From a virus: a DNA stretch of 64,000 nucleotides. Shown here one piece after another: positions 1-64,000 of the stretch. Both the position numbers and the translations under genes were made by a program. Numbering within the stretch: position 1 is the stretch's first letter; each line of letters starts with the position of its first letter. Below the pieces are notes generated by a model. It ran no database searches. It was not told the DNA's origin and saw nothing but the letters and a program-made list of their open reading frames with translations. Location: the IMG/VR virus record IMGVR_UViG_3300033182_000538, positions 62,001-126,000 of that record. One strand, given 5' to 3'.

Positions 1-1132
<1,132 letters not shown>

Positions 1133-1729
1133 TTATTTACCTTTTTGTTTTTCTCTTGCTTTTTTAATTTGTTCTGCTCTCCATTGTGGTTGTTTACCAC
1201 GAAGGTTTCCTCTGAGATTGTGGAAACAATTATAACATAAAAATCTTATGTTGTCTTTTTTGTGATTTGTCCAGTCATCATCCATATGGTCAAGAATCAA
1301 TGGTATTGTACCATCAGTCAATCTTTTCTCATTGTAACCACATTGGTGACATTCGTGGGGGAAATCTAAATCTTTTTTATGTGAATTATTAATTAATCGT
1401 TTTTTCAATAGGAATACAGGATATTCAGGATATTTACCATCCAAAATGTCATCCAAAGCGTATTTACCTTGACTAACATTGTATGGTTTTTTAACACCCT
1501 TACCTCTCTGATTCTTGTGTAAGTCCCAAAGAGTTTTTCCTGTTTCTTCATCAATGTATAATTTGGAATACTTTTGATAGGTGGTCAAAGATACATTTAG
1601 GAATCTAGCACCACCTGAGTTTGACTTTGAGTTCTTCATAGCGTATCTAATCTGAGCCTCGGTCAAATTCAAGGGAGTTCTGCCTTTCCCAAGAACGTAT
1701 CCGTTTGATAATTTTTGACCTTTTTTCAT
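1133..1729 (-). CDS. HNH endonuclease-like protein
   Basis: 198 residues. The N-terminal half (about residues 20-60) looks like a helix-turn-helix. The C-terminal half is a zinc-bound HNH domain with C127-x2-C130, D147-H148, N155, N160 and C165-x2-C168. HNH proteins of this kind in phages are homing-type nicking enzymes or DNA-processing nucleases. It sits directly upstream of groEL, within the groES-groEL operon, with 3 nt between them. That is a common place for a free-standing mobile endonuclease, but it may also be a resident gene. No intein or intron is visible in the part of groEL seen here. Confidence 0.8.
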   Translation of the reverse strand: MKKGQKLSNGYVLGKGRTPLNLTEAQIRYAMKNSKSNSGGARFLNVSLTTYQKYSKLYIDEETGKTLWDLHKNQRGKGVKKPYNVSQGKYALDDILDGKYPEYPVFLLKKRLINNSHKKDLDFPHECHQCGYNEKRLTDGTIPLILDHMDDDWTNHKKDNIRFLCYNCFHNLRGNLRGKQPQWRAEQIKKAREKQKGK

Positions 1730-1759
1730 TTTCGTAACTCCATTTATAATAAATATGGA

Positions 1760-1984
1760 CTAAGCGTATTTTAAGACTATACTTTCTAAAAATTGGAAAT
1801 CTTTAAATGATAGTGTTATGTTATCCACTCTTACCTTTTGTTCCAAATCATACAACTTTCGTTTGTCTTTATAAGATAGTACTCCTTTTATATGTTTTGG
1901 ATTTGAATATAGTATTGATTTTACACCACTAATCATCATAGAGTGGCGATGTAGTTCATTATGGATAAGTTCACCTATTTCCAT
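1760..1984 (-). CDS. Hypothetical 74-residue protein
   Basis: Start chosen at the ATG that overlaps the stop of the upstream membrane-protein gene, a coupling seen throughout the window; a TTG 15 nt further up is also in frame. Helical and lysine-rich in the middle (YKDKRKLYDLEQKV). No family recognised. Lies in the groES-groEL operon. Confidence 0.6.
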   Translation of the reverse strand: MEIGELIHNELHRHSMMISGVKSILYSNPKHIKGVLSYKDKRKLYDLEQKVRVDNITLSFKDFQFLESIVLKYA

Positions 1985-2319
1985 AACACTTGAATACAAA
2001 TCAATAAGGTTGCTAGAATCAAAGATATTACAGTTTTAGGAGTCATACCTTGATTAAACAAGGCTGACACCCCAATAGCGTAAATAATCATTCCGATTCC
2101 AAATCCAATAAATCTGGCTGGCCAAAACATACCACCTAATCCATCGATGGTATATCTTGTAGCCCAAATGTAACAAAATGAAATAGGTACACCAAGTATG
2201 GCAAGTATTAGTGAATTTTCTTTAGCCCAATCCCATTTGAATTGAGAGTTCAATTGTAAAAATACAGCGATGTGTCCTATAAAGAACCAAAAAATTCCTA
2301 TGAGTAATCTAATATTCAT
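1975..2319 (-). CDS. Small four-helix membrane protein
   Basis: 114 residues with about four hydrophobic segments: residues 2-20, 36-55, 70-88 and 93-111. It is probably an inner-membrane protein of unknown role. The ATG was chosen because it overlaps the stop of the preceding 59-codon gene (ATGAATATTAG); the frame is open further upstream but that part is occupied by the other gene. It is not like known holins, which have one to three segments, though a lysis or superinfection role cannot be excluded. Confidence 0.65.
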   Translation of the reverse strand: MNIRLLIGIFWFFIGHIAVFLQLNSQFKWDWAKENSLILAILGVPISFCYIWATRYTIDGLGGMFWPARFIGFGIGMIIYAIGVSALFNQGMTPKTVISLILATLLICIQVLWK

Positions 2320-2488
2320 CATCATCAATAATTTCACCATCATCATATGCTTCGGTTGATGGTAGTCCCGAATAGTGACAATATTGTTCATACCAATATA
2401 CATCATCCACAAAATCTTCGTGGTCTTCGTTAAGAGGGTCGTTCCCCTTCATCTTTTCGGATTCAATCCAGCGTTTAGTTAGACCCAT
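2309..2488 (-). CDS. Small acidic protein, 59 residues
   Basis: Short gene starting inside the last codons of groES (14-nt overlap) and ending within the start of the membrane-protein gene, so it is embedded in a translationally coupled chain. Acidic throughout, with Asp/Glu-rich and aromatic stretches (DDVYWYEQY) and an acidic tail GEIIDDDEY. No family recognised. The double coupling is the main argument that it is real. Confidence 0.6.
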   Translation of the reverse strand: MGLTKRWIESEKMKGNDPLNEDHEDFVDDVYWYEQYCHYSGLPSTEAYDDGEIIDDDEY

Positions 2489-2765
2489 TGATTAACATTA
2501 AAATTTCTTGTTCACGATACATATTGTACTTCTCACCATCCAACTTCATTTGGATGCCGGTGTTGGGGACAATTACTTTGTCACCTTCTTTAAGGTTCAT
2601 TGGAATGAGTTTACCATTGGCTGTATAGATACCACTACCTATAGCGACTACTTCACCCTTCATCTGCTCTTTAGCATCCGATGGTTTGTATAGCCCACCT
2701 TTAGTTTTCTCTTCTTCTTTGATTACTTTAACCAGTACATAATCGTTCAAAGGTTGATATTTCAT
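2475..2765 (-). CDS. groES: Co-chaperonin GroES
   Basis: 96 residues, normal GroES length. Starts MKYQPLNDYVLVK (compare the GroES opening motif RPLxDRVxVK). It has the mobile-loop region KGGLYKPSDAKEQ, then KGEVVAIGSG and KEGDKVIVP, all in the canonical order. It caps GroEL rings; the T4 counterpart is gp31. The hydrophobic tripeptide that docks on GroEL (IVL in E. coli) reads LYK here, which may reflect adaptation to the phage's own GroEL. It is the first gene of an operon that runs to groEL and has its own -33/-7 promoter 24 nt upstream. Confidence 0.95.
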   Translation of the reverse strand: MKYQPLNDYVLVKVIKEEEKTKGGLYKPSDAKEQMKGEVVAIGSGIYTANGKLIPMNLKEGDKVIVPNTGIQMKLDGEKYNMYREQEILMLINGSN

Positions 2766-2788
2766 AACTTGTTTTCTTTTATTTTAAA

Positions 2789-2818
2789 CTAATATACGAA
2801 AAATATTTCGTATTACAA
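2789..2818 (-). promoter_or_regulatory. Bacteroidetes-type promoter for groES operon
   Basis: Gene-strand boxes TTG (2816-2818) and TATATTAG (2789-2796), 19 nt apart, preceded by TTTTTCG. A perfect 7-bp inverted repeat, ATACGAA/TTCGTAT (2794-2800 and 2807-2813), overlaps the spacer and the -7 box and could be an operator. The -33 box lies just upstream of, and overlaps, the end of the preceding gene. Confidence 0.75.
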
Positions 2819-3055
2819 AATTCTTTTTAATATTTCTATGAAATCCCAAATATCTGATGAGGTATTGAATTTTACTTCAGTATCCATTATCTCAACAAAG
2901 ATACCATCTGAATCCCATTCATCGGATGCGTTTGATATAAGTGTTAACCCACCCAAGTCTAAATTGTAGTAGCACCAATCTTGTGGTGACCCACTACTTT
3001 CTGCGGTTTCATCGACCCTTTCGAATCCAAGGTCGATTAAATCTTGTTCGTTCAT
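2813..3055 (-). CDS. Hypothetical acidic protein, 80 residues
   Basis: Compact acidic protein with a Trp/Tyr-rich middle (QDWCYYNLDLGGLTL) and a C-terminal helix (WDFIEILKRIL). No family recognised. A full Shine-Dalgarno AGGAGG lies 7 nt before the ATG, unusual for this window. Preceded closely by the Cys-rich gene. Confidence 0.7.
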   Translation of the reverse strand: MNEQDLIDLGFERVDETAESSGSPQDWCYYNLDLGGLTLISNASDEWDSDGIFVEIMDTEVKFNTSSDIWDFIEILKRIL

Positions 3056-3062
3056 TATGTGT

Positions 3063-3068
3063 CCTCCT
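3063..3068 (-). promoter_or_regulatory. Strong Shine-Dalgarno AGGAGG
   Basis: Perfect AGGAGG 7 nt upstream of the ATG at 3055. Bacteroidetes ribosomes use such signals little, so a consensus site stands out. Confidence 0.6.
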
Positions 3069-3269
3069 TTACCTAACTATACTAAAAGATACAATTCCAT
3101 CACAATTTGTACAAATTTTTGTGTCAATTCTTCCTCTAACACAAGAATCGTGCTCCCACAACTCTACTACGTTCTGAGAAGTACACTCACATTTGGAATC
3201 CGTACATTTCTTCCAACCATACTTTTTTAGGTTAGGATGTTTAGCCCACTCTTCCCTTAAATAAATCAT
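3069..3269 (-). CDS. Cysteine-rich small protein, probable zinc binder
   Basis: 66 residues with C22, C27/C29, C43 and the pair C53-x2-C56 (ICTNC), suggesting one or two structural zinc sites. No family recognised. Its start overlaps the stop of the HAD phosphatase gene by 4 nt, so the two are co-translated. Confidence 0.65.
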   Translation of the reverse strand: MIYLREEWAKHPNLKKYGWKKCTDSKCECTSQNVVELWEHDSCVRGRIDTKICTNCDGIVSFSIVR

Positions 3270-3619
3270 AGACTTACATTTTCAAAACCACCATTCTTTG
3301 GAACAGTGATTGCTTTAGCTCTGACTTCGTTAGGGGTTCTTTCACTATTGTTATTGATTAGGATTCTCTCGGCTCTCCCAACCCCCATCACAAGTTGGTG
3401 GAATGGAATACCTAACAAATCCATCTCTTGAATAGTGTCATCCCTTAGTTCTTCAGGTCTAGCAGTCGTTAAGACTATGTGGTGACCTTCTTTGAACCAT
3501 TGAGTCATCTTCTCTACAACGCCTGGCAAAGCCACACTTAGAAAAGGGTCTAACTCTTCGAATTTGACTTGATGTACTAATGTTCCATCAATGTCGGTGA
3601 AAATAGTTTTTGGTTTCAT
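3266..3619 (-). CDS. HAD-superfamily phosphatase
   Basis: 117 residues. Motif I is DIDGT (residues 9-13, nucleophile Asp and acid-base Asp) and motif II is the TT of VLTTARPEEL. It is a small HAD without an obvious cap, resembling phosphatase domains used by phages on nucleotides or polynucleotide 3' ends (T4 Pnkp has a HAD phosphatase domain), but no kinase domain is present. Substrate unknown. First gene behind the promoter at 3650-3680. Confidence 0.75.
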   Translation of the reverse strand: MKPKTIFTDIDGTLVHQVKFEELDPFLSVALPGVVEKMTQWFKEGHHIVLTTARPEELRDDTIQEMDLLGIPFHQLVMGVGRAERILINNNSERTPNEVRAKAITVPKNGGFENVSL

Positions 3620-3649
3620 ATTTTTAAATTATTATCTCTCATTACAGTA

Positions 3650-3680
3650 CTAATATACGAAAATATCTGTATATATCCAA
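3650..3680 (-). promoter_or_regulatory. Extended -33/-7 promoter upstream of HAD gene
   Basis: TTG (3678-3680), a 20-nt spacer ending TTTTCG, and TATATTAG (3650-3657), followed by TACTGTAAT. Upstream is the AT-rich element TTAACAATTTCTTAACATTA that recurs before four other promoters of the window. It starts right after the stop of the glycosyltransferase gene. Confidence 0.85.
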
Positions 3681-3707
3681 ATATTAATGTTAAGAAATTG
3701 TTAAGTT

Positions 3708-4355
3708 TTACCAATTTTCTTTGGCTTTTTGTTGGTCTGATTCTACCCAACTGAACAATCTTGTATCTTCAATATCGTGAAGAACTATTGTTTTATCAGT
3801 AACTCTATTATCATAGAAATATTCATAACCAAACAAAGCCACATCAGAATCACAATATTTAATGATTTCATCTGAAAACATTTTACACCCGTTTGCCCAA
3901 TAAATGTCGGTGTAAGTATCCAAACATACATTTACAATTCTTGAATTAGGAGCCGACCCATACACGGTACAATCAACTAATGTGTTGTTGTCTTGTGAGG
4001 GTTTCATACCTGAAAAGAATGTATGATTTGGATTTAGTTTGTCAAGAATTTTATCAAATGACTGAATTGGGTTACAATCCACATCAACGTAGATACCACC
4101 ATAGTCTCTCAACAATAGCAATCTAATCCTATCACAAATAAAAGCCCATTTATATAATTGAGGGTCTTTTGTATATTCTTTAAGAAACGGGTCATCCTTG
4201 TAAAGTTCCGTAAATACTTCGTTACCCCACAATTTATGCTCGTAATCAGGATTTACCAAAGACATTCTCTTGACAAATTCTTGACAATGTTTTGGCATTT
4301 CGTTGTCCCCAATCCACAACTGATGGATTATCTTGGGTATTTTTATTTCACTCAT
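3708..4355 (-). CDS. GT32-type glycosyltransferase
   Basis: 215 residues. Begins IPKIIHQLWIG, the signature of GT32/OCH1-like and capsular sugar transferases, followed by WAFICDRIRLLLL and the metal-binding DXD motif in YGGIYVDVDCNP. Such enzymes move a sugar from a nucleotide donor to a glycan or protein acceptor. It stands apart from the main glycan module among small early-type genes, so it may act on a separate acceptor. Confidence 0.85.
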   Translation of the reverse strand: MSEIKIPKIIHQLWIGDNEMPKHCQEFVKRMSLVNPDYEHKLWGNEVFTELYKDDPFLKEYTKDPQLYKWAFICDRIRLLLLRDYGGIYVDVDCNPIQSFDKILDKLNPNHTFFSGMKPSQDNNTLVDCTVYGSAPNSRIVNVCLDTYTDIYWANGCKMFSDEIIKYCDSDVALFGYEYFYDNRVTDKTIVLHDIEDTRLFSWVESDQQKAKENW

Positions 4356-4371
4356 ATCAACTTGTTTCGTA

Positions 4372-4402
4372 TAAATATGTTTTTTTAAAGTTAGTAAGAC
4401 AA
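4372..4402 (-). promoter_or_regulatory. Probable promoter for GT32 gene
   Basis: TTG (4400-4402), exactly 20 nt, then CATATTTA (4372-4379). The first base of the -7 box deviates from TAnnTTTR. Ends 16 nt before the ATG. Confidence 0.5.
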
Positions 4403-4579
4403 GTGACTTAACTTTGTACCAAGTCTTTTCATATGTTTACAAGGAGTATATCTACTAAACTCTCTAGCTTTACACTCACAATCTACAATTCTATAATCTT
4501 CTACCGTAACATTGTAATAAGACAACTTACCTGTCTTTTTGTTACGAGACCCCATTTCTCTATACTGCCACCTTTTCAT
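4391..4579 (-). CDS. SWIM-type zinc finger miniprotein
   Basis: 62 residues. C34-x-C36-x10-C47-x-H49 is the CxCxnCxH pattern of SWIM zinc fingers, which bind DNA or proteins. The ATG used overlaps the end of the preceding gene (20 nt). A longer frame opens upstream but would lie wholly inside that gene. It could be a regulator of host or phage transcription; that is inference. Confidence 0.65.
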   Translation of the reverse strand: MKRWQYREMGSRNKKTGKLSYYNVTVEDYRIVDCECKAREFSRYTPCKHMKRLGTKLSHLSY

Positions 4580-4877
4580 TTTGTTTCTGAATTTTTTCAA
4601 GTTCCACTTCCAACCCACCGACTTTATCGGGAGCACTCCATTGAATCTCGTGACCAAGATACTCAAACTTCTCAGCTATCGTATTTTGTTTCTCTAAAAC
4701 AACCTTGATAGCAGCCTCCAAATCGGCTGTATCAGCGTACATAATCTCATCCGAATCAATCGGCATCAGAAAATAGTGGCCACCTTTCGGTTTCCAGTAA
4801 GGAACTTCACCGAACCCCTCAGGTCCGACATTATAGTTCTCGTAATACTGACACTCTACTAATAGATTAACCTTCAT
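4560..4877 (-). CDS. Hypothetical protein, 105 residues
   Basis: Starts at the ATG overlapping the previous gene's stop (AAAAATGAAGGTTAA). The N-terminal part is rich in Tyr/Gly (QYYENYNVGPEGFGEVPYW) with a GGHYF strand; the C-terminal part is helical and charged. Fold and role not recognised. Confidence 0.65.
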   Translation of the reverse strand: MKVNLLVECQYYENYNVGPEGFGEVPYWKPKGGHYFLMPIDSDEIMYADTADLEAAIKVVLEKQNTIAEKFEYLGHEIQWSAPDKVGGLEVELEKIQKQNEKVAV

Positions 4878-5061
4878 TTTTGACAAGTTTAAATTCAATA
4901 CTCATAAATCCCCCAACCCCAATTAGAAAGGACATAAAACAAAAGAACATCTCATTCAATGGGTCATCGAATTTAATTACTTCTTGAACGTGGCCGGTCA
5001 TTGTACCAATACCGATAACAATTCCGAGAATACCAACTAAAATAGATTTGAAATTATTCAT
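4867..5061 (-). CDS. Small two-helix membrane protein
   Basis: 64 residues with hydrophobic segments at about 6-22 and 39-56, and a short charged C-terminus. No family recognised. Its small size and early-type setting suggest a membrane-acting host-takeover or exclusion protein, but nothing in the sequence proves it. Confidence 0.6.
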   Translation of the reverse strand: MNNFKSILVGILGIVIGIGTMTGHVQEVIKFDDPLNEMFFCFMSFLIGVGGFMSIEFKLVKNEG

Positions 5062-5062
5062 A

Positions 5063-5614
5063 TTACTTGTTTAGGATTAGACTAGCTTTTTGAATCACTT
5101 TTTGATTAGAAAGATATTTCGTAGTGTCCTCAAGAGTTCTACCAATGTTCTTTACTTCATTAACAATCCACTCAACAGTTCCGAACTGAGGTCTATTGTT
5201 TACCATAACGTATTTACAATTACCTTCAAGGTCATTACCATTGTCAGTTTTGTAATTTGCATCTTCGTGTTCGTACATATCAATCATACCATTGAAACTT
5301 CCGTACTTCCACAACTGAACAAAGTTTTTGATTGTGTTGTAATCTTCGGTAGGAATCTCACTACCATCTTGGTTAGTGACATAGACATCAAGTGAGTTAC
5401 CCCCACTAAACCAACTAGCTTTGACCTTACAAAGGTAGTTTTTGTTGAGGTTCTTTACGAATTGTTTAGTCATTTGACCAGCCTCAGTTGGGCCGATGGA
5501 AAGGTATTTTTTACCTTTGTTATCACCCCAAGTATATTCTCTTAGAGCGGTCTTTCTTACTTTGTAAGTCACACCTTGGAAACTTACTTCAATGTTTGGA
5601 TTTTGTTTTTTCAT
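5063..5614 (-). CDS. Hypothetical protein, LPD29-like (tentative)
   Basis: 183 residues from the ATG; the frame extends 7 codons upstream to a TTG. Residues about 60-80 (CKVKASWFSGGNSLDVYV) resemble the SxGxSxDV strand of the LPD29 domain found in large phage polyvalent proteins; this is from memory and uncertain. First gene behind the extended promoter at 5646-5676. Confidence 0.55.
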   Translation of the reverse strand: MKKQNPNIEVSFQGVTYKVRKTALREYTWGDNKGKKYLSIGPTEAGQMTKQFVKNLNKNYLCKVKASWFSGGNSLDVYVTNQDGSEIPTEDYNTIKNFVQLWKYGSFNGMIDMYEHEDANYKTDNGNDLEGNCKYVMVNNRPQFGTVEWIVNEVKNIGRTLEDTTKYLSNQKVIQKASLILNK

Positions 5615-5645
5615 ATCTTTATTATTAACTCTCAATCTTACAGTA

Positions 5646-5676
5646 CTAAAGTACGGATAATATTTGAATTATCCAA
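5646..5676 (-). promoter_or_regulatory. Extended -33/-7 promoter
   Basis: TTG (5674-5676), 20-nt spacer, TACTTTAG (5646-5653), then TACTGTAAG. Preceded by TTAACAATTTCTTAACATTA, which overlaps the stop codon of the 5698-5934 gene. Confidence 0.85.
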
Positions 5677-5697
5677 ACTTTTAATGTTAAGAAATTG

Positions 5698-5934
5698 TTA
5701 AGCTTTCATCCACATTTCGTAGATGGTAGTGTAACTTAATCGGAGTTGTTTTGCCAATTCTTCAAACACTCGTTCTCTGATAATGCTATCAAATACTCCA
5801 AGAAAGTCGTACACATCAGTACGAGGTTTAGTTTGTAACATCCAAAGTAACCCAATGAAAGTTACATCCTCATTAATCTCATTACCCAACTCATCACTTG
5901 GGTAGTTCTTCAAATAAAACTCTTTAATTGTCAT
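5698..5934 (-). CDS. Hypothetical protein, 78 residues
   Basis: All-helical and mildly acidic, with the aromatic end TIYEMWMKA. The stop codon is part of the repeated promoter element downstream. No family recognised. Confidence 0.6.
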   Translation of the reverse strand: MTIKEFYLKNYPSDELGNEINEDVTFIGLLWMLQTKPRTDVYDFLGVFDSIIRERVFEELAKQLRLSYTTIYEMWMKA

Positions 5935-5939
5935 AACTC

Positions 5940-6119
5940 TTATTTTAAAACTCCAATTACTTTACCCAGCGTAACGAAGTCTTTATTGGACAATGCCTTT
6001 ACCCAATCCGCATCCACATCATCTATGTGAACACCATTGTCAAGGCCATCAAACTTTGCGTGAACTAACATTGTCTTTGTGTCAATCACACTTCCTACTG
6101 AACTTAAATCTACTAACAT
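5940..6119 (-). CDS. Small protein, 59 residues
   Basis: Short gene between a recognisable promoter (6146-6176) and the following gene, 5 nt apart. Mixed strand/helix pattern with acidic HIDDVDADWVKAL. Placement behind its own extended promoter is the best evidence that it is expressed. No family recognised. Confidence 0.6.
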   Translation of the reverse strand: MLVDLSSVGSVIDTKTMLVHAKFDGLDNGVHIDDVDADWVKALSNKDFVTLGKVIGVLK

Positions 6120-6145
6120 AACTTATCTCTCTTATTATTACATTA

Positions 6146-6176
6146 TAAATGTAGTGAATAATTTTGTGAATTCCAA
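6146..6176 (-). promoter_or_regulatory. Extended -33/-7 promoter
   Basis: TTG (6174-6176), 20-nt spacer, TACATTTA (6146-6153). The upstream element reads TTAACACAAATTTAACATTA and begins at the stop codon of the preceding gene. Confidence 0.8.
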
Positions 6177-6197
6177 ACTTTTAATGTTAAATTTGTG

Positions 6198-6449
6198 TTA
6201 AACTTTTCCCATATTCATTGTATGGATACCTAACTCACGATTAAGGGCCCGAGTCTCGGCGTTGTCTAACATATGAGTTGGAACGATGTAAGACTCGTAT
6301 CGTGAATTGGTTCTGACAATATCAAGTTTACCTATCGTGTAAAGGTACTTATGGTCGTAGTAATGTTGAACCTCCTTCTCACGATATATCTTATTTTCTT
6401 CAGCGATATCTTGGAGGGCCATTTGTTGAACTGACATCTTGTTTTTCAT
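6198..6449 (-). CDS. Hypothetical protein, 83 residues
   Basis: Helical N-terminus, with a run of His/Tyr (QHYYDHKYLYTIGKL) and ALNRELGIHT near the end. No family recognised. Single gene between two extended promoters. Confidence 0.6.
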   Translation of the reverse strand: MKNKMSVQQMALQDIAEENKIYREKEVQHYYDHKYLYTIGKLDIVRTNSRYESYIVPTHMLDNAETRALNRELGIHTMNMGKV

Positions 6450-6468
6450 CTCTCTTAATCTTACAGTA

Positions 6469-6499
6469 CTAATGTAAGGAATAAGTTTGAGATATCCAA
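6469..6499 (-). promoter_or_regulatory. Extended -33/-7 promoter
   Basis: TTG (6497-6499), 20-nt spacer, TACATTAG (6469-6476), then TACTGTAAG. The upstream element TTAACATAAATTTAACATTT overlaps the sulfotransferase stop codon. Confidence 0.8.
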
Positions 6500-6520
6500 A
6501 TTTTAAATGTTAAATTTATG

Positions 6521-7147
6521 TTAAAGTTTTCGTAGTGGAAACAAGGGCTGTTTGGGTTTAGAATCCCATAAATGGTCATAATTATCCCACTTACCATACC
6601 CTAACTTATCATAGTCAACTTTAAATCGTTTGTAAACCGCTTCTCTTAATTGCTCTTCATCCCAATTATATCCTTTAGGAATATATGTTCTTCCAACTGA
6701 TGGGACATCTAATACATAATCATCTGGCATAAATGGTAATAACCGAATGTCATCTTGTATCGTTTCAGCGTGAATAATATAATCTATTCGTGGATTTGTA
6801 TTTATTGATATCCCATATGAAGTCCAAGCTTGAAACCAATCATTGTTCATTTCAAGTATGGCTGTTAATGGGTCAACATTAACTCTTTTTAATTCATTTC
6901 TATCATTTTGAGCATACTTCCAATATGATAACCATCGATAATACGGGTGTCTTACTAAAGTAATGTGTAAGTAATCATCTTCGGCTTCTTCAGGCCAAAG
7001 ATTAGCGTGAGTAAAATCCGATGGGTGGTCTTCACTTGGCCAATGTGGGTTGAGGTCGCAGTGTTTTTTGAAAATGTCTCTGACAGTTCTACTACCCACT
7101 TTAGGAGGGGCTGTCCATACAAATCTATTTTTGTGACTTATATTCAC
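6521..7147 (-). CDS. Sulfotransferase family protein
   Basis: 208 residues. The PAPS-binding 5'-phosphosulfate loop is at 14-22 (PPKVGSRTV) and the 3'-phosphate region at 65-76 (VRHPYYRWLSYW), both typical of the sulfotransferase superfamily. It would move sulfate from PAPS to a sugar or other hydroxyl. The GTG start overlaps the stop of the upstream gene as TAGTG; no ATG exists in the conserved N-terminus. With the many glycosyltransferases here, a sulfated glycan is a reasonable product. Confidence 0.8.
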   Translation of the reverse strand: MNISHKNRFVWTAPPKVGSRTVRDIFKKHCDLNPHWPSEDHPSDFTHANLWPEEAEDDYLHITLVRHPYYRWLSYWKYAQNDRNELKRVNVDPLTAILEMNNDWFQAWTSYGISINTNPRIDYIIHAETIQDDIRLLPFMPDDYVLDVPSVGRTYIPKGYNWDEEQLREAVYKRFKVDYDKLGYGKWDNYDHLWDSKPKQPLFPLRKL

Positions 7148-7731
7148 TACTTTTCAGTATCAAAAAAGAATGTTTGAAATAATCTACCATCAAGTAGACC
7201 TTGACCAAAATAGTCCATAGACATATGAAAGTGGTCACCTCTATATAATACAAGTCTATTGTATTTGTTTGCTAATCTATCTACCAACTCCCATTTAGTC
7301 ATATCTTGAGAGTCATTATAGATTTCAGATAGTAACTCATTATTGTATGACCCATCTTCATTTTTTGGAGCCATAGTAAGTCCTGTTGGTTTGTGTCTAA
7401 ATAAACCAGTCCCACTACTTAAAGGTGCATCGGGTGTCAAATAACAAACTCCCGCCCACTTTGTAGTTTGGTCTGCGTGAATCCAACTTCTATCTCGTGA
7501 AGTTGTGTATTGGTAAGCGCCGGTGTATTGTTCATCTGACCAATAAGTTACACTACCATAAAATGGTTTTACTACATTTTCGATTGTACCTTTTATTGAA
7601 TCATTTAAAAACGAAGTAGTTCGTGGGCCTGGATAATTTCCACGAACTGAAAAGTCTTGTTCTAACGCTTGTTCTCTGACTGAATCTACATCTGAGTAGA
7701 AATCATCAATAATATACGCTGATATTTGCAT
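7147..7731 (-). CDS. DUF6445-like 2OG/Fe(II) oxygenase fold protein
   Basis: 194 residues. The double-stranded beta-helix signature is seen as WIHADQ (H85, D87), a distal His in GDHFHMSMD (H167 or H169) and R183 near the end. These would bind Fe(II) and 2-oxoglutarate. The arrangement matches the DUF6445 family as remembered. The substrate could be a protein side chain, sugar or base. It is coupled with the sulfotransferase by a 1-nt overlap. Confidence 0.7.
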   Translation of the reverse strand: MQISAYIIDDFYSDVDSVREQALEQDFSVRGNYPGPRTTSFLNDSIKGTIENVVKPFYGSVTYWSDEQYTGAYQYTTSRDRSWIHADQTTKWAGVCYLTPDAPLSSGTGLFRHKPTGLTMAPKNEDGSYNNELLSEIYNDSQDMTKWELVDRLANKYNRLVLYRGDHFHMSMDYFGQGLLDGRLFQTFFFDTEK

Positions 7732-7734
7732 AAC

Positions 7735-7878
7735 TTAGATTGTTCTATATCTTCTTTTGTTGTTTAGTTTAAGTCTATACGACTTACCCATATAACTTTT
7801 TGATTGTACTCTATCGTTAAAATCGTTTCTAATGGTATTTAATTGTGTATTACCATTTTCTTGATTATTATTATTCAT
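7735..7878 (-). CDS. Small basic Asn-rich protein, 47 residues
   Basis: Starts MNNNNQENGN and ends in a basic segment (KLNNKRRYRTI). Its ATG overlaps the end of the P-loop kinase gene region, and 3 nt separate its stop from the next start. Unknown; possibly nucleic-acid binding because of the basic tail. Confidence 0.45.
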   Translation of the reverse strand: MNNNNQENGNTQLNTIRNDFNDRVQSKSYMGKSYRLKLNNKRRYRTI

Positions 7879-7879
7879 A

Positions 7880-8809
7880 TTACATATTTTTAGTGATAAC
7901 ATCAGGTGCGTTATCTTTCACCCATTGGAACAACTTGTCCTTCCAAACCTTCTCAGGTAGAATTCCACTACCAGCCTTTTTAACTGGTAATGATAAGAAT
8001 CCTTTTGCTATACCTTTTACACTTTTACCTTCAGCGTCTTTGTAGAATACTGTATGTTGTGGGTTATTAAGAATAACATCAACTCTACCATTCATACCCT
8101 TTGGTAATGCTCTTGTTACTAAAGACCAAACCGTGTTAGCAGCACCTTCGTGAGTTTTCAATAGAATATCTTCAGGCACCATTCTTTCACGACCTTTGTT
8201 ATTTTCCATAGCAGTTACATAATTCGTAAGAATCCAAGTAAGGTGAATATTCTTTGAATCATATCCTGCTTTTTTCAACTGAGGAAGTACATCAGTAACA
8301 TCTGATAAATCCTTAGCCGTGATATCAAACATAATGTTAGGTAATGTATCAGGATTATCTTTTCCTTTTAACAAATACATTAAAGAGTTATCCTTGATAC
8401 CCATAGCTTTTACTAAGTTATGTAAAACACTAACGTGGTCAGGATTCTTTAGATTTAAGTTACGAAGAGTTTGTTTAATACCAGTTGGAGTTTCCGAATT
8501 GAATACCTTTTGTACAAGTTTCATATCTTTTGGTTTAATGTTTTTACCATATTTTCTAATAATAGTACCAACATCAATTTTACCCAAACGATTCAATCTC
8601 TGAAGTTGTTTCTTTATTTTATCAACATCACGAACTTTGAATCCGGCGGAATCCAAGAAGTGTGACCCTGCGAATCCTTTACCAGAACCAGCACCACCAG
8701 CCAAGAATACCACTTGACCATAAGGTTTTCTATTACCATAAGTAATCAACTTTTCATCAAGTTGTTCTTCATTGATTACTTCCATTATTAATTTTTTAAT
8801 AAAATTCAT
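7880..8809 (-). CDS. P-loop kinase, zeta-toxin-like, with capsid-targeting-like leader
   Basis: 309 residues. The Walker A motif GGAGSGKG is at 38-45, followed by a basic region (DVDKIKKQLQRL), and FDITAKDLSDV and HLTWILTN at about 167-200. This layout recalls zeta-toxin/AAA-type small-molecule kinases annotated in T4-like marine phages. The N-terminus MNFIKKLIMEVINEEQLDE is a short amphipathic helix with LIxE spacing, like leaders on the metallopeptidase and the 612-residue protein elsewhere in the window. T4 internal proteins use such a peptide for packaging into the prohead. Substrate unknown. It may be a virion-borne effector; this is inference. Confidence 0.65.
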   Translation of the reverse strand: MNFIKKLIMEVINEEQLDEKLITYGNRKPYGQVVFLAGGAGSGKGFAGSHFLDSAGFKVRDVDKIKKQLQRLNRLGKIDVGTIIRKYGKNIKPKDMKLVQKVFNSETPTGIKQTLRNLNLKNPDHVSVLHNLVKAMGIKDNSLMYLLKGKDNPDTLPNIMFDITAKDLSDVTDVLPQLKKAGYDSKNIHLTWILTNYVTAMENNKGRERMVPEDILLKTHEGAANTVWSLVTRALPKGMNGRVDVILNNPQHTVFYKDAEGKSVKGIAKGFLSLPVKKAGSGILPEKVWKDKLFQWVKDNAPDVITKNM

Positions 8810-8810
8810 A

Positions 8811-8984
8811 TTACTCCTTCGACCTGTATGGGAACATACGATTTAGCTTTTCTCTACGCTTATTACAACCACAGTCTTCTTTACCAGCAACCTCAGCAAT
8901 TTTTTCTGCTAGTTTATCTAATTTAGTAGCTGATGTGATTTTAGCGACTGTGTCACCTAATCCTTTTGATTTGTTGTTACTCAT
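8811..8984 (-). CDS. Small basic protein with CGC motif, 57 residues
   Basis: N-terminal helix followed by KEDCGCNKRREKLNRMFPY, a motif I recall from short proteins of many marine tailed phages; function unknown. Start overlaps the end of the clpS-like gene by 8 nt. Confidence 0.6.
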   Translation of the reverse strand: MSNNKSKGLGDTVAKITSATKLDKLAEKIAEVAGKEDCGCNKRREKLNRMFPYRSKE

Positions 8985-9204
8985 ATTCAGTTCTAAGCTC
9001 TACATTAAATCCATATTCTCTAAAAACTTCATATAATTCCTCAGCAGTAGGGCCTTCGTATATCCTACACTCACCTGATGTGTGAACTATATTAGCGATA
9101 GACATCCCTTGAGTGGTAGGATATGATAGATACTTTCTACACATAGATACTACCTCATCAAAAGAGTGTACGTTATCATTTAATAAATATAGTGATGCTT
9201 TCAT
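8977..9204 (-). CDS. clpS: ClpS-like protease adaptor
   Basis: 75 residues, the bare ClpS core. LLNDNVHSFDEVV (residues 7-19) corresponds to the ClpS motif LHNDDxTxxEFV. IVHTSGECRIYEG (39-51) matches VHxxGxGxxG with the substrate-contacting His, and ELYEVFREYGFNVEL matches the final helix and strand. ClpS delivers N-degron proteins to ClpAP/ClpCP. The second Asp of the NDD triad is Asn here. A phage copy could redirect host Clp proteolysis or compete with host ClpS. Co-translated with neighbours on both sides. Confidence 0.85.
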   Translation of the reverse strand: MKASLYLLNDNVHSFDEVVSMCRKYLSYPTTQGMSIANIVHTSGECRIYEGPTAEELYEVFREYGFNVELRTEYE

Positions 9205-9392
9205 TAAAGGTCAAAATATATAACTTGTTTAATATTGTACTCTGATTTAAAGGTTTGTATACGCTCGGCTAACTCCGATTCTTTACAAACCTCTGCTTTT
9301 ACATTTATACCATCTTCGGTTTGGACATATATTAGTCGGTCACCTTTTAAACTCTTTACTTCTTCATCGAGTCTTTTTATTATCAGATTCAT
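9204..9392 (-). CDS. Hypothetical protein, 62 residues
   Basis: Charged small alpha/beta protein (RLIYVQTEDGINVKAEV, then a helix and a QVIYFDL strand). Its stop overlaps the clpS start (TAATG), so they are coupled; whether it works with ClpS is unknown. Confidence 0.6.
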   Translation of the reverse strand: MNLIIKRLDEEVKSLKGDRLIYVQTEDGINVKAEVCKESELAERIQTFKSEYNIKQVIYFDL

Positions 9393-9579
9393 TGTTATTC
9401 TCCAATGTACTCATAAGTTCAACAATATGTTGACACTTTTTGTAGTCTTCTATCGTTTCATAGTAGTCTAACATTTTTTTCAAAACACGTTTTTTAGTAG
9501 ATAAATCGACCATCTCAGGATTATACAATAAAATATCGTATACTTCATCGATAGCCTTATCTATGTACTCTTCACTCAT
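9364..9579 (-). CDS. Hypothetical helical protein, 71 residues
   Basis: Almost wholly helical and charged (DKAIDEVYDILL; KKRVLKKMLDYYETIEDYKK). Overlaps the next gene by 29 nt. No family recognised. Confidence 0.6.
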   Translation of the reverse strand: MSEEYIDKAIDEVYDILLYNPEMVDLSTKKRVLKKMLDYYETIEDYKKCQHIVELMSTLENNNESDNKKTR

Positions 9580-9617
9580 AAATATATTTTGGAAAATTAA
9601 TAAAAACTAATTTTTGA

Positions 9618-9992
9618 TTATTTTAATGCTTCTGATAGAATCCAACCTAACAAACCAATGATACCGCTGAAAAGAACCCATAATGCTCTACTTACACCAG
9701 ATTTCCAATCTTGTAACTTTTCTATCTCAGTTTCTAACTCAAGAATTCGTTCGTTACTACCTTCAGAAGCTTCTCTATGTTCTGTGTTTTTATTTACACG
9801 AACGATTACACCATTTTCTGGATTAAGTAATGTATACTTAATATCGGACATATCTTCTTTTAAATCGTGATACACATTCTTGATTTCAGTAATATCACTT
9901 TCCATTCGTTTCAACTCACCATTTGGGAGTTTAGTTTTCATTACTGATAACTCATTAAGAATATTTTCTAATATGTCTTTTTGTGTAGCCAT
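9618..9992 (-). CDS. Coiled-coil protein with C-terminal membrane anchor, XhlA-like layout
   Basis: 124 residues. Heptad-rich regions lie at about 5-50 and 75-95, then a single hydrophobic segment (ALWVLFSGIIGLLGWIL) at the C-terminus. This matches the layout of XhlA-type holin-associated proteins, but layout alone is weak evidence. The ATG chosen has an AGAGG-like site upstream; 9 more codons are open before it. Confidence 0.5.
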   Translation of the reverse strand: MATQKDILENILNELSVMKTKLPNGELKRMESDITEIKNVYHDLKEDMSDIKYTLLNPENGVIVRVNKNTEHREASEGSNERILELETEIEKLQDWKSGVSRALWVLFSGIIGLLGWILSEALK

Positions 9993-10009
9993 TTTAAATC
10001 CTCTTAGTA

Positions 10010-10276
10010 CTATGTCCAAATAGCGGATGCGATTGATTGTACTAACGAGTTTTCACCAGAGACATCAGTAGCATCACCATTATCTTCAACAAATCTATAA
10101 ATAAATCTATGAATTTTATTTTCTACTGGTAAATCATTATCAGAAACATCATCAATTGTAACCTTTTCGTGAATGAGAATATAAGGATGAGCTATATTCA
10201 TACCAGCGTCACCATCAGGGTCTTCTGCTAAATATACATCAGCGTGTAAAAAGTCGATTGTTTTTGTTATTGCCAT
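10010..10276 (-). CDS. Hypothetical protein, probable virion component
   Basis: 88 residues, beta-rich and acidic (DVYLAEDPDGDAG, YILIHEKVTIDD, HRFIYRFVEDNGDATD). No signal or membrane segment. The virion guess is based only on beta content and neighbours. Confidence 0.5.
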   Translation of the reverse strand: MAITKTIDFLHADVYLAEDPDGDAGMNIAHPYILIHEKVTIDDVSDNDLPVENKIHRFIYRFVEDNGDATDVSGENSLVQSIASAIWT

Positions 10277-10304
10277 AATTTATAAATTTATATACTAATA
10301 AGTA

Positions 10305-10874
10305 TTACAAACATTCCAAGAACGTATCGGAAATATAATTTTCTAATAGTTCTTTCTTTTCATTAGAATTTAAGTGTTCAACGGTTAGAACCGATTTGAT
10401 TCTAACATTAGGATATTTCTTTTGTAGACTAGCAACTGCTCTTACATTTTTGATTGAGTCATCCATAAATGCAATATCAGTATATCCCTTTGAAATATGT
10501 TTTTCAATCCAACGAGCTTTATCCATTGGGTCGTTAGAACCAAGAGTTACAGGATAAACATTCAACCCATACTCATCTTTGAAGAATTTTCTGATAGGGA
10601 ATCCTAACTTCCTTGCAGTTAGAATAGTCACCTTCTTTTGTGGATTCTTCAACATTCGTTGGAGTAGTTTGAAGTTCTTCTTGATGACTTGTGGATTATT
10701 TAACATACGATTAAAGTCTCTGAAATCGTACTCATCACCTGGCTTTTCATTATACTTTGCGTATTCTTCTGGTGAAAGGGCAGTCTCAGTCCCATCTTTG
10801 TGTTTTACATAGATGTACGATGCAGTCGTTGCCAACGTGTCATCAAAATCAAATACTCTTAATACTCTAGCCAT
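10305..10874 (-). CDS. HAD-family hydrolase
   Basis: 189 residues. Motif I DFDDTL (8-13), motif II around ILTAR (80s), then the acidic motif IV AFMDDS. This is the catalytic set of HAD phosphatases, with the general acid Asp present. Substrate unknown. Distinct from the 117-residue HAD near the left end. Confidence 0.8.
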   Translation of the reverse strand: MARVLRVFDFDDTLATTASYIYVKHKDGTETALSPEEYAKYNEKPGDEYDFRDFNRMLNNPQVIKKNFKLLQRMLKNPQKKVTILTARKLGFPIRKFFKDEYGLNVYPVTLGSNDPMDKARWIEKHISKGYTDIAFMDDSIKNVRAVASLQKKYPNVRIKSVLTVEHLNSNEKKELLENYISDTFLECL

Positions 10875-10875
10875 A

Positions 10876-11157
10876 TTATTCGTTTACAAATATAATCTCA
10901 TCACCAACGTGCATATGAGCCTTCTTTAATGTTGGTGCTAATAAAGGATGTTCTGCCATCGAACTATGCGCAGCGTGAACACAGTATGGGCAATTTTCCT
11001 CATATACCTTATCAAGAGTTTCAATCACATCTTCAGTTTTAAGTTTGATTTCAACGATATCTTTTTGAATCTCTAATGTTGTGTTTAAAACCCAAGCACA
11101 TACACCTAATATAAGTGTACCTGCAAGTCCTGTTATTATTTTACTATCTAATTTCAT
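10876..11157 (-). CDS. Membrane-anchored small protein with CPYC motif
   Basis: 93 residues. One N-terminal membrane segment (about 7-25), a coiled helix, then ENCPYCVHAAHSSMAEH with a CxxC pair and three His. It may bind a metal or be redox-active on the outer face. No family recognised. Confidence 0.55.
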   Translation of the reverse strand: MKLDSKIITGLAGTLILGVCAWVLNTTLEIQKDIVEIKLKTEDVIETLDKVYEENCPYCVHAAHSSMAEHPLLAPTLKKAHMHVGDEIIFVNE

Positions 11158-11172
11158 AAAATATCTTCTTTC

Positions 11173-11931
11173 TTAATTTAATGTTGGAAGTCCACCAATC
11201 TTTGGGATTCGTTTCTTCCATTTGTTGTAAATCAATTCTCTATTCTTCTTACTGATAATACCATCATCAACAAGCGAATCTAAATAATCATCAACCACTT
11301 TCTGATATGGTTGTTTGATTGTCTTTGCTTTAGAATACAATCCGTGGATGTTAGCATCTACCTCTTTTGGTAACAAGAAATACTTGTAGAACAACTTTTC
11401 ATCACCACGAATCTTTTGTCTCATTTTGAGGTCACCCCTCATCCACTTGGATGGTTTTGAACCATATGAATTTCTTCCGTGAGTTAGGTGTTCGAGTTCG
11501 TGTCTTACCAAGTCACGAAGGACTGGCTGAATCTTTGAAAAGATTCTCTCACCATCTTCGGGATGAACTCCAATAATTACTTCCATACTTGGAAAGTCCT
11601 TATCAGTTTCGGCAGCACCATCGATGTAAAATGTTCCCTTCTTTACACCATCTTCGGATACAGCCAACTTCATTTCAACATCTACCGACAACCCACTAAT
11701 ATTATCTGAAAATTCACCAACATAGATTGTTCGGTCTTCTTTCTCGAACATATTCTTTAATGAGGTCATTGGGATTGGGTCTTTACGAACTTCGTACCCC
11801 TTGTACTTCTTTGGTTTCTCTTGAGTACCACTAGCTTTAATTGCGTCTTTAACCTTCTTAAAGATTGCCTTGTTGATTTCACCCGTGAGTTTATCGTACA
11901 TTCCTTCTAATATGAGTTCTTTGAGTTTCAT
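11173..11931 (-). CDS. HExxH metallopeptidase-like protein with capsid-targeting-like leader
   Basis: 252 residues. RHELEHLTHGRNS gives H144-E145-L-E-H148, the zincin zinc-binding and catalytic motif; a third ligand is not obvious. The N-terminus MKLKELILEGMYDKL is a short amphipathic leader like those of the kinase at 7.9-8.8 kb and the 612-residue protein. A virion-packaged peptidase that acts after injection or during maturation is a possible role. A promoter-like pair (11934-11964) abuts the ATG. Confidence 0.65.
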   Translation of the reverse strand: MKLKELILEGMYDKLTGEINKAIFKKVKDAIKASGTQEKPKKYKGYEVRKDPIPMTSLKNMFEKEDRTIYVGEFSDNISGLSVDVEMKLAVSEDGVKKGTFYIDGAAETDKDFPSMEVIIGVHPEDGERIFSKIQPVLRDLVRHELEHLTHGRNSYGSKPSKWMRGDLKMRQKIRGDEKLFYKYFLLPKEVDANIHGLYSKAKTIKQPYQKVVDDYLDSLVDDGIISKKNRELIYNKWKKRIPKIGGLPTLN

Positions 11932-11933
11932 TA

Positions 11934-11964
11934 CAAATATACGAATTTTTTATTAAATCTCCAA
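11934..11964 (-). promoter_or_regulatory. -33/-7 promoter abutting a start codon
   Basis: TTG (11962-11964), 20-nt spacer ending TTCG, TATATTTG (11934-11941), a perfect TAnnTTTG. Only 2 nt separate the box from the ATG at 11931, so a transcript would begin at or just inside the annotated start. Confidence 0.65.
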
Positions 11965-13023
11965 CTTTTTGTCGGGAGTTTTGAAATCTTTTTTACGCAT
12001 TACAGTCTTTGCAATGGCTTTGTTTGCCTGTTTCATAAATGGAATGTTGATGTTTGTTCTATCATCAACTGCAACCAATGAGTTGTATTTGTTGAGGAAT
12101 TCAACGAACTCTTTCTTATGTTTAGATAGTCTCTTAAAGAATCCAATGAGTTCTGCTTGTGAGATTTCCTTACCATTACGAGGGTCGTTCAATCTATCAA
12201 AGAAGTGTTTGTCGGTTAGTACCACATCTACTGGATTGAGTTTCTTATCAGCAAATTGGTCAATCTTCTGAAGGTCTCCCATTGGGATTTCGTTGATTGG
12301 TAGTTTATTCCAACCTTTTTCTTTGACTATTTTTCTACCACTATCTTTTACAGTCATCAAGTGGTTTTTGTCGTGGTATATCTTTACATACTCAACACCC
12401 TTACCACTTTTGAATAGTTTCTCAGAACCATACTTAGCTACATCTTTTAAAAATGAGTCTGATGACCTTTTGGTTGTCTTTAGTACTGGTTTGTTATTAC
12501 TATCATATCCAACCAAATCAAATCTAACACCACCAAACTCGTTGATTGTTGATTCATCAAGAAGTCTATATTTTAGAAGTGGTTTACCATTGATTGTGAT
12601 GTCACCCTTTTCGTTTTTACCGATTGACTTCACTACGATTCTCTTATTCTTGAATTTACCACCAAGGATTGTATCACCAACTGAAATAGGAATGTTGATG
12701 TCTTCACCAATCGGTTTCATCCCAGCAGACTTTCTCAATTTGTTGAGTTGGTCGAGTGTCTTCTTTTGAGCAGGTGAGCCAGGCATTTGTCTCATTGCCT
12801 TGTTGATAAGTTTCATCATCTCAAGGTCAGTACCTTCTTGAATCTTGGCGTTCATATGTTTCTTATACAAATACATAAGGAATGGAGTGAGCTCCTTTAC
12901 CATCTTCGCCTTTTCTTTCTGAAAATTGTGCGATACCGTCACCTTATCCCCTGCTTTAGGTGGATGGTGGATGGTCTGAACAGCTGACCTTTTTATTTGT
13001 TTTGTAGTGATTCCAAGCGGCAT
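11953..13023 (-). CDS. Hypothetical 356-residue phage protein
   Basis: Basic, mixed alpha/beta protein. The N-terminal third is helical (residues 35-105), followed by a beta segment around SVGDTILGGKFKNKRIVVKS and a helical C-terminus (FFKRLSKHKKEFVEFLNKY). I recall similar proteins as hypotheticals in large marine phages but cannot name a family. Probably structural or packaged; low certainty. Confidence 0.55.
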   Translation of the reverse strand: MPLGITTKQIKRSAVQTIHHPPKAGDKVTVSHNFQKEKAKMVKELTPFLMYLYKKHMNAKIQEGTDLEMMKLINKAMRQMPGSPAQKKTLDQLNKLRKSAGMKPIGEDINIPISVGDTILGGKFKNKRIVVKSIGKNEKGDITINGKPLLKYRLLDESTINEFGGVRFDLVGYDSNNKPVLKTTKRSSDSFLKDVAKYGSEKLFKSGKGVEYVKIYHDKNHLMTVKDSGRKIVKEKGWNKLPINEIPMGDLQKIDQFADKKLNPVDVVLTDKHFFDRLNDPRNGKEISQAELIGFFKRLSKHKKEFVEFLNKYNSLVAVDDRTNINIPFMKQANKAIAKTVMRKKDFKTPDKKLEI

Positions 13024-13042
13024 TACAATCGTTCCATTAATT

Positions 13043-13372
13043 TTATTTGTGTTTTGCGTTTTCTATTTCTAACTCTTTTACTACTTTTCTTAGTTCATCT
13101 ACTTCTTTTTGTAAGTATTCGATTCTAAGGTCTTGTTTTGCGTCATCAGGTAATGCACCCATTTCACCTCTTGGCCACTTTACTCTAAATTCGTGATTTA
13201 ATTCAACATCATCTTGCATTCTAATTATATCTAATTGTAATTGAGAAATCTCTGCGGTTAAACTAAACCAAACACCTGCGACAGATACAATACCTAATAC
13301 CATTCCTATCAATGCTTTAATGTCTAATTGTACTTTAGACTTTTCACCTATTATGTTTTCTTGCGCTTCCAT
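13043..13372 (-). CDS. Single-span membrane protein with coiled coil (paralogue A)
   Basis: 109 residues. Cytoplasmic leader IGEKSKVQLDIKA, membrane segment (about 21-40) and outer coiled coil (residues 70-108). The same layout and leader occur in the gene at 14593-14877. A spanin- or holin-accessory-like role is possible given the nearby lysis-type genes. An AGGAG site precedes the ATG. Confidence 0.6.
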   Translation of the reverse strand: MEAQENIIGEKSKVQLDIKALIGMVLGIVSVAGVWFSLTAEISQLQLDIIRMQDDVELNHEFRVKWPRGEMGALPDDAKQDLRIEYLQKEVDELRKVVKELEIENAKHK

Positions 13373-13401
13373 CGGTTATTTATCTCCTATTAATATAAAT
13401 G

Positions 13402-14046
13402 TCATAACCGTTGCATCTTTTTTAGATACTTGAACATTTCGTTACCAAGTTTCTCACCAAATCGTGAATCTGATGGGTAGTGAGCCCTTGCTATATTTCT
13501 TGAATAAGATATATCCTTACCAATACTCATAAAATTGTATTGATGGTCAGGATACATATCACCCAATACTTTAGCAATCAGTATACCCTGAGTAGAGTGA
13601 CCACTTGGATAAGATGGAGTTTTCATCGACTCCAACTCATTACCTCTTAGTGGTATGTTTACCAAAGGGTGTTTCGCCAATTGTGTTGGTCTTGGTCTAT
13701 TATATAAGTATTTAAGTGTAGTGATAATAATTGAAGAATCATCTAACAAAGTTTCAACTAATTGTTTAGGAAAGTCCAATCCAGCCGTATCACAATATTC
13801 TTTGAATACTTTAGAAACATTATCCATCTCTTCAACAAACTTTTTATCAGATGGTAATTGTGATAATTGTTGTAATTCTATCTTTACTTTAGATGAATCA
13901 TTACAATGTGGTGGTTGTCCTGCGAACTGTTTCCATTCAAAATCCTTCAACATAGATGGAGTTTGTTTCATTCTCTTGAGATGTTTAGATTTTATCTCTT
14001 CAGAGTATCCCATTGTTTTTAGTTGAACGATGTCTGATAATTTCAT
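13402..14046 (-). CDS. PAP2-type phosphatase
   Basis: 214 residues. All three motifs of the PAP2/class A acid phosphatase family are present: K112-x6-R119-P120, P147-S-G-H150 and S182-R183-x5-H189-x3-D193. The enzyme forms a phosphohistidine intermediate and would remove phosphate from lipids such as phosphatidate or undecaprenyl-PP, or from small molecules. No signal peptide or membrane span is visible, suggesting a soluble class-A-like enzyme. Unusual cargo for a phage. Confidence 0.85.
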   Translation of the reverse strand: MKLSDIVQLKTMGYSEEIKSKHLKRMKQTPSMLKDFEWKQFAGQPPHCNDSSKVKIELQQLSQLPSDKKFVEEMDNVSKVFKEYCDTAGLDFPKQLVETLLDDSSIIITTLKYLYNRPRPTQLAKHPLVNIPLRGNELESMKTPSYPSGHSTQGILIAKVLGDMYPDHQYNFMSIGKDISYSRNIARAHYPSDSRFGEKLGNEMFKYLKKMQRL

Positions 14047-14177
14047 CTTCCTTGTCCGTTGTAAGGTTTTTTGTAATTCTTAGCATTCTTACTCTTACTA
14101 TTCTTAGTTTTTGCGTGAACACCTGGTTTTTTTCTTTTGTGACTCTTTAGTTTTGTGGATGATATAATTTTTGCCAT
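14043..14177 (-). CDS. Small very basic protein, 44 residues
   Basis: Lys/Arg/Asn-rich, ending KPYNGQGR. Stop overlaps the PAP2 gene start (ATGA). Similar short basic peptides are remembered from marine myoviruses; a nucleic-acid-binding role is a guess. Confidence 0.6.
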   Translation of the reverse strand: MAKIISSTKLKSHKRKKPGVHAKTKNSKSKNAKNYKKPYNGQGR

Positions 14178-14180
14178 AAT

Positions 14181-14588
14181 TTAAAATTTAGAAGATTCTT
14201 TGATTTCATCTATTGTTTCTTGGAGTTCTTCTAAATCAACAGGACACTCCAAATCCAATCCTGCCTTAAAGGTCTCCTGTAAAATACCATCTTTAAAAAT
14301 TAAGATAGTGGGAGCCATTCTGATTCTATATTTCTTTTTAGCTTCAGGCGATACAGCAACATCACATCTATAATAGTTACTAATTCCTTTTACTTTATTC
14401 CAATCTTGAAATGCGTTTATATCATTGAACTTTGCCCAAAATTCAACAACTACTATTGATACTTCATCATCTCCAAATGCTGACTTCTCGTGTATCTTTT
14501 CTTCGTATGTTTTGTCACTTATCCATTCTTGACCGTGTAAATTAAATACACTCATTAATAAGAAACTGATTAATAACAATTTTTTCAT
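14181..14588 (-). CDS. Exported thioredoxin-fold protein lacking CxxC
   Basis: 135 residues from the ATG that begins a signal peptide (MKKLLLISFLLMSVFNLHGQ). The mature part has the thioredoxin pattern VVVEFWAKF, YRIRMAPTILIFKDG (cis-Pro) and a final helix, but the active-site WCxxC is replaced by FWAKFND, so it cannot be a dithiol redox enzyme. It may be a periplasmic binding or scaffold protein. Neighbour of the outer-membrane barrel gene, so both may remodel the host envelope. Confidence 0.7.
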   Translation of the reverse strand: MKKLLLISFLLMSVFNLHGQEWISDKTYEEKIHEKSAFGDDEVSIVVVEFWAKFNDINAFQDWNKVKGISNYYRCDVAVSPEAKKKYRIRMAPTILIFKDGILQETFKAGLDLECPVDLEELQETIDEIKESSKF

Positions 14589-14592
14589 TTCA

Positions 14593-14877
14593 TTACCTCG
14601 TTTGTTGTATCTGATACAATCTCTCATCTATTTTATCAAGCTTTTCTTTGATTTCATCAACATCATCTTGAGTATCCATAATTGTTTGGCGGATGAGCTC
14701 ATCTTTCATATCAAATTCCATTCTATCAATAACAGGTGCGGGTAACTCTTTAGCTTCTTGTATATCGGCTTGAAGGGCAAACCACATACCAACCACTGTC
14801 GCTACAGCGAAAAGAATGATACCTATCGTTTTAAGGTCAAGTGTGATTTTAGTATCTTCACCAATTTGCTTTGCCAT
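14593..14877 (-). CDS. Single-span membrane protein with coiled coil (paralogue B)
   Basis: 94 residues. IGEDTKITLDLKTIG leader, one membrane segment (about 15-36) ending VVGMWFALQADI, then a charged coiled coil (DTQDDVDEIKEKLDKIDERL). Aligns with the gene at 13043-13372 over the first 40 residues (IGExxKxxLDxK; GxWFxLxAxI), a clear duplication. Confidence 0.65.
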   Translation of the reverse strand: MAKQIGEDTKITLDLKTIGIILFAVATVVGMWFALQADIQEAKELPAPVIDRMEFDMKDELIRQTIMDTQDDVDEIKEKLDKIDERLYQIQQTR

Positions 14878-14888
14878 TTTTATCCTTA

Positions 14889-16130
14889 TTACCTAAATGT
14901 ATAGTTAATACCAAATGTTGTTATGAAGAACTTAGAATCCCACATTCTTGTGTATTCACCTTCAGCGAATAATCCAACGGATTTACTCAACTTCCAACCT
15001 AAGTTAGCGCCAACTTGGAAATCCCACCATTGTTCACCAGTTGCGGCATCAGCCAAACCATACTGGTCCCAATCGTTTCTGAATAAGTAAGATAATGGAA
15101 CTCTACCATATTCATCGGTGTCACCCATCACATATTTGTGCATTGGTAAAAATGCCGTTCCGTATGCGTGAACCCAAAACTTTGAATCATAGTGATAGTA
15201 ATCAAACCCAACTACTGGCGATATCACTCCGAATAAACTTGTGTTTCCTAATACTTCTTGATTGTATAATGAAATTAGTCTCTTGTAAGCTCCATCTCTA
15301 AATTCTAAATCTGAAGATGCGATTCTATTTCCATCCGGGTCCCACCAAAAATATCCGTATATTTGTTCTTCTTCACCCGTGATTGGGTTGTTGATGGTAG
15401 TAGTGTAAAATGCGTCTTGATATCCGTATTCATACGCTAATTCATACCAATAGTTTACTTGGTCGCCATTTGCGTCTAAAGCACTTACCCAAATTTCATA
15501 TGGGTTTACACCATATACTCTTTCGTGAGTTCTAAATGCACCGCCTGCTGATAGTGAGAATTTTTTACCTATTGGTATTCTTCCCCTAACATCAACTGCA
15601 TCATAATTAAAATCAATAGCACCTTGATATCTTCTTTCTAATTTAACAATGTGGTGTTTACCTGTATGTCTAAGGAAGTATCTTTCGTTTTCCCATACCT
15701 CACCTCTTCTTCTTTCCTTTTCCCAATGAAATATATATTCCCATCCCATTACAGCAGAAGTGGGTGCGATTAGTGCGTTTTGTCTTTCTAAGTTTTGGTC
15801 ACCAGTCCAGAAATTACCTGGCTTTCTTTCGTAATCAAATCTACCAAGTTTACGAATACCAAATCCGATTCTATAATCGGCTGGGAAGTATTCAGTTACA
15901 TCAACAACTTCAGGTACATCATAAATACCTTGCCCATCAGGTGTTCTAATTAAATATTTCTTATCCGATGATTCGTATGGCGCTCTATAATCACCTGCTC
16001 CGTATACCGTAGCATACTTAAAGAAACTATCGTAAAATTGTTTTAAAATGCCATCATCCTTCTTTTTACTTTGAGCACTAGCAGGAAGGATAAATAATAT
16101 ACTGATTAAAATTGTTATGAACCTTTTCAT
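14889..16130 (-). CDS. Outer-membrane beta-barrel protein
   Basis: 413 residues. Signal peptide MKRFITILISILFILPASAQ, then a periplasmic segment. The remainder is rich in alternating aromatic beta strands (FSLSAGGAFRTHERVYG, VGLFAEGEYTRMWDS) and closes with the short final strand FGINYTFR, typical of barrel insertion signals. It is probably placed in the host outer membrane, where it might mask a receptor, alter permeability or aid release. Tyr/Trp-rich insertions suggest surface loops. No named family recognised. Confidence 0.7.
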   Translation of the reverse strand: MKRFITILISILFILPASAQSKKKDDGILKQFYDSFFKYATVYGAGDYRAPYESSDKKYLIRTPDGQGIYDVPEVVDVTEYFPADYRIGFGIRKLGRFDYERKPGNFWTGDQNLERQNALIAPTSAVMGWEYIFHWEKERRRGEVWENERYFLRHTGKHHIVKLERRYQGAIDFNYDAVDVRGRIPIGKKFSLSAGGAFRTHERVYGVNPYEIWVSALDANGDQVNYWYELAYEYGYQDAFYTTTINNPITGEEEQIYGYFWWDPDGNRIASSDLEFRDGAYKRLISLYNQEVLGNTSLFGVISPVVGFDYYHYDSKFWVHAYGTAFLPMHKYVMGDTDEYGRVPLSYLFRNDWDQYGLADAATGEQWWDFQVGANLGWKLSKSVGLFAEGEYTRMWDSKFFITTFGINYTFR

Positions 16131-16155
16131 AACTCCCCTTTTCTAAATGTTTATC

Positions 16156-16377
16156 TTATTTTTTTGCGAACTTTTCTAATCCCGCGATACCAAAACAGCC
16201 AAGGGTGATGAATACAAAAGAGTTATAGATGAACTCATTGATTACTAAATCTTTTCCAAAGTAACCAGTTGCTAAATCTACCGTTGCGAACACTACCATC
16301 ACAGCAAACGACATAAATCCGATTACGTTTTTTTCGTTTACATCGTTGTCATCTTTAAAAATGTCTTTAAAAGCCAT
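16156..16377 (-). CDS. Holin-like two-span membrane protein
   Basis: 73 residues from the ATG that follows a perfect AGGAGG; 11 more codons are open upstream. Two hydrophobic segments (about 20-40 and 47-66), a short turn GKDL, and a basic tail KFAKK. Size and topology fit a small holin, and the next upstream gene looks like a lysin. No sequence family recognised. Confidence 0.55.
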   Translation of the reverse strand: MAFKDIFKDDNDVNEKNVIGFMSFAVMVVFATVDLATGYFGKDLVINEFIYNSFVFITLGCFGIAGLEKFAKK

Positions 16378-16381
16378 CCAA

Positions 16382-16389
16382 CTCCTCCT
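16382..16389 (-). promoter_or_regulatory. Strong Shine-Dalgarno AGGAGGAG
   Basis: AGGAGGAG begins 12 nt before the ATG at 16377 and decides that start over the upstream in-frame alternatives. Confidence 0.65.
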
Positions 16390-16488
16390 AATATAGTTTA
16401 TCATACCCACAACTCTTTTTATAATAATTATACTGATTTTTTGTAAAGATGCTCAGCGAATCCTATTTTTACTGTTAAATCGACTATA

Positions 16489-17100
16489 CTATACAATATC
16501 ATTTGAATTAATTAATGTATATGTAAATGAGTTACCCCACACATCTCGTGCTTTTCTACAAATCTCCATAAATAATTTGAAGTCATCATTTGCGGCTATC
16601 ACTTGACATCCAGCAGACCACTTATCTACCTGTACTGATTTACCACCTTCTCTAGCAGTTGCTCTATGGATATTGATGCCATAGATACCTTCGGTTACAT
16701 TCTCTTCGATAAAGTCATAGGTGTCATCTCTATCACCATCACGATATACCTTTAGTGGTTTTTTCTGCCCCAATGCTTCGTACTTACCTTGGTGAAGTCT
16801 AATTTTATGTGAACCTCTGTATTGACCCTCTTTAAGAATTGCTACTCCGTTTTTATTTAGAAGTTGTTTCTCAGTCCAATGTGAACCAGGGTCGGTTGTT
16901 GCCTCAAAGCAGTGGAAGTTCCACTCACCATTCTCATCTTTGTAAGAGATAGTAATGTGGTCATCAAACTTGTTTGTGACCTTACCATTTGTGTCAGCAT
17001 TTCTAACACCAACGATGTTTACATCATAATTGTCTGAAGTGAACCACTTATAACCTTTTCCTATTACAGCGGCTTCGATTTGTTCTCTTGTGTAACGCAT
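16489..17100 (-). CDS. YkuD-like (L,D-transpeptidase fold) lysin candidate
   Basis: 203 residues. NIHRATAREGG (H145) and KWSAGCQVI (S162, G164, C165) reproduce the HxxxxxxxSxGC catalytic layout of L,D-transpeptidase/YkuD enzymes, at the spacing expected for the Cys nucleophile. No signal peptide or cell-wall-binding domain. Beside a holin-like gene, it could cut or remodel peptidoglycan at lysis. The alternative is a virion-associated wall enzyme. Confidence 0.65.
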   Translation of the reverse strand: MRYTREQIEAAVIGKGYKWFTSDNYDVNIVGVRNADTNGKVTNKFDDHITISYKDENGEWNFHCFEATTDPGSHWTEKQLLNKNGVAILKEGQYRGSHKIRLHQGKYEALGQKKPLKVYRDGDRDDTYDFIEENVTEGIYGINIHRATAREGGKSVQVDKWSAGCQVIAANDDFKLFMEICRKARDVWGNSFTYTLINSNDIV

Positions 17101-17412
17101 TTATTTCCTTTTCTTTTTACCTGCACAATGTGCTTTTTGACTAAATCCTTTTGGATTATTACAATCTATTGATTTCTTATACTTGTCTGACCACTTCTCA
17201 TCAACTGAGTTAATAAGTCTTTCTAATGCTTGTTCTAACTTATTAGGTAAGTTTTTATGTTTAGTTGAAGCGTACTTTTTCAAGTCAGCTTTAGACATAC
17301 GTTTAGCCGTATCTCTAATATCCTTAGAAACATTAGATGGTTTTACATCACCCTTTTTTAGAGCGTATGCTAATCCCATATATTTTTGTTGTTGTTTAGA
17401 TTTAGCTGGCAT
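17101..17412 (-). CDS. DUF3008-like small basic phage protein
   Basis: 103 residues from MPAKSKQQQKYMGLAYA, the signature start of DUF3008-type proteins. The middle VSKDIRDTAKRMSKADLKKYASTKHKN and the end CNNPKGFSQKAHCAGKKKRK are also familiar from marine myovirus proteins. Probably structural or nucleic-acid associated; function unknown. The ATG follows TATAGGAG; a longer upstream frame starts at a non-ATG codon. Confidence 0.75.
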   Translation of the reverse strand: MPAKSKQQQKYMGLAYALKKGDVKPSNVSKDIRDTAKRMSKADLKKYASTKHKNLPNKLEQALERLINSVDEKWSDKYKKSIDCNNPKGFSQKAHCAGKKKRK

Positions 17413-17425
17413 ATAAACTCCTATA

Positions 17426-17617
17426 CTAATAAATATGTAGGAATTCAAAAGGAACTGACCATTCCATATCAAAAGGGTCGCTAACTACGGCTTCTCCCCT
17501 TTGTTCTCTGAGTGATATAAGAGTCACCTTTTCGCCCTCTACCAGACTTCCCTTGAATGTTGAGTAAGTCTTCTTCAGTATGACTTTTTTTCCTATTAGA
17601 TTTTCCAAATTTTTCAT
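17426..17617 (-). CDS. Hypothetical protein, small beta-barrel-like
   Basis: 63 residues with alternating strands (KKVILKKTYSTF, GEKVTLISL, AVVSDPF, WSVPFEFLHIY) like an SH3-type barrel. It overlaps the gene starting at 17672 by 137 nt in another frame; which frame is used, or whether both are, is not settled. Confidence 0.5.
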   Translation of the reverse strand: MKNLENLIGKKVILKKTYSTFKGSLVEGEKVTLISLREQRGEAVVSDPFDMEWSVPFEFLHIY

Positions 17618-17672
17618 AAGTTTCGTAATTATCCTCTTCCCAATCGAAAGAGTTTAGATTGAGTTTACCCAT
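17481..17672 (-). CDS. Overlapping small protein, 63 residues
   Basis: Its ATG overlaps the stop of the previous gene (ATGGGTAA), the coupling used across this genome, and the first 29 residues (MGKLNLNSFDWEEDNYETY...) look protein-like. The last 30 are low-complexity and basic. A run of seven A lies where the 17426-17617 frame could be entered by a +1 shift. Confidence 0.4.
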   Translation of the reverse strand: MGKLNLNSFDWEEDNYETYEKFGKSNRKKSHTEEDLLNIQGKSGRGRKGDSYITQRTKGRSRS

Positions 17673-17910
17673 TTCGGATTACCTTTAAATTTTTGAGTTT
17701 GTCCAAGAATTCTTCCACGGAATAAGATTTTGATTTTTCATCTTTGATTATCACCTCTTCTAAGGTGTCGGGATACTTTTCTACCAATCTGACTAAGATT
17801 TCGAACCCTTGGTCTGCCCAAAAGTTTTTAAACGAAACCTCGCCTAAGATGTTTGTTGAGTAGTTTACATCTTCTTCTGAATCTTCTGGTAGTAATATAA
17901 AGTATCTCAT
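17665..17910 (-). CDS. Hypothetical protein, 81 residues
   Basis: Acidic alpha/beta protein (MRYFILLPEDSEEDV; FKNFWADQGFEILVRLVEKYP). Coupled with the GT2 gene upstream by a 4-nt overlap. No family recognised. Confidence 0.6.
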   Translation of the reverse strand: MRYFILLPEDSEEDVNYSTNILGEVSFKNFWADQGFEILVRLVEKYPDTLEEVIIKDEKSKSYSVEEFLDKLKNLKVIRNG

Positions 17911-19064
17911 AGATTAATTAAGTCGTTTTCGTAATGTTTTACACGATTGACCTTTATATTAAATATGTCAAATTCATACTCACCACTATCAAATTCATTA
18001 AAATCAAAAATTTCCGATAAGTTTTGGATGAACTGAAATGAGTTCTGATTCAGAGCTTTAGCATCAAAACTGACCTCTATATCTGAATCAATATCTACAT
18101 TAATTCGTTTAGTCAAATCAATTGTTGTATTTGGTTGTTCGAAATCAATGTATTGTTTGATTGCATCTGAATCAAGGTCAGTTACAATCCTATCACACCA
18201 AGGTTCTAATGCATTTAGAATCTCAATGGTACAATTTTCTATATTAAACTGAACATCATACTTGTGTGGTATGATTGGTTTCATTAATTTATCGTGTTTG
18301 ATGAAGTGACCCCATTTTCTAACAAAGTTTCTTCCATTTTTAGTAGTAGTGTGAATCCACTCATCGGAGTTTTTACCAGCAGCTCCACCAGAATGTTTGT
18401 TGAATCTACTACCCCTTGAAGTAAAGTGATACACCAAAGCATCCCAACTCTGAACCAACGTATATCCATTTAGAAAGAACCTATTGAACAGGTCAGAATC
18501 TTCTTTTGATTGAGGAGCAAATAATTCATCGTGGCCCCCAATTGATAGAAAGTCTTCTTTGTACATACACCAAGGAGCAAAGATACCCTCAGTTGTTTTA
18601 TCTTCTTTTAGAGATTCACTCTGAGTGTACCAATCTTCAAATTTAAATTCTTCAACCTCAACACCAAAGTTTTTCATAATTTTTTCAGGCCCATCGGGAT
18701 GAAGTGGTGGTTCTACTCTTGTCGCTGATACCACGGTGAGTGGTTTCAAGTGTTTAAGTATGTTCTTATCAAAGTCCTTACATACTACCATATCAGCGTG
18801 AAACGCCATTATGATTTTAGTACGGGCCATTTCAATACCTTTGTCAAACATCCCTACAATACCAATACGTTCTGGACCAGGATTATGATAAACAATTAAG
18901 TCTTCATCATTCTGAGCCCCAATCCATTCAGCAGTACCATCCGTACTAGCATCATTCAAAACCAATACTTCGTGTTTAGTATCTAAATCACGAATTGATT
19001 TATATGCTAATTGTAGAAACTCTAAGTTGTTTCTTGAAGGTATAACAAATGTAATTTTTTCCAT
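17907..19064 (-). CDS. Family 2 glycosyltransferase
   Basis: 385 residues. GT-A fold: ITFVIPSRNNLEFL, then VLNDASTDGTAEW (nucleotide-binding Asp) and AFHADMVV in the DXD position, with a later acceptor-side acidic motif (SKEDSDLFNRFF). The C-terminal 120 residues are an added acidic domain of unknown role. Transfers a sugar from a nucleotide donor. It is the last gene of the glycan module in transcription order. Confidence 0.85.
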   Translation of the reverse strand: MEKITFVIPSRNNLEFLQLAYKSIRDLDTKHEVLVLNDASTDGTAEWIGAQNDEDLIVYHNPGPERIGIVGMFDKGIEMARTKIIMAFHADMVVCKDFDKNILKHLKPLTVVSATRVEPPLHPDGPEKIMKNFGVEVEEFKFEDWYTQSESLKEDKTTEGIFAPWCMYKEDFLSIGGHDELFAPQSKEDSDLFNRFFLNGYTLVQSWDALVYHFTSRGSRFNKHSGGAAGKNSDEWIHTTTKNGRNFVRKWGHFIKHDKLMKPIIPHKYDVQFNIENCTIEILNALEPWCDRIVTDLDSDAIKQYIDFEQPNTTIDLTKRINVDIDSDIEVSFDAKALNQNSFQFIQNLSEIFDFNEFDSGEYEFDIFNIKVNRVKHYENDLINL

Positions 19065-19065
19065 T

Positions 19066-19902
19066 TTATAGATTCTTTATATAATCCTTAATATCAATCT
19101 CAGGATTCCATCCTAAGATTTCTCTAGCACTTGTATCAGTATTCAACGTATGTCTAGCTTCACCCGGCTTTGGGTCTTTGTATACAGCATCAATTCCAAA
19201 GAATTCAGCTATCTGATTTACTGAATAGTTTTCACCTCTACCTAATTCAAAAATATGACCATATGCTTTTTGTTCCATAATTCTAACCAAAGCATCTACG
19301 ATATCTTCAACGTGGGTAAAGTCTCTCCTTTGTTCTCCATCACCATAGATTTCACATTGGATTTCGTTTTTGATATTGTTAATCCATCTACCAATCAAAG
19401 TAGTATGACCACCCTCAGTAAGTTCATACGGGCCATATACATTGTAAAATCTTGTGATACTAGCTTGTAGGTTAAAATGTTTCTGATAAAGTTCTACCAC
19501 ATCCTCACCGATGTCTTTAGTAAAGGTGTATGGGTTTTTATACTTTCCACTATGTTTAGATGATGTACCAGCGTAAACCAAAGGTACGTTGTTTCTTGAA
19601 CACCAATCAACCAAATTCAAAGTAGCATTAGCATTGGTTGTAAAATAATTTTTAGGGTCTTCAAATGATGGTTGGATTCTAGCAATAGCTGCTAAGTGAA
19701 ACACTATATCAACTTGAGGAAACTCTGATAGATTCCTCAGGTCGTGATTCATATACTTACAACCAAATTGATGATTTTTCTCTAAACCTGTATGATAGTT
19801 ATCTATTGATATTACTTGGTGTCCTTCCGACAAAAGTCTTTTGATGAGGTTTGTTCCTACAAATCCTGCACCACCTGTTACTAATATTTTCATTTTATCC
19901 AT
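19066..19902 (-). CDS. NAD-dependent sugar epimerase/dehydratase (extended SDR)
   Basis: 278 residues. The Rossmann signature TGGAGFVGTNL is at about 9-19, with HLAAIARI and the active-site YxxxK as NPYTFTK preceded by AGTSS, then RFYNVYGP and the substrate region RRDFTHVEDIV. Closest to UDP-glucose 4-epimerase-like or dTDP-sugar enzymes; the exact reaction is not fixed. Two starts are possible: the ATG overlapping the upstream stop (used) or one three codons later. Confidence 0.85.
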   Translation of the reverse strand: MDKMKILVTGGAGFVGTNLIKRLLSEGHQVISIDNYHTGLEKNHQFGCKYMNHDLRNLSEFPQVDIVFHLAAIARIQPSFEDPKNYFTTNANATLNLVDWCSRNNVPLVYAGTSSKHSGKYKNPYTFTKDIGEDVVELYQKHFNLQASITRFYNVYGPYELTEGGHTTLIGRWINNIKNEIQCEIYGDGEQRRDFTHVEDIVDALVRIMEQKAYGHIFELGRGENYSVNQIAEFFGIDAVYKDPKPGEARHTLNTDTSAREILGWNPEIDIKDYIKNL

Positions 19903-20635
19903 ATAATTTGTTAAATGTTTTCTCCATCCAAAAACCTGGAGTTGGTTTTATACCCGCGTTAAAGTGACAAACATATCCATATTTTGTGAATAGTAAATCT
20001 TCCCCTATAAGTTCAGACCTATTCAAATCTTGCATATTCCACTCGTACCCAAGTACTTTATATTCATCACCCAAGTCTTTATTAACAAAAAAGTTGAACA
20101 CAGGTTGGTCGTGACCCACACCATAGTTATTTTGCATCCAAACTATTTTTTGTTGATTCTTGTTGTAAAATTCTTGTATATTCTTAAAGAAGTCTTTATG
20201 TGATTTGTTAAACAATAAGAAACCAGAGTTGAAATATTTGTAGTATGGAAGTTGGTATCCGTTGAACAACTCAAGAGAGTATGCCTCTATACTTCTCAAC
20301 ATCCAATCCGAATCTCCAAAGTTTGGAACTGCACAAAACTTATGCTCACTCAATTCAAATATGTTTGGAGCATTTGGCGTTACAATCGTATCTGAATCTA
20401 CATACAGTACTTGGTCATAGTCTATTTCATTTGCATCTAATACATCAAGTATATACATTTTAGTCCAATGTGGTTTCATATAAGATATATCAGCCACAGG
20501 TTGATTTAGAATGAATAATTCACAATCGTATTTATCAGCATATTCTTTCCAACTTTTGATTGAAAACTCATATCCCTGATTCCTACTTCGTTCGTTGTGA
20601 ACGATGTTAATCATAAAGATAACATTTTTACTCAT
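19895..20635 (-). CDS. GT8-like glycosyltransferase
   Basis: 246 residues. VLYVDSDTIV carries the metal-binding DxD of GT-A transferases. FNSGFLLFNKSH and GHDQPVFNFF are typical GT8 acceptor-side motifs. Paralogous to the next upstream gene. Likely adds hexose to a glycan primer. Confidence 0.8.
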   Translation of the reverse strand: MSKNVIFMINIVHNERSRNQGYEFSIKSWKEYADKYDCELFILNQPVADISYMKPHWTKMYILDVLDANEIDYDQVLYVDSDTIVTPNAPNIFELSEHKFCAVPNFGDSDWMLRSIEAYSLELFNGYQLPYYKYFNSGFLLFNKSHKDFFKNIQEFYNKNQQKIVWMQNNYGVGHDQPVFNFFVNKDLGDEYKVLGYEWNMQDLNRSELIGEDLLFTKYGYVCHFNAGIKPTPGFWMEKTFNKLYG

Positions 20636-21407
20636 ACCTATCCTTTATAATGTCCCACGTTTGTTTCATAAGAGAATTACGCTGTCTCCTATCAAATCCT
20701 GAAAACTTCCAAATCTTACCATATTTTATAAAGTACGGAGTTTTGTCATTTCCAAATTGCCAGTTGTGGTTAAACCACCCAAACCTTGTCATATGATTTA
20801 TGTTAAATGATGGGTTTAATTCAAATCTAAAATCAATTCCTAACTCTTGTAACATATAATTATAAACCGGCTGGTCAGTTCCTTTTTTTACATCTTTCTC
20901 AAATATACAAATTTTTTCGTAATTATCAAAGTAAAATTCTTTTAATTTGTTTAGAAACTCTAAGTGGGATTTTGTAAATATTTGAAATCCACAATCTATA
21001 TACTCTCTGATATTGAATGTTGTGTTTGGAAACATAGTTTGATAACCAGCGATACCTTCAGATATCCATCTTAAATTTTCTAAACTTTTAAATACACTAA
21101 GGTTATCCGATGTTTGGTCGAAGAAATTAGGCGTATCCCATTTTATCATATAACTAGCATCTACCACAGCAACTTTATTCCAATCTAAATGTGATAGTTT
21201 AGAATCTAAATCAAACCAACGAGTCCAAGTCACTTTGTGCTTTGATGTATCATAATTTGTGGAATCATATTCATAAAACTCTACATTGTTTTTATTACAC
21301 CAATCTTTCCAAGTTCTTTTTGAGTACTCGAAGTAATCGAAGTTTCCGTGTTTTTCTAATACAGTAGGATTATCACTTTTTACACCTACCCAAAATACTA
21401 CATTCAT
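20628..21407 (-). CDS. GT8-like protein with altered DxD
   Basis: 259 residues, aligning with the downstream GT8-like gene (IDCGFQIFTKSHLEF; GTDQPVYNYM). The position of the DxD reads VAVVDASYMIKWD, so the second acidic residue is missing. It may be inactive, metal-independent, or a specificity partner of its paralogue. Translationally overlaps it by 8 nt. Confidence 0.7.
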   Translation of the reverse strand: MNVVFWVGVKSDNPTVLEKHGNFDYFEYSKRTWKDWCNKNNVEFYEYDSTNYDTSKHKVTWTRWFDLDSKLSHLDWNKVAVVDASYMIKWDTPNFFDQTSDNLSVFKSLENLRWISEGIAGYQTMFPNTTFNIREYIDCGFQIFTKSHLEFLNKLKEFYFDNYEKICIFEKDVKKGTDQPVYNYMLQELGIDFRFELNPSFNINHMTRFGWFNHNWQFGNDKTPYFIKYGKIWKFSGFDRRQRNSLMKQTWDIIKDRYE

Positions 21408-21422
21408 AACTTACTATATTTA

Positions 21423-22337
21423 TTAGACTTTCCAATTCTTATCCATCCATTCTAAAATAGATGAAAATGTATTTAGTTGTACTACGTTACTACCAGATAA
21501 ATGTTTTAACCAAGAGTTTGTTTTAAATATCCCACGTTCACCACGTTTGATTCCATATTTTACACCAGAACCATACTTCCAAGTCTCACCCAAATATATT
21601 ACAAGGTCTCCACCGAAGTAAGCGGATACAGTACAATTACCACCGATTGTAGAAAGGTGTTTGTCCGATGTAGCTTCAAGTTCCATTTGACATATGTTAT
21701 ATGATTTTCCGGTAACTTCCATATGTTCTTTGATTGTATATACTTCGGGTAGATTCTCTTGAATATATTCAAAATCATTTAAGTCTAATAAGTGATTATC
21801 ATCTTTAAAGTAGTTCTTATCAACAACAGGTGATATATAAATTATTTTGTAATCATCAGAAAATCTACGAACAACCTCGGTCAAGAATTCCATACTGTAA
21901 TGGTTCATTGAAACGTGATTACCATTCTTTCTTTTAACGTATTGGGTAAGTAACGGATTATAACTCATATCCAAGTTTGGATATGCTTTTTTACATTCAT
22001 CTATCTGGCTCTCAGACAAATCTGCACTTACACGGTTGTTTACAACAATTGTCGGTTTATCAAAAGTTACTTTACCTTCAAACATTTCTTGAAGTGGTGG
22101 TGGTGTCCACCCACTCAACGTAAAGCTTGGTCGTTGGTGGTTATAAAATTCTGAAGGATTGTTGGGTGTAAAGTTTTGTGTCGCCTTGAGATTATCAGTT
22201 ACTAACCCATACAACTCTAAGAGATTTTCTTTAACATATACAATATGTTTTTCACCATTTATCTTAGAGTGGTATGCTCTTGGTAATCCTCTAAGCATAT
22301 CCAACCCAAATTCAGTAGTTTCGTTTATTACTTTCAT
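21423..22337 (-). CDS. Hypothetical protein of the glycan module
   Basis: 304 residues. No family recognised with certainty. Segments TIVVNNRVS, YKIIYISPV and the C-terminal STIGGNCTVSAYFGGDLVIYLG resemble the second Rossmann half of GT-B glycosyltransferases, where a gly-rich turn binds the nucleotide sugar. Overlaps the dehydratase gene by 4 nt. Probable glycan enzyme by context. Confidence 0.5.
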   Translation of the reverse strand: MKVINETTEFGLDMLRGLPRAYHSKINGEKHIVYVKENLLELYGLVTDNLKATQNFTPNNPSEFYNHQRPSFTLSGWTPPPLQEMFEGKVTFDKPTIVVNNRVSADLSESQIDECKKAYPNLDMSYNPLLTQYVKRKNGNHVSMNHYSMEFLTEVVRRFSDDYKIIYISPVVDKNYFKDDNHLLDLNDFEYIQENLPEVYTIKEHMEVTGKSYNICQMELEATSDKHLSTIGGNCTVSAYFGGDLVIYLGETWKYGSGVKYGIKRGERGIFKTNSWLKHLSGSNVVQLNTFSSILEWMDKNWKV

Positions 22338-23332
22338 TTTAATACACCTGTTTTGACTAAAAATTCATAAGCTTCATCAAACCCCATAAGTGAATTTTTA
22401 GAATTGTACGAGTCAATCTCCTTAGTTTTTGAATTCGTGGGTGATGGTTCGCCTGGTGCAAAGAAGTCCAAACGCTCTTGATTGATAAGATAGTTCTCAC
22501 CACCATCTTCCGTGCGTAACCACTCTTCCGTAGAAATCATTTCTTCGTGAATTTTTTCACCAGGCCTAATACCAACTTCGTGCAATTCACAATCAGCATT
22601 CGAATATTTGATTAAACATCTTGCAATATCAGTAATCAAAAATGATTTCACTTTTGGTATAGCAATCTTTCCGTGTGACTTTTCATTATCATATGACCAT
22701 TGAATTAAGTCAGTCGCCTGTTCAAGGGATAATAAAAACCGTGTCATACCATAATCTGTAATTGGTAATGATTTCTCACCACTCTCTATCAATCTTTTGA
22801 AAAATGGTATAACAGACCCCGTAGACTCCAACACATTTCCATATCTAACAAGACAAACCTTGATATCAGTTTGCTTTCTAGCAAAATCCAAATACAACTT
22901 TTCTGAAATAGCTTTACACATACCATAGATGTTGATTGGCTTACAAGCCTTATCGGTAGATATGAAAATCAAAGTTTCTATTTTATGAGTACTTCTGCGT
23001 ATAGAATCAATCAAGTTCTGATGTCCTATAATATTTACATTTACTGATTCAAGTACATTACTTTCACAAATTGGAACGTGTTTCAATGCGGCTGTATTTA
23101 TTACGACATCTGGCTTAAACTCATCAATAGAATTTCTAATAGAATCAGCATCTTTAACATCGCCAATTTTATATTGTATGTCTGAGTTGAACTCAGTTAA
23201 TTTTTGCATATTAACGTGTTTGTGTTCATCTCGTGAAAACACAATTATTTTGTTATTGTCTTGGTATCTACGAATGAGAGTCTTTCCCAATGCACCAGTA
23301 CCACCTAATATTAATATCGTTTTATTCTTCAT
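22334..23332 (-). CDS. UDP-GlcNAc 4,6-dehydratase-like (CapE/PseB/FlaA1 family)
   Basis: 332 residues. TILILGGTGALGKTL (NAD site), VFSRDEHKH (family marker), NTAALKHVP, ISTDKACKP and NIYGMCK (catalytic Asp-Lys and Tyr-x3-Lys). It would convert UDP-GlcNAc to a 4-keto-6-deoxy sugar. Immediately downstream in the transcript are a phage-borne formyltransferase and, upstream, an aminotransferase, the two steps that follow in formamido-sugar pathways. Epimerising versus retaining type cannot be told by eye. Confidence 0.88.
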   Translation of the reverse strand: MKNKTILILGGTGALGKTLIRRYQDNNKIIVFSRDEHKHVNMQKLTEFNSDIQYKIGDVKDADSIRNSIDEFKPDVVINTAALKHVPICESNVLESVNVNIIGHQNLIDSIRRSTHKIETLIFISTDKACKPINIYGMCKAISEKLYLDFARKQTDIKVCLVRYGNVLESTGSVIPFFKRLIESGEKSLPITDYGMTRFLLSLEQATDLIQWSYDNEKSHGKIAIPKVKSFLITDIARCLIKYSNADCELHEVGIRPGEKIHEEMISTEEWLRTEDGGENYLINQERLDFFAPGEPSPTNSKTKEIDSYNSKNSLMGFDEAYEFLVKTGVLK

Positions 23333-24041
23333 AACTACACTCTACTTTTTTTCCATTAAAATTAAAGTAAGGTCTTGGTCTGTCTTTAAAACTCCAAGCT
23401 CTTACAAAGTTGTAAACCTCTTTGAGGGTCAATTTTTCATAATTCATTTCTAAGTTTTTATTAGAATCTATGTCATAGTAATATGAATTTGGATGTGGTT
23501 CAATGAATTCAATAACTTCATCATTTAATATTTTGTGATATGTGTTTGTGAACATCGTATATGCCAACTCCTCGACTCTATTAAATAATGTTTCAGAAGT
23601 ATCAGTATCTTCTATTTCACATTTGTAACTTTCTATTATTGGGCCATCATCTAATTTATCTGTAATATAATGTAATGTTGTACCGTGATAAGTTTCACCA
23701 TTAGCAATAGCCCAACTACACATATATCTACCTTTATATTTTAGTCTATATGAATGATGTAAATTAATAATACGACCCCTCATACGATGAATGTGCTCTT
23801 TTGTGATTAATTTCCAATAGTTGATTGAGAATATTATATCTGGATTTAAATCTATAACTTGACTTATATCATCAAATACTGGAATTCCAAGTTCATCTGC
23901 TGTTTTTTTCAACTGGTCGTTCCACCAGGTTTTGTAGGTTGGAGCTACAACCCCAACTACTTCAGAATCATTTTGTTCGAGAATCCATTTGAGTATTCGT
24001 ATTGAGATATCTCTACTACCTAATATGGCGATTCGTTTCAT
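23322..24041 (-). CDS. Sugar N-formyltransferase-like
   Basis: 239 residues. Formyltransferase core IINLHHS (N93, H95), then HGTTLHYITDKLDDGPII with D131, the N-H-D catalytic set of the N10-formyl-THF transferases. Like sugar formyltransferases, it lacks the usual tRNA-binding C-terminal domain of Fmt. The product would be a 4-formamido (or 3-formamido) sugar nucleotide made from the aminotransferase product. Confidence 0.85.
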   Translation of the reverse strand: MKRIAILGSRDISIRILKWILEQNDSEVVGVVAPTYKTWWNDQLKKTADELGIPVFDDISQVIDLNPDIIFSINYWKLITKEHIHRMRGRIINLHHSYRLKYKGRYMCSWAIANGETYHGTTLHYITDKLDDGPIIESYKCEIEDTDTSETLFNRVEELAYTMFTNTYHKILNDEVIEFIEPHPNSYYYDIDSNKNLEMNYEKLTLKEVYNFVRAWSFKDRPRPYFNFNGKKVECSYEE

Positions 24042-25168
24042 AACTTTTCTATCAACTTTTCTGCGATAAATTCTATATCTTCCCTATCCAACCACCATCC
24101 ACACGGTAATGATATCTGATGCTTGTGGAAGTAATCAGTTTCTTTTAGTTCAACAAAACTGTCATCAAAACAGGTGTAGTAATGATTTGGTGTGTGTACA
24201 AGTCCTGCGTTAATACCTATATCATTTAACTCTTGAACTATTGAATCCCTATCTAAACTAGCATCTAAAATCAAAGTATACACCCAAAAAGTAGGTTCTG
24301 TACCTTGTGGATATTTTAATGATTGTATTTTAACATTATTACTAAATAAAGATTCATACAATTTACCATTTCTTTTATGTGCTTCTATGATAGAATCCAT
24401 ATAGTCAATCTGAGACAATCCAATAGCGGCAGTAATATTGTTCATATGAAATTTGAACCCAGCTTCAACAACATCCATTTCCCAACGCTGTCCCTTCCAC
24501 TCCCCCTTTTCATCTTTTGTAGCATCACGGTCGATACCAAACCATTTCAATGCCTTTGCTCTCTTAAAATCTTTTTCATTAGTATTGACTACTAAAATAC
24601 CACCATCGCCTGTTGTAATGTGTTTAATTGCTTGTAAACTATAACAGGTGTAATGTGCATAGTCGTGAATTTGATTACCATCTACCTTTGCACCCATAGA
24701 ATGCGCTGCGTCTTGGATAAATTTTAATCCATTAGATTGGCAAATACTATATATTTTCTTTAAATCAGCAGGTAGCCCCGACCAATTAACACACAACACC
24801 GCTTTTGTTTTTGGAGTAATTAATTTTTCTATCTGAGATGGGTCTATATTACCAGTCATATGGTCAATATCAGCCCAAACTACCTTAGCACCAAAAGTAT
24901 GTATTGGTGTATTTGATGCGACACAAGTCATCGATGTAGCTATTACCTCATCTTCTGGACCAACATCAGACAACTTTAGAGCTAATGTCAAAGCGGATGT
25001 ACAGCTATTTAACATTATTGTTTGGTCGTGATTCAACCAATTTTTGAAGTGGTTATTTAGTTTTGTTACTTGCTCACCCTCATTAACAAACCCACTATCT
25101 AATACAGGTTTTAACTCATTTAGTGCACTATTCGTATCAATATGCACTTTAAACATTGGATATTTCAT
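24038..25168 (-). CDS. DegT/DnrJ/EryC1/StrS sugar aminotransferase
   Basis: 376 residues, full length. PLP-binding features: NSCTSAL phosphate loop, QDAAHSMGA (D153), and the Schiff-base Lys K182 in SLQAIKHITTGDGG. It aminates a keto-deoxy sugar nucleotide. Overlaps the formyltransferase gene by 4 nt, so dehydratase, aminotransferase and formyltransferase form one set. Confidence 0.92.
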   Translation of the reverse strand: MKYPMFKVHIDTNSALNELKPVLDSGFVNEGEQVTKLNNHFKNWLNHDQTIMLNSCTSALTLALKLSDVGPEDEVIATSMTCVASNTPIHTFGAKVVWADIDHMTGNIDPSQIEKLITPKTKAVLCVNWSGLPADLKKIYSICQSNGLKFIQDAAHSMGAKVDGNQIHDYAHYTCYSLQAIKHITTGDGGILVVNTNEKDFKRAKALKWFGIDRDATKDEKGEWKGQRWEMDVVEAGFKFHMNNITAAIGLSQIDYMDSIIEAHKRNGKLYESLFSNNVKIQSLKYPQGTEPTFWVYTLILDASLDRDSIVQELNDIGINAGLVHTPNHYYTCFDDSFVELKETDYFHKHQISLPCGWWLDREDIEFIAEKLIEKL

Positions 25169-25175
25169 AATTTAT

Positions 25176-25913
25176 TTATTTATGCACATCACTTACTTGT
25201 GCTCGTTTTTTACCTAATTCACTTATCTCGTTACTATCTTGTGGTCTTGATACAAATAGAGCTTTACTTCTGTCTGATGATTTTCCAGATTTCAATACAC
25301 TCCAAGTTATAGACCTACGTTCTTTTTTAACATCAGGAACACCGTGATATGATGTTTCAGAGTTTAAAAAAACAACGAGTCGATTTGAAATAGGGTCAAT
25401 TTTATGGGTACATTCAGTCATATCATCATTCCAAATTTCAAAAGTACCAGTATCATCTACTGACCAACCTTCGTTGAAATAAATTAAACACGTTAATTCT
25501 TTTCGTAATCCTGAGTCTGGACTTACTCTGGCATCACTATGTACAGCTTGAAACCCACCACTTAACATAGTTCTGATACCAGACCATCTCATATGCTTAT
25601 CGGGTAACAACCCATCTATATTAGTTAATTTAGCCAATTGCTGAGTAAACTCATCAGAATGTAAATGATGTAAAAATTGAAACATAGAGCCGGTGGTGTG
25701 TTTTATGTCATATGACATCATACCTTGCTCAAGTATATTTACTTTGTTTTCAATATTATCTCTAACCCCGTGCCATTTTGCATCATTTGAATCTGGCCAA
25801 TTGTTTAGCACATCAATATAGACATCATTGTGGAGGAAGTTATCAAATACCCATACTGGATATGGCTCTTTAATTGCTTGTGTTAATTTTATATTATCGT
25901 TTATAACCTTCAT
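25176..25913 (-). CDS. 2OG/Fe(II)-dependent oxygenase
   Basis: 245 residues. H125-x-D127 (AVHSDARVSP), H190 (SYHGVPDV) and R200 give the facial triad and 2-oxoglutarate Arg of prolyl-4-hydroxylase-like oxygenases. Sits between the formamido-sugar genes and the Gmd group, so a sugar- or glycoprotein-hydroxylating role is possible. Confidence 0.85.
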   Translation of the reverse strand: MKVINDNIKLTQAIKEPYPVWVFDNFLHNDVYIDVLNNWPDSNDAKWHGVRDNIENKVNILEQGMMSYDIKHTTGSMFQFLHHLHSDEFTQQLAKLTNIDGLLPDKHMRWSGIRTMLSGGFQAVHSDARVSPDSGLRKELTCLIYFNEGWSVDDTGTFEIWNDDMTECTHKIDPISNRLVVFLNSETSYHGVPDVKKERRSITWSVLKSGKSSDRSKALFVSRPQDSNEISELGKKRAQVSDVHK

Positions 25914-25924
25914 TATTTTTTACC

Positions 25925-26596
25925 TTATCGTTTGGCTTCCCTTACATCTTGTATATGAAGTGTAACTTCATCTAAAGGACAAGCTTGTTTTATCTTTTTA
26001 TCTCTATAATTGTTTGATATTTTTTCACAACCATCAATTTGTTTCATAGCGGATTGACCTTTGTATGTACTTTTTACATCTCGTAGTACATCCAAAAATA
26101 ATTCCTTATCCCATATTCCGGCTAATGGATAACAACAATCATATGGTACATTAAAATCAAAGGTTCTAATGGTTTCAAGTTCTTTAAATTTTGTTTTTTT
26201 CCATAAATTTGGGTTAGAGTACTTTCCAGTTTTACCTAACATCAAATGTTTAGCATCAGAGGTATGAAACTCATCAAACATTTTATGAAAATATTCATTG
26301 GTTACGATATTACTAAAGTCAGCATCTTCAAACAAATAATATATGTATGGGGTATTTGAACTTTCGACCATCTCGATAGTTTTATCTACCCATTGAGATT
26401 CTACATCTGATGAGAAATCACAATCTGGTACATTAGTTTCATATAACTTTTTAATCGATTCATAATGTTCTGGCGAATCACAATTGATTATAAATTTATA
26501 ATCTTTAAGTACCTTCATCCAATTTGGAAATATTTTATGTAATGTATCAAGCCTACTTTTATGACTACATTTAAAATTTAATACTACTGTTATCAT
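25925..26596 (-). CDS. Probable GT-A-type glycosyltransferase
   Basis: 223 residues. YIYYLFEDADFSNIV carries an acidic DAD motif in the DxD position after a Rossmann-like N-terminus. No GT family assigned. Context (between gmd and an oxygenase) supports a glycan role. Confidence 0.55.
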   Translation of the reverse strand: MITVVLNFKCSHKSRLDTLHKIFPNWMKVLKDYKFIINCDSPEHYESIKKLYETNVPDCDFSSDVESQWVDKTIEMVESSNTPYIYYLFEDADFSNIVTNEYFHKMFDEFHTSDAKHLMLGKTGKYSNPNLWKKTKFKELETIRTFDFNVPYDCCYPLAGIWDKELFLDVLRDVKSTYKGQSAMKQIDGCEKISNNYRDKKIKQACPLDEVTLHIQDVREAKR

Positions 26597-27576
26597 TTGT
26601 TTTGTTTTTTAAAGAAGTCCAACCAGTAATCTGCCATTTCTTCCATCATTTGTTGAAAAGTATAAGTTGGAGCCCACCCCATTTCTGTTCTAAGTTTAGT
26701 AGAATCTCCTCTTAAATAAGGTAATTCTTCTGGTCTTAAAAATTTAGGATTTTGTATAACATAATCTTTATAATTTAATCCCAAGTGACTAAATACCACA
26801 TCACACATTTCTCTAACTGAATGTGTTTCCATTGTTGATACTATCCAATCTCCTGGCGTGTCATTTTGCATCATCAAATGTATAGCTCTTACATAATCAA
26901 AAGAATGCCCCCAATCTCTATAAGAATCCATATTACCCAATTCTAAGGTATCTTGTAATCCTAATTTGATTTTTGCAGCTGCTTTTGCTACCTTATTAGT
27001 TACAAAATTAGTTCCTCTTCTCGGAGATTCGTGATTAAATAAAATACCATTTGTAGCGTGTAATCCATATGCTCTTCTGTAATTCCTTACGATATTGTAA
27101 GCGAATACTTTTGAACATCCATATGGAGATACTGGATTCATTGGTGTAGTTTCTCTTTGAAAATTATCATCTTCAACAGACAAACCAAACATCTCAGATG
27201 AACTTGCTTGATAAAACTTAGCTTTTGGACAACTTCTCCGGTATGCTTCTAAAATATTTAATACTCCAATCGAGTTTGTCTCTACTGTAAATTGTGGTAT
27301 ATCAAAACTAATTCTAACGTGGGATTGTGCAGCTAGGTTATATATTTCATCGGGTTGTATTTTATCTAATAATTTATACAATCTGGCTTGGTCTAACAAA
27401 TCACCATAATATGTATGTATTTTACTATGAATTTGTGATATTCTATAATCTTGATATTCGGGCATAGAGTTTCTTCTCACAATACCGTGAACTTCATATC
27501 CTAACTCTAATAAGTATTCCGCTAAATACGACCCATCTTGGCCTGATATTCCGGTAATAAATGCTTTTTTTATCAT
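26593..27576 (-). CDS. gmd: GDP-mannose 4,6-dehydratase
   Basis: 327 residues, near the usual 340-370. FITGISGQDGSYLAE, GYEVHGIVRRNS, LAAQSHV, ASSSEMFG and SPYGCSK (catalytic Tyr-Lys) are the Gmd signatures. It forms GDP-4-keto-6-deoxymannose, precursor of GDP-fucose, GDP-rhamnose or GDP-perosamine. The next genes downstream are an aminotransferase-like and an acyltransferase gene upstream in the transcript, pointing to perosamine. Confidence 0.95.
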   Translation of the reverse strand: MIKKAFITGISGQDGSYLAEYLLELGYEVHGIVRRNSMPEYQDYRISQIHSKIHTYYGDLLDQARLYKLLDKIQPDEIYNLAAQSHVRISFDIPQFTVETNSIGVLNILEAYRRSCPKAKFYQASSSEMFGLSVEDDNFQRETTPMNPVSPYGCSKVFAYNIVRNYRRAYGLHATNGILFNHESPRRGTNFVTNKVAKAAAKIKLGLQDTLELGNMDSYRDWGHSFDYVRAIHLMMQNDTPGDWIVSTMETHSVREMCDVVFSHLGLNYKDYVIQNPKFLRPEELPYLRGDSTKLRTEMGWAPTYTFQQMMEEMADYWLDFFKKQNK

Positions 27577-28160
27577 CTAAATAATTCCATTTTTGTTAAA
27601 TCTGGCCAATCTTCTACAACCCATTTTTGTGGGGTTGTTTTAATTGCCAGAGGTAATTTTTCTAAACCTAAGCGTGCAGTTTCAGGTGTCATATAATAAT
27701 GATATCCCATTGAATTTATATTTTGGTCTCTCCAAGGAACATCAGGCAATCTACCATCATAACTCATTTTCTTTAATTTCAAAGCAACTTCTTTATTGTC
27801 TGTTAGTATAACTCCACCCCTACCTAATGATAAATGTTTTCTGAACTGAAATGACACACTCATTAATGTATTAGATATATAACTATTAGGTTTCCACAAT
27901 ACAGCGGCATCAATCACATTATCAGTTACATAATAATAATCACTCCAATTCTCATCTTTCCACTCTAAATCAATACCAAGTTTACGAGATAACATAGGTA
28001 TAGATAAGTAAGTACGTTTAGGGCATTGAATCTTGGTAGCATTTGTAAGTCTTAATGATAATTCTACTCCGTGAGTACAACAATCTACAGCCACAGCATA
28101 TGGAGCTCCAAAGAACTTAGCTATTTCGGATTCAAAATTTTTAATTGTATCAAAATTCAT
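27573..28160 (-). CDS. Short DegT-family aminotransferase-like protein
   Basis: 195 residues, about half of normal. It keeps the large-domain PLP features (VDCCTHGVELSL, DAAVLWKP with D84, and FRKHLSLGRGGVIL with candidate Schiff-base K108) but lacks the C-terminal small domain. It may be a minimal enzyme or a remnant. Set between gmd and an acyltransferase, it is the candidate for 4-amination to GDP-perosamine. Confidence 0.75.
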   Translation of the reverse strand: MNFDTIKNFESEIAKFFGAPYAVAVDCCTHGVELSLRLTNATKIQCPKRTYLSIPMLSRKLGIDLEWKDENWSDYYYVTDNVIDAAVLWKPNSYISNTLMSVSFQFRKHLSLGRGGVILTDNKEVALKLKKMSYDGRLPDVPWRDQNINSMGYHYYMTPETARLGLEKLPLAIKTTPQKWVVEDWPDLTKMELFR

Positions 28161-28683
28161 ATCCTAGCTTTTTCGCGTTTTTAATTATGATATCTTTATC
28201 TCGTGTTTTTATTGGTTTAGCTGGCGAACCTACATAAATTGTCCAAGGTTCTAAATCCTTTACTGCTAGAGAGTTTGCTCCAAGAATAGCACCTTCACCA
28301 AATTTAACACCAGGCATTATAGAGCAATTTACACCACATCCTGAAAATCTTTCGAATTTTACTTCAGAAAACATAACTTCTCTATACTCTATTGGTATTG
28401 TGGGGCCTACTAACCCTTTACCAGTATAATCTTCACTTCCAGCAACAACGCGTGTACCAGCTGCAATGAATGTAAAATCTTCCAATGTTACTTTAGAAGC
28501 CTTACCCCCAATAAAGGTTACATTTGGGGCTATATGTACATAGTCACCTATTTCTAAGGCTGTTGAAACTGATACCCCATTGTCGATTGCACAATGATTA
28601 CCAATAGAGACTAAATCTGGGTTTTTAATAAGCGCTTGGTCACTTATAAAAACATCATTTCCAATTGATTTGAAGTTATTCAT
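28150..28683 (-). CDS. Hexapeptide-repeat acyltransferase
   Basis: 177 residues of left-handed beta-helix repeats (VSIGNHCAIDNGVSV; VHIAPNVTFIGG; CSIMPGVKFGEGAILGANSLAV), then IYVGSPAKPI. CoA-dependent O- or N-acetyltransferase. By position it may acetylate the amino sugar made by the gmd/DegT pair (PerB-type reaction). Confidence 0.88.
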   Translation of the reverse strand: MNNFKSIGNDVFISDQALIKNPDLVSIGNHCAIDNGVSVSTALEIGDYVHIAPNVTFIGGKASKVTLEDFTFIAAGTRVVAGSEDYTGKGLVGPTIPIEYREVMFSEVKFERFSGCGVNCSIMPGVKFGEGAILGANSLAVKDLEPWTIYVGSPAKPIKTRDKDIIIKNAKKLGYEF

Positions 28684-29092
28684 CTATAAACACTTTATCT
28701 AATGATTGACCTTCATATGGGCCCGTTTTGTATTCATACACTAAAGTATTATCCTCTAATATAGTATATGTATGCCCACCCTCTAACGTAAAAGAAGCAT
28801 CACCAGCCTTTAAAATGGGTTCTACTATAATAGTATCATCAATATCAAAAAAAGTACATTTTACAGAACCATCAACTACAATCCAACTCTCTTGAGCAAT
28901 AACATTTTGTGTTCGTTCTTTAAAAATGTGTCTATGTGGTTTAAATGTTTTACCTTCATTCATATTTAGAAGAGCACATTGAATAAAGTTGTTTTCAGGA
29001 ACAACATCCACTCTACCTGGAGTTAAATCAGATTTTCGTACCACTATATGTAATAGTTTAGATGGGTCTTTTTTTGAATAAACTTTTTCCAT
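28676..29092 (-). CDS. Cupin-fold protein of the glycan module
   Basis: 138 residues. FKPHRHIFKERTQNV and ESWIVVDGSVKCTFFD form the first cupin motif; GGHTYTILEDN forms the second. Similar small cupins (WbuC-like and sugar-isomerase-like) accompany O-antigen clusters. Reaction unknown. First gene behind a clear promoter. Confidence 0.7.
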   Translation of the reverse strand: MEKVYSKKDPSKLLHIVVRKSDLTPGRVDVVPENNFIQCALLNMNEGKTFKPHRHIFKERTQNVIAQESWIVVDGSVKCTFFDIDDTIIVEPILKAGDASFTLEGGHTYTILEDNTLVYEYKTGPYEGQSLDKVFIDE

Positions 29093-29115
29093 AATATTCT
29101 TTAGTGTATATTATA

Positions 29116-29146
29116 CTAATATACGAAATTTTTTATTAAGTTCCAA
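29116..29146 (-). promoter_or_regulatory. -33/-7 promoter inside glycan module
   Basis: TTG (29144-29146), 20-nt spacer ending TTTCG, TATATTAG (29116-29123). The -7 box doubles as the last codons and stop (TAT TAG) of the upstream gene. Drives the cupin-acyltransferase-DegT-gmd group. Confidence 0.85.
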
Positions 29147-30066
29147 CTGTTTTTATAAGTAGTTTCACTAAAATGTTTGTTATAGTTTTCAACAGAAAGT
29201 TTCGACATTTCTTCATAAAAGTCAGAATCTTCTTTTAATCTCTTAGCTAACTCCTTTGCTTTTTTCAAATCATTATGCTCTACTGATAACTCAGGAAAAC
29301 ATAATCGTTGAGTATTACTATGTATGTTACCAATACAAGGTATACCAAGATAACCACAATTCAAGGAAAATGTTCCACCGATTGTATTTGGATTTAAATG
29401 TACAGCGTACTTAAAGTTATTCAACTCTTTCATCCAATCGTACCATTCTAAATATGGTAAGTGGTTGATATCTTCAACATTTAGTTCAGCCTTATCCATT
29501 CGACCCATTTGAGGAGCTGATATCTTCTCTCCCATTTCCGATGCTACCATATATGAATCGATACCACCATACCATCTCCCCAAATTACCACCAATAATCA
29601 CACCACTACGTTCTACTTTTGGTATATCCTTCAATGAATCTTCAATCATTAGAGTTGGATTGATGTATGTTGGTTTTTCTAATAACCCTTCATAGTATTT
29701 TTTATCAATATCATTATGTGCAAATACAACATCAACCGACATCATTTGATTCAAAAACCACATAGATTCATACAAAGGTAAACTTTGATAGTACCAACTC
29801 GGGCCCTCTTGCATAAAGGCTACCTTCTTACAAATACGTTTCATATCTGAAACAATATCCATATTCATAAAATTCTTAACATTCTTTGGAATGATTAGAA
29901 CACCCAAATCATAAGTTACACCATTTTCAGTTGGTATAGATTTTATTGGGATGTGGTCTGCATCTAAGGCTACGAACCAAGCAAACTCAGTTCTCATATT
30001 CTTGTGGGTTCTTGGTGTTTTACCCATAAACCCCATCTCACTAAAAAATGCTATTTTACCTTCCAT
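29116..30066 (-). CDS. GT-B-fold glycosyltransferase-like protein
   Basis: 316 residues from the ATG overlapping the previous stop. The C-terminal half has the GT4-like pattern VIIGGNLGRWYGG, LNNFKYAVHLNP and GGTFSLNCGYLGIPCIG, the nucleotide-sugar side of GT-B enzymes, then a helical tail. Acceptor unknown. Confidence 0.65.
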   Translation of the reverse strand: MEGKIAFFSEMGFMGKTPRTHKNMRTEFAWFVALDADHIPIKSIPTENGVTYDLGVLIIPKNVKNFMNMDIVSDMKRICKKVAFMQEGPSWYYQSLPLYESMWFLNQMMSVDVVFAHNDIDKKYYEGLLEKPTYINPTLMIEDSLKDIPKVERSGVIIGGNLGRWYGGIDSYMVASEMGEKISAPQMGRMDKAELNVEDINHLPYLEWYDWMKELNNFKYAVHLNPNTIGGTFSLNCGYLGIPCIGNIHSNTQRLCFPELSVEHNDLKKAKELAKRLKEDSDFYEEMSKLSVENYNKHFSETTYKNSWNLIKNFVY

Positions 30067-31016
30067 ACATCTTCCCAAGTTTTAGATTTGTAATTAGGGT
30101 TGAATAAATTGTAAACATTTTGTTCACATAGTTTATTCGCTGGTTTATACCAATTGTGTACACCTCTTTGAGCACCAGTATCAGTCTTATCAATATTTTC
30201 TTCACCCAAGACATATGTTCTTTTGTTTGGGTGTTTTCTATTGTGTACAAGTAATATATTCTTAAAATGATATTGTGGAATGTTACCAAGTACTTTTTGT
30301 GTCATCAACATAAACGCTGTATCTTCGTGTACAAAGAATACTGAACGTGGAATGTTTACTCCTGCTTTGATTACTTCCGATGATATTACCAACCCACAAC
30401 CATTAAATTTGTGTGGAGATACTAAAGTTAAATCAAGGTCAGTAACCTTTGAGTTTATCTCATTCATCTCATCAGCATTCATCTTATATCTAAGACTCCA
30501 CCAATTTTCAGTATCACCTTCTATAAAAGGTTTATCAGTAAAATCAACGTGTTCTAATGGTTTCCAACTATTGTCCCACATTTTACAAATTCCAAACGTG
30601 GCTAAATATTTTGGAGTTCCTTCTGAATAAGACTGATGAAGTAGATTCAAAGACCCAAACATTTCTTTAGGTACTAACATATCAGATTCACCCCATACAA
30701 GAACATCTACTAAATCACAAAAATCTTCGTTAAAGTTTCTACGATAATCGGCTATGGTAACCAATTTATTTGACATCGTGTAATTCGACCTAAATCCAGC
30801 TTCATTCAAAATCTTTTGGATTTCAGTTACAGCCGTTGTTTTGTCAGACACCGATGTAGGTTTCTCCAACTCTTCATTTGTAGTAATCAAAAAGTCAACA
30901 AGAACTTCACCATCGTATTTTTCGATAGCTTCTTTTAAGGTACTAACGTATTCTGAGATTATCCCAACCTCATACCATTGAACCAAACACCCTATTGCAA
31001 ATTTTGTATTACCCAT
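30051..31016 (-). CDS. GT-A-like glycosyltransferase (family uncertain)
   Basis: 321 residues. VLVWGESDMLVP supplies an acidic ESD in the DxD position; SRSVFFVHEDTAFM-like acidic residues (HEDT) could be the catalytic base region. N-terminal start MGNTKFAIGCLVQWYEVG. Overlaps its neighbours at both ends. Confidence 0.55.
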   Translation of the reverse strand: MGNTKFAIGCLVQWYEVGIISEYVSTLKEAIEKYDGEVLVDFLITTNEELEKPTSVSDKTTAVTEIQKILNEAGFRSNYTMSNKLVTIADYRRNFNEDFCDLVDVLVWGESDMLVPKEMFGSLNLLHQSYSEGTPKYLATFGICKMWDNSWKPLEHVDFTDKPFIEGDTENWWSLRYKMNADEMNEINSKVTDLDLTLVSPHKFNGCGLVISSEVIKAGVNIPRSVFFVHEDTAFMLMTQKVLGNIPQYHFKNILLVHNRKHPNKRTYVLGEENIDKTDTGAQRGVHNWYKPANKLCEQNVYNLFNPNYKSKTWEDVWKVK

Positions 31017-31851
31017 CTGATACGGCTCTTCCTTCCATTTGTTCCCAATCTCTATTGTCTCTAACTACATTATTTTTAGAATCAGTAGCCATCAACATAG
31101 TAGGAGTTATCCCTAAACCCTTTGCTACATTAATCATAGCTTTTACATCTTTAGGAAAACAATGACCACCATACCCAAAATAACCATCAGGTCCTGGCAC
31201 AGCCCAATGTGACTTACCCAATCTATCATCGTATGTTGCGTATTCTACGACCTTATCAAAGTCCAAATCTAACTTATTACAAATTTGGTACATCTCATTA
31301 GCAAAGGATACCTTTGTAGCTAAGAACGAATTTGTAACATATTTTACCATCTCTGCGTGTGTAGAACCTGTTTTGATGATGGGTGTAGTAGGAAACACCA
31401 AACGATAAATTTGTTTGAGTAAAGTCGTTCCTTTTCTTGGCCCACCTAAAATAATCTTTGATTGATTCTCAAAATCTTGTACTGCGTTTGCTTCCGTTAA
31501 AAACTCTGGATTAAAGATAATGGTAATGTTACCAAATCTATCATTAAAATTTTCCGTGGTTGTTGGTGGAATTGTTGACTTGATAACAACAATAACATCT
31601 TTACCAACTTCATTGATTTCATTCAAGACCGAAGCGACAATAGAAGTATCACAAGTACCATCCGACCTTTTCATTGGAGTAGGTAAACATACAAATACAA
31701 CTTCGGAAGCTTGGACTACCTCTTCTAAGGTATCCGTATTTCGTTTAGTTTCATCAAGGTCATAAGTTAGAACGCTAAAGTAGTTCTTGAACTTTTGGTA
31801 TATAGCATTACCAACAAACCCTTGACCAATAATTCCAATATTATGTTTCAT
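31009..31851 (-). CDS. UDP-glucose/GDP-mannose dehydrogenase, short form
   Basis: 280 residues from the ATG at the Rossmann strand (NIGIIGQGFVGNA); the frame is open 55 codons further but that part overlaps the GT2 gene. FNPEFLTEANAV and the catalytic Cys C231 in GYGGHCFPKDVKA are intact. Family members have about 390-440 residues; the C-terminal nucleotide-sugar-binding domain is missing. It may be a catalytically minimal enzyme or need a partner. Confidence 0.85.
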   Translation of the reverse strand: MKHNIGIIGQGFVGNAIYQKFKNYFSVLTYDLDETKRNTDTLEEVVQASEVVFVCLPTPMKRSDGTCDTSIVASVLNEINEVGKDVIVVIKSTIPPTTTENFNDRFGNITIIFNPEFLTEANAVQDFENQSKIILGGPRKGTTLLKQIYRLVFPTTPIIKTGSTHAEMVKYVTNSFLATKVSFANEMYQICNKLDLDFDKVVEYATYDDRLGKSHWAVPGPDGYFGYGGHCFPKDVKAMINVAKGLGITPTMLMATDSKNNVVRDNRDWEQMEGRAVSDG

Positions 31852-31903
31852 AATAAAAATGTAAATTTTTCTTTCGACACACGATATCGTTCCCAAAATG
31901 GAA

Positions 31904-32530
31904 TTACACGAGGGTGTCGTAATATTCGTTTTGTCGTTCTTGTCTATCGATTGTCTTTGGGTGATATAGAGCCAACTCTTCTGCCCAAGGTAGATTTGAA
32001 ATAGTTTCGTAACCAACGAGTTTCTCGTGTACCTTATTTTCCCAACGAATGGATTCTGAATTTTTATAAATTCTCCATTGAGGGTCTGGAAAGTTTACCC
32101 AACCGTGTTCATTAACCTGCCACCCCCATTTCTGAATGTGTTCTTGAGTTAACCCTTCGACTGTATTTACTCGTGGGACAAGAATTACATCTACATTATT
32201 TGCTTCCAAGATTTCGTGAATGTTATCCATCAAGGTTTTATTTGGGTATTCATCTGCGTCAATCTGAAAGATATAATCACCACTACAATGTTTGGTAAGT
32301 TCATTCTTCAAATCTGCGAAGTGTCCATCAAACTCATATGGGTGCCACACGAACAATGATTTTTCAACATTCATTTTTCGTAAATAAGTTTCGATATCCT
32401 TAGAACCATTTTTTGAATCCCACAAAACCACAATCTCATCTTGTGGTTGTTTGAGTGTCAATAACTTTTGAAGTAATGTTTGGATTTCAAGAAACTCATC
32501 CTTGACTGTAACTGCGTAACTAATTTTCAT
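31904..32530 (-). CDS. Family 2 glycosyltransferase
   Basis: 208 residues. ISYAVTVKDEFLEI, VVLWDSKNGSKD and the DxD motif in FQIDADEYP, then HEKLVG, all as in short GT2 enzymes. Likely adds one sugar of the glycan. Confidence 0.85.
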   Translation of the reverse strand: MKISYAVTVKDEFLEIQTLLQKLLTLKQPQDEIVVLWDSKNGSKDIETYLRKMNVEKSLFVWHPYEFDGHFADLKNELTKHCSGDYIFQIDADEYPNKTLMDNIHEILEANNVDVILVPRVNTVEGLTQEHIQKWGWQVNEHGWVNFPDPQWRIYKNSESIRWENKVHEKLVGYETISNLPWAEELALYHPKTIDRQERQNEYYDTLV

Positions 32531-32533
32531 ATT

Positions 32534-33046
32534 TTATATTTCTTTTAGAAAGTCTGGCATATCATCATCCTTTTCTACTTGTTCCCTCTGCCTTCTTTCT
32601 GCTTCCGATGGAACTCTATCGAATATACCATAATCATAATTGTATACCGTAACCGTAGAAATGTTTTTTTCGACTAATGTTCTATATGCTGTTTTTAGAT
32701 TCTTATTTCTATCTTTACCTTTGATTTCTCTGATGTAAAATTGTTTAGAATTCAAATCCAATTGTAACTTTGTTAAATCTAACTTTCGTACTTTAGGAGT
32801 CCTACTTATAACCTCATCTAACCCCTTAGCCAAATTAACCATATCGGTTAATGTTATATGTTTTAAGTCTAAACAATGAAAGTAAGTTTTAAAATTAGGT
32901 TGTAATACAAACACATAATAGTCACGAGATTTACCATCCACTTTTTTATAACGGATTTTAGCTACCATTCCCCTCTCTAACTTTGTTTTGGGGATTCTGA
33001 AAGCATCTGATAATTTGTTCCTATGTTGTGCCGTATAATCAGCCAT
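32534..33046 (-). CDS. Hypothetical protein, 170 residues
   Basis: Basic alpha/beta protein with an acidic C-terminal tail (KDDDMPDFLKEI). Central strand pattern YYVFVLQPNFKTYFHCLDL. No family recognised. It lies among glycosyltransferases with 1-3 nt gaps but shows no sugar-enzyme motif. Confidence 0.55.
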   Translation of the reverse strand: MADYTAQHRNKLSDAFRIPKTKLERGMVAKIRYKKVDGKSRDYYVFVLQPNFKTYFHCLDLKHITLTDMVNLAKGLDEVISRTPKVRKLDLTKLQLDLNSKQFYIREIKGKDRNKNLKTAYRTLVEKNISTVTVYNYDYGIFDRVPSEAERRQREQVEKDDDMPDFLKEI

Positions 33047-33047
33047 A

Positions 33048-34316
33048 TTACACTTTCTTTAGTTTAGGTAATTTCAAACCAACTTGAGTTGGGCCTTGAC
33101 CAGCACTATGAGTGTCAAGTATCTTTGACAATTTACTTGTCATATGTTCCTTCGTAAAGTTAGTTTTTACATAATGTCTATTCTTACGAGATTGCTCGTG
33201 AGCTTTCTTGTAGTTAGTATAAATAGCCTTCATTGTACCAGAAGCTTGTCCATAATTAATTTTAAACCACTTTGAACCCTTTCTAATCCAATCATTAGTA
33301 GCGGATGGATGTACATCTTGTAGTTTACCACCAACTAAAAAGTTGAAGTTTGGATTCAAGAAGTCTAAGTGACCTGACCAAGCAGATACAGCAATTGGCT
33401 TTCCACTTACACAAGCTTCTAACAAGGGTCTACCAAACCCTTCACCGTGAGTAAATGAAACGTGTGCTTTTACCTTCGGATGATTGTATAATGAATTCAT
33501 TTCCTCATCTGATAAATCACCATCAAGGATGTATACGTTAGGTAGATTTTTAGAACCAAGTGAATTACTAATCACCTCTATACGTTTTTTGATTTCGTGT
33601 ACACTTGTGATAGATGGCCCACCAATAGATGTTTTCAAAATGAGAGCTGGTTTTACTTTCTTATTTTTAAATGTGTTTAAGAATGTGTGAATCAGCCCAC
33701 CAACATTCTTTCTATCTTCACCAGGTATACCTTGTAACCAATGACCTACAAACAAGAAAGCAAACGATTCATCTACTTGTGACATCATATCTTTTACAGA
33801 CTGATGTACTTCAAGCTTATGGTCATATATTTTTGAGTCAAATCCTTCAAACAAAACTTCAACGGGTTTGGTAAGACCAATCTCACCGATTTTTTGTTTT
33901 GTCTTATCATCTACTTTATCATATTTAACTGATAATGTTTTTGCCGAATGATTCGAAGATACGATGTTTAAATCCATACGATTACACCCCTCGATAAACT
34001 GAGGACTAGCACTATCCGTTTCAATAACAGCCGAGACTCCAATGTTGAAGTTACCAACTGGTTGGAATTCATTTGGAATTGTAATTTGAATCCAAACATC
34101 CGGCTTTTGTTCTAACTTTAACAAGAACCTTGATGTTAAATCACTATCTTCTTGTGAGAGTGCGTTTTGTGGAGTCTCACCCCACTTTTGAGGTAAGATT
34201 TTGATATCCCACTCCTCTCCCTTAACTTCTATAAGTGACCTAACAAAATCTCTTGAACGTGCCCCATAACCACTTCTCGTAGCGATAGGACAACTAACTA
34301 CACATAACTTTTTCAT
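33048..34316 (-). CDS. GT4-like glycosyltransferase
   Basis: 422 residues. GT-B fold; the C-terminal donor site HGEGFGRPLLEACVSGKPI shows the EX7E motif. Its last residues are GLKLPKLKKV, repeated almost exactly at the N-terminus of the adjacent GT4 enzyme. Overlaps that gene by 4 nt. Confidence 0.82.
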   Translation of the reverse strand: MKKLCVVSCPIATRSGYGARSRDFVRSLIEVKGEEWDIKILPQKWGETPQNALSQEDSDLTSRFLLKLEQKPDVWIQITIPNEFQPVGNFNIGVSAVIETDSASPQFIEGCNRMDLNIVSSNHSAKTLSVKYDKVDDKTKQKIGEIGLTKPVEVLFEGFDSKIYDHKLEVHQSVKDMMSQVDESFAFLFVGHWLQGIPGEDRKNVGGLIHTFLNTFKNKKVKPALILKTSIGGPSITSVHEIKKRIEVISNSLGSKNLPNVYILDGDLSDEEMNSLYNHPKVKAHVSFTHGEGFGRPLLEACVSGKPIAVSAWSGHLDFLNPNFNFLVGGKLQDVHPSATNDWIRKGSKWFKINYGQASGTMKAIYTNYKKAHEQSRKNRHYVKTNFTKEHMTSKLSKILDTHSAGQGPTQVGLKLPKLKKV

Positions 34317-35731
34317 ACCTTGTAAATATTAAATCTTTCTCTTGGTTTCCAATTTTCAAAACATCCATCAATAGCATCAATGAATCTTTCACCCATACTT
34401 TCTGATGCCATTCCACTATCACCTGAAATCCACTCGTGACCTTTTTGACCAATTTTTTCTAAGTGTTCTCTACCAGCTCTAAAAGCAAATCCTAACTTTT
34501 CAGCTACATCCATAAAATCACATCTATCATCAAAGATATATGGAGTTACTGGCGAACCTTGAAGTGAACGATTTGATGGCCATACTACATAAGCCCAATC
34601 ACCATATGTGAGTAACTCATTGTTTTCCCACTTTCTCCTATCGTGTAAAGAGCCGTGTTCTACATAATCCTTTTCAGTCAATGGAATACCCATATATTCA
34701 AAACCACATTGGTCTTGAAGACCGCCAGTTACATTTACGATAATTGGTGTACCAGCTCTAAGTGCCTCACACGATGCAAGACCGAACCCTTCGTTTGATG
34801 CGATGTTAAGAATGATATCACCTGAGTTGTAATATAGATTCAAATCCTCGGTTGAGAATTTAGTATTAGTAAACTTGTATTCACCATAGTGACCATTGTG
34901 TTTGATTACTTCAGGTATATCAGTACCATTGTTATCACTTGGTACAGTGTGTAAGAACAAACATACTTTCTTATCTTGATGTTGTTTAGCAAACTCGTTA
35001 AATGCAAGTACTACATCACCTGGCACTTTTCTACGAATGTTTCTATTATTCCATAGAACCACAAAATCAAACTCAGTCAATCCAAACTTTTCTTTGAACT
35101 TCACCAACTTTTCATCATCTGATGGAACTGGTTTGAAAAGTTTAGATACTCCGTGTGGAATATACTTGTATGCCCAATCTTCCTTTGCCATACCATACTT
35201 CTCAAGAGTTCTCTTGTTAATACCATATGTTTGTTTTGAGATTGACATCAACAAATCACAACTTGCGTAGAACGGAGCGTTCCACATTGGGTCTGGTAAT
35301 GAATCCCAAATGTTATAATACATAATAGGACATATTTGCCTAACCTCGTTTTCCATATCATACAACCATTTCCAAAAACGTGGGTCGGTAAAGTGTAGGA
35401 TAGCATCTGGCTTTTCAAGGTTTATCAACTCCCTAAGAACACCAGGATTTCCGTAACCTGTATGTGCGTATATCTTTACATCGGCATCTTCAACACCAGT
35501 TTCCTTTCTCACATCTTCTGAAATATCAAATTTCTTTCCGTGGTCTGGATGTTTTAGTGCCGCACCTAACTGAACCCAATCGTATTTGTGAACAGTTGAT
35601 AGTACAATCTCTTTTGATTGTGTAGCGATACCACTATGTACTCTAAGGTCATCCGAAAGAAGTAGAATCTTTTTCTTCTTCGGTTTATTTGGGTCTACCT
35701 TTTTTAGTTTAGGTAGTTTTAATTCTTGCAT
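34313..35731 (-). CDS. GT4-like glycosyltransferase
   Basis: 472 residues. Starts MQELKLPKLKKVDPNKPKKKK, a basic leader, before the GT-B domain (ILLLSDDLRVHSGIATQ). The donor site is NEGFGLASCEALRAGTPII with the EX7E pair; the N-terminal domain has HFTDPRFWKWL. The leader peptide is shared with the C-terminus of the downstream GT4 enzyme, suggesting a common docking motif. Confidence 0.85.
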   Translation of the reverse strand: MQELKLPKLKKVDPNKPKKKKILLLSDDLRVHSGIATQSKEIVLSTVHKYDWVQLGAALKHPDHGKKFDISEDVRKETGVEDADVKIYAHTGYGNPGVLRELINLEKPDAILHFTDPRFWKWLYDMENEVRQICPIMYYNIWDSLPDPMWNAPFYASCDLLMSISKQTYGINKRTLEKYGMAKEDWAYKYIPHGVSKLFKPVPSDDEKLVKFKEKFGLTEFDFVVLWNNRNIRRKVPGDVVLAFNEFAKQHQDKKVCLFLHTVPSDNNGTDIPEVIKHNGHYGEYKFTNTKFSTEDLNLYYNSGDIILNIASNEGFGLASCEALRAGTPIIVNVTGGLQDQCGFEYMGIPLTEKDYVEHGSLHDRRKWENNELLTYGDWAYVVWPSNRSLQGSPVTPYIFDDRCDFMDVAEKLGFAFRAGREHLEKIGQKGHEWISGDSGMASESMGERFIDAIDGCFENWKPRERFNIYKV

Positions 35732-35758
35732 ATCGTAACTCTCTTGTTTTGTTTGATA

Positions 35759-35789
35759 TAAATATACGAAAAATATTTATTAAATCCTA
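35759..35789 (-). promoter_or_regulatory. Probable promoter at head of glycan module
   Basis: TATATTTA (35759-35766) preceded by TTTTTCG. At the expected 20-nt distance the -33 triplet is TAG, not TTG, so it is weaker or activator-dependent. Ends 27 nt before the GT4 start. Confidence 0.55.
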
Positions 35790-36124
35790 TTATAATCATC
35801 TTCAATTCGGACAATATCATCCTCACCAAAATATGTTCCTGTTTGAACTTCTATGAACTCAACAACTTCATCAGTTTCATTCCAAGCTCTATGTTTTGCT
35901 CCCAAAGGAATATTTATACTTTCACCATAATCTCTGAATACTTTATCATCATCCAAAACTATTGTAAGTGTTCCTTTTGTAACAATCCAAACTTCTTGTC
36001 GTTTATTGTGATATTGGTATGATAACTTTTGTCCAGGATTTACTGTAATCTTTTTGACCTTACATTCAGTCCAATCATAAAGTACTTCATACTTTCCCCA
36101 CGGTCTATTCTCTATAACTCTCAT
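35780..36124 (-). CDS. Mannose-6-phosphate isomerase type II-like cupin
   Basis: 114 residues, equal to the C-terminal cupin domain of ManC/WbpW-type enzymes. ENRPWGKYEVL, VNPGQKLSYQYHNKRQEVWIV (metal His/Gln/Glu), IPLGAKHRAWN and IEVQTGTYFGEDDIVR. It would interconvert Fru-6-P and Man-6-P, feeding GDP-mannose and so the Gmd branch. No guanylyltransferase domain is in the window. Confidence 0.88.
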   Translation of the reverse strand: MRVIENRPWGKYEVLYDWTECKVKKITVNPGQKLSYQYHNKRQEVWIVTKGTLTIVLDDDKVFRDYGESINIPLGAKHRAWNETDEVVEFIEVQTGTYFGEDDIVRIEDDYNRI

Positions 36125-36516
36125 TGTATAAATTTAGCGGTTTTACCACCTCTAACTAATACCCTACTGAAGTGGTTATATTCGTTTCTTTTTATTTCTC
36201 CAAAATAATAAATCTTATCTGAGCCTCTTACAATACAATCATATTGATGTAGAGGTTGTGTTGGATGATATGGTTTTTCGTAGTAGTCTTTATCCATCCC
36301 ACTATACAACGACATTGGAGTATGAGCTGGATTGTACTCTATGTACTTAACACCCATTTCCAATGCGAATTTACGAACCCATTTTTCTATACCATCCGTA
36401 TTACCACGAGTGATGAGAATTAACTCATCACCAAATTTTTGTTTTAGATTCCAAACAAGGTCTTTTATTTCAACCCTATTCTCATACTTCGGACTGCCTA
36501 TTAGTGCTATTCTCAT
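36121..36516 (-). CDS. SLOG-fold (DUF2493-like) protein
   Basis: 131 residues from MRIALIGSPKY; a longer frame overlaps the upstream gene. MRIALIGSPKYENR, then LITRGNTDGIEKWVRKFALEMG gives the SLOG gly-rich nucleotide-binding pattern. Members bind nucleotides or sugars; some act in stress or defence pathways. Precise role unknown. Confidence 0.65.
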   Translation of the reverse strand: MRIALIGSPKYENRVEIKDLVWNLKQKFGDELILITRGNTDGIEKWVRKFALEMGVKYIEYNPAHTPMSLYSGMDKDYYEKPYHPTQPLHQYDCIVRGSDKIYYFGEIKRNEYNHFSRVLVRGGKTAKFIQ

Positions 36517-37012
36517 TGTAGTTGAGTCTTTTTTGAACCTTTCTCCAATACTTTTCGGTTTGTTTCTTTTGTAGTCCCTTCGGCCCACCATTCCAACACC
36601 TAGCGATTTTCTCATATGTACTTGTTTCGTGATAATGATTTACGATTATTTTAAACATCTCAATAGACTTCTCTCTATCCCATCTATCATCCAATGTATA
36701 TACTAAGTCAGACCCACTCATAGATAAAACTCTATTTACTTCTTTCAACATTATAGGTCTGATTTGTAATACACCAACAGCATCCTCTCTCTTACAATAA
36801 GCATTTTCCTTACCTCTACTTTCAACCCAAATAAGAGCTTCTATCAATGGGGTTAGGTCTCTTGTGGGTTTTGTAATTTTTAGTTCAACTTTGGGAGTTG
36901 GGATTTCAAGTACTACTTCTTTCGTAGGAATCTCAATAATGGTTTGAGGTTCAACGGGATTAGATACCGATGATGTTAAAATAATTGCTGAAATTAAATA
37001 TAAAACTCTCAT
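36482..37012 (-). CDS. Exported lytic transglycosylase-like protein
   Basis: 176 residues. N-terminal signal or anchor (MRVLYLISAIILTSSVS), a Pro/Glu/Val-rich linker, then the SLT/lysozyme-like fold: LIEALIWVESRGKENA (catalytic Glu E64), AVGVLQIRP, and IARCWNGGPKGL. It would cleave peptidoglycan glycan strands in the periplasm, for lysis or DNA entry. Confidence 0.8.
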   Translation of the reverse strand: MRVLYLISAIILTSSVSNPVEPQTIIEIPTKEVVLEIPTPKVELKITKPTRDLTPLIEALIWVESRGKENAYCKREDAVGVLQIRPIMLKEVNRVLSMSGSDLVYTLDDRWDREKSIEMFKIIVNHYHETSTYEKIARCWNGGPKGLQKKQTEKYWRKVQKRLNYNENSTNRQSEV

Positions 37013-37015
37013 ACA

Positions 37016-37957
37016 TTAAGGTTTGATTCTTTCTTTTCTCGGACACAAATCACTTTTATTAAAAGGACAATACTTACAATTCTTGTTGTTCTTTCCGGCC
37101 AAAGCTGGAAACTCACCTTCGGTATTGTAAGAACCATCATCATTGAAAGACTTGGAAATAAACTCATCAAAACTTGTTGTGATGTTTCTCATAGTTCTAC
37201 TTCCGTGAGCTGGTACAAATTGTTGTACTCTCTTTTGAGCGAACATAGCCTCTTCCCATAGTTTTCTTTTGACAATGAAATACCTAACTTGAATCTTATC
37301 GATTGGGTATCCATATTGTTCTGAGAAAAACTTCTTATATAAGACTAATTGTGCGGTTTTTGTTTTATCTTTCTTTTGATACTCGTTCCAACCTTTTGTA
37401 GATGTTTTAATATCCCAAATCTCGATGATACCATCTTCAATGACTTCAAACACTAAATCAAGGAAACCCTTCATCATAATGTTTTTGTTGGATGTGGGAT
37501 AATAAATAGGTAACTCTACCCCAACCAATCTCATTTTCTTGGTGGAAAAGTATTCAGTCCGATTCTTTTTAATAAAGTCTATGATTTGTATACCATCATC
37601 ATAGAACTCATTCATTTCATCTTTGGTTGTAAACTTGACACCATAAACAGCCATCATCTTTTTGTACTCTTTGGCCATCTCATCTAATAAGATTTCATTT
37701 AAGTTCATCTCATTAGCAGCCGATGGGCCATCCTTATACAAAACTTGTAACCAACCTTGAAGTGTTTCGTGCATCGCTGTACCAAACACAAGATGAATTG
37801 AAGGGTCAAAGTCTTTGTGACCATCCATATAAGTCAACTTCCATTGTTTAGGACAATTAGCCCACATAGTGTATTGAGAATAGGAAACTTTAGAATCCCC
37901 CTGCTTTTCCTCGTGGACTGGAAAATTGAATATGTTAGACACCATTGACTTTTTCAT
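37016..37957 (-). CDS. PD-(D/E)XK nuclease, Cas4/RecB-like
   Basis: 313 residues. SYSQYTMWANCPKQW (first Cys, typical of the family), KGFLDLVFE (Asp), EIWDIKTSTKGW (D-x-K) and the C-terminal Cys cluster NCKYCPFNKSDLCP, which with the N-terminal Cys could hold a 4Fe-4S cluster. Probable 5' to 3' exonuclease in recombination or host DNA breakdown. The promoter -7 box ends 5 nt before its ATG. Confidence 0.85.
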   Translation of the reverse strand: MKKSMVSNIFNFPVHEEKQGDSKVSYSQYTMWANCPKQWKLTYMDGHKDFDPSIHLVFGTAMHETLQGWLQVLYKDGPSAANEMNLNEILLDEMAKEYKKMMAVYGVKFTTKDEMNEFYDDGIQIIDFIKKNRTEYFSTKKMRLVGVELPIYYPTSNKNIMMKGFLDLVFEVIEDGIIEIWDIKTSTKGWNEYQKKDKTKTAQLVLYKKFFSEQYGYPIDKIQVRYFIVKRKLWEEAMFAQKRVQQFVPAHGSRTMRNITTSFDEFISKSFNDDGSYNTEGEFPALAGKNNKNCKYCPFNKSDLCPRKERIKP

Positions 37958-37962
37958 CTATA

Positions 37963-37993
37963 TAAATGTAATAAAAAGATTTGAAACCACCAA
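37963..37993 (-). promoter_or_regulatory. Extended -33/-7 promoter, near-leaderless
   Basis: TTG (37991-37993), 20-nt spacer, TACATTTA (37963-37970), with the upstream TTAACAATTTCTTAACATTA element also seen at the left end. Box ends 5 nt from the nuclease ATG, so the mRNA may have almost no 5' leader. Confidence 0.8.
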
Positions 37994-38022
37994 ACCTTTA
38001 ATGTTAAGAAATTGTTAAAGTT

Positions 38023-38430
38023 TTACTTAGCCCACTTCTTTCTTTGGACTATCTGAGATATGATTCCGTATACACTTAAATCTTCGTAAGTGTCTTGGAT
38101 ATTTTCACCAACCTCATCTGGTTCACCTAATACAACTAATTGTTTTAGTCTCTGAATTTTGTCGTTCTTTCTAAACCATAGTCCCACTAATGATAGTTTA
38201 ATATCATCATCAGATTCTAAGTTAGTTCCGACTGAGATGTTACCAGGTCCGTAGTTTCTTTGTTTTTTACAAAAGGTTTCGTACATCTCATCTAAAATCT
38301 TTTTAAACTCTTTTGTAGTCTCAGGGTACAATCTTTCACAATACTCTATTGCGTTTTCTTCTTGCTTATCCTTTTCAACCCTCTCAGAATAATTCACCTT
38401 GTTTTTTCTTTCTTTTATTACTTCAACCAT
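38023..38430 (-). CDS. DUF1599 / nucleotide-modification-associated domain protein
   Basis: 135 residues. FCKKQRNYGPGNISVG, LWFRKNDKIQRLKQL and IQDTYEDLSVYGIISQ fit the all-alpha DUF1599 (Nmad1) family as remembered, found beside base-modification genes in phages and bacteria and distantly like MazG folds. Possible role in nucleotide or modified-base metabolism. Overlaps gene 62. Confidence 0.65.
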   Translation of the reverse strand: MVEVIKERKNKVNYSERVEKDKQEENAIEYCERLYPETTKEFKKILDEMYETFCKKQRNYGPGNISVGTNLESDDDIKLSLVGLWFRKNDKIQRLKQLVVLGEPDEVGENIQDTYEDLSVYGIISQIVQRKKWAK

Positions 38431-38858
38431 TTTTTGATTTCTTTTTTATCAACACCAAATTTTTGAATGATTTCCATCACCTCATCTTTGGATAATATTT
38501 CAAGGTAATCCTTGACTTCTCTCTGAGATACTTCAAAATATTTTGATAGGTAACTCAGTACTTTCTCATTGTATTTATCACTACCCTTTGCTTTGATGTA
38601 TTTATCAAAACTTCGTTTCTTAGGTAGAACATCTAAATACAATTTGTAAACATCCCTTGGATTGAGCTGACCAATGGTGTACTTTTGTAACTCATTGACC
38701 AACTCTAATAGTCCCATATTCATAGATAAAAATCTATTGACCATAAATGGTTCAAAGGTTTTTCTATCCATAACCGAAAGAGACTCCCAAGAGGTTTTCT
38801 TCTCCTTTATGCCAGAAAGATGCTGAAATAGTGTTTTAGCTTTCTTCGTTTCCGACAT
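38418..38858 (-). CDS. 62: Clamp loader small subunit, gp62-like
   Basis: 146 residues. FEPFMVNRFLSMNMGLLELVNELQ, then LPKKRSFDKYIKA and a helical C-terminus with two short repeats, matching gp62 of marine T4-like phages (T4 gp62 is 187 residues). Works with gp44 to load the gp45 clamp. It is separated from gene 44 only by a zinc-ribbon gene, supporting the call. Confidence 0.78.
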   Translation of the reverse strand: MSETKKAKTLFQHLSGIKEKKTSWESLSVMDRKTFEPFMVNRFLSMNMGLLELVNELQKYTIGQLNPRDVYKLYLDVLPKKRSFDKYIKAKGSDKYNEKVLSYLSKYFEVSQREVKDYLEILSKDEVMEIIQKFGVDKKEIKKWLK

Positions 38859-39114
38859 CTTCGATTAATTCTTTTGGAGTAAATTTAGGGTGTACAGTTC
38901 CACAATTGTTACAAATCACAACTGGAATAGGTAACATAGATGGTTGTCCGTTCGGCGATTGTACAGCCGATACCTCTTTGTACATTGTTAACTCATCGAA
39001 GAAAATACCATCACATTGTGGACAAGTTACATTTTTTAACTTACGAACATCCAAGTTCATAGTTGGGGACTTTGCGTGTTGTCCCATTTCTACAATTTTA
39101 CCTTTTTTAGCCAT
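38836..39114 (-). CDS. Zinc-ribbon protein in clamp-loader operon
   Basis: 92 residues. CPQC (31-34) and CNNC (68-71) form a zinc ribbon. Overlaps gene 44 by 1 nt and gene 62 by 23 nt. Role unknown; a structural or regulatory partner of the replisome is possible. Confidence 0.7.
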   Translation of the reverse strand: MAKKGKIVEMGQHAKSPTMNLDVRKLKNVTCPQCDGIFFDELTMYKEVSAVQSPNGQPSMLPIPVVICNNCGTVHPKFTPKELIEDVGNEES

Positions 39115-40037
39115 TACTTATTAATTCCCATTAAAATGTTTAACATCATCGCCATTACGTTGATTTCTTTATCAACTACCATAGAATCTTTGTACTGACC
39201 ATCTGCGATGTTTAAGATAGTCTGACCCACTTTACCACTTGCGTAATTATCTACCTCATCATAAAGAGCCCTATATAAAGGAGTAAAGTCCTTTACCTTA
39301 GAGTCAGCGATGATTTGTCTGATTTCAGTAAATTGTTGTTTTATATCACCAGTTTCTTTGAGAATGTTTATAACATTTTCAGTATAGTTCGCTTGAACAG
39401 TGGATGTAGCATCAATCTTTAATGTACCATTTACCACTTGTCGCTGTGCAGCATTTAATACTCTACGAATATCAGGATAACCACTATTGACAAGAACGGC
39501 AAGGTCTTCTTTATTGAACTCAACACCCTCTTCATTTAAGATATCAAACAATCGCTTTGCCACTTCTTTTTTAGATGGTGGTGTAATAGCGAATGTCTGA
39601 CATCTACTTTGGATTGGGTCAATCACTTTTTCGACATAGTTACAAGTCAAAATGAAACGAGTAGATTTACTGAAAGTTTCCATTAGATTACGAAGTGCAG
39701 CTTGAGCGTTTGGTGTCAAGTAGTCTGCCTCATCCAAGATTACAACTTTCCACTTACGGAATCCCATAGATGATGCGAATCCACGAATCTTATCACGAAC
39801 TGCATCTACGGAGTTTTCATCCGAAGCGTTGATGTACATAACATCACAATCAATCTGATTGGTAATGATTTTAGCGAGGGTAGTCTTACCTGTACCTGCT
39901 ACTCCGTAGAGTAACAAGTGAGGTACATCCTCATTCTCAATGTAAATCTTTACTTTCTCAAGGATATGTTCGTTTCCAACATAACCTTCTAAACTATTCG
40001 GGCGGTAGCGTTCCACCCAGAGACTATTATTACTCAT
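39114..40037 (-). CDS. 44: Sliding-clamp loader ATPase gp44
   Basis: 307 residues. AAA+ domain: WVERYRPNSLEGYVG, Walker A GVAGTGKT (45-52), Walker B VILDEAD (99-105), sensor 1 TCNY and the arginine-finger motif SRC. Pentameric loader with gp62. Overlaps the DruA-like gene by 4 nt. Confidence 0.96.
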   Translation of the reverse strand: MSNNSLWVERYRPNSLEGYVGNEHILEKVKIYIENEDVPHLLLYGVAGTGKTTLAKIITNQIDCDVMYINASDENSVDAVRDKIRGFASSMGFRKWKVVILDEADYLTPNAQAALRNLMETFSKSTRFILTCNYVEKVIDPIQSRCQTFAITPPSKKEVAKRLFDILNEEGVEFNKEDLAVLVNSGYPDIRRVLNAAQRQVVNGTLKIDATSTVQANYTENVINILKETGDIKQQFTEIRQIIADSKVKDFTPLYRALYDEVDNYASGKVGQTILNIADGQYKDSMVVDKEINVMAMMLNILMGINK

Positions 40038-41224
40038 CGACCTACTTCTTTTAAGTATTTCTTTTTACAATCTTCCCAAGACATTCCAATGATATCTAAG
40101 TAAAACAATGGTTCTGGCTTAATACGACCTTCATCATAGAGTTTTGTATATCTACGAATAGCTTTAGGTTTCCACCAATTCATTGTGTATTCATCACCAT
40201 CAACAAACTTTTTCTTCATATTTAACTGATTATCATCAATTTCATTACGAAGAAACTCATTCCCATTATCATACATCTGAGCGAAGTATACACCTCTTTT
40301 GAATCCGTGTTGATACTGAGATTGTTTGATTCCCAACTCTTTGAAAATCATAGTTAGAATACGTTGTTTTACACCTGATACAGGCCCTTCGATACCTTCT
40401 TTCTGAGTAGTATTCTTTGTATACTCTTCAGATTTATGTTCTTTCAACCATTGGTGCCACACATCGTAATATGTGTCATCTGGTTTAATTGATACCTTTC
40501 CTGCTGACTCACCCAATGTCTTAAAGTGTGGGATACCATTATATTGAGAGTGGATACCATACAAAGATGTGGTGCCTACTGCGATAAGGGTCTGACCATA
40601 TTTTTCTTTCCAATAATCTCTAACTATTGGGCTGGTCGTTAAACAGGCGACTAACTTACCACCTAAGAAATTGTATCCTAAAGGTTGTGTACATACAATG
40701 GTGGTAGCGATAGTAGTGTGATTTAATTTACCATCTTTGAATTTGTTGTCTTTTGACCAACCAATGTAGGTATCTCGAACTCCCAATGAGGTAACATCAG
40801 AACCCAACGAAACTAATCCTAATAACTTACCACTAACTCGGTCTTTGATGTATAACTTTACGTTACGACCTGGATTAGCTACGAAAGACATCGTGTGAAT
40901 CAGTTTACGGATTTCAGTCCAACGAGTGGATTCCTTTGAATCCTTAACAATCTCAACATATGGTTCAAGGGTCTCAATCTCTTGGATTGTTTGTTCTTTG
41001 TTCATAATGTCAGTTGGAGCCCACAATTGGTCAATATATTGAGCCATTGCGGCTTTCCTCTTCATAGAGTTGGATAAGTCTGAATTCCACTCATCCCACT
41101 TCTTGTAAAGAGTTTGTTCCTCTACAGTCATAGATTGAAGATAGTCCATATTCTCAATGAACTTCTTCTTCTCGTTATCGTAGTTGAACTCTGGCTTCGC
41201 TGGTTCTGTGTCCCAAAATTGCAT
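40034..41224 (-). CDS. DUF4338/DruA-like protein between clamp and clamp loader
   Basis: 396 residues. Middle part: LLGLVSLGSDVTSLGVRDTYIGW, LNHTTIATTIV, DYWKEKYGQTLIAVGTTSLYG and NGIPHFKTLGESAGK. The order LGxxSxG...RDxxIGW...KYGxxLxxxxT...YxxxxFxxLGxxxGK resembles the DUF4338 family that includes DruA of Druantia defence systems; this is from memory, without an alignment. N- and C-terminal extensions are phage-specific. Embedded between genes 45 and 44, it is likely co-expressed with the replisome. Confidence 0.5.
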   Translation of the reverse strand: MQFWDTEPAKPEFNYDNEKKKFIENMDYLQSMTVEEQTLYKKWDEWNSDLSNSMKRKAAMAQYIDQLWAPTDIMNKEQTIQEIETLEPYVEIVKDSKESTRWTEIRKLIHTMSFVANPGRNVKLYIKDRVSGKLLGLVSLGSDVTSLGVRDTYIGWSKDNKFKDGKLNHTTIATTIVCTQPLGYNFLGGKLVACLTTSPIVRDYWKEKYGQTLIAVGTTSLYGIHSQYNGIPHFKTLGESAGKVSIKPDDTYYDVWHQWLKEHKSEEYTKNTTQKEGIEGPVSGVKQRILTMIFKELGIKQSQYQHGFKRGVYFAQMYDNGNEFLRNEIDDNQLNMKKKFVDGDEYTMNWWKPKAIRRYTKLYDEGRIKPEPLFYLDIIGMSWEDCKKKYLKEVGR

Positions 41225-41225
41225 A

Positions 41226-41921
41226 TTACTTAATTTCTACTAAATAATAATTTGATTTAAATCCATCGTGCTCAAACGAAACGTGAGCAAGTCCTTGAGG
41301 AGAAATCTTCAATGAAGATGATTTAGCACCTCTATTAGCATTTAGAATTTCTTTCAAATACTTAGCTGAGAAAGAAATAGGTTCAACATCACCCTCACAA
41401 GTACAATCAACATTGATAGAGATTCTATTTGAGTTGATTTTAGAATAACCCAAGATTACCTCACCTTTGTTTTCTTTACAAGTGAATGTAAATGTATCTG
41501 AATCAGACATAGCACCCTTTGCTTTTGTAAACGTAGATACAAAGTCATCATCCATTGTGATTGTAGATGTAAAAGGAGGAAGTTGTTTCAACTCAGGTAC
41601 AACTGGAATCACCGATAAATCAGCCAACATATAGTTTACTGATGTTTTAGTGTCCGAGAAAACCAAAGCTGCGTCACCTTCGTTTACATCAACTTGACTA
41701 CCCAATACACCGAGTAGACCTTTTAGTTGAGATGTGGTGTAAACACCATACTCACCATTTGGAAATTCCTTCTCCTCAGATGATACACTACCCAAAAGAG
41801 TTTTGTCATCCGAAATAAAAGATACTTCCATTCCTTCATCGGTTGAGTTGATTTTTACACTCTCAACCTCACCACCCAAGTTATATCGGGCGATAAATCC
41901 TTCAAACGAACTTTTTTTCAT
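41226..41921 (-). CDS. 45: DNA polymerase sliding clamp gp45
   Basis: 231 residues (T4: 228). Beta-rich clamp fold; segments YTTSQLKGLLGVLG, LPPFTSTITMDDDF and ISFSAKYLKEILNANRG match gp45. Forms the trimeric processivity ring for gp43. It has its own promoter 24 nt upstream. Confidence 0.92.
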   Translation of the reverse strand: MKKSSFEGFIARYNLGGEVESVKINSTDEGMEVSFISDDKTLLGSVSSEEKEFPNGEYGVYTTSQLKGLLGVLGSQVDVNEGDAALVFSDTKTSVNYMLADLSVIPVVPELKQLPPFTSTITMDDDFVSTFTKAKGAMSDSDTFTFTCKENKGEVILGYSKINSNRISINVDCTCEGDVEPISFSAKYLKEILNANRGAKSSSLKISPQGLAHVSFEHDGFKSNYYLVEIK

Positions 41922-41944
41922 ACTTTTTATTGTTTAATGTTAGA

Positions 41945-41975
41945 CTAATATACGAAATTTATTTTTAATATCCAA
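41945..41975 (-). promoter_or_regulatory. -33/-7 promoter for gene 45 operon
   Basis: TTG (41973-41975), 20-nt spacer ending TTTCG, TATATTAG (41945-41952). Clear of coding sequence except that the -33 box precedes the gp43 stop. Confidence 0.87.
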
Positions 41976-41976
41976 A

Positions 41977-44496
41977 TTAAAATGAGAAAAATTGTGATGC
42001 AGCTGCAAGGTTCGGATTTGGTTTCTCCCAATCCATAGCTTTGTAGAAGTCATCAAGTTTATTATTCAACTCTTTTTCCCAAATCAAATCATAATCAATG
42101 TATTGTTGGATAAACTCATTTATTTGTGGTGGGTCTGAGTGACCCGTAAACGCTGTGGTCTGAAGACCAAGCGGGTTCTTCTTCAAATATACCCATTTAA
42201 TCTTGTCACCATCTTTCATTGGTTCATACTTGTAAGGTGCGTTAAACTTCTTCAACAATTGGTTGTAAGTAATAGCCGCCTTAACGTGAGCAGGCGTTCC
42301 CTTCTTGAATTCACCCAATGCTTGATTCTTAAATAGATACTTTGACATATCCTTTACCGCTGAGTTCTTTGCGATGTCTACAAAGTTTTGACTGGTCATT
42401 CCATCTTTATAATCCAAAATCTTTTGGTCAATCTCATCTTTGTTAGTAGACTTTAGAATGTCCATCAAAACCGTTGACATCACTTCCTTGAAGTATGTTG
42501 GGAATGAACTTCGTTTTACATCAAGTCCCTTCACATCCAACTTATCACAAGGTACAGTATTGTCATTAATAATCCATTGTGCGTATCTCTTCTTTGATAC
42601 CCAAAAACCACCCTTTGCGATAGTCTCTTGTTTGATATCAAATCGGTGAGTATCCACATTGAACATCTTATATGCCATTACATCATATACTTTGTTGATA
42701 TGTGTTTCTACTTCTTTTGCAACTGATAGAATCGCTGGAATCATTTCTTCATCCGAATCTTCGTTGATGTTTGGATTACGAGACTTTACCAATGGTGCAG
42801 CTTGATAGAATACTGAATCAGTATCAGTATATACATTGTAATCTGCTTCCTTACCAATGTTCTTTGTATAGTATTGGTTAGCAATCATCTCAGTAGTCTT
42901 AATCACCGACTGACCTGTAATGGTAGTTGCTTCCGCATTATCCACATCGTAGAATCTGAATGATGGTAGACCCAATACACCATAAAGGGAGTTCAACATA
43001 ATCTTTTGAACCAATTGTCTCTGAGAGTAGAACTTGTAGAGTTCATCATTACCTTCTTTACCATACTTCTTCATAAGGTCTTTGTACTCCACACGTTTGT
43101 CAAACCAAACATTAAGAATCTCAGGAATCACACCAACTTTGTCTCTACGATAAAGTACACCATTTGCTGCGATTGAGTAATCATTCTTCTGAACAAACTC
43201 TAAGAATCGGTCTTTAGGTAGTGGTGGGAACTCATTACCATCATCATCTACAATTGAGTATGATTCAATCTTACCCTTCATATGGTCTTCAGATGAATAG
43301 TTCTTCAATTTACCAATCTTGGTCTCTGGCGAGATATTGATTGTCATAATGATAGATGGATATAGTGATGTCAAATCCAAATCGTATACCCACTTGTAAA
43401 GACCAGGTTTTGGTTCTTTTACATAAGCACCCGTAAACTTACCTTCACCATCAGACCCATCAGCATTACGATTCATTCTCTTTGGTTTATTAGGAGCTAC
43501 CCTACCACTCCTTCTCAAGAATGTCAAGATAGCACCCTCTAACCACTTTGATGAGAATAAAAAGTCTTCATAGAAAACGTGACCAGCGTGACAAATCGCC
43601 TGAGCCAATTGAATGAACTGAAGTTTCTTGTCCATATCAACAACCAACTCCACATCCACCAAGTTATACTCAATGAACTTTTCCAAGTCATCTCTGAATA
43701 GTTGGTCAAGGTTTCCTTCATACTCAATCTTACCACGACCCAATGTCATATTAGCAATAGTGTCTAATCGGTAGTTTGGGAATTCTTGGTAGGTAAAGTT
43801 CTTGAACAACGCAAGATAATCCAAACACGAAATACCAGCGATGATATATCTATTACGATACTTGTTCCAACTAACCTTTCCAATAGGAGACAATTCGTTT
43901 GCTTTTCGTTCACCAAAAAGAACCTTAATACGATTGTATAGGTAGGTAACATCAAAGTAGTCAATGTTCCAACCAGTCACAATAGTAGGATTGATTTCTT
44001 TCCATTTGTTGATGAAAGCAATCACCATTTCCTCTTCAGTATCAAACGACTCTACTTGAGCTCCCTTGATAGTTTTGTTGATTTTCTCACCTTTGTTTAC
44101 TACATAGACAAAGTAATCGCCAGTTACGGAATCGTGACCAGCGACTGATGTCATTGCGTTCTGAGCTTCATTAATATCAGGTAAACCACTATTCATCTCT
44201 ACCTCAATATCAAATGTCAAAATAGTATGACCTTTAGAGATTTCATCTGAATCACCATACTCATCAATCAGAAAACGAGTTACTTCATTTACATCACTTT
44301 CGTATAGCTCCAAGTCATCTTCTTGTTTCCAAAAGTTTATCTTTTTAAGACGCTCTCCGTGAATAGAAGTATGAGCACCATTACCATCTCTAACGTAACC
44401 ATATCTACGGTACTTAGATGTGAAGTAACCTTTTTCATCATCCCAACAATGGATGATAGATTTTTCTTTTTCATAGTATACGTTTTGATATGCCAT
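41977..44496 (-). CDS. 43: Family B DNA polymerase gp43
   Basis: 839 residues (T4: 898). Exonuclease motifs: TFDIEVEMNSG (Exo I), GWNIDYFDVTYLYNR (Exo II) and YNLVDVEL (Exo III). Polymerase motifs: DLDLTSLYPSII (A), KIMLNSLYGVLG (B) and YTDTDSVFY (C). Replicative polymerase with intact proofreading. It overlaps the upstream GT-B gene by 1 nt, so the two are translationally linked. Confidence 0.97.
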   Translation of the reverse strand: MAYQNVYYEKEKSIIHCWDDEKGYFTSKYRRYGYVRDGNGAHTSIHGERLKKINFWKQEDDLELYESDVNEVTRFLIDEYGDSDEISKGHTILTFDIEVEMNSGLPDINEAQNAMTSVAGHDSVTGDYFVYVVNKGEKINKTIKGAQVESFDTEEEMVIAFINKWKEINPTIVTGWNIDYFDVTYLYNRIKVLFGERKANELSPIGKVSWNKYRNRYIIAGISCLDYLALFKNFTYQEFPNYRLDTIANMTLGRGKIEYEGNLDQLFRDDLEKFIEYNLVDVELVVDMDKKLQFIQLAQAICHAGHVFYEDFLFSSKWLEGAILTFLRRSGRVAPNKPKRMNRNADGSDGEGKFTGAYVKEPKPGLYKWVYDLDLTSLYPSIIMTINISPETKIGKLKNYSSEDHMKGKIESYSIVDDDGNEFPPLPKDRFLEFVQKNDYSIAANGVLYRRDKVGVIPEILNVWFDKRVEYKDLMKKYGKEGNDELYKFYSQRQLVQKIMLNSLYGVLGLPSFRFYDVDNAEATTITGQSVIKTTEMIANQYYTKNIGKEADYNVYTDTDSVFYQAAPLVKSRNPNINEDSDEEMIPAILSVAKEVETHINKVYDVMAYKMFNVDTHRFDIKQETIAKGGFWVSKKRYAQWIINDNTVPCDKLDVKGLDVKRSSFPTYFKEVMSTVLMDILKSTNKDEIDQKILDYKDGMTSQNFVDIAKNSAVKDMSKYLFKNQALGEFKKGTPAHVKAAITYNQLLKKFNAPYKYEPMKDGDKIKWVYLKKNPLGLQTTAFTGHSDPPQINEFIQQYIDYDLIWEKELNNKLDDFYKAMDWEKPNPNLAAASQFFSF

Positions 44497-45629
44497 TAAC
44501 CTTGTAACCTTTTATGTAATTCTTTAATCATTATATCTTCATTCAAAGATAGTTCCACAGCCCTTACGACTGACATACTGTCTCGTTCTTGTCTGAATGT
44601 GTCATCATCCAACAATTTATCAAGATAATCAAATAAGTCTTTTTTATACTTGAAGAACATTCCGTTTGGGTCAATCTCGTGATAACAATCAGATTCATTC
44701 CAAATCATAGGACACCCGTTCATCATACAATCCGTACCACTTACTGACCACCCATAGTTAGTTTGTCTCATTTGGATACCTACCAAACAATCTTGCAATC
44801 TCTTGTAGTAATCGTGTTTAGGTACTTTTGTATTATCAATCCAAGAATATGGTGGGTCACCTTTTAGTTGTGGAATCCACACCTTGAAATCTTCTCGTTG
44901 TTTACGATACTCTTTCATCAGTTCAATAAACTTTGGATATCCCTTGTATGCAGCTGCACGATGGTTAAATACGATTACTCTATCTTTAGAGTCTTTGATA
45001 CCATCAACAATCTTGTCTTTAGGTAATCCTAAGTTCCATACTTTTAGAATTCCATCCAACTTCTGAACAAACTCTTCGTTGAATAGTTCTCTTGCTTCAT
45101 TCAATACTCTATTCTTTTGGTCTTGAGTATTAAGATAACATACATCCATTTGAGATACACCAAGTAGTTCAATAGGTAACCACAACCACTTAGGTTTACC
45201 AGCTCTATTGTCCGGCCCATTACACGATTTCATTTCCCACCAATGACAATAACCCACAATCTTAGTGTCCATTGTTTTTTTGTATCTACCCACTTGAACC
45301 CAATCTGGTAGGTGTGAATAGATTACATCGTAATCAATGTCTTTGAGTAGATTGATAAGTTTAGATGATGGGAATGACCTCTGATTCATCATATCACCAG
45401 GAATGTCAATTTGGTGTTGTTTGACATTTGGTAGATTCAACTTCTTACTGATTTTGCCAGTGGGCATTAGGATATTCCAATAGTAATCGCCATAAGAGTC
45501 CAATGCTTTGATGTGGTTATGAATCACATCAACAAATGAATCTTTATCAATGTTGGAAGAATTCGTTATGTTTGGTATAACGAGTACCTTCCTTGCTTTA
45601 CTATAATCTATTGCTTCCCAAAACTGCAT
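44496..45629 (-). CDS. GT-B-like glycosyltransferase adjacent to DNA polymerase
   Basis: 377 residues. N-terminal Rossmann half (VLVIPNITNS; IYSHLPDWVQVGRYKKT; VGYCHWWEMKS), linker, then RVIVFNHRAAAYKGYPKFIEL and SGTDCMMNGCPMIWNES, the donor-binding side of GT-B enzymes. T4 and relatives glucosylate hydroxymethylcytosine in DNA with GT-B enzymes. Location between gp43 and an ATPase/Mom group makes DNA the possible acceptor, but no hydroxymethylase is visible here. Confidence 0.65.
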   Translation of the reverse strand: MQFWEAIDYSKARKVLVIPNITNSSNIDKDSFVDVIHNHIKALDSYGDYYWNILMPTGKISKKLNLPNVKQHQIDIPGDMMNQRSFPSSKLINLLKDIDYDVIYSHLPDWVQVGRYKKTMDTKIVGYCHWWEMKSCNGPDNRAGKPKWLWLPIELLGVSQMDVCYLNTQDQKNRVLNEARELFNEEFVQKLDGILKVWNLGLPKDKIVDGIKDSKDRVIVFNHRAAAYKGYPKFIELMKEYRKQREDFKVWIPQLKGDPPYSWIDNTKVPKHDYYKRLQDCLVGIQMRQTNYGWSVSGTDCMMNGCPMIWNESDCYHEIDPNGMFFKYKKDLFDYLDKLLDDDTFRQERDSMSVVRAVELSLNEDIMIKELHKRLQG

Positions 45630-47404
45630 TATACAAATAAGTTTTTATGAGCAGTATTAACCTTAGATTCTACATTGTAATAATCGGTGATTAATTCATC
45701 TTTTTTATATAATCTAACTCTACCCAAACTTCTATCAATACCAATCCCATACTTTGGTTTCTCATAGTGATTCTTACTATTCACAAAGTTGAATTTAGTA
45801 TAAGGGCCTATTTTTCGTTGATTATATTCGTATGTAGAAAACGATGCGTATTTAGTAGCTGAGTGATTATTAGGTACTCGCTGTCCATTTTGAATGTTTG
45901 GTTTAATGTATTTTTTCCAAGCATCACTAATTGTTTTTATTATTAAATCATCAGATTCAACGCCCACTAACGCATCTTCAACATTAAATGATGTAATTGA
46001 ATTTTCATATAATTCAATTGCGGATGAGAATGATGGTTCATCATAAACATCATCATCGTAAGCAGAGTATAAAGAAATACCCAATTCTTTAGCTATATCT
46101 AAATAATAATCAGTATTTAATTGAAAGTCTTTTGGATTTTCTAATATATCAATTCCCAATTGAGCTGTTGGTTTATCAAATGAAACAAACATATTTTGAA
46201 ATAAATCCTCATAAGTTTTATTAAACTCACCCATATCATCAACATACCTACATAATCTACCTAATAAACCTTGTAGTAAAGATGTAACTACCTTTGATGA
46301 TTCAACAATACCCTTTATGAATGGTTTGTTTTGATGATATAGATTAGTCAATTCTCCATATGTTTGAACAGGGAATAACTCTTTATCAACTAACTTATCC
46401 AAGTTAACACCACATCCCAAAGAACCATCAATAAACAATGCAACATCTTTTCCATTTAATTTTGAATATTCAAATGTTCTTTTGATTATTTCGGTTAAAG
46501 TTCTTTCAGATTTATCAACTGTATCCAATCCTATCAACTCCAAACCTTCGTTATATGCTTCAGAGTTAAGTTCAACTTTGTTTGAAGTTTCACCCATACA
46601 TATAACAGATGGTATACCCCAATCTGATAACATACGCAATGCAGCTTCCATTATTTCTCTTGGCTTTAATCTAATAATATAGACACCAAATCTATCTACT
46701 TCAGTAGTATTACTATGTTGAGCCAATCTTTGCATTATATACGATACATTATTTTTATCATACTGAATAAAGTAGGTCACTCCATCATCAACATTTTTTA
46801 ACAAATGAGGAACGCCTCTATAATGTTCATTTGGTTCTATTTTATGATAAATGATATCACTACCACGAGATGCATCTAACATAGAAATATTAGTTGCACC
46901 AACTGCTCCAAATGTACAACCAATATCTCTTAGCTCCTTAGCCAAATTTACATATCTACTTTTAGCTTGGGGTGTAGTTCCAAACTGGTCCTCATCAAAG
47001 AATACCAAATCTTGAGGCGTTAAATTTTTTATGAATTCATCTTGCTTATGTGGTTTGAAGAAGTGTAGTAATCGCTGAAATCTATAATCAACGGAACTCA
47101 TTTGGGTTACTGCTCTATTCAAACCATCAACGTGAGCAGTAGATGTATATGATGTAGTTATATATGATTTTGATTTTGGGTCTCTATCTAACCACAAAGA
47201 AGCAACACCAATCATAATTTGAGTTTTACCACTCTGCATTGGTGCAGATATTGTAAAGTAAGGAAGTTCAGACTTATACGCAGGGTCAGTTATCTTTTTG
47301 AAGATAGATTGAGCTTCATCAATCTCATCGGGTTTTGGTGGATTAATTGGATTGGTTTTCCAAGTTTCAAATAAGCTTTTTGAATTTTCTTTTTTTAATC
47401 TCAT
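45629..47404 (-). CDS. SF2-type helicase/ATPase
   Basis: 591 residues. Walker A SAPMQSGKTQ (about 53-62), Walker B LVFFDEDQF, a motif III-like GAVGATNIS, and GLLGRLCRY resembling the SF2 arginine-finger motif VI. It could translocate on DNA or RNA. It is not an obvious UvsW or Dda. It lies directly downstream of the two Mom-like genes, in a separate transcription unit with its own promoter. Confidence 0.72.
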   Translation of the reverse strand: MRLKKENSKSLFETWKTNPINPPKPDEIDEAQSIFKKITDPAYKSELPYFTISAPMQSGKTQIMIGVASLWLDRDPKSKSYITTSYTSTAHVDGLNRAVTQMSSVDYRFQRLLHFFKPHKQDEFIKNLTPQDLVFFDEDQFGTTPQAKSRYVNLAKELRDIGCTFGAVGATNISMLDASRGSDIIYHKIEPNEHYRGVPHLLKNVDDGVTYFIQYDKNNVSYIMQRLAQHSNTTEVDRFGVYIIRLKPREIMEAALRMLSDWGIPSVICMGETSNKVELNSEAYNEGLELIGLDTVDKSERTLTEIIKRTFEYSKLNGKDVALFIDGSLGCGVNLDKLVDKELFPVQTYGELTNLYHQNKPFIKGIVESSKVVTSLLQGLLGRLCRYVDDMGEFNKTYEDLFQNMFVSFDKPTAQLGIDILENPKDFQLNTDYYLDIAKELGISLYSAYDDDVYDEPSFSSAIELYENSITSFNVEDALVGVESDDLIIKTISDAWKKYIKPNIQNGQRVPNNHSATKYASFSTYEYNQRKIGPYTKFNFVNSKNHYEKPKYGIGIDRSLGRVRLYKKDELITDYYNVESKVNTAHKNLFV

Positions 47405-47431
47405 TGATATGTTTTAGATTTTAATGTTTTA

Positions 47432-47462
47432 CAAACATACGAATAATTTTTTAATTATCCAA
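47432..47462 (-). promoter_or_regulatory. -33/-7 promoter for SF2 ATPase gene
   Basis: TTG (47460-47462), 20-nt spacer ending ATTCG, TATGTTTG (47432-47439), a perfect TAnnTTTG. Ends 27 nt before the ATG. Confidence 0.87.
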
Positions 47463-47468
47463 ATATTT

Positions 47469-48260
47469 TTACCAAAAACTTACTTGATTTTCTGGCTCGT
47501 AAGTTTCGTGTCTTTCAATCGGTGGTAAGAACTCTTCTGCGTTCTTAGGATACGGACTCGTTTTGTGTTTGAGTCGTTTAGTTAGTTGCCGCTTTTCAGA
47601 TTTGTTCTGACCTAATACTTGAATGTATCGGTGTTTAGGAGCTTCTCTCTTTCTCCAAAACTCTTTGTACCCATCTTTACCAATCTCGGTTTTGAGATGT
47701 TCTACGTTGTGACTACCCCACTTTGAAAATACAGTTCTTGAGTGAATCCACTTATGTGGGTTTTCTAAGGATACTGAATAGTTAGGCATTAGTTGAATAT
47801 CACGACAATCTTGATATAACCAATTCGTTGCTTGATAGATACCACCTAAATGTAATTGTTCAGGGTCAGCGTAACTCAACAACATTTTTATGTTTGGTGC
47901 GTTTTCACGAATCCATTTAAATGATTGACCCATAGCGTATGATTCAATATTTGACCCATAACCATCGTGGATGAACAATCGTGTCAATTCCAAACATTGG
48001 TCTTTTTCTAATCCATCAATTACTGAAGTGATTGCTGACCTTCCTACTGGATATCCATAAACTAAACATCCGATTAATTTTTCATCATTTCCAAGAATGT
48101 CTATTTCATCTGATTTATAGAAGATACCAAGAGCATATCTACACATAGTCCAAGCGTGGGAGTAGTGATGGGTTACAATCATCTCCTTAGCAATAGGTTT
48201 ATTTATTTCACGAATCGTTACTCGTGATGTGTCAACATATGTCTTATTTGCTTCTTTCAA
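47469..48260 (-). CDS. Mom-like DNA modification protein (copy 1)
   Basis: 263 residues. GNAT-like Mom pattern: THHYSHAWTMCRYALGIF, KLIGCLVYGYPVGR, LELTRLFIHDGYGSNIES, LLSYADPEQLHLGGIYQATNW. Phage Mu Mom converts adenine to N6-carbamoylmethyladenine and so blocks host restriction. The start is a TTG overlapping the end of copy 2; homology to copy 2 begins right after it. The C-terminal 70 residues are basic (KHRYIQVLGQNKSEKRQL). Confidence 0.8.
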   Translation of the reverse strand: MKEANKTYVDTSRVTIREINKPIAKEMIVTHHYSHAWTMCRYALGIFYKSDEIDILGNDEKLIGCLVYGYPVGRSAITSVIDGLEKDQCLELTRLFIHDGYGSNIESYAMGQSFKWIRENAPNIKMLLSYADPEQLHLGGIYQATNWLYQDCRDIQLMPNYSVSLENPHKWIHSRTVFSKWGSHNVEHLKTEIGKDGYKEFWRKREAPKHRYIQVLGQNKSEKRQLTKRLKHKTSPYPKNAEEFLPPIERHETYEPENQVSFW

Positions 48261-48999
48261 TCGGTTCTAATTTATAAATCTCTTCCTCAAATAATTCACT
48301 TTTCTTCGGATAGGGTAAAGATGGGTACTTGAGTGTTTTCAATATACGACTTTTTTTTGACTTATCCAAAATATAAACGTATCTATGTTTCCGTGGTTCT
48401 TTTTTAATCCAAAATGGTTTATTTATCATCTCTTGGATTTTTTTTGGGTTGTTTGTCCCAAATTTTACGAATGAAGTCCGACTATGATGCCACTCATCAT
48501 CTTCAGACCACTTGAAAGACCAAGAATCGTTAGGTCTTACTTTGTTTCCTTGATATATCCAATTTGTTGACTGATATACAGTCCCCAAGTGACCAACCTT
48601 TGGGTCTGAGTAGGATATCAATGCTCTAATGTGTTTTGCGTGTTCTCGTAACCACTTGAATGTTTGTCCAACGAACCAGCTTTCTATATTACACCCATAC
48701 CCATCAAATACGAATAATCGTGTAAGTTCTAATACTTCGGTTCGTTCAAGAAGTGGTGATATGGACTGACCAGAGTGTCTACCTATGGGGTCACCATATG
48801 TAGCTACTCCAATCAACTTGTCCGTGGATTCAAAGAATTGGTGAGAGTCATCTTGTATATACAATCCAAGTGCGTAAGATACCTTTGTCCAAATCCCACT
48901 ATAATGGTTGTTTACCACTATATCTTTTGCGACTGATTTGGAAATAGGTCTTACTGATAACTTAGAAATGTCAGTATATACCTTCCCTTCAATTTTCAT
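48244..48999 (-). CDS. mom: Mom-like DNA modification protein (copy 2)
   Basis: 251 residues. NNHYSGIWTKVSYALGLY, LIGVATYGDPIGR, VLELTRLFVFDGYGCNIES, ALISYSDPKVGHLGTVYQSTNW, the same core as copy 1 and as Mu Mom. The C-terminus RKHRYVYILDKSKKSR is shared with copy 1. The two copies are co-translated but clearly diverged, so they may modify different sites or form a heteromer. Confidence 0.82.
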   Translation of the reverse strand: MKIEGKVYTDISKLSVRPISKSVAKDIVVNNHYSGIWTKVSYALGLYIQDDSHQFFESTDKLIGVATYGDPIGRHSGQSISPLLERTEVLELTRLFVFDGYGCNIESWFVGQTFKWLREHAKHIRALISYSDPKVGHLGTVYQSTNWIYQGNKVRPNDSWSFKWSEDDEWHHSRTSFVKFGTNNPKKIQEMINKPFWIKKEPRKHRYVYILDKSKKSRILKTLKYPSLPYPKKSELFEEEIYKLEPIERSK

Positions 49000-49214
49000 T
49001 GATAATCGTTAAATTCACCAAATAATATATGAGTCCAAGTTTCACCTTTCACAATCTTACGAATGTTGGCGGGTGATACACCATTGTTTCGGGCCAATAC
49101 TCTAATGTTTCGGTGTCCCACAGCCCATAGTTTACGAATAGACCTTACTTGTTTTTCCGTTAATTTATGTTGTGGATGTGATTCGCCTCTTAATGCCATT
49201 TTGTATCTTTTCAT
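48996..49214 (-). CDS. Helix-turn-helix protein, homing-endonuclease-associated type
   Basis: 72 residues. HKLTEKQVRSIRKLW...ARNNGVSPANIRKIVKGETW is the DNA-binding repeat usually attached to HNH homing endonucleases, here without a nuclease. It is either a remnant or a small regulator. Its start overlaps the preceding stop (ATGA). Confidence 0.75.
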   Translation of the reverse strand: MKRYKMALRGESHPQHKLTEKQVRSIRKLWAVGHRNIRVLARNNGVSPANIRKIVKGETWTHILFGEFNDYQ

Positions 49215-49621
49215 TCAAAGGGTATTTCTAATTGACCACCATCAGTCAAAAATTGTCCAATATTAGGTTTAGAAAAGTTAGGCCCCTTTAATACCTTACC
49301 ATCTTCACGATAGATAGGTTTACCATCTTCTCCTAATTTAGACATATTAGAACGATGTACCTCATCAAACACTTGTTCAATGATATTGCTCATTCCGTGA
49401 GCAACCATAGTACCCAAAAGGATATATAATTGGTCAGCAAGTGCATCGGTAACCTCAACAAGGTCATCGTTATTACAAGCATCTAAATACTCAACCAATT
49501 CCTCTTTACCCAACCGATATCTCAAGTAATAATCATCTGGCTCAAGTAATGTTGGTTTTGAGTTTCTTGTTTGGTTATAAGCTTTCTGAAAATCCCAAAG
49601 TTGTTGTAACTGCTTTTCCAT
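49211..49621 (-). CDS. MazG-like nucleotide pyrophosphohydrolase
   Basis: 136 residues. GKEELVEYLDACNNDDLVEVTDAL-type acidic helix pair (ExxE...ExxD metal sites split over residues 39-60), then DQLYILLGTMVAHG and EVHRSNMSKLGEDGKP, typical of phage MazG/PRA-PH-like enzymes that hydrolyse NTPs or dNTPs. May clean up nucleotide pools or ppGpp-related signals. The promoter lies 7 nt upstream of the ATG. Confidence 0.82.
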   Translation of the reverse strand: MEKQLQQLWDFQKAYNQTRNSKPTLLEPDDYYLRYRLGKEELVEYLDACNNDDLVEVTDALADQLYILLGTMVAHGMSNIIEQVFDEVHRSNMSKLGEDGKPIYREDGKVLKGPNFSKPNIGQFLTDGGQLEIPFE

Positions 49622-49627
49622 AATATA

Positions 49628-49658
49628 CTAATATACAAAAATTTATTTAATTTTCCAA
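49628..49658 (-). promoter_or_regulatory. -33/-7 promoter, near-leaderless
   Basis: TTG (49656-49658), 20-nt spacer, TATATTAG (49628-49635); the box ends 6 nt before the mazG-like ATG. This operon includes the HTH gene and both Mom-like genes. Confidence 0.82.
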
Positions 49659-50204
49659 AATCATTTCATTGTTTTTTAAACCACTTGGTTCAGTATCCCA
49701 AAGGTTTATAGCTATTGCGTATCTTGTACCACGAGTAACTTTAGTAACTCGGTGTGGATACTCACCCGCTGGAAATATTACGAGTCTATTATATTTTGCT
49801 TCTATACGTTCTGGCTCATTATCTTGACCTTTAGAGAATATTTCTAAATACCCACCATCGATGTCGTGGTTTCTTGGGTAATATACCGTACCAATTACAG
49901 GAGTAACCAAAGTTCTTTCAGTATCCCACAAATATTCATCTTTGTCAAAGTGCATCTTTAATTCATCCCTTTCATCTTCTTGGGAATATACACCTGTCCA
50001 ATATTCAAATCCAACACAATTTATTGGAACGTGTGGTGACCTTTCACCCCAAATGTATTCTATAAGTTCTTTTTTCAAAGTGTTTGCTGGAGAGTTCCAC
50101 CACCCATACCACCAAAAGTAACCTTTGGTTTCAAAAAAAGTCTCATCACGTTCTAATCTATTTAAAAACTCTTGGTCTTTTATAAAATCATCTATTACTA
50201 TCAT
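49647..50204 (-). CDS. 2OG/Fe(II)-dependent oxygenase
   Basis: 185 residues. H85-x-D87 (MHFDKDEYLW), distal H151 and a following Arg (GEYPHRVTKVTRGTR), the facial triad and 2OG site of the P4H-like superfamily. Third such enzyme in the window. Overlaps glf by 4 nt. Confidence 0.82.
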   Translation of the reverse strand: MIVIDDFIKDQEFLNRLERDETFFETKGYFWWYGWWNSPANTLKKELIEYIWGERSPHVPINCVGFEYWTGVYSQEDERDELKMHFDKDEYLWDTERTLVTPVIGTVYYPRNHDIDGGYLEIFSKGQDNEPERIEAKYNRLVIFPAGEYPHRVTKVTRGTRYAIAINLWDTEPSGLKNNEMILEN

Positions 50205-51295
50205 AATGTCTTCACTTTCTTTAATGCCGAAGCTATAACTTGATGCATATCGTAATATTTGTATTCAGCCAATCTACCACCAAAAATCACATTTGGTGTA
50301 TCATCAGCCATTTGTTTGTATTTACGATATTTCTCATTATTTACCTCATCATTCAAAGGATAAAACGGCTCTACCCCTCTTTTGTAATTCTGAGGATATT
50401 CATAACTTATATATGTACCTTTTTGATTTTGATTATCAAAATGTTTGTGTTCTATTCTTCGAGTTTGTAGTGATGTTGAATCCGTAAAATTCATACCAGC
50501 ACATCCTTGTAAATTATCTACATCTTCAAAGTAGAAGTTTTCCCATCTAACGGACTTATATTCCAAATCACCATATTTGTAATCAAAATACTTGTCGATT
50601 GGGCCTGTATAAATTACTTTATCGGTGAGGTCATCCCAATACTCTTTATTTTCCAAATAATCACAATCGGTATAAACTTTAACATCTTTCAACAACTTTT
50701 CAAATATCTGAGTGTATCCTCCGATTGGTATTCCTTGATATTTGTCAAAGTAATAGTTGTTATCCCAAGTAAACCTTACAGGTAATCGTTTTATGATTGA
50801 CTTTGGTAGGTCTTTCGGGTCTTTTTTCCATTGTTTGATTGTATAATGTTTTATCAACTTTTCATAGATGTCCGTACCAACAAGTGAAAGAGCTTGCTCT
50901 TCAAGATTTGTAGGATTTCCTTTGAATCGTTGTGATTCAATCTTTTGCTTTGCTTGTTCTGGTGTCTTTACACCCCACATTTGATTGAATGTAAACATAG
51001 TAAATGGTAAAGAATACAACTCACCATTATAATTAGCTATTGGATTATATCTAAAACTATTGAATTCAGCAAAATGATTAATCCAATCCCAAATACGCTT
51101 ATCATTCGTATGAAATATATGTGGGCCGTACTGATGAACGTGAATTCCACCAACATCTTCAGTATATGTATTTCCTCCAATATGATTACGCTTTTCCAAA
51201 ACAAGAACTTTCTTACCTTTCTTGTTTAACTCGTAAGCACATATAGAACCGAAAAATCCAGCCCCAACGATTATGTAATCGTATTTATCACTCAT
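50201..51295 (-). CDS. glf: UDP-galactopyranose mutase
   Basis: 364 residues, normal length. FAD-binding DYIIVGAGFFGSI, VLEKRNHIGGNTYTED, QYGPHIFHTND, and later YTGPIDKYFDY and VIFGGRLAEYKYYDM. Converts UDP-Galp to UDP-Galf, so galactofuranose is probably part of a phage-directed glycan. Confidence 0.96.
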   Translation of the reverse strand: MSDKYDYIIVGAGFFGSICAYELNKKGKKVLVLEKRNHIGGNTYTEDVGGIHVHQYGPHIFHTNDKRIWDWINHFAEFNSFRYNPIANYNGELYSLPFTMFTFNQMWGVKTPEQAKQKIESQRFKGNPTNLEEQALSLVGTDIYEKLIKHYTIKQWKKDPKDLPKSIIKRLPVRFTWDNNYYFDKYQGIPIGGYTQIFEKLLKDVKVYTDCDYLENKEYWDDLTDKVIYTGPIDKYFDYKYGDLEYKSVRWENFYFEDVDNLQGCAGMNFTDSTSLQTRRIEHKHFDNQNQKGTYISYEYPQNYKRGVEPFYPLNDEVNNEKYRKYKQMADDTPNVIFGGRLAEYKYYDMHQVIASALKKVKTL

Positions 51296-52413
51296 ATATT
51301 ATTCAATGCTATTTGATGTAATTTTTGAGGTTCATCACTTGTATCAAAGTAAGCCCAATCGTTTATAAGAAATACTTTATTTGGAAACGGATTTGGTCGA
51401 TTCTCATCCACCATCATACTTGTAGCTTGATACATCTGAAGATATTCATTTCTATCATTATGGATTTTAGCTAATTCATAGTATGATTCGTTTCTACTCT
51501 TACAAAATTCAGATGCTCTATTGTACCAAATAATGGAATCATCAATTTTACCAATCAATTTACAAATATTACCAATACAATGAGCTGCATAGAATGAGAA
51601 CTCATCATCAAATTCAACAACTTTATCAGATTCGTATTTTGGATGTTTTCTATTTATAAATTGTCTAAAATAAAATATAGCTCTTCTTGCAAACTCTTCT
51701 CTATGTGCGTGTCCGAATGGAAATTCATCTCTAAGTGTATCGTGGTATGATTTACCAATATACCATAGGTGATAATCATCCTCAAGAACTTTATTGTTTG
51801 GAATTACATCTAATTCTAAATTTAGAGCATCCTTTAGAAACTTCATAGGTTGTAACCAAGTTTGACCATCATTCGTTAGATAGTGTCTAAATGATTTCGG
51901 TAGATTTACTCTTTGAAAGTTTTCACCAATATCATCTCTATCCAAGTAAATTGTTTCGTGAGCTTTCTCAGGATAAAATCTCCAAGGTTCTTTAGCATTC
52001 CATAACCAAGTTCTAAAATAAGAAACACCTGGCGCTGTACAAGGTATATTAAAACTCTGAATTGTTGTATCATCGAATATAGACCAATCAAAGTCTTCAT
52101 CAACTATTAGTTGTTCATCAGCATCTACTCTCAAAATCCAATCACATCCGTGGTCAGCCTCAAGAGCGGTTTGTACACAATGGTCTCTATTGATACCGTG
52201 ACCCTTCCACCAATCTAATTCATATAAAAAGCCAGGTATACCCTTTTCTTCAAAAAAGTTACGAATGATATCTTGAGTACCATCGGTAGACCCGTTGTCT
52301 TGTATAACCCAATAATCAATATATGGATAAACTGAATTCAACATACGTTCGATAACGTGTGCTTCATTGTTTACCATAGTATTAAAACAAAACTTTGTTT
52401 GTGTGTTTTTCAT
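51292..52413 (-). CDS. GT2 glycosyltransferase with helical C-terminal domain
   Basis: 373 residues. CFNTMVNNEAHVIERML, VIQDNGSTDGTQDI and the metal DxD WILRVDADEQLI. The C-terminal 130 residues are helical with a TPR-like pattern (IIWYNRASEFCKSRNESYYELAKIH). Beside glf it could use the Galf donor. Confidence 0.85.
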   Translation of the reverse strand: MKNTQTKFCFNTMVNNEAHVIERMLNSVYPYIDYWVIQDNGSTDGTQDIIRNFFEEKGIPGFLYELDWWKGHGINRDHCVQTALEADHGCDWILRVDADEQLIVDEDFDWSIFDDTTIQSFNIPCTAPGVSYFRTWLWNAKEPWRFYPEKAHETIYLDRDDIGENFQRVNLPKSFRHYLTNDGQTWLQPMKFLKDALNLELDVIPNNKVLEDDYHLWYIGKSYHDTLRDEFPFGHAHREEFARRAIFYFRQFINRKHPKYESDKVVEFDDEFSFYAAHCIGNICKLIGKIDDSIIWYNRASEFCKSRNESYYELAKIHNDRNEYLQMYQATSMMVDENRPNPFPNKVFLINDWAYFDTSDEPQKLHQIALNNI

Positions 52414-52414
52414 A

Positions 52415-52651
52415 TTACACGTTTAGATATTCTGCTTCCGGCTTTGCTCCAATAATTCGTTTAACCTCTTGACCATTCTCTAACAAAACGACCGTTGGAA
52501 TGTTTCTCACATTGTATTGTTGTGCCATCTGAGATTGTTCATCCACATTGATTTTTTGGACAGGAATCGTGTTATTAACTCGTTGCATTACAGGCCCTAA
52601 CATTCTACAAGGCCCACACCAAGGTGCACTAAAATAAAGATATTGTTTCAT
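52415..52651 (-). CDS. Thioredoxin
   Basis: 78 residues, minimal. FSAPWCGPCRML holds the C12-GP-C15 active site; NIPTVVLLENG has the cis-Pro. Likely reduces NrdA, whose gene is immediately upstream in the operon. The start follows the nrdA stop by 8 nt; ten more codons are open upstream. Confidence 0.92.
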   Translation of the reverse strand: MKQYLYFSAPWCGPCRMLGPVMQRVNNTIPVQKINVDEQSQMAQQYNVRNIPTVVLLENGQEVKRIIGAKPEAEYLNV

Positions 52652-52659
52652 AATATTTC

Positions 52660-54444
52660 CTAACCATCGCAAGATACACAATCAGGGTCGGTGGCACGAG
52701 TTGCGATGTCTCCACGAAGTACCGACTCCGTTCTCATATAATAGAGAGTTTTAATTCCTTGTTTCCACGCTTCCAAATGAACTTGGTTAATCCACTTTGG
52801 AGATGCTTGAGATGGGAACGCCAAGTTAAGTGATACTGCTTGGTCGATGTATTGTTGTCTTACACCGGCTTGTCTCACCAACTCCAATTGGTTGATTTCT
52901 TTGAATGTTTTAAATACATCCTTTACCCAATCAACCTCTTGTCTATCAATTGACTCTTGTAGTATGTCTTCTTTTTTAGTAAGTTTACCATTGACATATC
53001 CCCAATTGTCAAGTTCATCCAAACCTTGAACCGAACCTCCATCTTCAAGGATTTGAGCCCAAGTGTCTTTATTGTTCATACCCATTTTACGAAGAGCTCT
53101 TTCCAACTCAGCGTTTTTACGGATAAACGTACCCTTGGCTGTTTGTTCCGTAAATACGTTTGCAGCCCAAGGTTCAATACCTGGTGATACATTACCACTC
53201 AACTTAGAGTTAGATACTGTTGGAGCAATTGCTCTCAAGTGAGTGTTTCTCATACCTGTACCAACACACCATAGTGGTTCACCATATTCATTAGCAAGGT
53301 CACGAGATGCTCTTTCTGATTCAATCTTGATTTGAGAGAATATTCTTCGAGTTTCAAACTGAGCTGGAAGTCCTTCGAAAGACATACCTTTTTGTTGTAG
53401 ATATGTATGCCACCCAAGAACACCCAATCCAAGAGCTCTACCCTTTTCAGCCGAACGAACTGAATTCTCAAATCCTCTCATATTCTTTGCTCTCTGAATA
53501 AACTCTTCGAGTACACCATCCAAGAACCAAGTAGCTGTATAAATTAAATCCGTGTTTTTCCACTCTTCATACTTAGCCAAGTTTACTGATGATAGACAAC
53601 ATACAAATGAATGTGACTCATCGGTATGAAGTACAATCTCAGAACAAATGTTGGTCATAAAGACTTTGAGTGAGTTTTGTTTATATGCTTCTGGATTTTG
53701 TTTGTTTACATTCCCCTTATACATAATATAAGGTTCACCAGTCGCCTTTCTCTTTTGAAGAAGTTTACCCCACTTTCTTCTAGCTTCAGGGTCACCATCT
53801 TCAAGTTTTCTCATAAACTTATCACCAACAATCGCACATTGATGTAGATTCAAACATTGTCTATTAACATCACCTTTTGGTTCTCTAATTTCTACCCACT
53901 CATCAAAATCTTCGTGGTCGATGTTTAGATTTACCGATGCGGCTCCTCTTCTTACTGCACCTTGATTGGTAGCAAGAATAGTTGAATCATAAATTTTAGC
54001 GAATGGTACTACACCATCTGATGTACCATTTTGAGTAATCTTAGACCCGGCTGGTCTAATCATATTAAGACCAATACCTACACCACCTCCGTGTTTTGCT
54101 AACAACATTAATTCAAGATTCTTAGACCCAATCTCTTGAACCGAGTCACCTACATCGATACCAAAACAAGAAATAGGTAATCCTCTATCAGTACCTGTAT
54201 TTGAAAGAACTGGTGATGCCAAGTTTAACCAACCTCTCCAAATGTAATCAAAAAACTTTGATGCCATTTGTGGTTTGTCCAATCTTCTAGCAACAGCCGT
54301 AGCAACTCTCCAATAGGCATCTTTGGGAGTTTCTCCAGCCAAAAGATATCCATTTGAAATGGTTTTAACGTAAATTTCAGTATTTGCCCAAGTTGGGAAG
54401 TCAACTCCCAACTCCCAACCTAATTTTTCTCCGTGATTTTTCAT
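52660..54444 (-). CDS. nrdA: Ribonucleotide reductase large subunit NrdA
   Basis: 594 residues, shorter than the 750 of E. coli. It begins at the catalytic domain, so the N-terminal ATP-cone is absent and dATP inhibition is probably lost. Key parts: PVLSNTGTDRGLPISCFG (redox Cys), HGGGVGIGLN, NICSEIVLH (active-site Asn-Cys-Glu), SFVCCLSSVNLA (partner Cys) and C-terminal CVSCDG shuttle pair for thioredoxin. Makes dNDPs for phage DNA. Confidence 0.95.
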   Translation of the reverse strand: MKNHGEKLGWELGVDFPTWANTEIYVKTISNGYLLAGETPKDAYWRVATAVARRLDKPQMASKFFDYIWRGWLNLASPVLSNTGTDRGLPISCFGIDVGDSVQEIGSKNLELMLLAKHGGGVGIGLNMIRPAGSKITQNGTSDGVVPFAKIYDSTILATNQGAVRRGAASVNLNIDHEDFDEWVEIREPKGDVNRQCLNLHQCAIVGDKFMRKLEDGDPEARRKWGKLLQKRKATGEPYIMYKGNVNKQNPEAYKQNSLKVFMTNICSEIVLHTDESHSFVCCLSSVNLAKYEEWKNTDLIYTATWFLDGVLEEFIQRAKNMRGFENSVRSAEKGRALGLGVLGWHTYLQQKGMSFEGLPAQFETRRIFSQIKIESERASRDLANEYGEPLWCVGTGMRNTHLRAIAPTVSNSKLSGNVSPGIEPWAANVFTEQTAKGTFIRKNAELERALRKMGMNNKDTWAQILEDGGSVQGLDELDNWGYVNGKLTKKEDILQESIDRQEVDWVKDVFKTFKEINQLELVRQAGVRQQYIDQAVSLNLAFPSQASPKWINQVHLEAWKQGIKTLYYMRTESVLRGDIATRATDPDCVSCDG

Positions 54445-54450
54445 AACTAA

Positions 54451-55446
54451 TTAAAATATATCATCCCAATCTTCACCTTCGTTTGCTTTAGAGTAATCCG
54501 TTGGTCTTACTGCAAAGAAGTCGGTGTGGGTAGTTCCGCCAGTTAAGTGATAAAACCACTCCAACTCATTTGCTGAGTTTTCATCGTAGTCAAACAACTT
54601 ACCTTCGTAACCTAATTCATTGTATTTTTCATTTACTCTTCTTCTGATAAAGTTGATTAGGTCATTTTTCTTTAGATTTTCTAAATCACCCATTTCAAAC
54701 ATTTTATCAATGTATTTCAACTCCAAGTCTAACATAATGTTAGCAGCTTCTTCTACAGCCTCTTTTGCTTGGTCTTTAAGTTCAGGATACTCCTCACACA
54801 TATGTCTGAATAGTTGACATCCCATTTTAGAATGTAGAGACTCATCACGAACTGACCATTTCATTTGTTGACCAATTCCCTTTAACATATTTCTCATTTG
54901 GAATGAGTATAATACAGCGAATGATGAATACAATGCAACACCTTCAGTAAATGCTGAGAATATAGCAAGAGACCTTGCTACTTCTTTTCTCGCCTCAGCA
55001 TTATCTTTCAAATCTTCCCAAGTATATCTATTTGTAATATTAGCTAAGTTTTCGAATCTATCAGCCGTAGCTGGTTCGTGTAAGAATGCCTCAAAGTCTT
55101 CCAACCCAAGAGATTCATTCAAATAAGAGTAAGCAGTAGCGTGAATAGTTTCTTGTGAACCAAACATCATAGCCATTTGTTTGATTTCGTGTTTAGGAAA
55201 CCATTCGGTCACCCAACCAGTCCAATAGTCCGACACCGCACATTCCGTTTGAGCAAATCCTAACAAGATATTACCTACCAAATTCTTTTCAGCGGGTGAC
55301 AAATTTTCATTCCAATCTTTAATGTCACCTTGCATTGGTATTTCAGTATGTAACCAAAAAGCTTGTGCTTGTTTCAGCCAACCTTCGGTATAGTATTCAG
55401 GATATTCAAACGGTTTAAACGGTATTCGGTTTTCAAATAATGCCAT
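54451..55446 (-). CDS. nrdB: Ribonucleotide reductase small subunit NrdB
   Basis: 331 residues. Metal ligands E99 and H102 (QETIH), the radical-Tyr position Y106 kept, and later ligands FTEGVAL and VRDESLH. By counting 31 residues back from E99, the first ligand is E68, where class Ia enzymes have Asp; Glu there recalls class Ic, which however lacks the Tyr. Ends DWDDIF, the tail that binds NrdA. Confidence 0.95.
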   Translation of the reverse strand: MALFENRIPFKPFEYPEYYTEGWLKQAQAFWLHTEIPMQGDIKDWNENLSPAEKNLVGNILLGFAQTECAVSDYWTGWVTEWFPKHEIKQMAMMFGSQETIHATAYSYLNESLGLEDFEAFLHEPATADRFENLANITNRYTWEDLKDNAEARKEVARSLAIFSAFTEGVALYSSFAVLYSFQMRNMLKGIGQQMKWSVRDESLHSKMGCQLFRHMCEEYPELKDQAKEAVEEAANIMLDLELKYIDKMFEMGDLENLKKNDLINFIRRRVNEKYNELGYEGKLFDYDENSANELEWFYHLTGGTTHTDFFAVRPTDYSKANEGEDWDDIF

Positions 55447-55508
55447 ATTATTATTTCTCTATTAGATTATTATTGTAAAAGGTTAAATTGGGTGATAATA
55501 TATATTAG

Positions 55509-56867
55509 TTAAAATCCAATATCACCTTGCATTTCCTTATATTTTTGGGCTAATTCTTTTCTTACTAAACTCTCCCCTTGTTTCATCTGGCTTTTGGTCT
55601 TTTTACCATCAATGGAATCATCATTATAAATGTGAATTTGACCCGTTGAGAAGTTTGCTTTAGATGGGAATGTCATCCCATCTGGCCCAAATCGATTCTT
55701 GATAACGTGCCACCTACCAGTTCCAGCTAATTTGTCTTCAATTTTACGAGATAATGATACCACAAAGTCAGCGGTCATCATCTTGGAAAAAGACCCAGCA
55801 ATTTTAATACCTGTAATAATGTCATCTTCTGCGCCACTTCTATTGATTTGTGATGCTGTAAATACGGGTACTTCGTATTCACCTGCCATACCACGAAGGT
55901 CTTCAATGATTTCTTCCAACTCTTCGTGTCTTTTTTCTTTAGATGGGCCCCTCAAAAGGTCAGCGTAATCGACAATAACTACATCTGGTCTTTTACCTTG
56001 AAGAATCATCTTATCCATATGAGCTTTCAACGAAGTTACACTAGCGGTTTTGGTAGGATAATGTTTTACAACTAAGTCACCACTTACATTTTGTACTGAC
56101 TTTTTAACATCTTCCATATTGTACTTGAGATTGGCGACAGCGACACCACTTAAAACGGCATCATACCTTTGACCTACATAACCTTCATTCAATTCTAATG
56201 TGTAATGTGCCACAACTTTACCCTTTTTCATAGCATTCACACCTATGTTGACCAAAGACCAAGATTTACCAATACCAGGAGGAGCTGCAAAAAGAATCAA
56301 CTCTCCTTTACCAAAACCGCCTTGTGTAATTTCATCAATAACATCCCAACCACTTGAAACTACGTTTCTAACTTCAGATTCGTACCTTTCATCAATCATA
56401 GTCTTGTATTCGTGACCAATATCCGAATCTTGACCAGCTTTCATAGCAGTATCAATCTTCTTTTTGATGGTATCGTACTTACCATCCTCCAAAAGGGTCA
56501 CAGAGTCTAAGATTGCGTTCTTAATAGACTGATTCTTACAAAAGTCAAGAACTTGTTCTTTTACGAATTGTAAATCTTCACTATCTAAGTGATTCCAAGC
56601 GTACTTGAGAGTATCTACAACGGAAGTTTTTAATACCTCTCTTTCAATACTATTAATTTTTACCTTGAGAACATCCAAAGTCGGCATCTTCTCATATTGG
56701 TCAAAATAGTTCATAATAGTTTTTACCAACCACTCTGAAGCCTCAGCATCAAAGTACTCTGGCTTTAGAATATCATAGATTTGGCGTGTAAACGACCTAT
56801 CCGATATAATAGCGGAGATTACTTTGTTCTGAAATGATGTACTAAATTTACTTCCTAATTTCTCCAT
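55509..56867 (-). CDS. 41: Replicative helicase gp41 (DnaB family)
   Basis: 452 residues. N-terminal helical domain, then RecA-like core: GGFGKGELILFAAPPGIGKS (Walker A GIGKS), VVIVDYADLLRG (Walker B), TASQINRSG and a final KNRFGPDG. Moves 5' to 3' on the lagging strand. A promoter box ends 7 nt before the ATG. Confidence 0.94.
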   Translation of the reverse strand: MEKLGSKFSTSFQNKVISAIISDRSFTRQIYDILKPEYFDAEASEWLVKTIMNYFDQYEKMPTLDVLKVKINSIEREVLKTSVVDTLKYAWNHLDSEDLQFVKEQVLDFCKNQSIKNAILDSVTLLEDGKYDTIKKKIDTAMKAGQDSDIGHEYKTMIDERYESEVRNVVSSGWDVIDEITQGGFGKGELILFAAPPGIGKSWSLVNIGVNAMKKGKVVAHYTLELNEGYVGQRYDAVLSGVAVANLKYNMEDVKKSVQNVSGDLVVKHYPTKTASVTSLKAHMDKMILQGKRPDVVIVDYADLLRGPSKEKRHEELEEIIEDLRGMAGEYEVPVFTASQINRSGAEDDIITGIKIAGSFSKMMTADFVVSLSRKIEDKLAGTGRWHVIKNRFGPDGMTFPSKANFSTGQIHIYNDDSIDGKKTKSQMKQGESLVRKELAQKYKEMQGDIGF

Positions 56868-56874
56868 ATAGGTT

Positions 56875-56904
56875 CAAATATACGAAATTATTTCTTATTA
56901 TCAA
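56875..56904 (-). promoter_or_regulatory. -33/-7 promoter, near-leaderless
   Basis: TTG (56902-56904), 19-nt spacer ending TTTCG, TATATTTG (56875-56882), perfect TAnnTTTG; 7 nt before the helicase ATG. Confidence 0.8.
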
Positions 56905-57940
56905 AATGGTTTCTCAAATAATTTTCAAGAGATGTAAATGAGTTCCGTAACCAACTATCAACATTAGCAAATGCTGTGTATAGTTTATCGTACATAAACA
57001 TCTTCTTGAACTCTACTAAATCCAACTGAGGTCGGTGAGAATCCATTATTTCTCGTACATTTGATTTTATGGATGAGGATATATCTGGGTTTTTCAACTG
57101 CATCAACTGATAGTTTAACTCAATAGTTGTCACAAATTTAGTCAATTTTTGTGACAACTTCTCATCACACTCTGTTGAACATTTCTGAATGAATGTATCT
57201 AAAGAAATCTCATCTTCATTCAAAAATCCCATTTTATTGTGTATTGTCTTTACACCAACTCCACGAACACCATCAATATTATCAGATTTGTCGCCCGTTA
57301 ATACTCTATAATATACAAGGTTTTGAGGAATCACACCATACTCTTCTTTTACAAGAGCTTCATCATACATTTTCTTCTTTGTGGGTGCCCACACTTTGAT
57401 TCTTGGGTTAACAAGTTGAAGAAAATCTTTGTCTGATGAGATGATTGTAACTTCTTTTTTGAAATAGTGGTTAGCCAAATATGCGATGATATCATCAGCT
57501 TCCACATAATCAATGTAGGTGAGTGAAATGGGTAGGACTTGAAGATATTCTATCAATCTTGAGAATTGATTTCTCATTGATACTCTTTGGTCTTCTAAGT
57601 CTTCATATCCAGCCAATCTATTTACTTTGGTAAGGCCAGTTCGACCTTCTTTATACCCTTTATAGACTTGCTTTCTACGATTTGACCCACCTTTACCATC
57701 AAATACGATAACAACTCGTGTAGGTTTCAATGTTCTAATGGTTGCAGCGGTGGACAAGAGAAATCCTGTCACACCACCACAATGTTCACCATCATCGTTC
57801 AACGCAGGAACTGCCCCAAACACTCTGATAAATTGGTTAAGTCCATCAATTATGAGAACTCTATCGTTTAGACTCTCACTTTTTACTTCATTATGTTCCT
57901 TGTTTACCTCTTTGAGGAGTTCTGCGTATTTACTATTCAT
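56888..57940 (-). CDS. rnh: RNase H / 5'-3' exonuclease (FEN family)
   Basis: 350 residues. Metal-binding FEN motifs LIIDGLNQFIR, VFDGKGGSNRRK, VEADDIIAYLA, SSDKDFLQL and TGDKSDNIDGVRGVGVKT (H2TH). Removes RNA primers as in T4 Rnh. The ATG overlaps the uvsX stop (ATGAATAG). Confidence 0.9.
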   Translation of the reverse strand: MNSKYAELLKEVNKEHNEVKSESLNDRVLIIDGLNQFIRVFGAVPALNDDGEHCGGVTGFLLSTAATIRTLKPTRVVIVFDGKGGSNRRKQVYKGYKEGRTGLTKVNRLAGYEDLEDQRVSMRNQFSRLIEYLQVLPISLTYIDYVEADDIIAYLANHYFKKEVTIISSDKDFLQLVNPRIKVWAPTKKKMYDEALVKEEYGVIPQNLVYYRVLTGDKSDNIDGVRGVGVKTIHNKMGFLNEDEISLDTFIQKCSTECDEKLSQKLTKFVTTIELNYQLMQLKNPDISSSIKSNVREIMDSHRPQLDLVEFKKMFMYDKLYTAFANVDSWLRNSFTSLENYLRNHFDNKK

Positions 57941-59063
57941 CAAAATCTGCTACTTCGATATTATCTATATTTGATTCTTCACTTGATTTTTTGTAAGACA
58001 TAATATATGCATCACAAATTTGATTGTAGATTGATTCTTTGAGTTCACTTCTTTCTGATAGAAGGTCTTCAAAGTTCTTGGCTTGGAATTTTATTTCCTC
58101 ACCAGTTTCAACATCTACATAAGTGTACCAAGCACCACTTTGATTTACCAACTTGTAAGTCTTCATCATTTGTAACCAAGACCCATAGTTGTCGATACCA
58201 CTATCAAAGTAGATATCATAGTCTACTGAACGAAGTGGTGGCCCCATTCTATTCTTGATTACTTGTGCACGAGTCTTAATACCTACAACTTGGTCAACTC
58301 CACCAATCTTGGATTTCAATTGACCCATTTGTTTCAACCTAATTCTACAAGAAGAGTGGAATGCGATTGCCTTACCACCACTCGTAGTCCAAGGGTCACC
58401 AAATGAAACACCTAATCGTGTTCTCAATTGATTTGTAAAGATTAGTGAAATTCTTTCTCTACCAATAAGGTTAGTTACTTTTCTCATTGCCTTCGAGATA
58501 ATGATAGCTTTTTGAGTTGCATAACCAGCTTGGTCATAATCAGCTGAAATCTCAACTTTAGTAGATGCACCAGCAACGGAGTCTACTACGATTGTAACCA
58601 ACTTTTTCTTATCAGATGCTCTTACCGATTCAATGATTGAATCAATTGCCTCAAAGATGTCTTCAACTGTCTCAAGTGGAACATACAACATCTTTTTAAT
58701 GTCAACACCAATCGCTTCTAAAAACTCTTGGTTCAGTGCGTTCTCAGTATCAATATAAACACCAAGACCACCTTTTTGTTGGGTATCTGCTATAGCGTGA
58801 GCAGCCAACAACGATTTACCACTTCCTTCTAATCCTGTAATCTCAGTAATTCTACCTACTGGTAAACCACCACTTGGTCTATTCGAGATTGCCAGGTCTA
58901 ACATTGGAGAGCCAGTTGATACCCACTCATCTAAGTCGGTAGGTGTCTGCTCTTCCCCATCCAAGAAGTAAGCCACCTTGTGGGCGGACTTAAACTTCTT
59001 GTTGAGGTTGTTAGCTAGAATCGAAGATAGTTCATCGCGAGAACTTTCTTTCTTCTTTGCCAT
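57933..59063 (-). CDS. uvsX: Recombinase UvsX (RecA family)
   Basis: 376 residues. RecA core: Walker A GLEGSGKS (77-84), VYIDTENALN, VTIVVDSVAG (Walker B), LIFTNQLRTRLG (L2 region, Gln) and an acidic C-terminal tail. Drives recombination-dependent replication and repair with gp32, whose gene is directly upstream (7-nt gap). Confidence 0.94.
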   Translation of the reverse strand: MAKKKESSRDELSSILANNLNKKFKSAHKVAYFLDGEEQTPTDLDEWVSTGSPMLDLAISNRPSGGLPVGRITEITGLEGSGKSLLAAHAIADTQQKGGLGVYIDTENALNQEFLEAIGVDIKKMLYVPLETVEDIFEAIDSIIESVRASDKKKLVTIVVDSVAGASTKVEISADYDQAGYATQKAIIISKAMRKVTNLIGRERISLIFTNQLRTRLGVSFGDPWTTSGGKAIAFHSSCRIRLKQMGQLKSKIGGVDQVVGIKTRAQVIKNRMGPPLRSVDYDIYFDSGIDNYGSWLQMMKTYKLVNQSGAWYTYVDVETGEEIKFQAKNFEDLLSERSELKESIYNQICDAYIMSYKKSSEESNIDNIEVADFDE

Positions 59064-59070
59064 ACTTTAA

Positions 59071-59832
59071 TTATTCGTTGAATAAATCATCAAAAGCATC
59101 CTTCACATTAGCAGCTGGTGAAGTAGCTTGAGTTGTTTGAGTTGTTTCAGCTTTTGGTTCTTCTTTGGTATCTGATACCTCGCCAGTTTCCAACCACTGC
59201 TTCAACATATTTTCCATTTCTTCGTAAGATACCTTCTTGAACATACTTGGAAGTTCAATCTGGTCTTTAGCCAAATTCAAGATGTTTGAATCTTCTGAAA
59301 TAGCTGATGTGTTTGGTTTTACTCTGATGTAAGTCTCAGGATAAGTTTTACCCAACTCAGCTGCAGTTTTGAATTCTACGGTAATATCACGACCATTTAC
59401 AGGATCAGTCAAATCACCATAATCAGGGTCAGCGAAGAAACCAAGAAGTTCTTGATATACATTCTTACCGAATCCCCAAAACTTAACACCTTCAGATTCT
59501 TCACCACGAACCAATACTGGAACGTAAGTTCTCATCTTAGGAGTCAGTTTTCTTGAAAGTTGGTAATCTTCACGAGAACCAGTCGCTTTCAATTTTTCTG
59601 CGAACTCTAATAGTGGGTCAGCTTCACCAAAAGAAGATGGTGAAATAATGTTCTTACCACCAAATCCAAAGTGGAAGTATAATTCAATAAATGGATTTGA
59701 AGGGTTGTGTACATAAGGCAAAATGCGAATTTGTTGTTTGCCTGGTTGAGGTTTCCAAAGATTATCAGTCTTTGTTACTTTTGTTTGAAGTGTATTCAAA
59801 CGATTGCGGATTGCGTCTAAATCAATAGCCAT
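59071..59832 (-). CDS. 32: Single-stranded DNA-binding protein gp32
   Basis: 253 residues. LWKPQPGKQQIRILPYVHNPSNP is the start of the gp32 OB core in marine T4-likes; the C-terminus is Thr/Gln-rich then acidic DAFDDLFNE, the protein-interaction tail. There is no cysteine at all, so the T4 zinc site (His-Cys3) is absent. Has a 40-nt AT-rich leader and a palindromic promoter region. Confidence 0.93.
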   Translation of the reverse strand: MAIDLDAIRNRLNTLQTKVTKTDNLWKPQPGKQQIRILPYVHNPSNPFIELYFHFGFGGKNIISPSSFGEADPLLEFAEKLKATGSREDYQLSRKLTPKMRTYVPVLVRGEESEGVKFWGFGKNVYQELLGFFADPDYGDLTDPVNGRDITVEFKTAAELGKTYPETYIRVKPNTSAISEDSNILNLAKDQIELPSMFKKVSYEEMENMLKQWLETGEVSDTKEEPKAETTQTTQATSPAANVKDAFDDLFNE

Positions 59833-59872
59833 AATTGTACCTTTTTTTAATTATTAATTGTTAAACTTGTCA

Positions 59873-59903
59873 TTAATATACAACATTTGGGTGACAAATC
59901 CAA
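59873..59903 (-). promoter_or_regulatory. -33/-7 promoter for gene 32
   Basis: TTG (59901-59903), 20-nt spacer, TATATTAA (59873-59880). The -33 box lies in one arm of the inverted repeat at 59882-59908. The leader from the box to the ATG is AT-rich and nearly unstructured, as expected for gp32 autogenous control in T4. Confidence 0.75.
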
Positions 59904-59908
59904 ATGTT
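59882..59908. repeat. Perfect 9-bp inverted repeat at gene 32 promoter
   Basis: AACATTTGG (59882-59890), a 9-nt loop GTGACAAAT, then CCAAATGTT (59900-59908). On the plus strand it is followed by TTTT and a T-rich tract, so it could be a terminator for plus-strand transcripts. On the minus strand it spans the promoter spacer and -33 box, so it could be an operator. Confidence 0.65.
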
Positions 59909-59987
59909 TTTTCAATTTTTTTTTCAATGTTCAATTTTGTAGTGATACTACCTGTATAAATATTGGCCTACAACTAATAACACTAAT

Positions 59988-60710
59988 TTACGCAGGTTTT
60001 CTTCTATTTGCTACTAAGTTATTTTGTGCAATCTCTTTGTTGGACAATGCCCTATCATACAAACATAACATTTTTACATTTGCGGCTAAGAAAGAACTTG
60101 CACCTGTGAATAACTCATCAAACACCATAGGTGCAGTTGGCGTGGTTGCCCAATATGAGTTTGAACCTGGGTCTAATATTGTTGCATTTGCTCCATTTAC
60201 ACTTGTAGAGGTTCTACCATTTACCGCAGTACCAAATGCGTATGATGAATATCCCGTAGATGCCATATCACTGTGCGCAGCAGTACCTGCGTATGAGATA
60301 TTATCTTTGTAGTGGAAATGGTCTGCGCCTGTACCATATTGACCAAATTCGTATTTGTGACTATTTGATGGATTGTGATATATGAAGTAATTCCAACCAC
60401 CACTTGACTGAGATGGTAAATCCCAAACTACCCAAAAGGTAAATCCAGTATGTACATCGATTGAGAAATTAGAACCCCAGGTCAGTTTGTCGTTAGACCC
60501 ATCAAATTGAAATTCATCGGTGTTAAATGTAGCACCTACAATAGTAGCGTCATTATTATTACCACTCAAATCATACCAAGTATTACCACTACCAGGATAT
60601 GATTTAGGATTCTCGGCATCCAAGAACAAAATCAGAGAATCATCAATAATTAGGTGTGGGTTTACCTCACCTTTCCCTAAAATACTTGTATTTGAAATTT
60701 GAACACTCAC
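59988..60710 (-). CDS. LamG/concanavalin-like lectin domain protein
   Basis: 240 residues. SYPGSGNTWYDLSGNNND, FQFDGSNDKLTW and FTFWVVWDL are the hallmark strands of LamG-type jelly-rolls, here with a short N-terminal leader. Such domains in phages occur on tail fibres and capsid decorations and bind surface glycans. Start is GTG; no ATG is in frame before the domain. A TATATTAG box (60733-60740) lies upstream without a TTG partner. Confidence 0.78.
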   Translation of the reverse strand: MSVQISNTSILGKGEVNPHLIIDDSLILFLDAENPKSYPGSGNTWYDLSGNNNDATIVGATFNTDEFQFDGSNDKLTWGSNFSIDVHTGFTFWVVWDLPSQSSGGWNYFIYHNPSNSHKYEFGQYGTGADHFHYKDNISYAGTAAHSDMASTGYSSYAFGTAVNGRTSTSVNGANATILDPGSNSYWATTPTAPMVFDELFTGASSFLAANVKMLCLYDRALSNKEIAQNNLVANRRKPA

Positions 60711-60732
60711 TAAAATACCAATTTAATTTACA

Positions 60733-60740
60733 CTAATATA
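60733..60740 (-). promoter_or_regulatory. Possible -7-only promoter of LamG gene
   Basis: TATATTAG without a TTG at 19-21 nt. It may be a late promoter needing a phage factor, or chance. Confidence 0.35.
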
Positions 60741-60756
60741 AATATCCCGATTACTT

Positions 60757-61539
60757 TTATTTAATAAACTTTTTTCTCGTTGTCATCCAACTACCATCCA
60801 TATAAGTTACTTCTGGCCTACCTAATAACTCATCTACTGCTCTTGTAACCCCATCGTGTTGATTATTTTGACCGTAATCGTGTCCAGCCAAAATCATAGA
60901 TGTTTTGAATCTATAATCAAAAATATCTTTGTAAATATCTTCATATTTATGAGACCCATCAATGTATATAAAGTCAAAATGACCATCAACAAACGAATTT
61001 GCTAAATTGTAACTATAATCTCTATGGTAAACAATTTTATTTTTGAACAATCGTGTATTTGTAAAAAAGTCTGACTGAACGCTATTCCAATCTTCCGTAA
61101 ATAACTCATTTGCCTCTTCATACCCAGCGTGAGGGTCTATACAATGTATTTCATCAAATAATCCAGAAGCAGCAAACATAAGTGTAGATTCACCTTTGTA
61201 TGACCCAATCTCTAACATTCTTCTACGTTTTCTTGGAGCGTGTATTGTCGGATTTATCCCAGCACCCCTTTGAGTTGTGTCATCAATATAAAATTTATTG
61301 TGAACATCTTGTAGTAAATGTGTTAATCCAAAAAAATGGTTGTTAAAGTAAAACTTACCAAACCATTCTCGTGGTGGATTGAATCTTAAACTGTAATTGT
61401 TTGGATTTTTCTCTTTAGGTCTAAACGGAAATAGCGGAGATTTCACTTTTTTACCATTCACCTCAGCATCTACTTCTTCAGGCGTATTGGATGAAAAGCT
61501 AATATTGCTAAAATCCTCAATAACTTCTTGTTCTTGCAT
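60757..61539 (-). CDS. Class I SAM-dependent methyltransferase
   Basis: 260 residues. RRMLEIGSYKGESTLMFA (motif I), IHCIDPHAGY (motif II acidic) and FDFIYIDGSHKYEDIY (motif IV/V) as in the Methyltransf_24 type, used on sugars or small molecules. The N-terminal 90 residues are an extra domain with a basic run (APRKRRRM). Confidence 0.82.
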   Translation of the reverse strand: MQEQEVIEDFSNISFSSNTPEEVDAEVNGKKVKSPLFPFRPKEKNPNNYSLRFNPPREWFGKFYFNNHFFGLTHLLQDVHNKFYIDDTTQRGAGINPTIHAPRKRRRMLEIGSYKGESTLMFAASGLFDEIHCIDPHAGYEEANELFTEDWNSVQSDFFTNTRLFKNKIVYHRDYSYNLANSFVDGHFDFIYIDGSHKYEDIYKDIFDYRFKTSMILAGHDYGQNNQHDGVTRAVDELLGRPEVTYMDGSWMTTRKKFIK

Positions 61540-61546
61540 TATAAAC

Positions 61547-61933
61547 TTATTTTACATCAACTATTCTGAATAGAGATGTTTTTAAAACTTTATACCCATC
61601 ACCATCGGTTAAAATCATAGAATTTCTATAATTTTCCCAATTTACTTGATAGCTTTTATCAACAACCCCACCATTTAGATTTGATATCAATCTATTAAGA
61701 GCGTTGATAGTGTACATTGTATTTGTTTCTTTTTTTCTATGTGTCAATATTGTACTACTTAAAAATTTAGTATTATGATTTGGTATAATATTGTAACTCA
61801 CAACTAATTCGTTTGAAGGAGATAGTTTGAATATGAATATTTTTCTACTATATAAGTCAAATTGATTGATGTCTTGTAATATGGACTCAAAATTATCTTC
61901 ATTAGTAAATGTACATAGTAATTGTGTTCTCAC
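61547..61933 (-). CDS. Hypothetical protein, 128 residues
   Basis: Beta-rich start (RTQLLCTFTNED; KIFIFKLSPSNELVVSYNI), then ILTHRKKETNTMYTINALNRLI and a basic end. I recall similar hypotheticals in large marine phages. GTG start chosen because GGAG lies 6 nt upstream; a TTG follows the previous stop directly and is an alternative. Confidence 0.6.
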   Translation of the reverse strand: MRTQLLCTFTNEDNFESILQDINQFDLYSRKIFIFKLSPSNELVVSYNIIPNHNTKFLSSTILTHRKKETNTMYTINALNRLISNLNGGVVDKSYQVNWENYRNSMILTDGDGYKVLKTSLFRIVDVK

Positions 61934-61945
61934 CCATATCTCCAA

Positions 61946-63784
61946 TTATTTCTTTAAAAGACCTGTACCTTGGTCTTCCATATCAACGATATCATCTTCA
62001 AATTTCTTCAAAGCTTTTGGACTCCAATCATCCGTGTTGAACGTACCTTGTTTCAATGCGTGAGCCATAAATGGAGTTTGTGCCATTTCCATAACAGGAG
62101 AAGCTCCTATACCACGAGTTCTACCTTTCATATAAAACAATGGGTACTTTTTATTGTTCTCGTGTTTGAATAATATTTGGCCTGAATCATAGTCGATTTC
62201 TATCGAATCTTGTATTACTCGATTCAACTCTTCTTTCGAAGTATTTCCTTTTCTTACCTCATTTAGGTCTTCATCTAAAGTTTGTTTGAATCTTGACCCA
62301 AATAATGTGATAAGAGTATTTTCATTTAATACAGCCCCATCAGGGTCAATACCATATGTAGTCATAAACTCATCTACACCACCATCTTTTATGGTTTCGT
62401 TTAATCCTAAAGTTTCAGAGATATGCATTGATTTTATAATGTGAGATTTCATACCTCTTTTAGCATCTTCAGATGAATTTATAGCATCAAAAGCCCTTTT
62501 AGTCAATCCATTATCAGATTCTCTGAGATGTTTGTATTCTTTAACGTGGTAAGTTTGTAGTAATTTAGCGTAAGCTTTTTGCTCATTACTATTGGCTGTA
62601 CCTAATTCGATTTTCTTGATTAAAGTTTGAGGGTCACTAAGTATCTTAAAATAAGTTTCTCTACTCGAACCCATAAATTGTTTTTGGTCTTGTGGATTTT
62701 CTAATAGCTTTTTATATGATTCCTCAATCTCTCTAGCTCCAACTGTACCCGTTACATATTTGAATCTATCTTCCAAATCTTGTTTGTATGCATCGATAGA
62801 CATAGCTTCTGATAACCTTTTGTGGTCATTTGCATTCATTGTACCTTCTAAGTCAGCCAACAATAATTCAGATTGTTTAGCCCATCCACCATTATTTAAA
62901 AATACAGCACCATCTTTTTTGAGAGATACCCCAATATTTTTACCATCTTTTGTTCTAACGAACATATCCGATGATGTTTCAAGATTTGGGTCTACACCAA
63001 TCGCTGTTCTACCTTCTGGCGTATCCCACGATACAGTATCTATATTTTCCGAACCAATTGTTTCACTAATTTTCGTTAAAGTAGCTGATGCTGATTTTAC
63101 CCACTTTTTACCCGATGATGTATTTAGAACGTGGTCTTTTGAATTTACAACTTGGTTGAAATATTCGGAAATTTCTTCAATTGACTTACCCTCTTGCATC
63201 ATTCTAAGCCCTTTATGAACCATAGCTTCACCAGCTCTTGATTCAGCTGTACCAGCACCTACACCTTTTACACCTTTTTGTTTGGCTTGTGCAGCGGCTT
63301 CGGTTTTTGTCATCATCAATTGTTTATCAGTAATTTCGTGGTCTTTTGAGGTAAGTTCTGATTTAGTTTGGTTTGTACTATCTGACCCTTGTGGTTTATT
63401 TGTAGATTTAGCATCTTTCTCAGCTTGAGTCATCATAGCTTCTTGGTCAGATTTAGAAAACTTTTCATCATCTTTCTTTTCTTCACCATCAGGTTGTATG
63501 GCTGTATACTTATCACCATCCTTTTTAAATCTCTGAGCGTCTTTCTTGTCCTCATCACCCTTTTTAACGTAAACACCCTTACCAACGTGAGAGTATTTAT
63601 CATCATCATCGGCTTCTAATAGATTTACAATAAGTTTTTCTGCGATTTCTTCACCCAATAGTTCGGATGCTACTTTATATGTAGCTTTCAAGGATTCTTC
63701 GGTAGTAATACCCTCATTTAAGGATATACCTACTTCATTCCAAACTTTTTTAGCGATGTAATTGATAAGTTTCTTCATAACCAT
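61946..63784 (-). CDS. Large probable virion-associated protein, possible nuclease domain
   Basis: 612 residues. N-terminal MKKLINYIAKKVWNEVG leader, then a charged low-complexity linker (residues 60-150, Lys/Asp/Gln-rich). A folded region follows, including SSDMFVRTKDGKNIGVSLKK (about 270-290), which has the D...SxK shape of some PD-(D/E)XK restriction enzymes, then a helical C-terminus. The leader resembles those of the kinase and metallopeptidase. A packaged or injected nuclease is a hypothesis only. Confidence 0.55.
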   Translation of the reverse strand: MVMKKLINYIAKKVWNEVGISLNEGITTEESLKATYKVASELLGEEIAEKLIVNLLEADDDDKYSHVGKGVYVKKGDEDKKDAQRFKKDGDKYTAIQPDGEEKKDDEKFSKSDQEAMMTQAEKDAKSTNKPQGSDSTNQTKSELTSKDHEITDKQLMMTKTEAAAQAKQKGVKGVGAGTAESRAGEAMVHKGLRMMQEGKSIEEISEYFNQVVNSKDHVLNTSSGKKWVKSASATLTKISETIGSENIDTVSWDTPEGRTAIGVDPNLETSSDMFVRTKDGKNIGVSLKKDGAVFLNNGGWAKQSELLLADLEGTMNANDHKRLSEAMSIDAYKQDLEDRFKYVTGTVGAREIEESYKKLLENPQDQKQFMGSSRETYFKILSDPQTLIKKIELGTANSNEQKAYAKLLQTYHVKEYKHLRESDNGLTKRAFDAINSSEDAKRGMKSHIIKSMHISETLGLNETIKDGGVDEFMTTYGIDPDGAVLNENTLITLFGSRFKQTLDEDLNEVRKGNTSKEELNRVIQDSIEIDYDSGQILFKHENNKKYPLFYMKGRTRGIGASPVMEMAQTPFMAHALKQGTFNTDDWSPKALKKFEDDIVDMEDQGTGLLKK

Positions 63785-63790
63785 AAATAT

Positions 63791-64000
63791 CTAAATATTA
63801 ACCTTAACCATATCTTTATAATTTTCCCCAATTTCCACTTCAGTAGGAAATCCATCAACTTCCATTATTTGTTTTATCCCAACTATAAACTCATCTTTAT
63901 CATCTGGATGTAAGTCAAACAAAAGTGAGTCATATGTATAAAGAATTGGCAAGGAGTTTTCACATAATTGTGATTTTGACAATTTCTCTAATATAAGTAT
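63791..64000 (-). CDS. C-terminal end of a DNA polymerase I-like protein (cut by window edge)
   Basis: The frame is open to the right edge; 69 residues are visible and the gene continues beyond. ILYTYDSLLFDLHPDDKDEF followed by FPTEVEIGENYKDM has the motif C and final strand pattern I associate with mitochondrial-type family A DNA polymerases of marine viruses, with YDS replacing the usual HDE. If right, the phage has both family A and family B polymerases. Confidence 0.5.
   Translation of the reverse strand: MLILEKLSKSQLCENSLPILYTYDSLLFDLHPDDKDEFIVGIKQIMEVDGFPTEVEIGENYKDMVKVNI

Follow-up and report, generated by a model that had tools for sequence, protein, structure and literature searches.

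A conserved tandem pair of Mom-family genes beside the replicative polymerase of a T4-like phage: a putative exchangeable DNA-modification cassette

Mom, the enzyme that puts an unusual chemical group on adenine, is one of the classic curiosities of base modification in phages. In the stretch of viral DNA analyzed here, two such genes, designated momA and momB, lie in tandem and overlap. This stretch, referred to as the window, comprises 64,000 nucleotides (positions 62,001 to 126,000 of IMG/VR record IMGVR_UViG_3300033182_000538). The locus raises the question of why a phage would keep two Mom genes, whether both are working enzymes, and what their position next to the replication genes may mean. 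The features on which the answer depends are collected in Table 1.

Table 1. Features of the Mom locus and the adjoining replication genes, in window coordinates
Feature	Position	Strand	Description
DruA-like protein	40034..41224	-	PF14236/DUF4338, 80.5 bits; PADLOC DruA 1.5e-25; N-terminus MQFW..
Sliding clamp, gp45-like	41226..41921	-	phrog_223 DNA polymerase processivity factor, 3.2e-10
Family B DNA polymerase (PolB)	41977..44496	-	gp43-type PDB polymerases, E 3.5e-82; C-terminus ..SQFFSF
GT-B glycosyltransferase	44496..45629	-	Glyco_transf_4 8.4e-5, below cut-off; N-terminus MQFW..
P-loop ATPase-like ORF ('SF2')	45629..47404	-	best PDB match JetC, E 0.13
momA	47469..48260	-	Mom-family GNAT, 263 aa, TTG start
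Codons for MomA C-terminal Phe-Trp (..QVSFW)	47472..47477	-	candidate sliding-clamp-binding tail
momB	48244..48999	-	Mom-family GNAT, 251 aa, ATG start
momB end / momA start overlap	48244..48260	-	17 nt, read directly in the sequence
Small HTH protein	48996..49214	-	72 aa; weak family scores only; 4-nt overlap with momB
MazG-like pyrophosphohydrolase	49211..49621	-	PF01503 1.1e-14; phrog_671 1.4e-37

Both genes belong to the Mom family. The Pfam profile PF25680 (Mom) matches MomA with E 1.5e-48 (165.6 bits) and MomB with E 2.5e-46 (158.4 bits), against a cut-off of 27.1 bits, and the PHROG family phrog_1384, 'Mom-like DNA modification protein', matches them at 8.2e-48 and 1e-51, respectively; in NCBIfam, neither was above any cut-off. 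The two proteins are 44% identical across 258 positions, and they are the only Mom genes in the whole record (G000; 166,988 bp). When AlphaFold models were built from alignments of relatives, the best PDB match of both was Mu Mom (8bv8_A), with Z 20.9, rmsd 4.2, and 28% identity over 180 aligned residues for MomA (pLDDT 87.5), and Z 19.8, rmsd 3.3, and 23% identity over 188 for MomB (pLDDT 83.9). The runner-up matches of both models were other GNAT proteins, all with Z < 12. Thus, the original prediction of two diverged copies of the Mom fold is borne out, the Pfam and PHROG searches having placed both genes with Mom and not elsewhere, and the 17-nt overlap that it described is confirmed by direct reading.

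To follow the pair among relatives, loci were taken from two IMG/VR scans (the best 80 of 121 and the best 80 of 127 relatives, 160 loci); many contigs turned up in both, and identical segments were merged before counting. This left at least 94 distinct segments with both genes, from viral metagenome contigs of which a few have one copy cut at the contig end. The genes overlap by 17 nt in 41 of the 94 distinct pairs, by 14 nt in 15, and by 11 nt in 4, while the remaining pairs have other overlaps or gaps, given that start codons were assigned mechanically. In a Mom tree of 78 rows, the 27 MomA rows form a clade with support of 100/99, and the 31 MomB rows form a weaker one (85/89); MomB, together with a third copy, C, sits across the tree fork from the MomA clade. 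The nearest outsider is the Mom of Polaribacter phage P12002L, which is single in its own record. Judged by these separate A and B clades, the pair is old. Furthermore, an assembly duplication was rejected as its source, given the 94 distinct segments and the depth of the two clades.

It might then be supposed that MomA and MomB are an obligate heterodimer, one enzyme made from two subunits, as the original prediction had allowed. The genes, tandem and mostly overlapping, are kept together in the 94 distinct pairs, the 8bv8 entry holds two Mom chains, and MomB without MomA was seen in a single case, L150, a 6.6-kb fragment with just 1.3 kb downstream of B. However, several loci (L039-L045, L054, and L062) have MomA without MomB and with the HTH gene as its immediate upstream neighbor, though the contigs are fragments and B may lie elsewhere. 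MomA is likewise alone in this position in L219, L221, L222, L225, and L243, some of which are seemingly near copies (L220 and L246 are cut off), and no second Mom was present in those A-only records that were searched whole (L024, L039, L040, L042, L044, L054, and L062; 4.5 to 25 kb). In addition, both copies have the family-invariant residues described below, unlike the usual split into an active and an inactive subunit. Since MomA occurs without MomB, the obligate form is not favored, and we consider a heterodimer of this kind quite unlikely. Because A alone recurs and B alone was seen once, on a fragment, it looks instead as if MomA is the fixed partner and MomB the accessory one.

Extra copies occur as well. 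Copy C, a third tandem Mom that has lost the conserved His173, is present in L047 and L055. A D-type protein, which also scores as Mom, accompanies A and B in 6 of the 57 polymerase-anchored loci described below (from the best 80 of 173 relatives), where it lies between PolB and the clamp; in L021, it occupies the place of B. All 16 of the long records (93 to 245 kb), a sample picked via Mom, have at least two Mom genes, with a third match that is near-full in three and partial in one. Among the named phages matched, Mom is a single gene in nearly all: queries with MomA and MomB gave one Mom place per record in 255 of 255 and 185 of 185 cases, and a query with the Mom of phage PX29 gave 162 places in 161 records, with Psychrobacter phage vB_PmaS_Y8A having two.

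Several findings bear on whether both copies are functional. The 8bv8 entry, in which the protein is named 'Methylcarbamoylase mom', carries the title 'inactive mutant S124A'. In an alignment that includes 13 outside Moms, Mu among them, Mu Ser124 aligns with S107 of MomA and MomB, and this residue is invariant in 27/27 MomA and 31/31 MomB representatives. H32, Y33, R94, N104, D132, G139, Y142, and N146 are also invariant across both sets. Moreover, dN is 0.08-0.15 versus a dS of 1.26-1.84 for both genes (Nei-Gojobori, eight comparisons; dS is near saturation), and both are under purifying selection. Consequently, as far as sequence conservation and predicted structure can indicate, both copies look like working enzymes.

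These results bear on two other explanations of the pair. In one, MomB would be a pseudo-enzyme that serves as a regulator, decoy, or antagonist of MomA, and the several loci that keep A without B are consistent with it. However, MomB retains the family-invariant residues, and its score with the Mom profile is about equal to that of MomA; we regard this reading as very improbable. (Copy C, without the conserved His173, fits the pseudo-enzyme idea better than MomB does.) In the other, which was also raised by the original prediction, the copies would have two sequence specificities, both acting on bulk phage DNA, and the tail of MomA would have nothing to do with the clamp. At twelve alignment columns, MomA and MomB are each fixed for a different state (three of these are gaps in MomB), including R41 in MomA versus the family's S41, near the conserved HY, and purifying selection on both genes would agree with separate roles. 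However, this account leaves unexplained the FW of DruA and GT-B, the PX29 tail match, and the shared slots, all of which are treated below, and it is judged unlikely. Two specificities are compatible with, and not exclusive of, the explanation preferred here.

The mazG-like and HTH genes are present upstream of the pair, as had been stated. The HTH gene is upstream in 88 of the 94 distinct pairs, and of the six in which it was not seen, four are at a contig edge and the others are L129 and L142. It also precedes the lone momA and, in most cases, the enzymes that replace Mom. MazG was ruled out as a core part of the locus, being found in some relatives only; sugar genes near Mom are likewise inconstant among relatives. 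Other neighbors that had been proposed as parts of a modification module fared differently. For the 'SF2 ATPase', neither Pfam nor PHROG gave a match at E 1, and the gene stands beside Mom only in a near-identical contig (L001 among the 80 loci listed; L177 among the 57), with one distant match (23%) in L233, which is outside the 57. Present in 1/57 of the polymerase-anchored loci, it is not conserved and was ruled out as a Mom partner. The DruA-like gene is clear from its Pfam and PADLOC scores, although it has no PDB sequence match. DUF4338 is termed a GNAT domain in the available text of PMC10853773; hhalign of the MomA/B and DruA alignments, with a probability of 0.2 and E 0.27, did not show DruA to be a Mom homologue. 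For the DUF1599/Nmad1 call, a match exists, but its 19.7 bits are under the cut-off of 25. The GT-B neighbor does co-occur with Mom, as shown below, but its family match is weak. As for the replication genes, the clamp has no Pfam match and no PDB sequence match below E 0.16. By its polymerase, the closest named relative is Microcystis phage Mel-JY01 (47.6%); a search of that phage gave no Mom match, with control genomes equally silent in the same search.

The question of which neighbors belong with Mom was addressed with a polymerase-anchored sample (the best 80 of 173 relatives), in which 57 loci have both flanks; the 23 of 80 with a flank missing were left out. Mom and DruA are both present in 38 of the 57 and both absent in 17, and Mom without DruA occurs in none. 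DruA without Mom in view is seen in two, L253, a 13.9-kb fragment, and L254, whose whole record does have a tandem Mom pair. The 38 Mom-positive loci consist of 24 with A and B, 6 with A, B, and D, 1 with A, B, and C, and 7 with A (2 of these cut). Searches of 18 whole records (15 of the 17 loci without Mom and DruA, plus L224, L253, and L254) found both Mom and DruA to be absent from 16 of them, that is, from the 15 and from L224; one of these 16 is 180,769 bp long, and the others are fragments. On the polymerase tree, the presence or absence of Mom and DruA is identical in 42/42 tips, with six changes each, when L253 is left out and L254 is scored as Mom-positive from its whole record. Five independent pairs on starred branches all go in the same direction, which gives p 0.0625, the minimum with five pairs. 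GT-B is present with Mom in 32 of the 38 Mom-positive loci, absent from 17 of the 19 loci scored as Mom-negative, and tracks Mom in four of the five independent pairs; the six Mom-positive loci without it all belong to one clade. The co-occurrence of GT-B and DruA with Mom gives good support to the original prediction of a DNA-modification module around the pair.

Such co-occurrence could be due to physical linkage only, the genes having moved as a single recombination tract. All of them lie within about 9 kb in the window (40034-48999), and L254 has its Mom pair on the same side of PolB as DruA, at a distance of ~8 kb. However, PolB lies between Mom and DruA in the window and in most relatives, and the PolB tree mixes Mom-positive and Mom-negative phages, requiring six changes of Mom status. 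Because of these changes, the polymerase was not carried along with the cassette on every occasion, and the exchange of one stretch of DNA is not the most economical explanation. Recombination tracts could contribute, since the Mom and DruA genes are close together, but linkage as the whole explanation is improbable. Another idea, that there is one clamp type for each Mom status, was rejected, as Mom-positive and Mom-negative loci are mixed on the clamp tree, with four changes.

The relatives that lack Mom have other genes in the same two places, defined here as slot 1 (HTH-[momB-momA-GT-B]-PolB) and slot 2 (clamp-[druA]-clamp loader). In L179, L180, L181, and L231, slot 1 has a protein with P-loop/ABC and GNAT signals (393 aa in L180 and L231), and slot 2 has a TAGT glycosyltransferase (PF20691, 9.4e-36 in L231). 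Neither the ABC nor the GNAT score reaches its Pfam cut-off, and the protein matches phrog_11143 at 8.1e-122, a family for which no function is given; modification of a DNA base by a GNAT protein coupled to an ABC ATPase has been proposed (PMC7824862, a review, in its available part). In L216, L218, L223, L226, L230, L244, and L256, both slots have proteins matching DNA methyltransferases. Of the two in L216, the first matches N6_N4_Mtase below the cut-off and phrog_67 at 4.4e-6, and the second matches phrog_498 at 1.6e-8 and no Pfam family. Finally, in L190-L193, L200, and L214, slot 2 contains a distant GT-B relative (21-22% identity) that itself matches nothing in Pfam or PHROG, and no modifier was recognized in slot 1; L190-L193 also have a small methyltransferase-like protein after PolB. 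Because the Mom-negative relatives hold other likely modifiers there, the slots by the polymerase and clamp look like a site for DNA-modification enzymes, with DruA as one occupant.

The ends of the proteins suggest what might connect these enzymes to the clamp. MomA terminates in FW in 88 of 92 distinct sequences, in YW in 2, and in KFFDI in 2, whereas no such terminus was found in any of 85 distinct MomB sequences. Residues 259-263 of the MomA model are disordered (pLDDT < 50). The ten residues before the F have entropies of 1.4-2.9 bits versus 0.15 for the F itself, computed over the 90 MomA sequences ending in W (and, for DruA and GT-B, over rows containing FW only). In all 54 distinct DruA sequences, the N-terminus consists of M, up to three residues, and then FW. 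An N-terminal FW is found in 40 of 65 distinct GT-B matches, where the misses are chiefly other GTs, at about 21-32% identity where seen; among matches of at least 55% identity, it is present in 36 of 38, and the other two are without the N-terminal part. PolB ends in FF.F in all the patterns listed (28 of 34, from 66 distinct sequences). The phage thus has a clamp of the gp45 type together with a polymerase whose C-terminus is of a clamp-binding type, although the binding of that end to the clamp would be by analogy. Ends of this kind occur on clamp partners in T4-type phages: gp43, gp55, and gp33 bind gp45 through C-termini that can be exchanged for one another, according to the accessible text of PMC2988020; polymerase, ligase, gp33, and gp55 have a binding patch in common (PMC7892883, available part); and in T4 RNase H, the clamp motif is N-terminal (PMC3012046, likewise).

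The motif is uncommon elsewhere in the genome. Among 212 non-overlapping ORFs of G000, an N-terminal FW occurs only in DruA, GT-B, and the ORF at 20628-21407, and a C-terminal FW occurs in MomA alone; a looser terminal pattern is found in 16 of the 212, most of them unrelated. In the polymerase loci, FW or FF stands at a terminus in 129 of 1,576 ORFs (near copies included), with MomA, DruA, and GT accounting for 123 of them. These FW/FF counts are post hoc, since counting began only after the motif had been spotted. The tail of a DNA ligase is not usable as a control, since the ligase profile gave no match in G000. Among other proteins of the slots, the D-type Mom ends in KWFGF, QWFG, or KWFK in four of five examined (L058 is the exception), which resembles the QFFGF of polymerase, and the ABC/GNAT protein ends in KFWDIG or NFWDVE. 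In Mom-negative phages, the GT-like protein ends in NKFF and the small methyltransferase in NKFFSFD; TAGT and the two methyltransferase-like proteins of the replacement cassettes (MTase1 and MTase2) have no FW or FF terminus.

Mom proteins outside this group provide evidence of two kinds. An aromatic pair lies within the last four residues in 5 of 13 outgroup Moms (A511, LP-114, Riggi, JeffCo, and phiSA_BS1), and a single aromatic lies near the end in two more, EauM-23 and P12002L. Because outgroup Moms share terminal aromatics, part of the MomA tail may be ancestral and structural. In Aeromonas phage PX29 (Straboviridae), a long Mom tail ends in GLTDLFGDF, and the phage's own polymerase (gp43) ends in SLTDLFGDW. 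A strict pattern, written after both ends had been seen, selects 2 of 361 PX29 ORFs, Mom and gp43. A looser one selects 13 of 361, including gp33 (LEQFF) and ligase (KKFFG), and nine of the 13 are not known clamp partners. A tail nearly identical to that of the polymerase is found in PX29 only; what is conserved in MomA, DruA, and GT-B is the terminal FW.

Taken together, the findings lead to an explanation that we hold with moderate confidence, in which the products of momB and momA would be two active GNAT enzymes of the Mom type, modifying adenines in the DNA of the phage itself and thereby protecting it against nucleases. The cassette would occupy two slots beside the replicative polymerase and the clamp, and relatives would exchange it for other likely DNA-modification enzymes. 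The terminal FW of MomA, the initial FW of DruA and GT-B, and the FFxF of PolB would be putative sliding-clamp-binding tags, and such tags may recruit the modifiers to newly made DNA. MomA would thus be tethered to the clamp, and MomB, which is untagged and free, might act off the fork or at other sites. Such a division of labor would parallel that of the T4 glucosyltransferases, of which alpha-GT is clamp-bound and beta-GT is not. The enzymatic activity, the base made and its sites, the clamp binding, and the division of labor are what we infer from the genes. A broader version, which we put forward tentatively and think doubtful, is that the region is a clamp-guided, exchangeable hypermodification island, many of whose enzymes carry FW or FF tags, with MomA tethered, MomB untethered, and DruA serving as a DNA-modifying acyltransferase together with Mom, in a lineage of uncultured T4-like phages. 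The alternative cassettes of the island would be the Mom pair with GT-B and DruA, the ABC/GNAT protein with TAGT, two methyltransferase-like proteins, and a GT-like protein with a small methyltransferase.

An old and widely kept pair, one copy with a tail and the other without, makes the targeting of modifiers to new phage DNA a testable matter. Furthermore, the exchange at the slots provides a practical route to new modification enzymes, namely the inspection of genes beside polymerase and clamp. DruA, for which no description of a biochemical role was found, gains a concrete hypothesis. Tandem Mom pairs or a clamp-bound Mom did not appear in the titles and abstract openings found, in a search whose scope left out most subscription papers.

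A comparison with known systems brings out what is distinctive in this arrangement. Phage Mu Mom shares with the present proteins the predicted fold, the conserved residues, including the serine of S124A, and the fact of being phage-encoded. However, there are two tandem paralogues here, one with an extra disordered tail, and they sit in the replication region of a T4-like phage. The partner of Mom in Mu is the regulator Com, whose gene overlaps mom, whereas the HTH gene upstream of the pair has only HTH- and HNH-associated family scores and no Com family; and Mu Mom ends in PYPK, with no such tail, in contrast to the FW of MomA. Druantia offers DruA itself, with the matches given in Table 1, but the present gene lies beside the clamp in a phage replication region and not in a bacterial defense locus, and no Druantia system is claimed; DruA-like proteins have already been reported in six Synechococcus phages (PMC12774648, in its available part). 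The Mom of PX29 has a long C-terminal tail with nearly the same ending as its own gp43, but it occupies a single place in its record and belongs to another branch of the Mom tree. Psychrobacter phage vB_PmaS_Y8A is an isolate with two Mom-like places, one at 7125-7778 and the second being ORF69 at 39393-40157 (per the available text of PMC10434257), but these are ~32 kb apart, and the genes here are in tandem. T4 likewise has a pair of DNA modifiers: gp45 co-purifies with alpha-GT but not with beta-GT, and clamp binding did not explain the dominance of alpha-glucosylation (PMC13216743, as far as its available part goes). The chemistry is different, and the pair described here consists of tandem Mom paralogues, in which a similar attachment of one partner to the clamp would follow from the tail that MomA has and MomB lacks.

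Among the Mom-minus relatives, L231 and L180 carry a 393-aa ABC/GNAT-like protein with the C-termini KFWDIG/NFWDVE, and their DruA slot, between sliding clamp and clamp loader, is filled by a TAGT; together, these proteins are a candidate base-modification pair. Another such relative, L256, has genes for an asparagine-synthase-like protein (C-terminal end DKFFG) and a GNAT (EKFFNI) 5' of the gene for a methyltransferase-like protein, a set that possibly represents a further modification pathway. In the L216 locus, PolB and the clamp are flanked by methyltransferase-like proteins, one per slot, which are alike at their C-termini (CEPIWIWKK, EPIFVFHKK).

Features of the window, the whole record (G000) and related loci
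Feature	Location	Remark
ABC/GNAT-like protein	L231 6791-7969	Mom slot
ABC/GNAT-like protein	L180 6791-7969	Mom slot
Asparagine-synthase-like protein and adjoining GNAT	L256 3859-5864	
Methyltransferase-like protein	L216 5991-7232	one slot
Methyltransferase-like protein	L216 11295-12923	other slot
Tandem Mom triplet	L047 3544-5801	order B, C, A
Tandem Mom triplet	L055 3267-5503	order B, C, A
Y8A Mom-like place 1	OQ059336.1 7125-7778 = L275 2983-3636	annotated hypothetical
Y8A Mom-like place 2	OQ059336.1 39393-40157	
Sugar genes	window 33048-36124 and 50201-52413	around phage replication region
113-aa ORF	G000 38173-38514 = window -23827 to -23486	before window start; in L258; C-terminal end RTQWFD

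Alignment with the Mom family revealed that the C copy of both triplets has lost the family's His173, and the C-terminal PYPK is mostly gone as well. Psychrobacter phage Y8A has two widely separated Mom-like places, the second of which is called Mom in that phage's paper (PMC10434257).

The sugar genes encode glycosyltransferases, a mannose-6-phosphate isomerase-like cupin and UDP-galactopyranose mutase. The 113-aa ORF may specify a small clamp-binding protein, for example, a counterpart of T4-type gp33.
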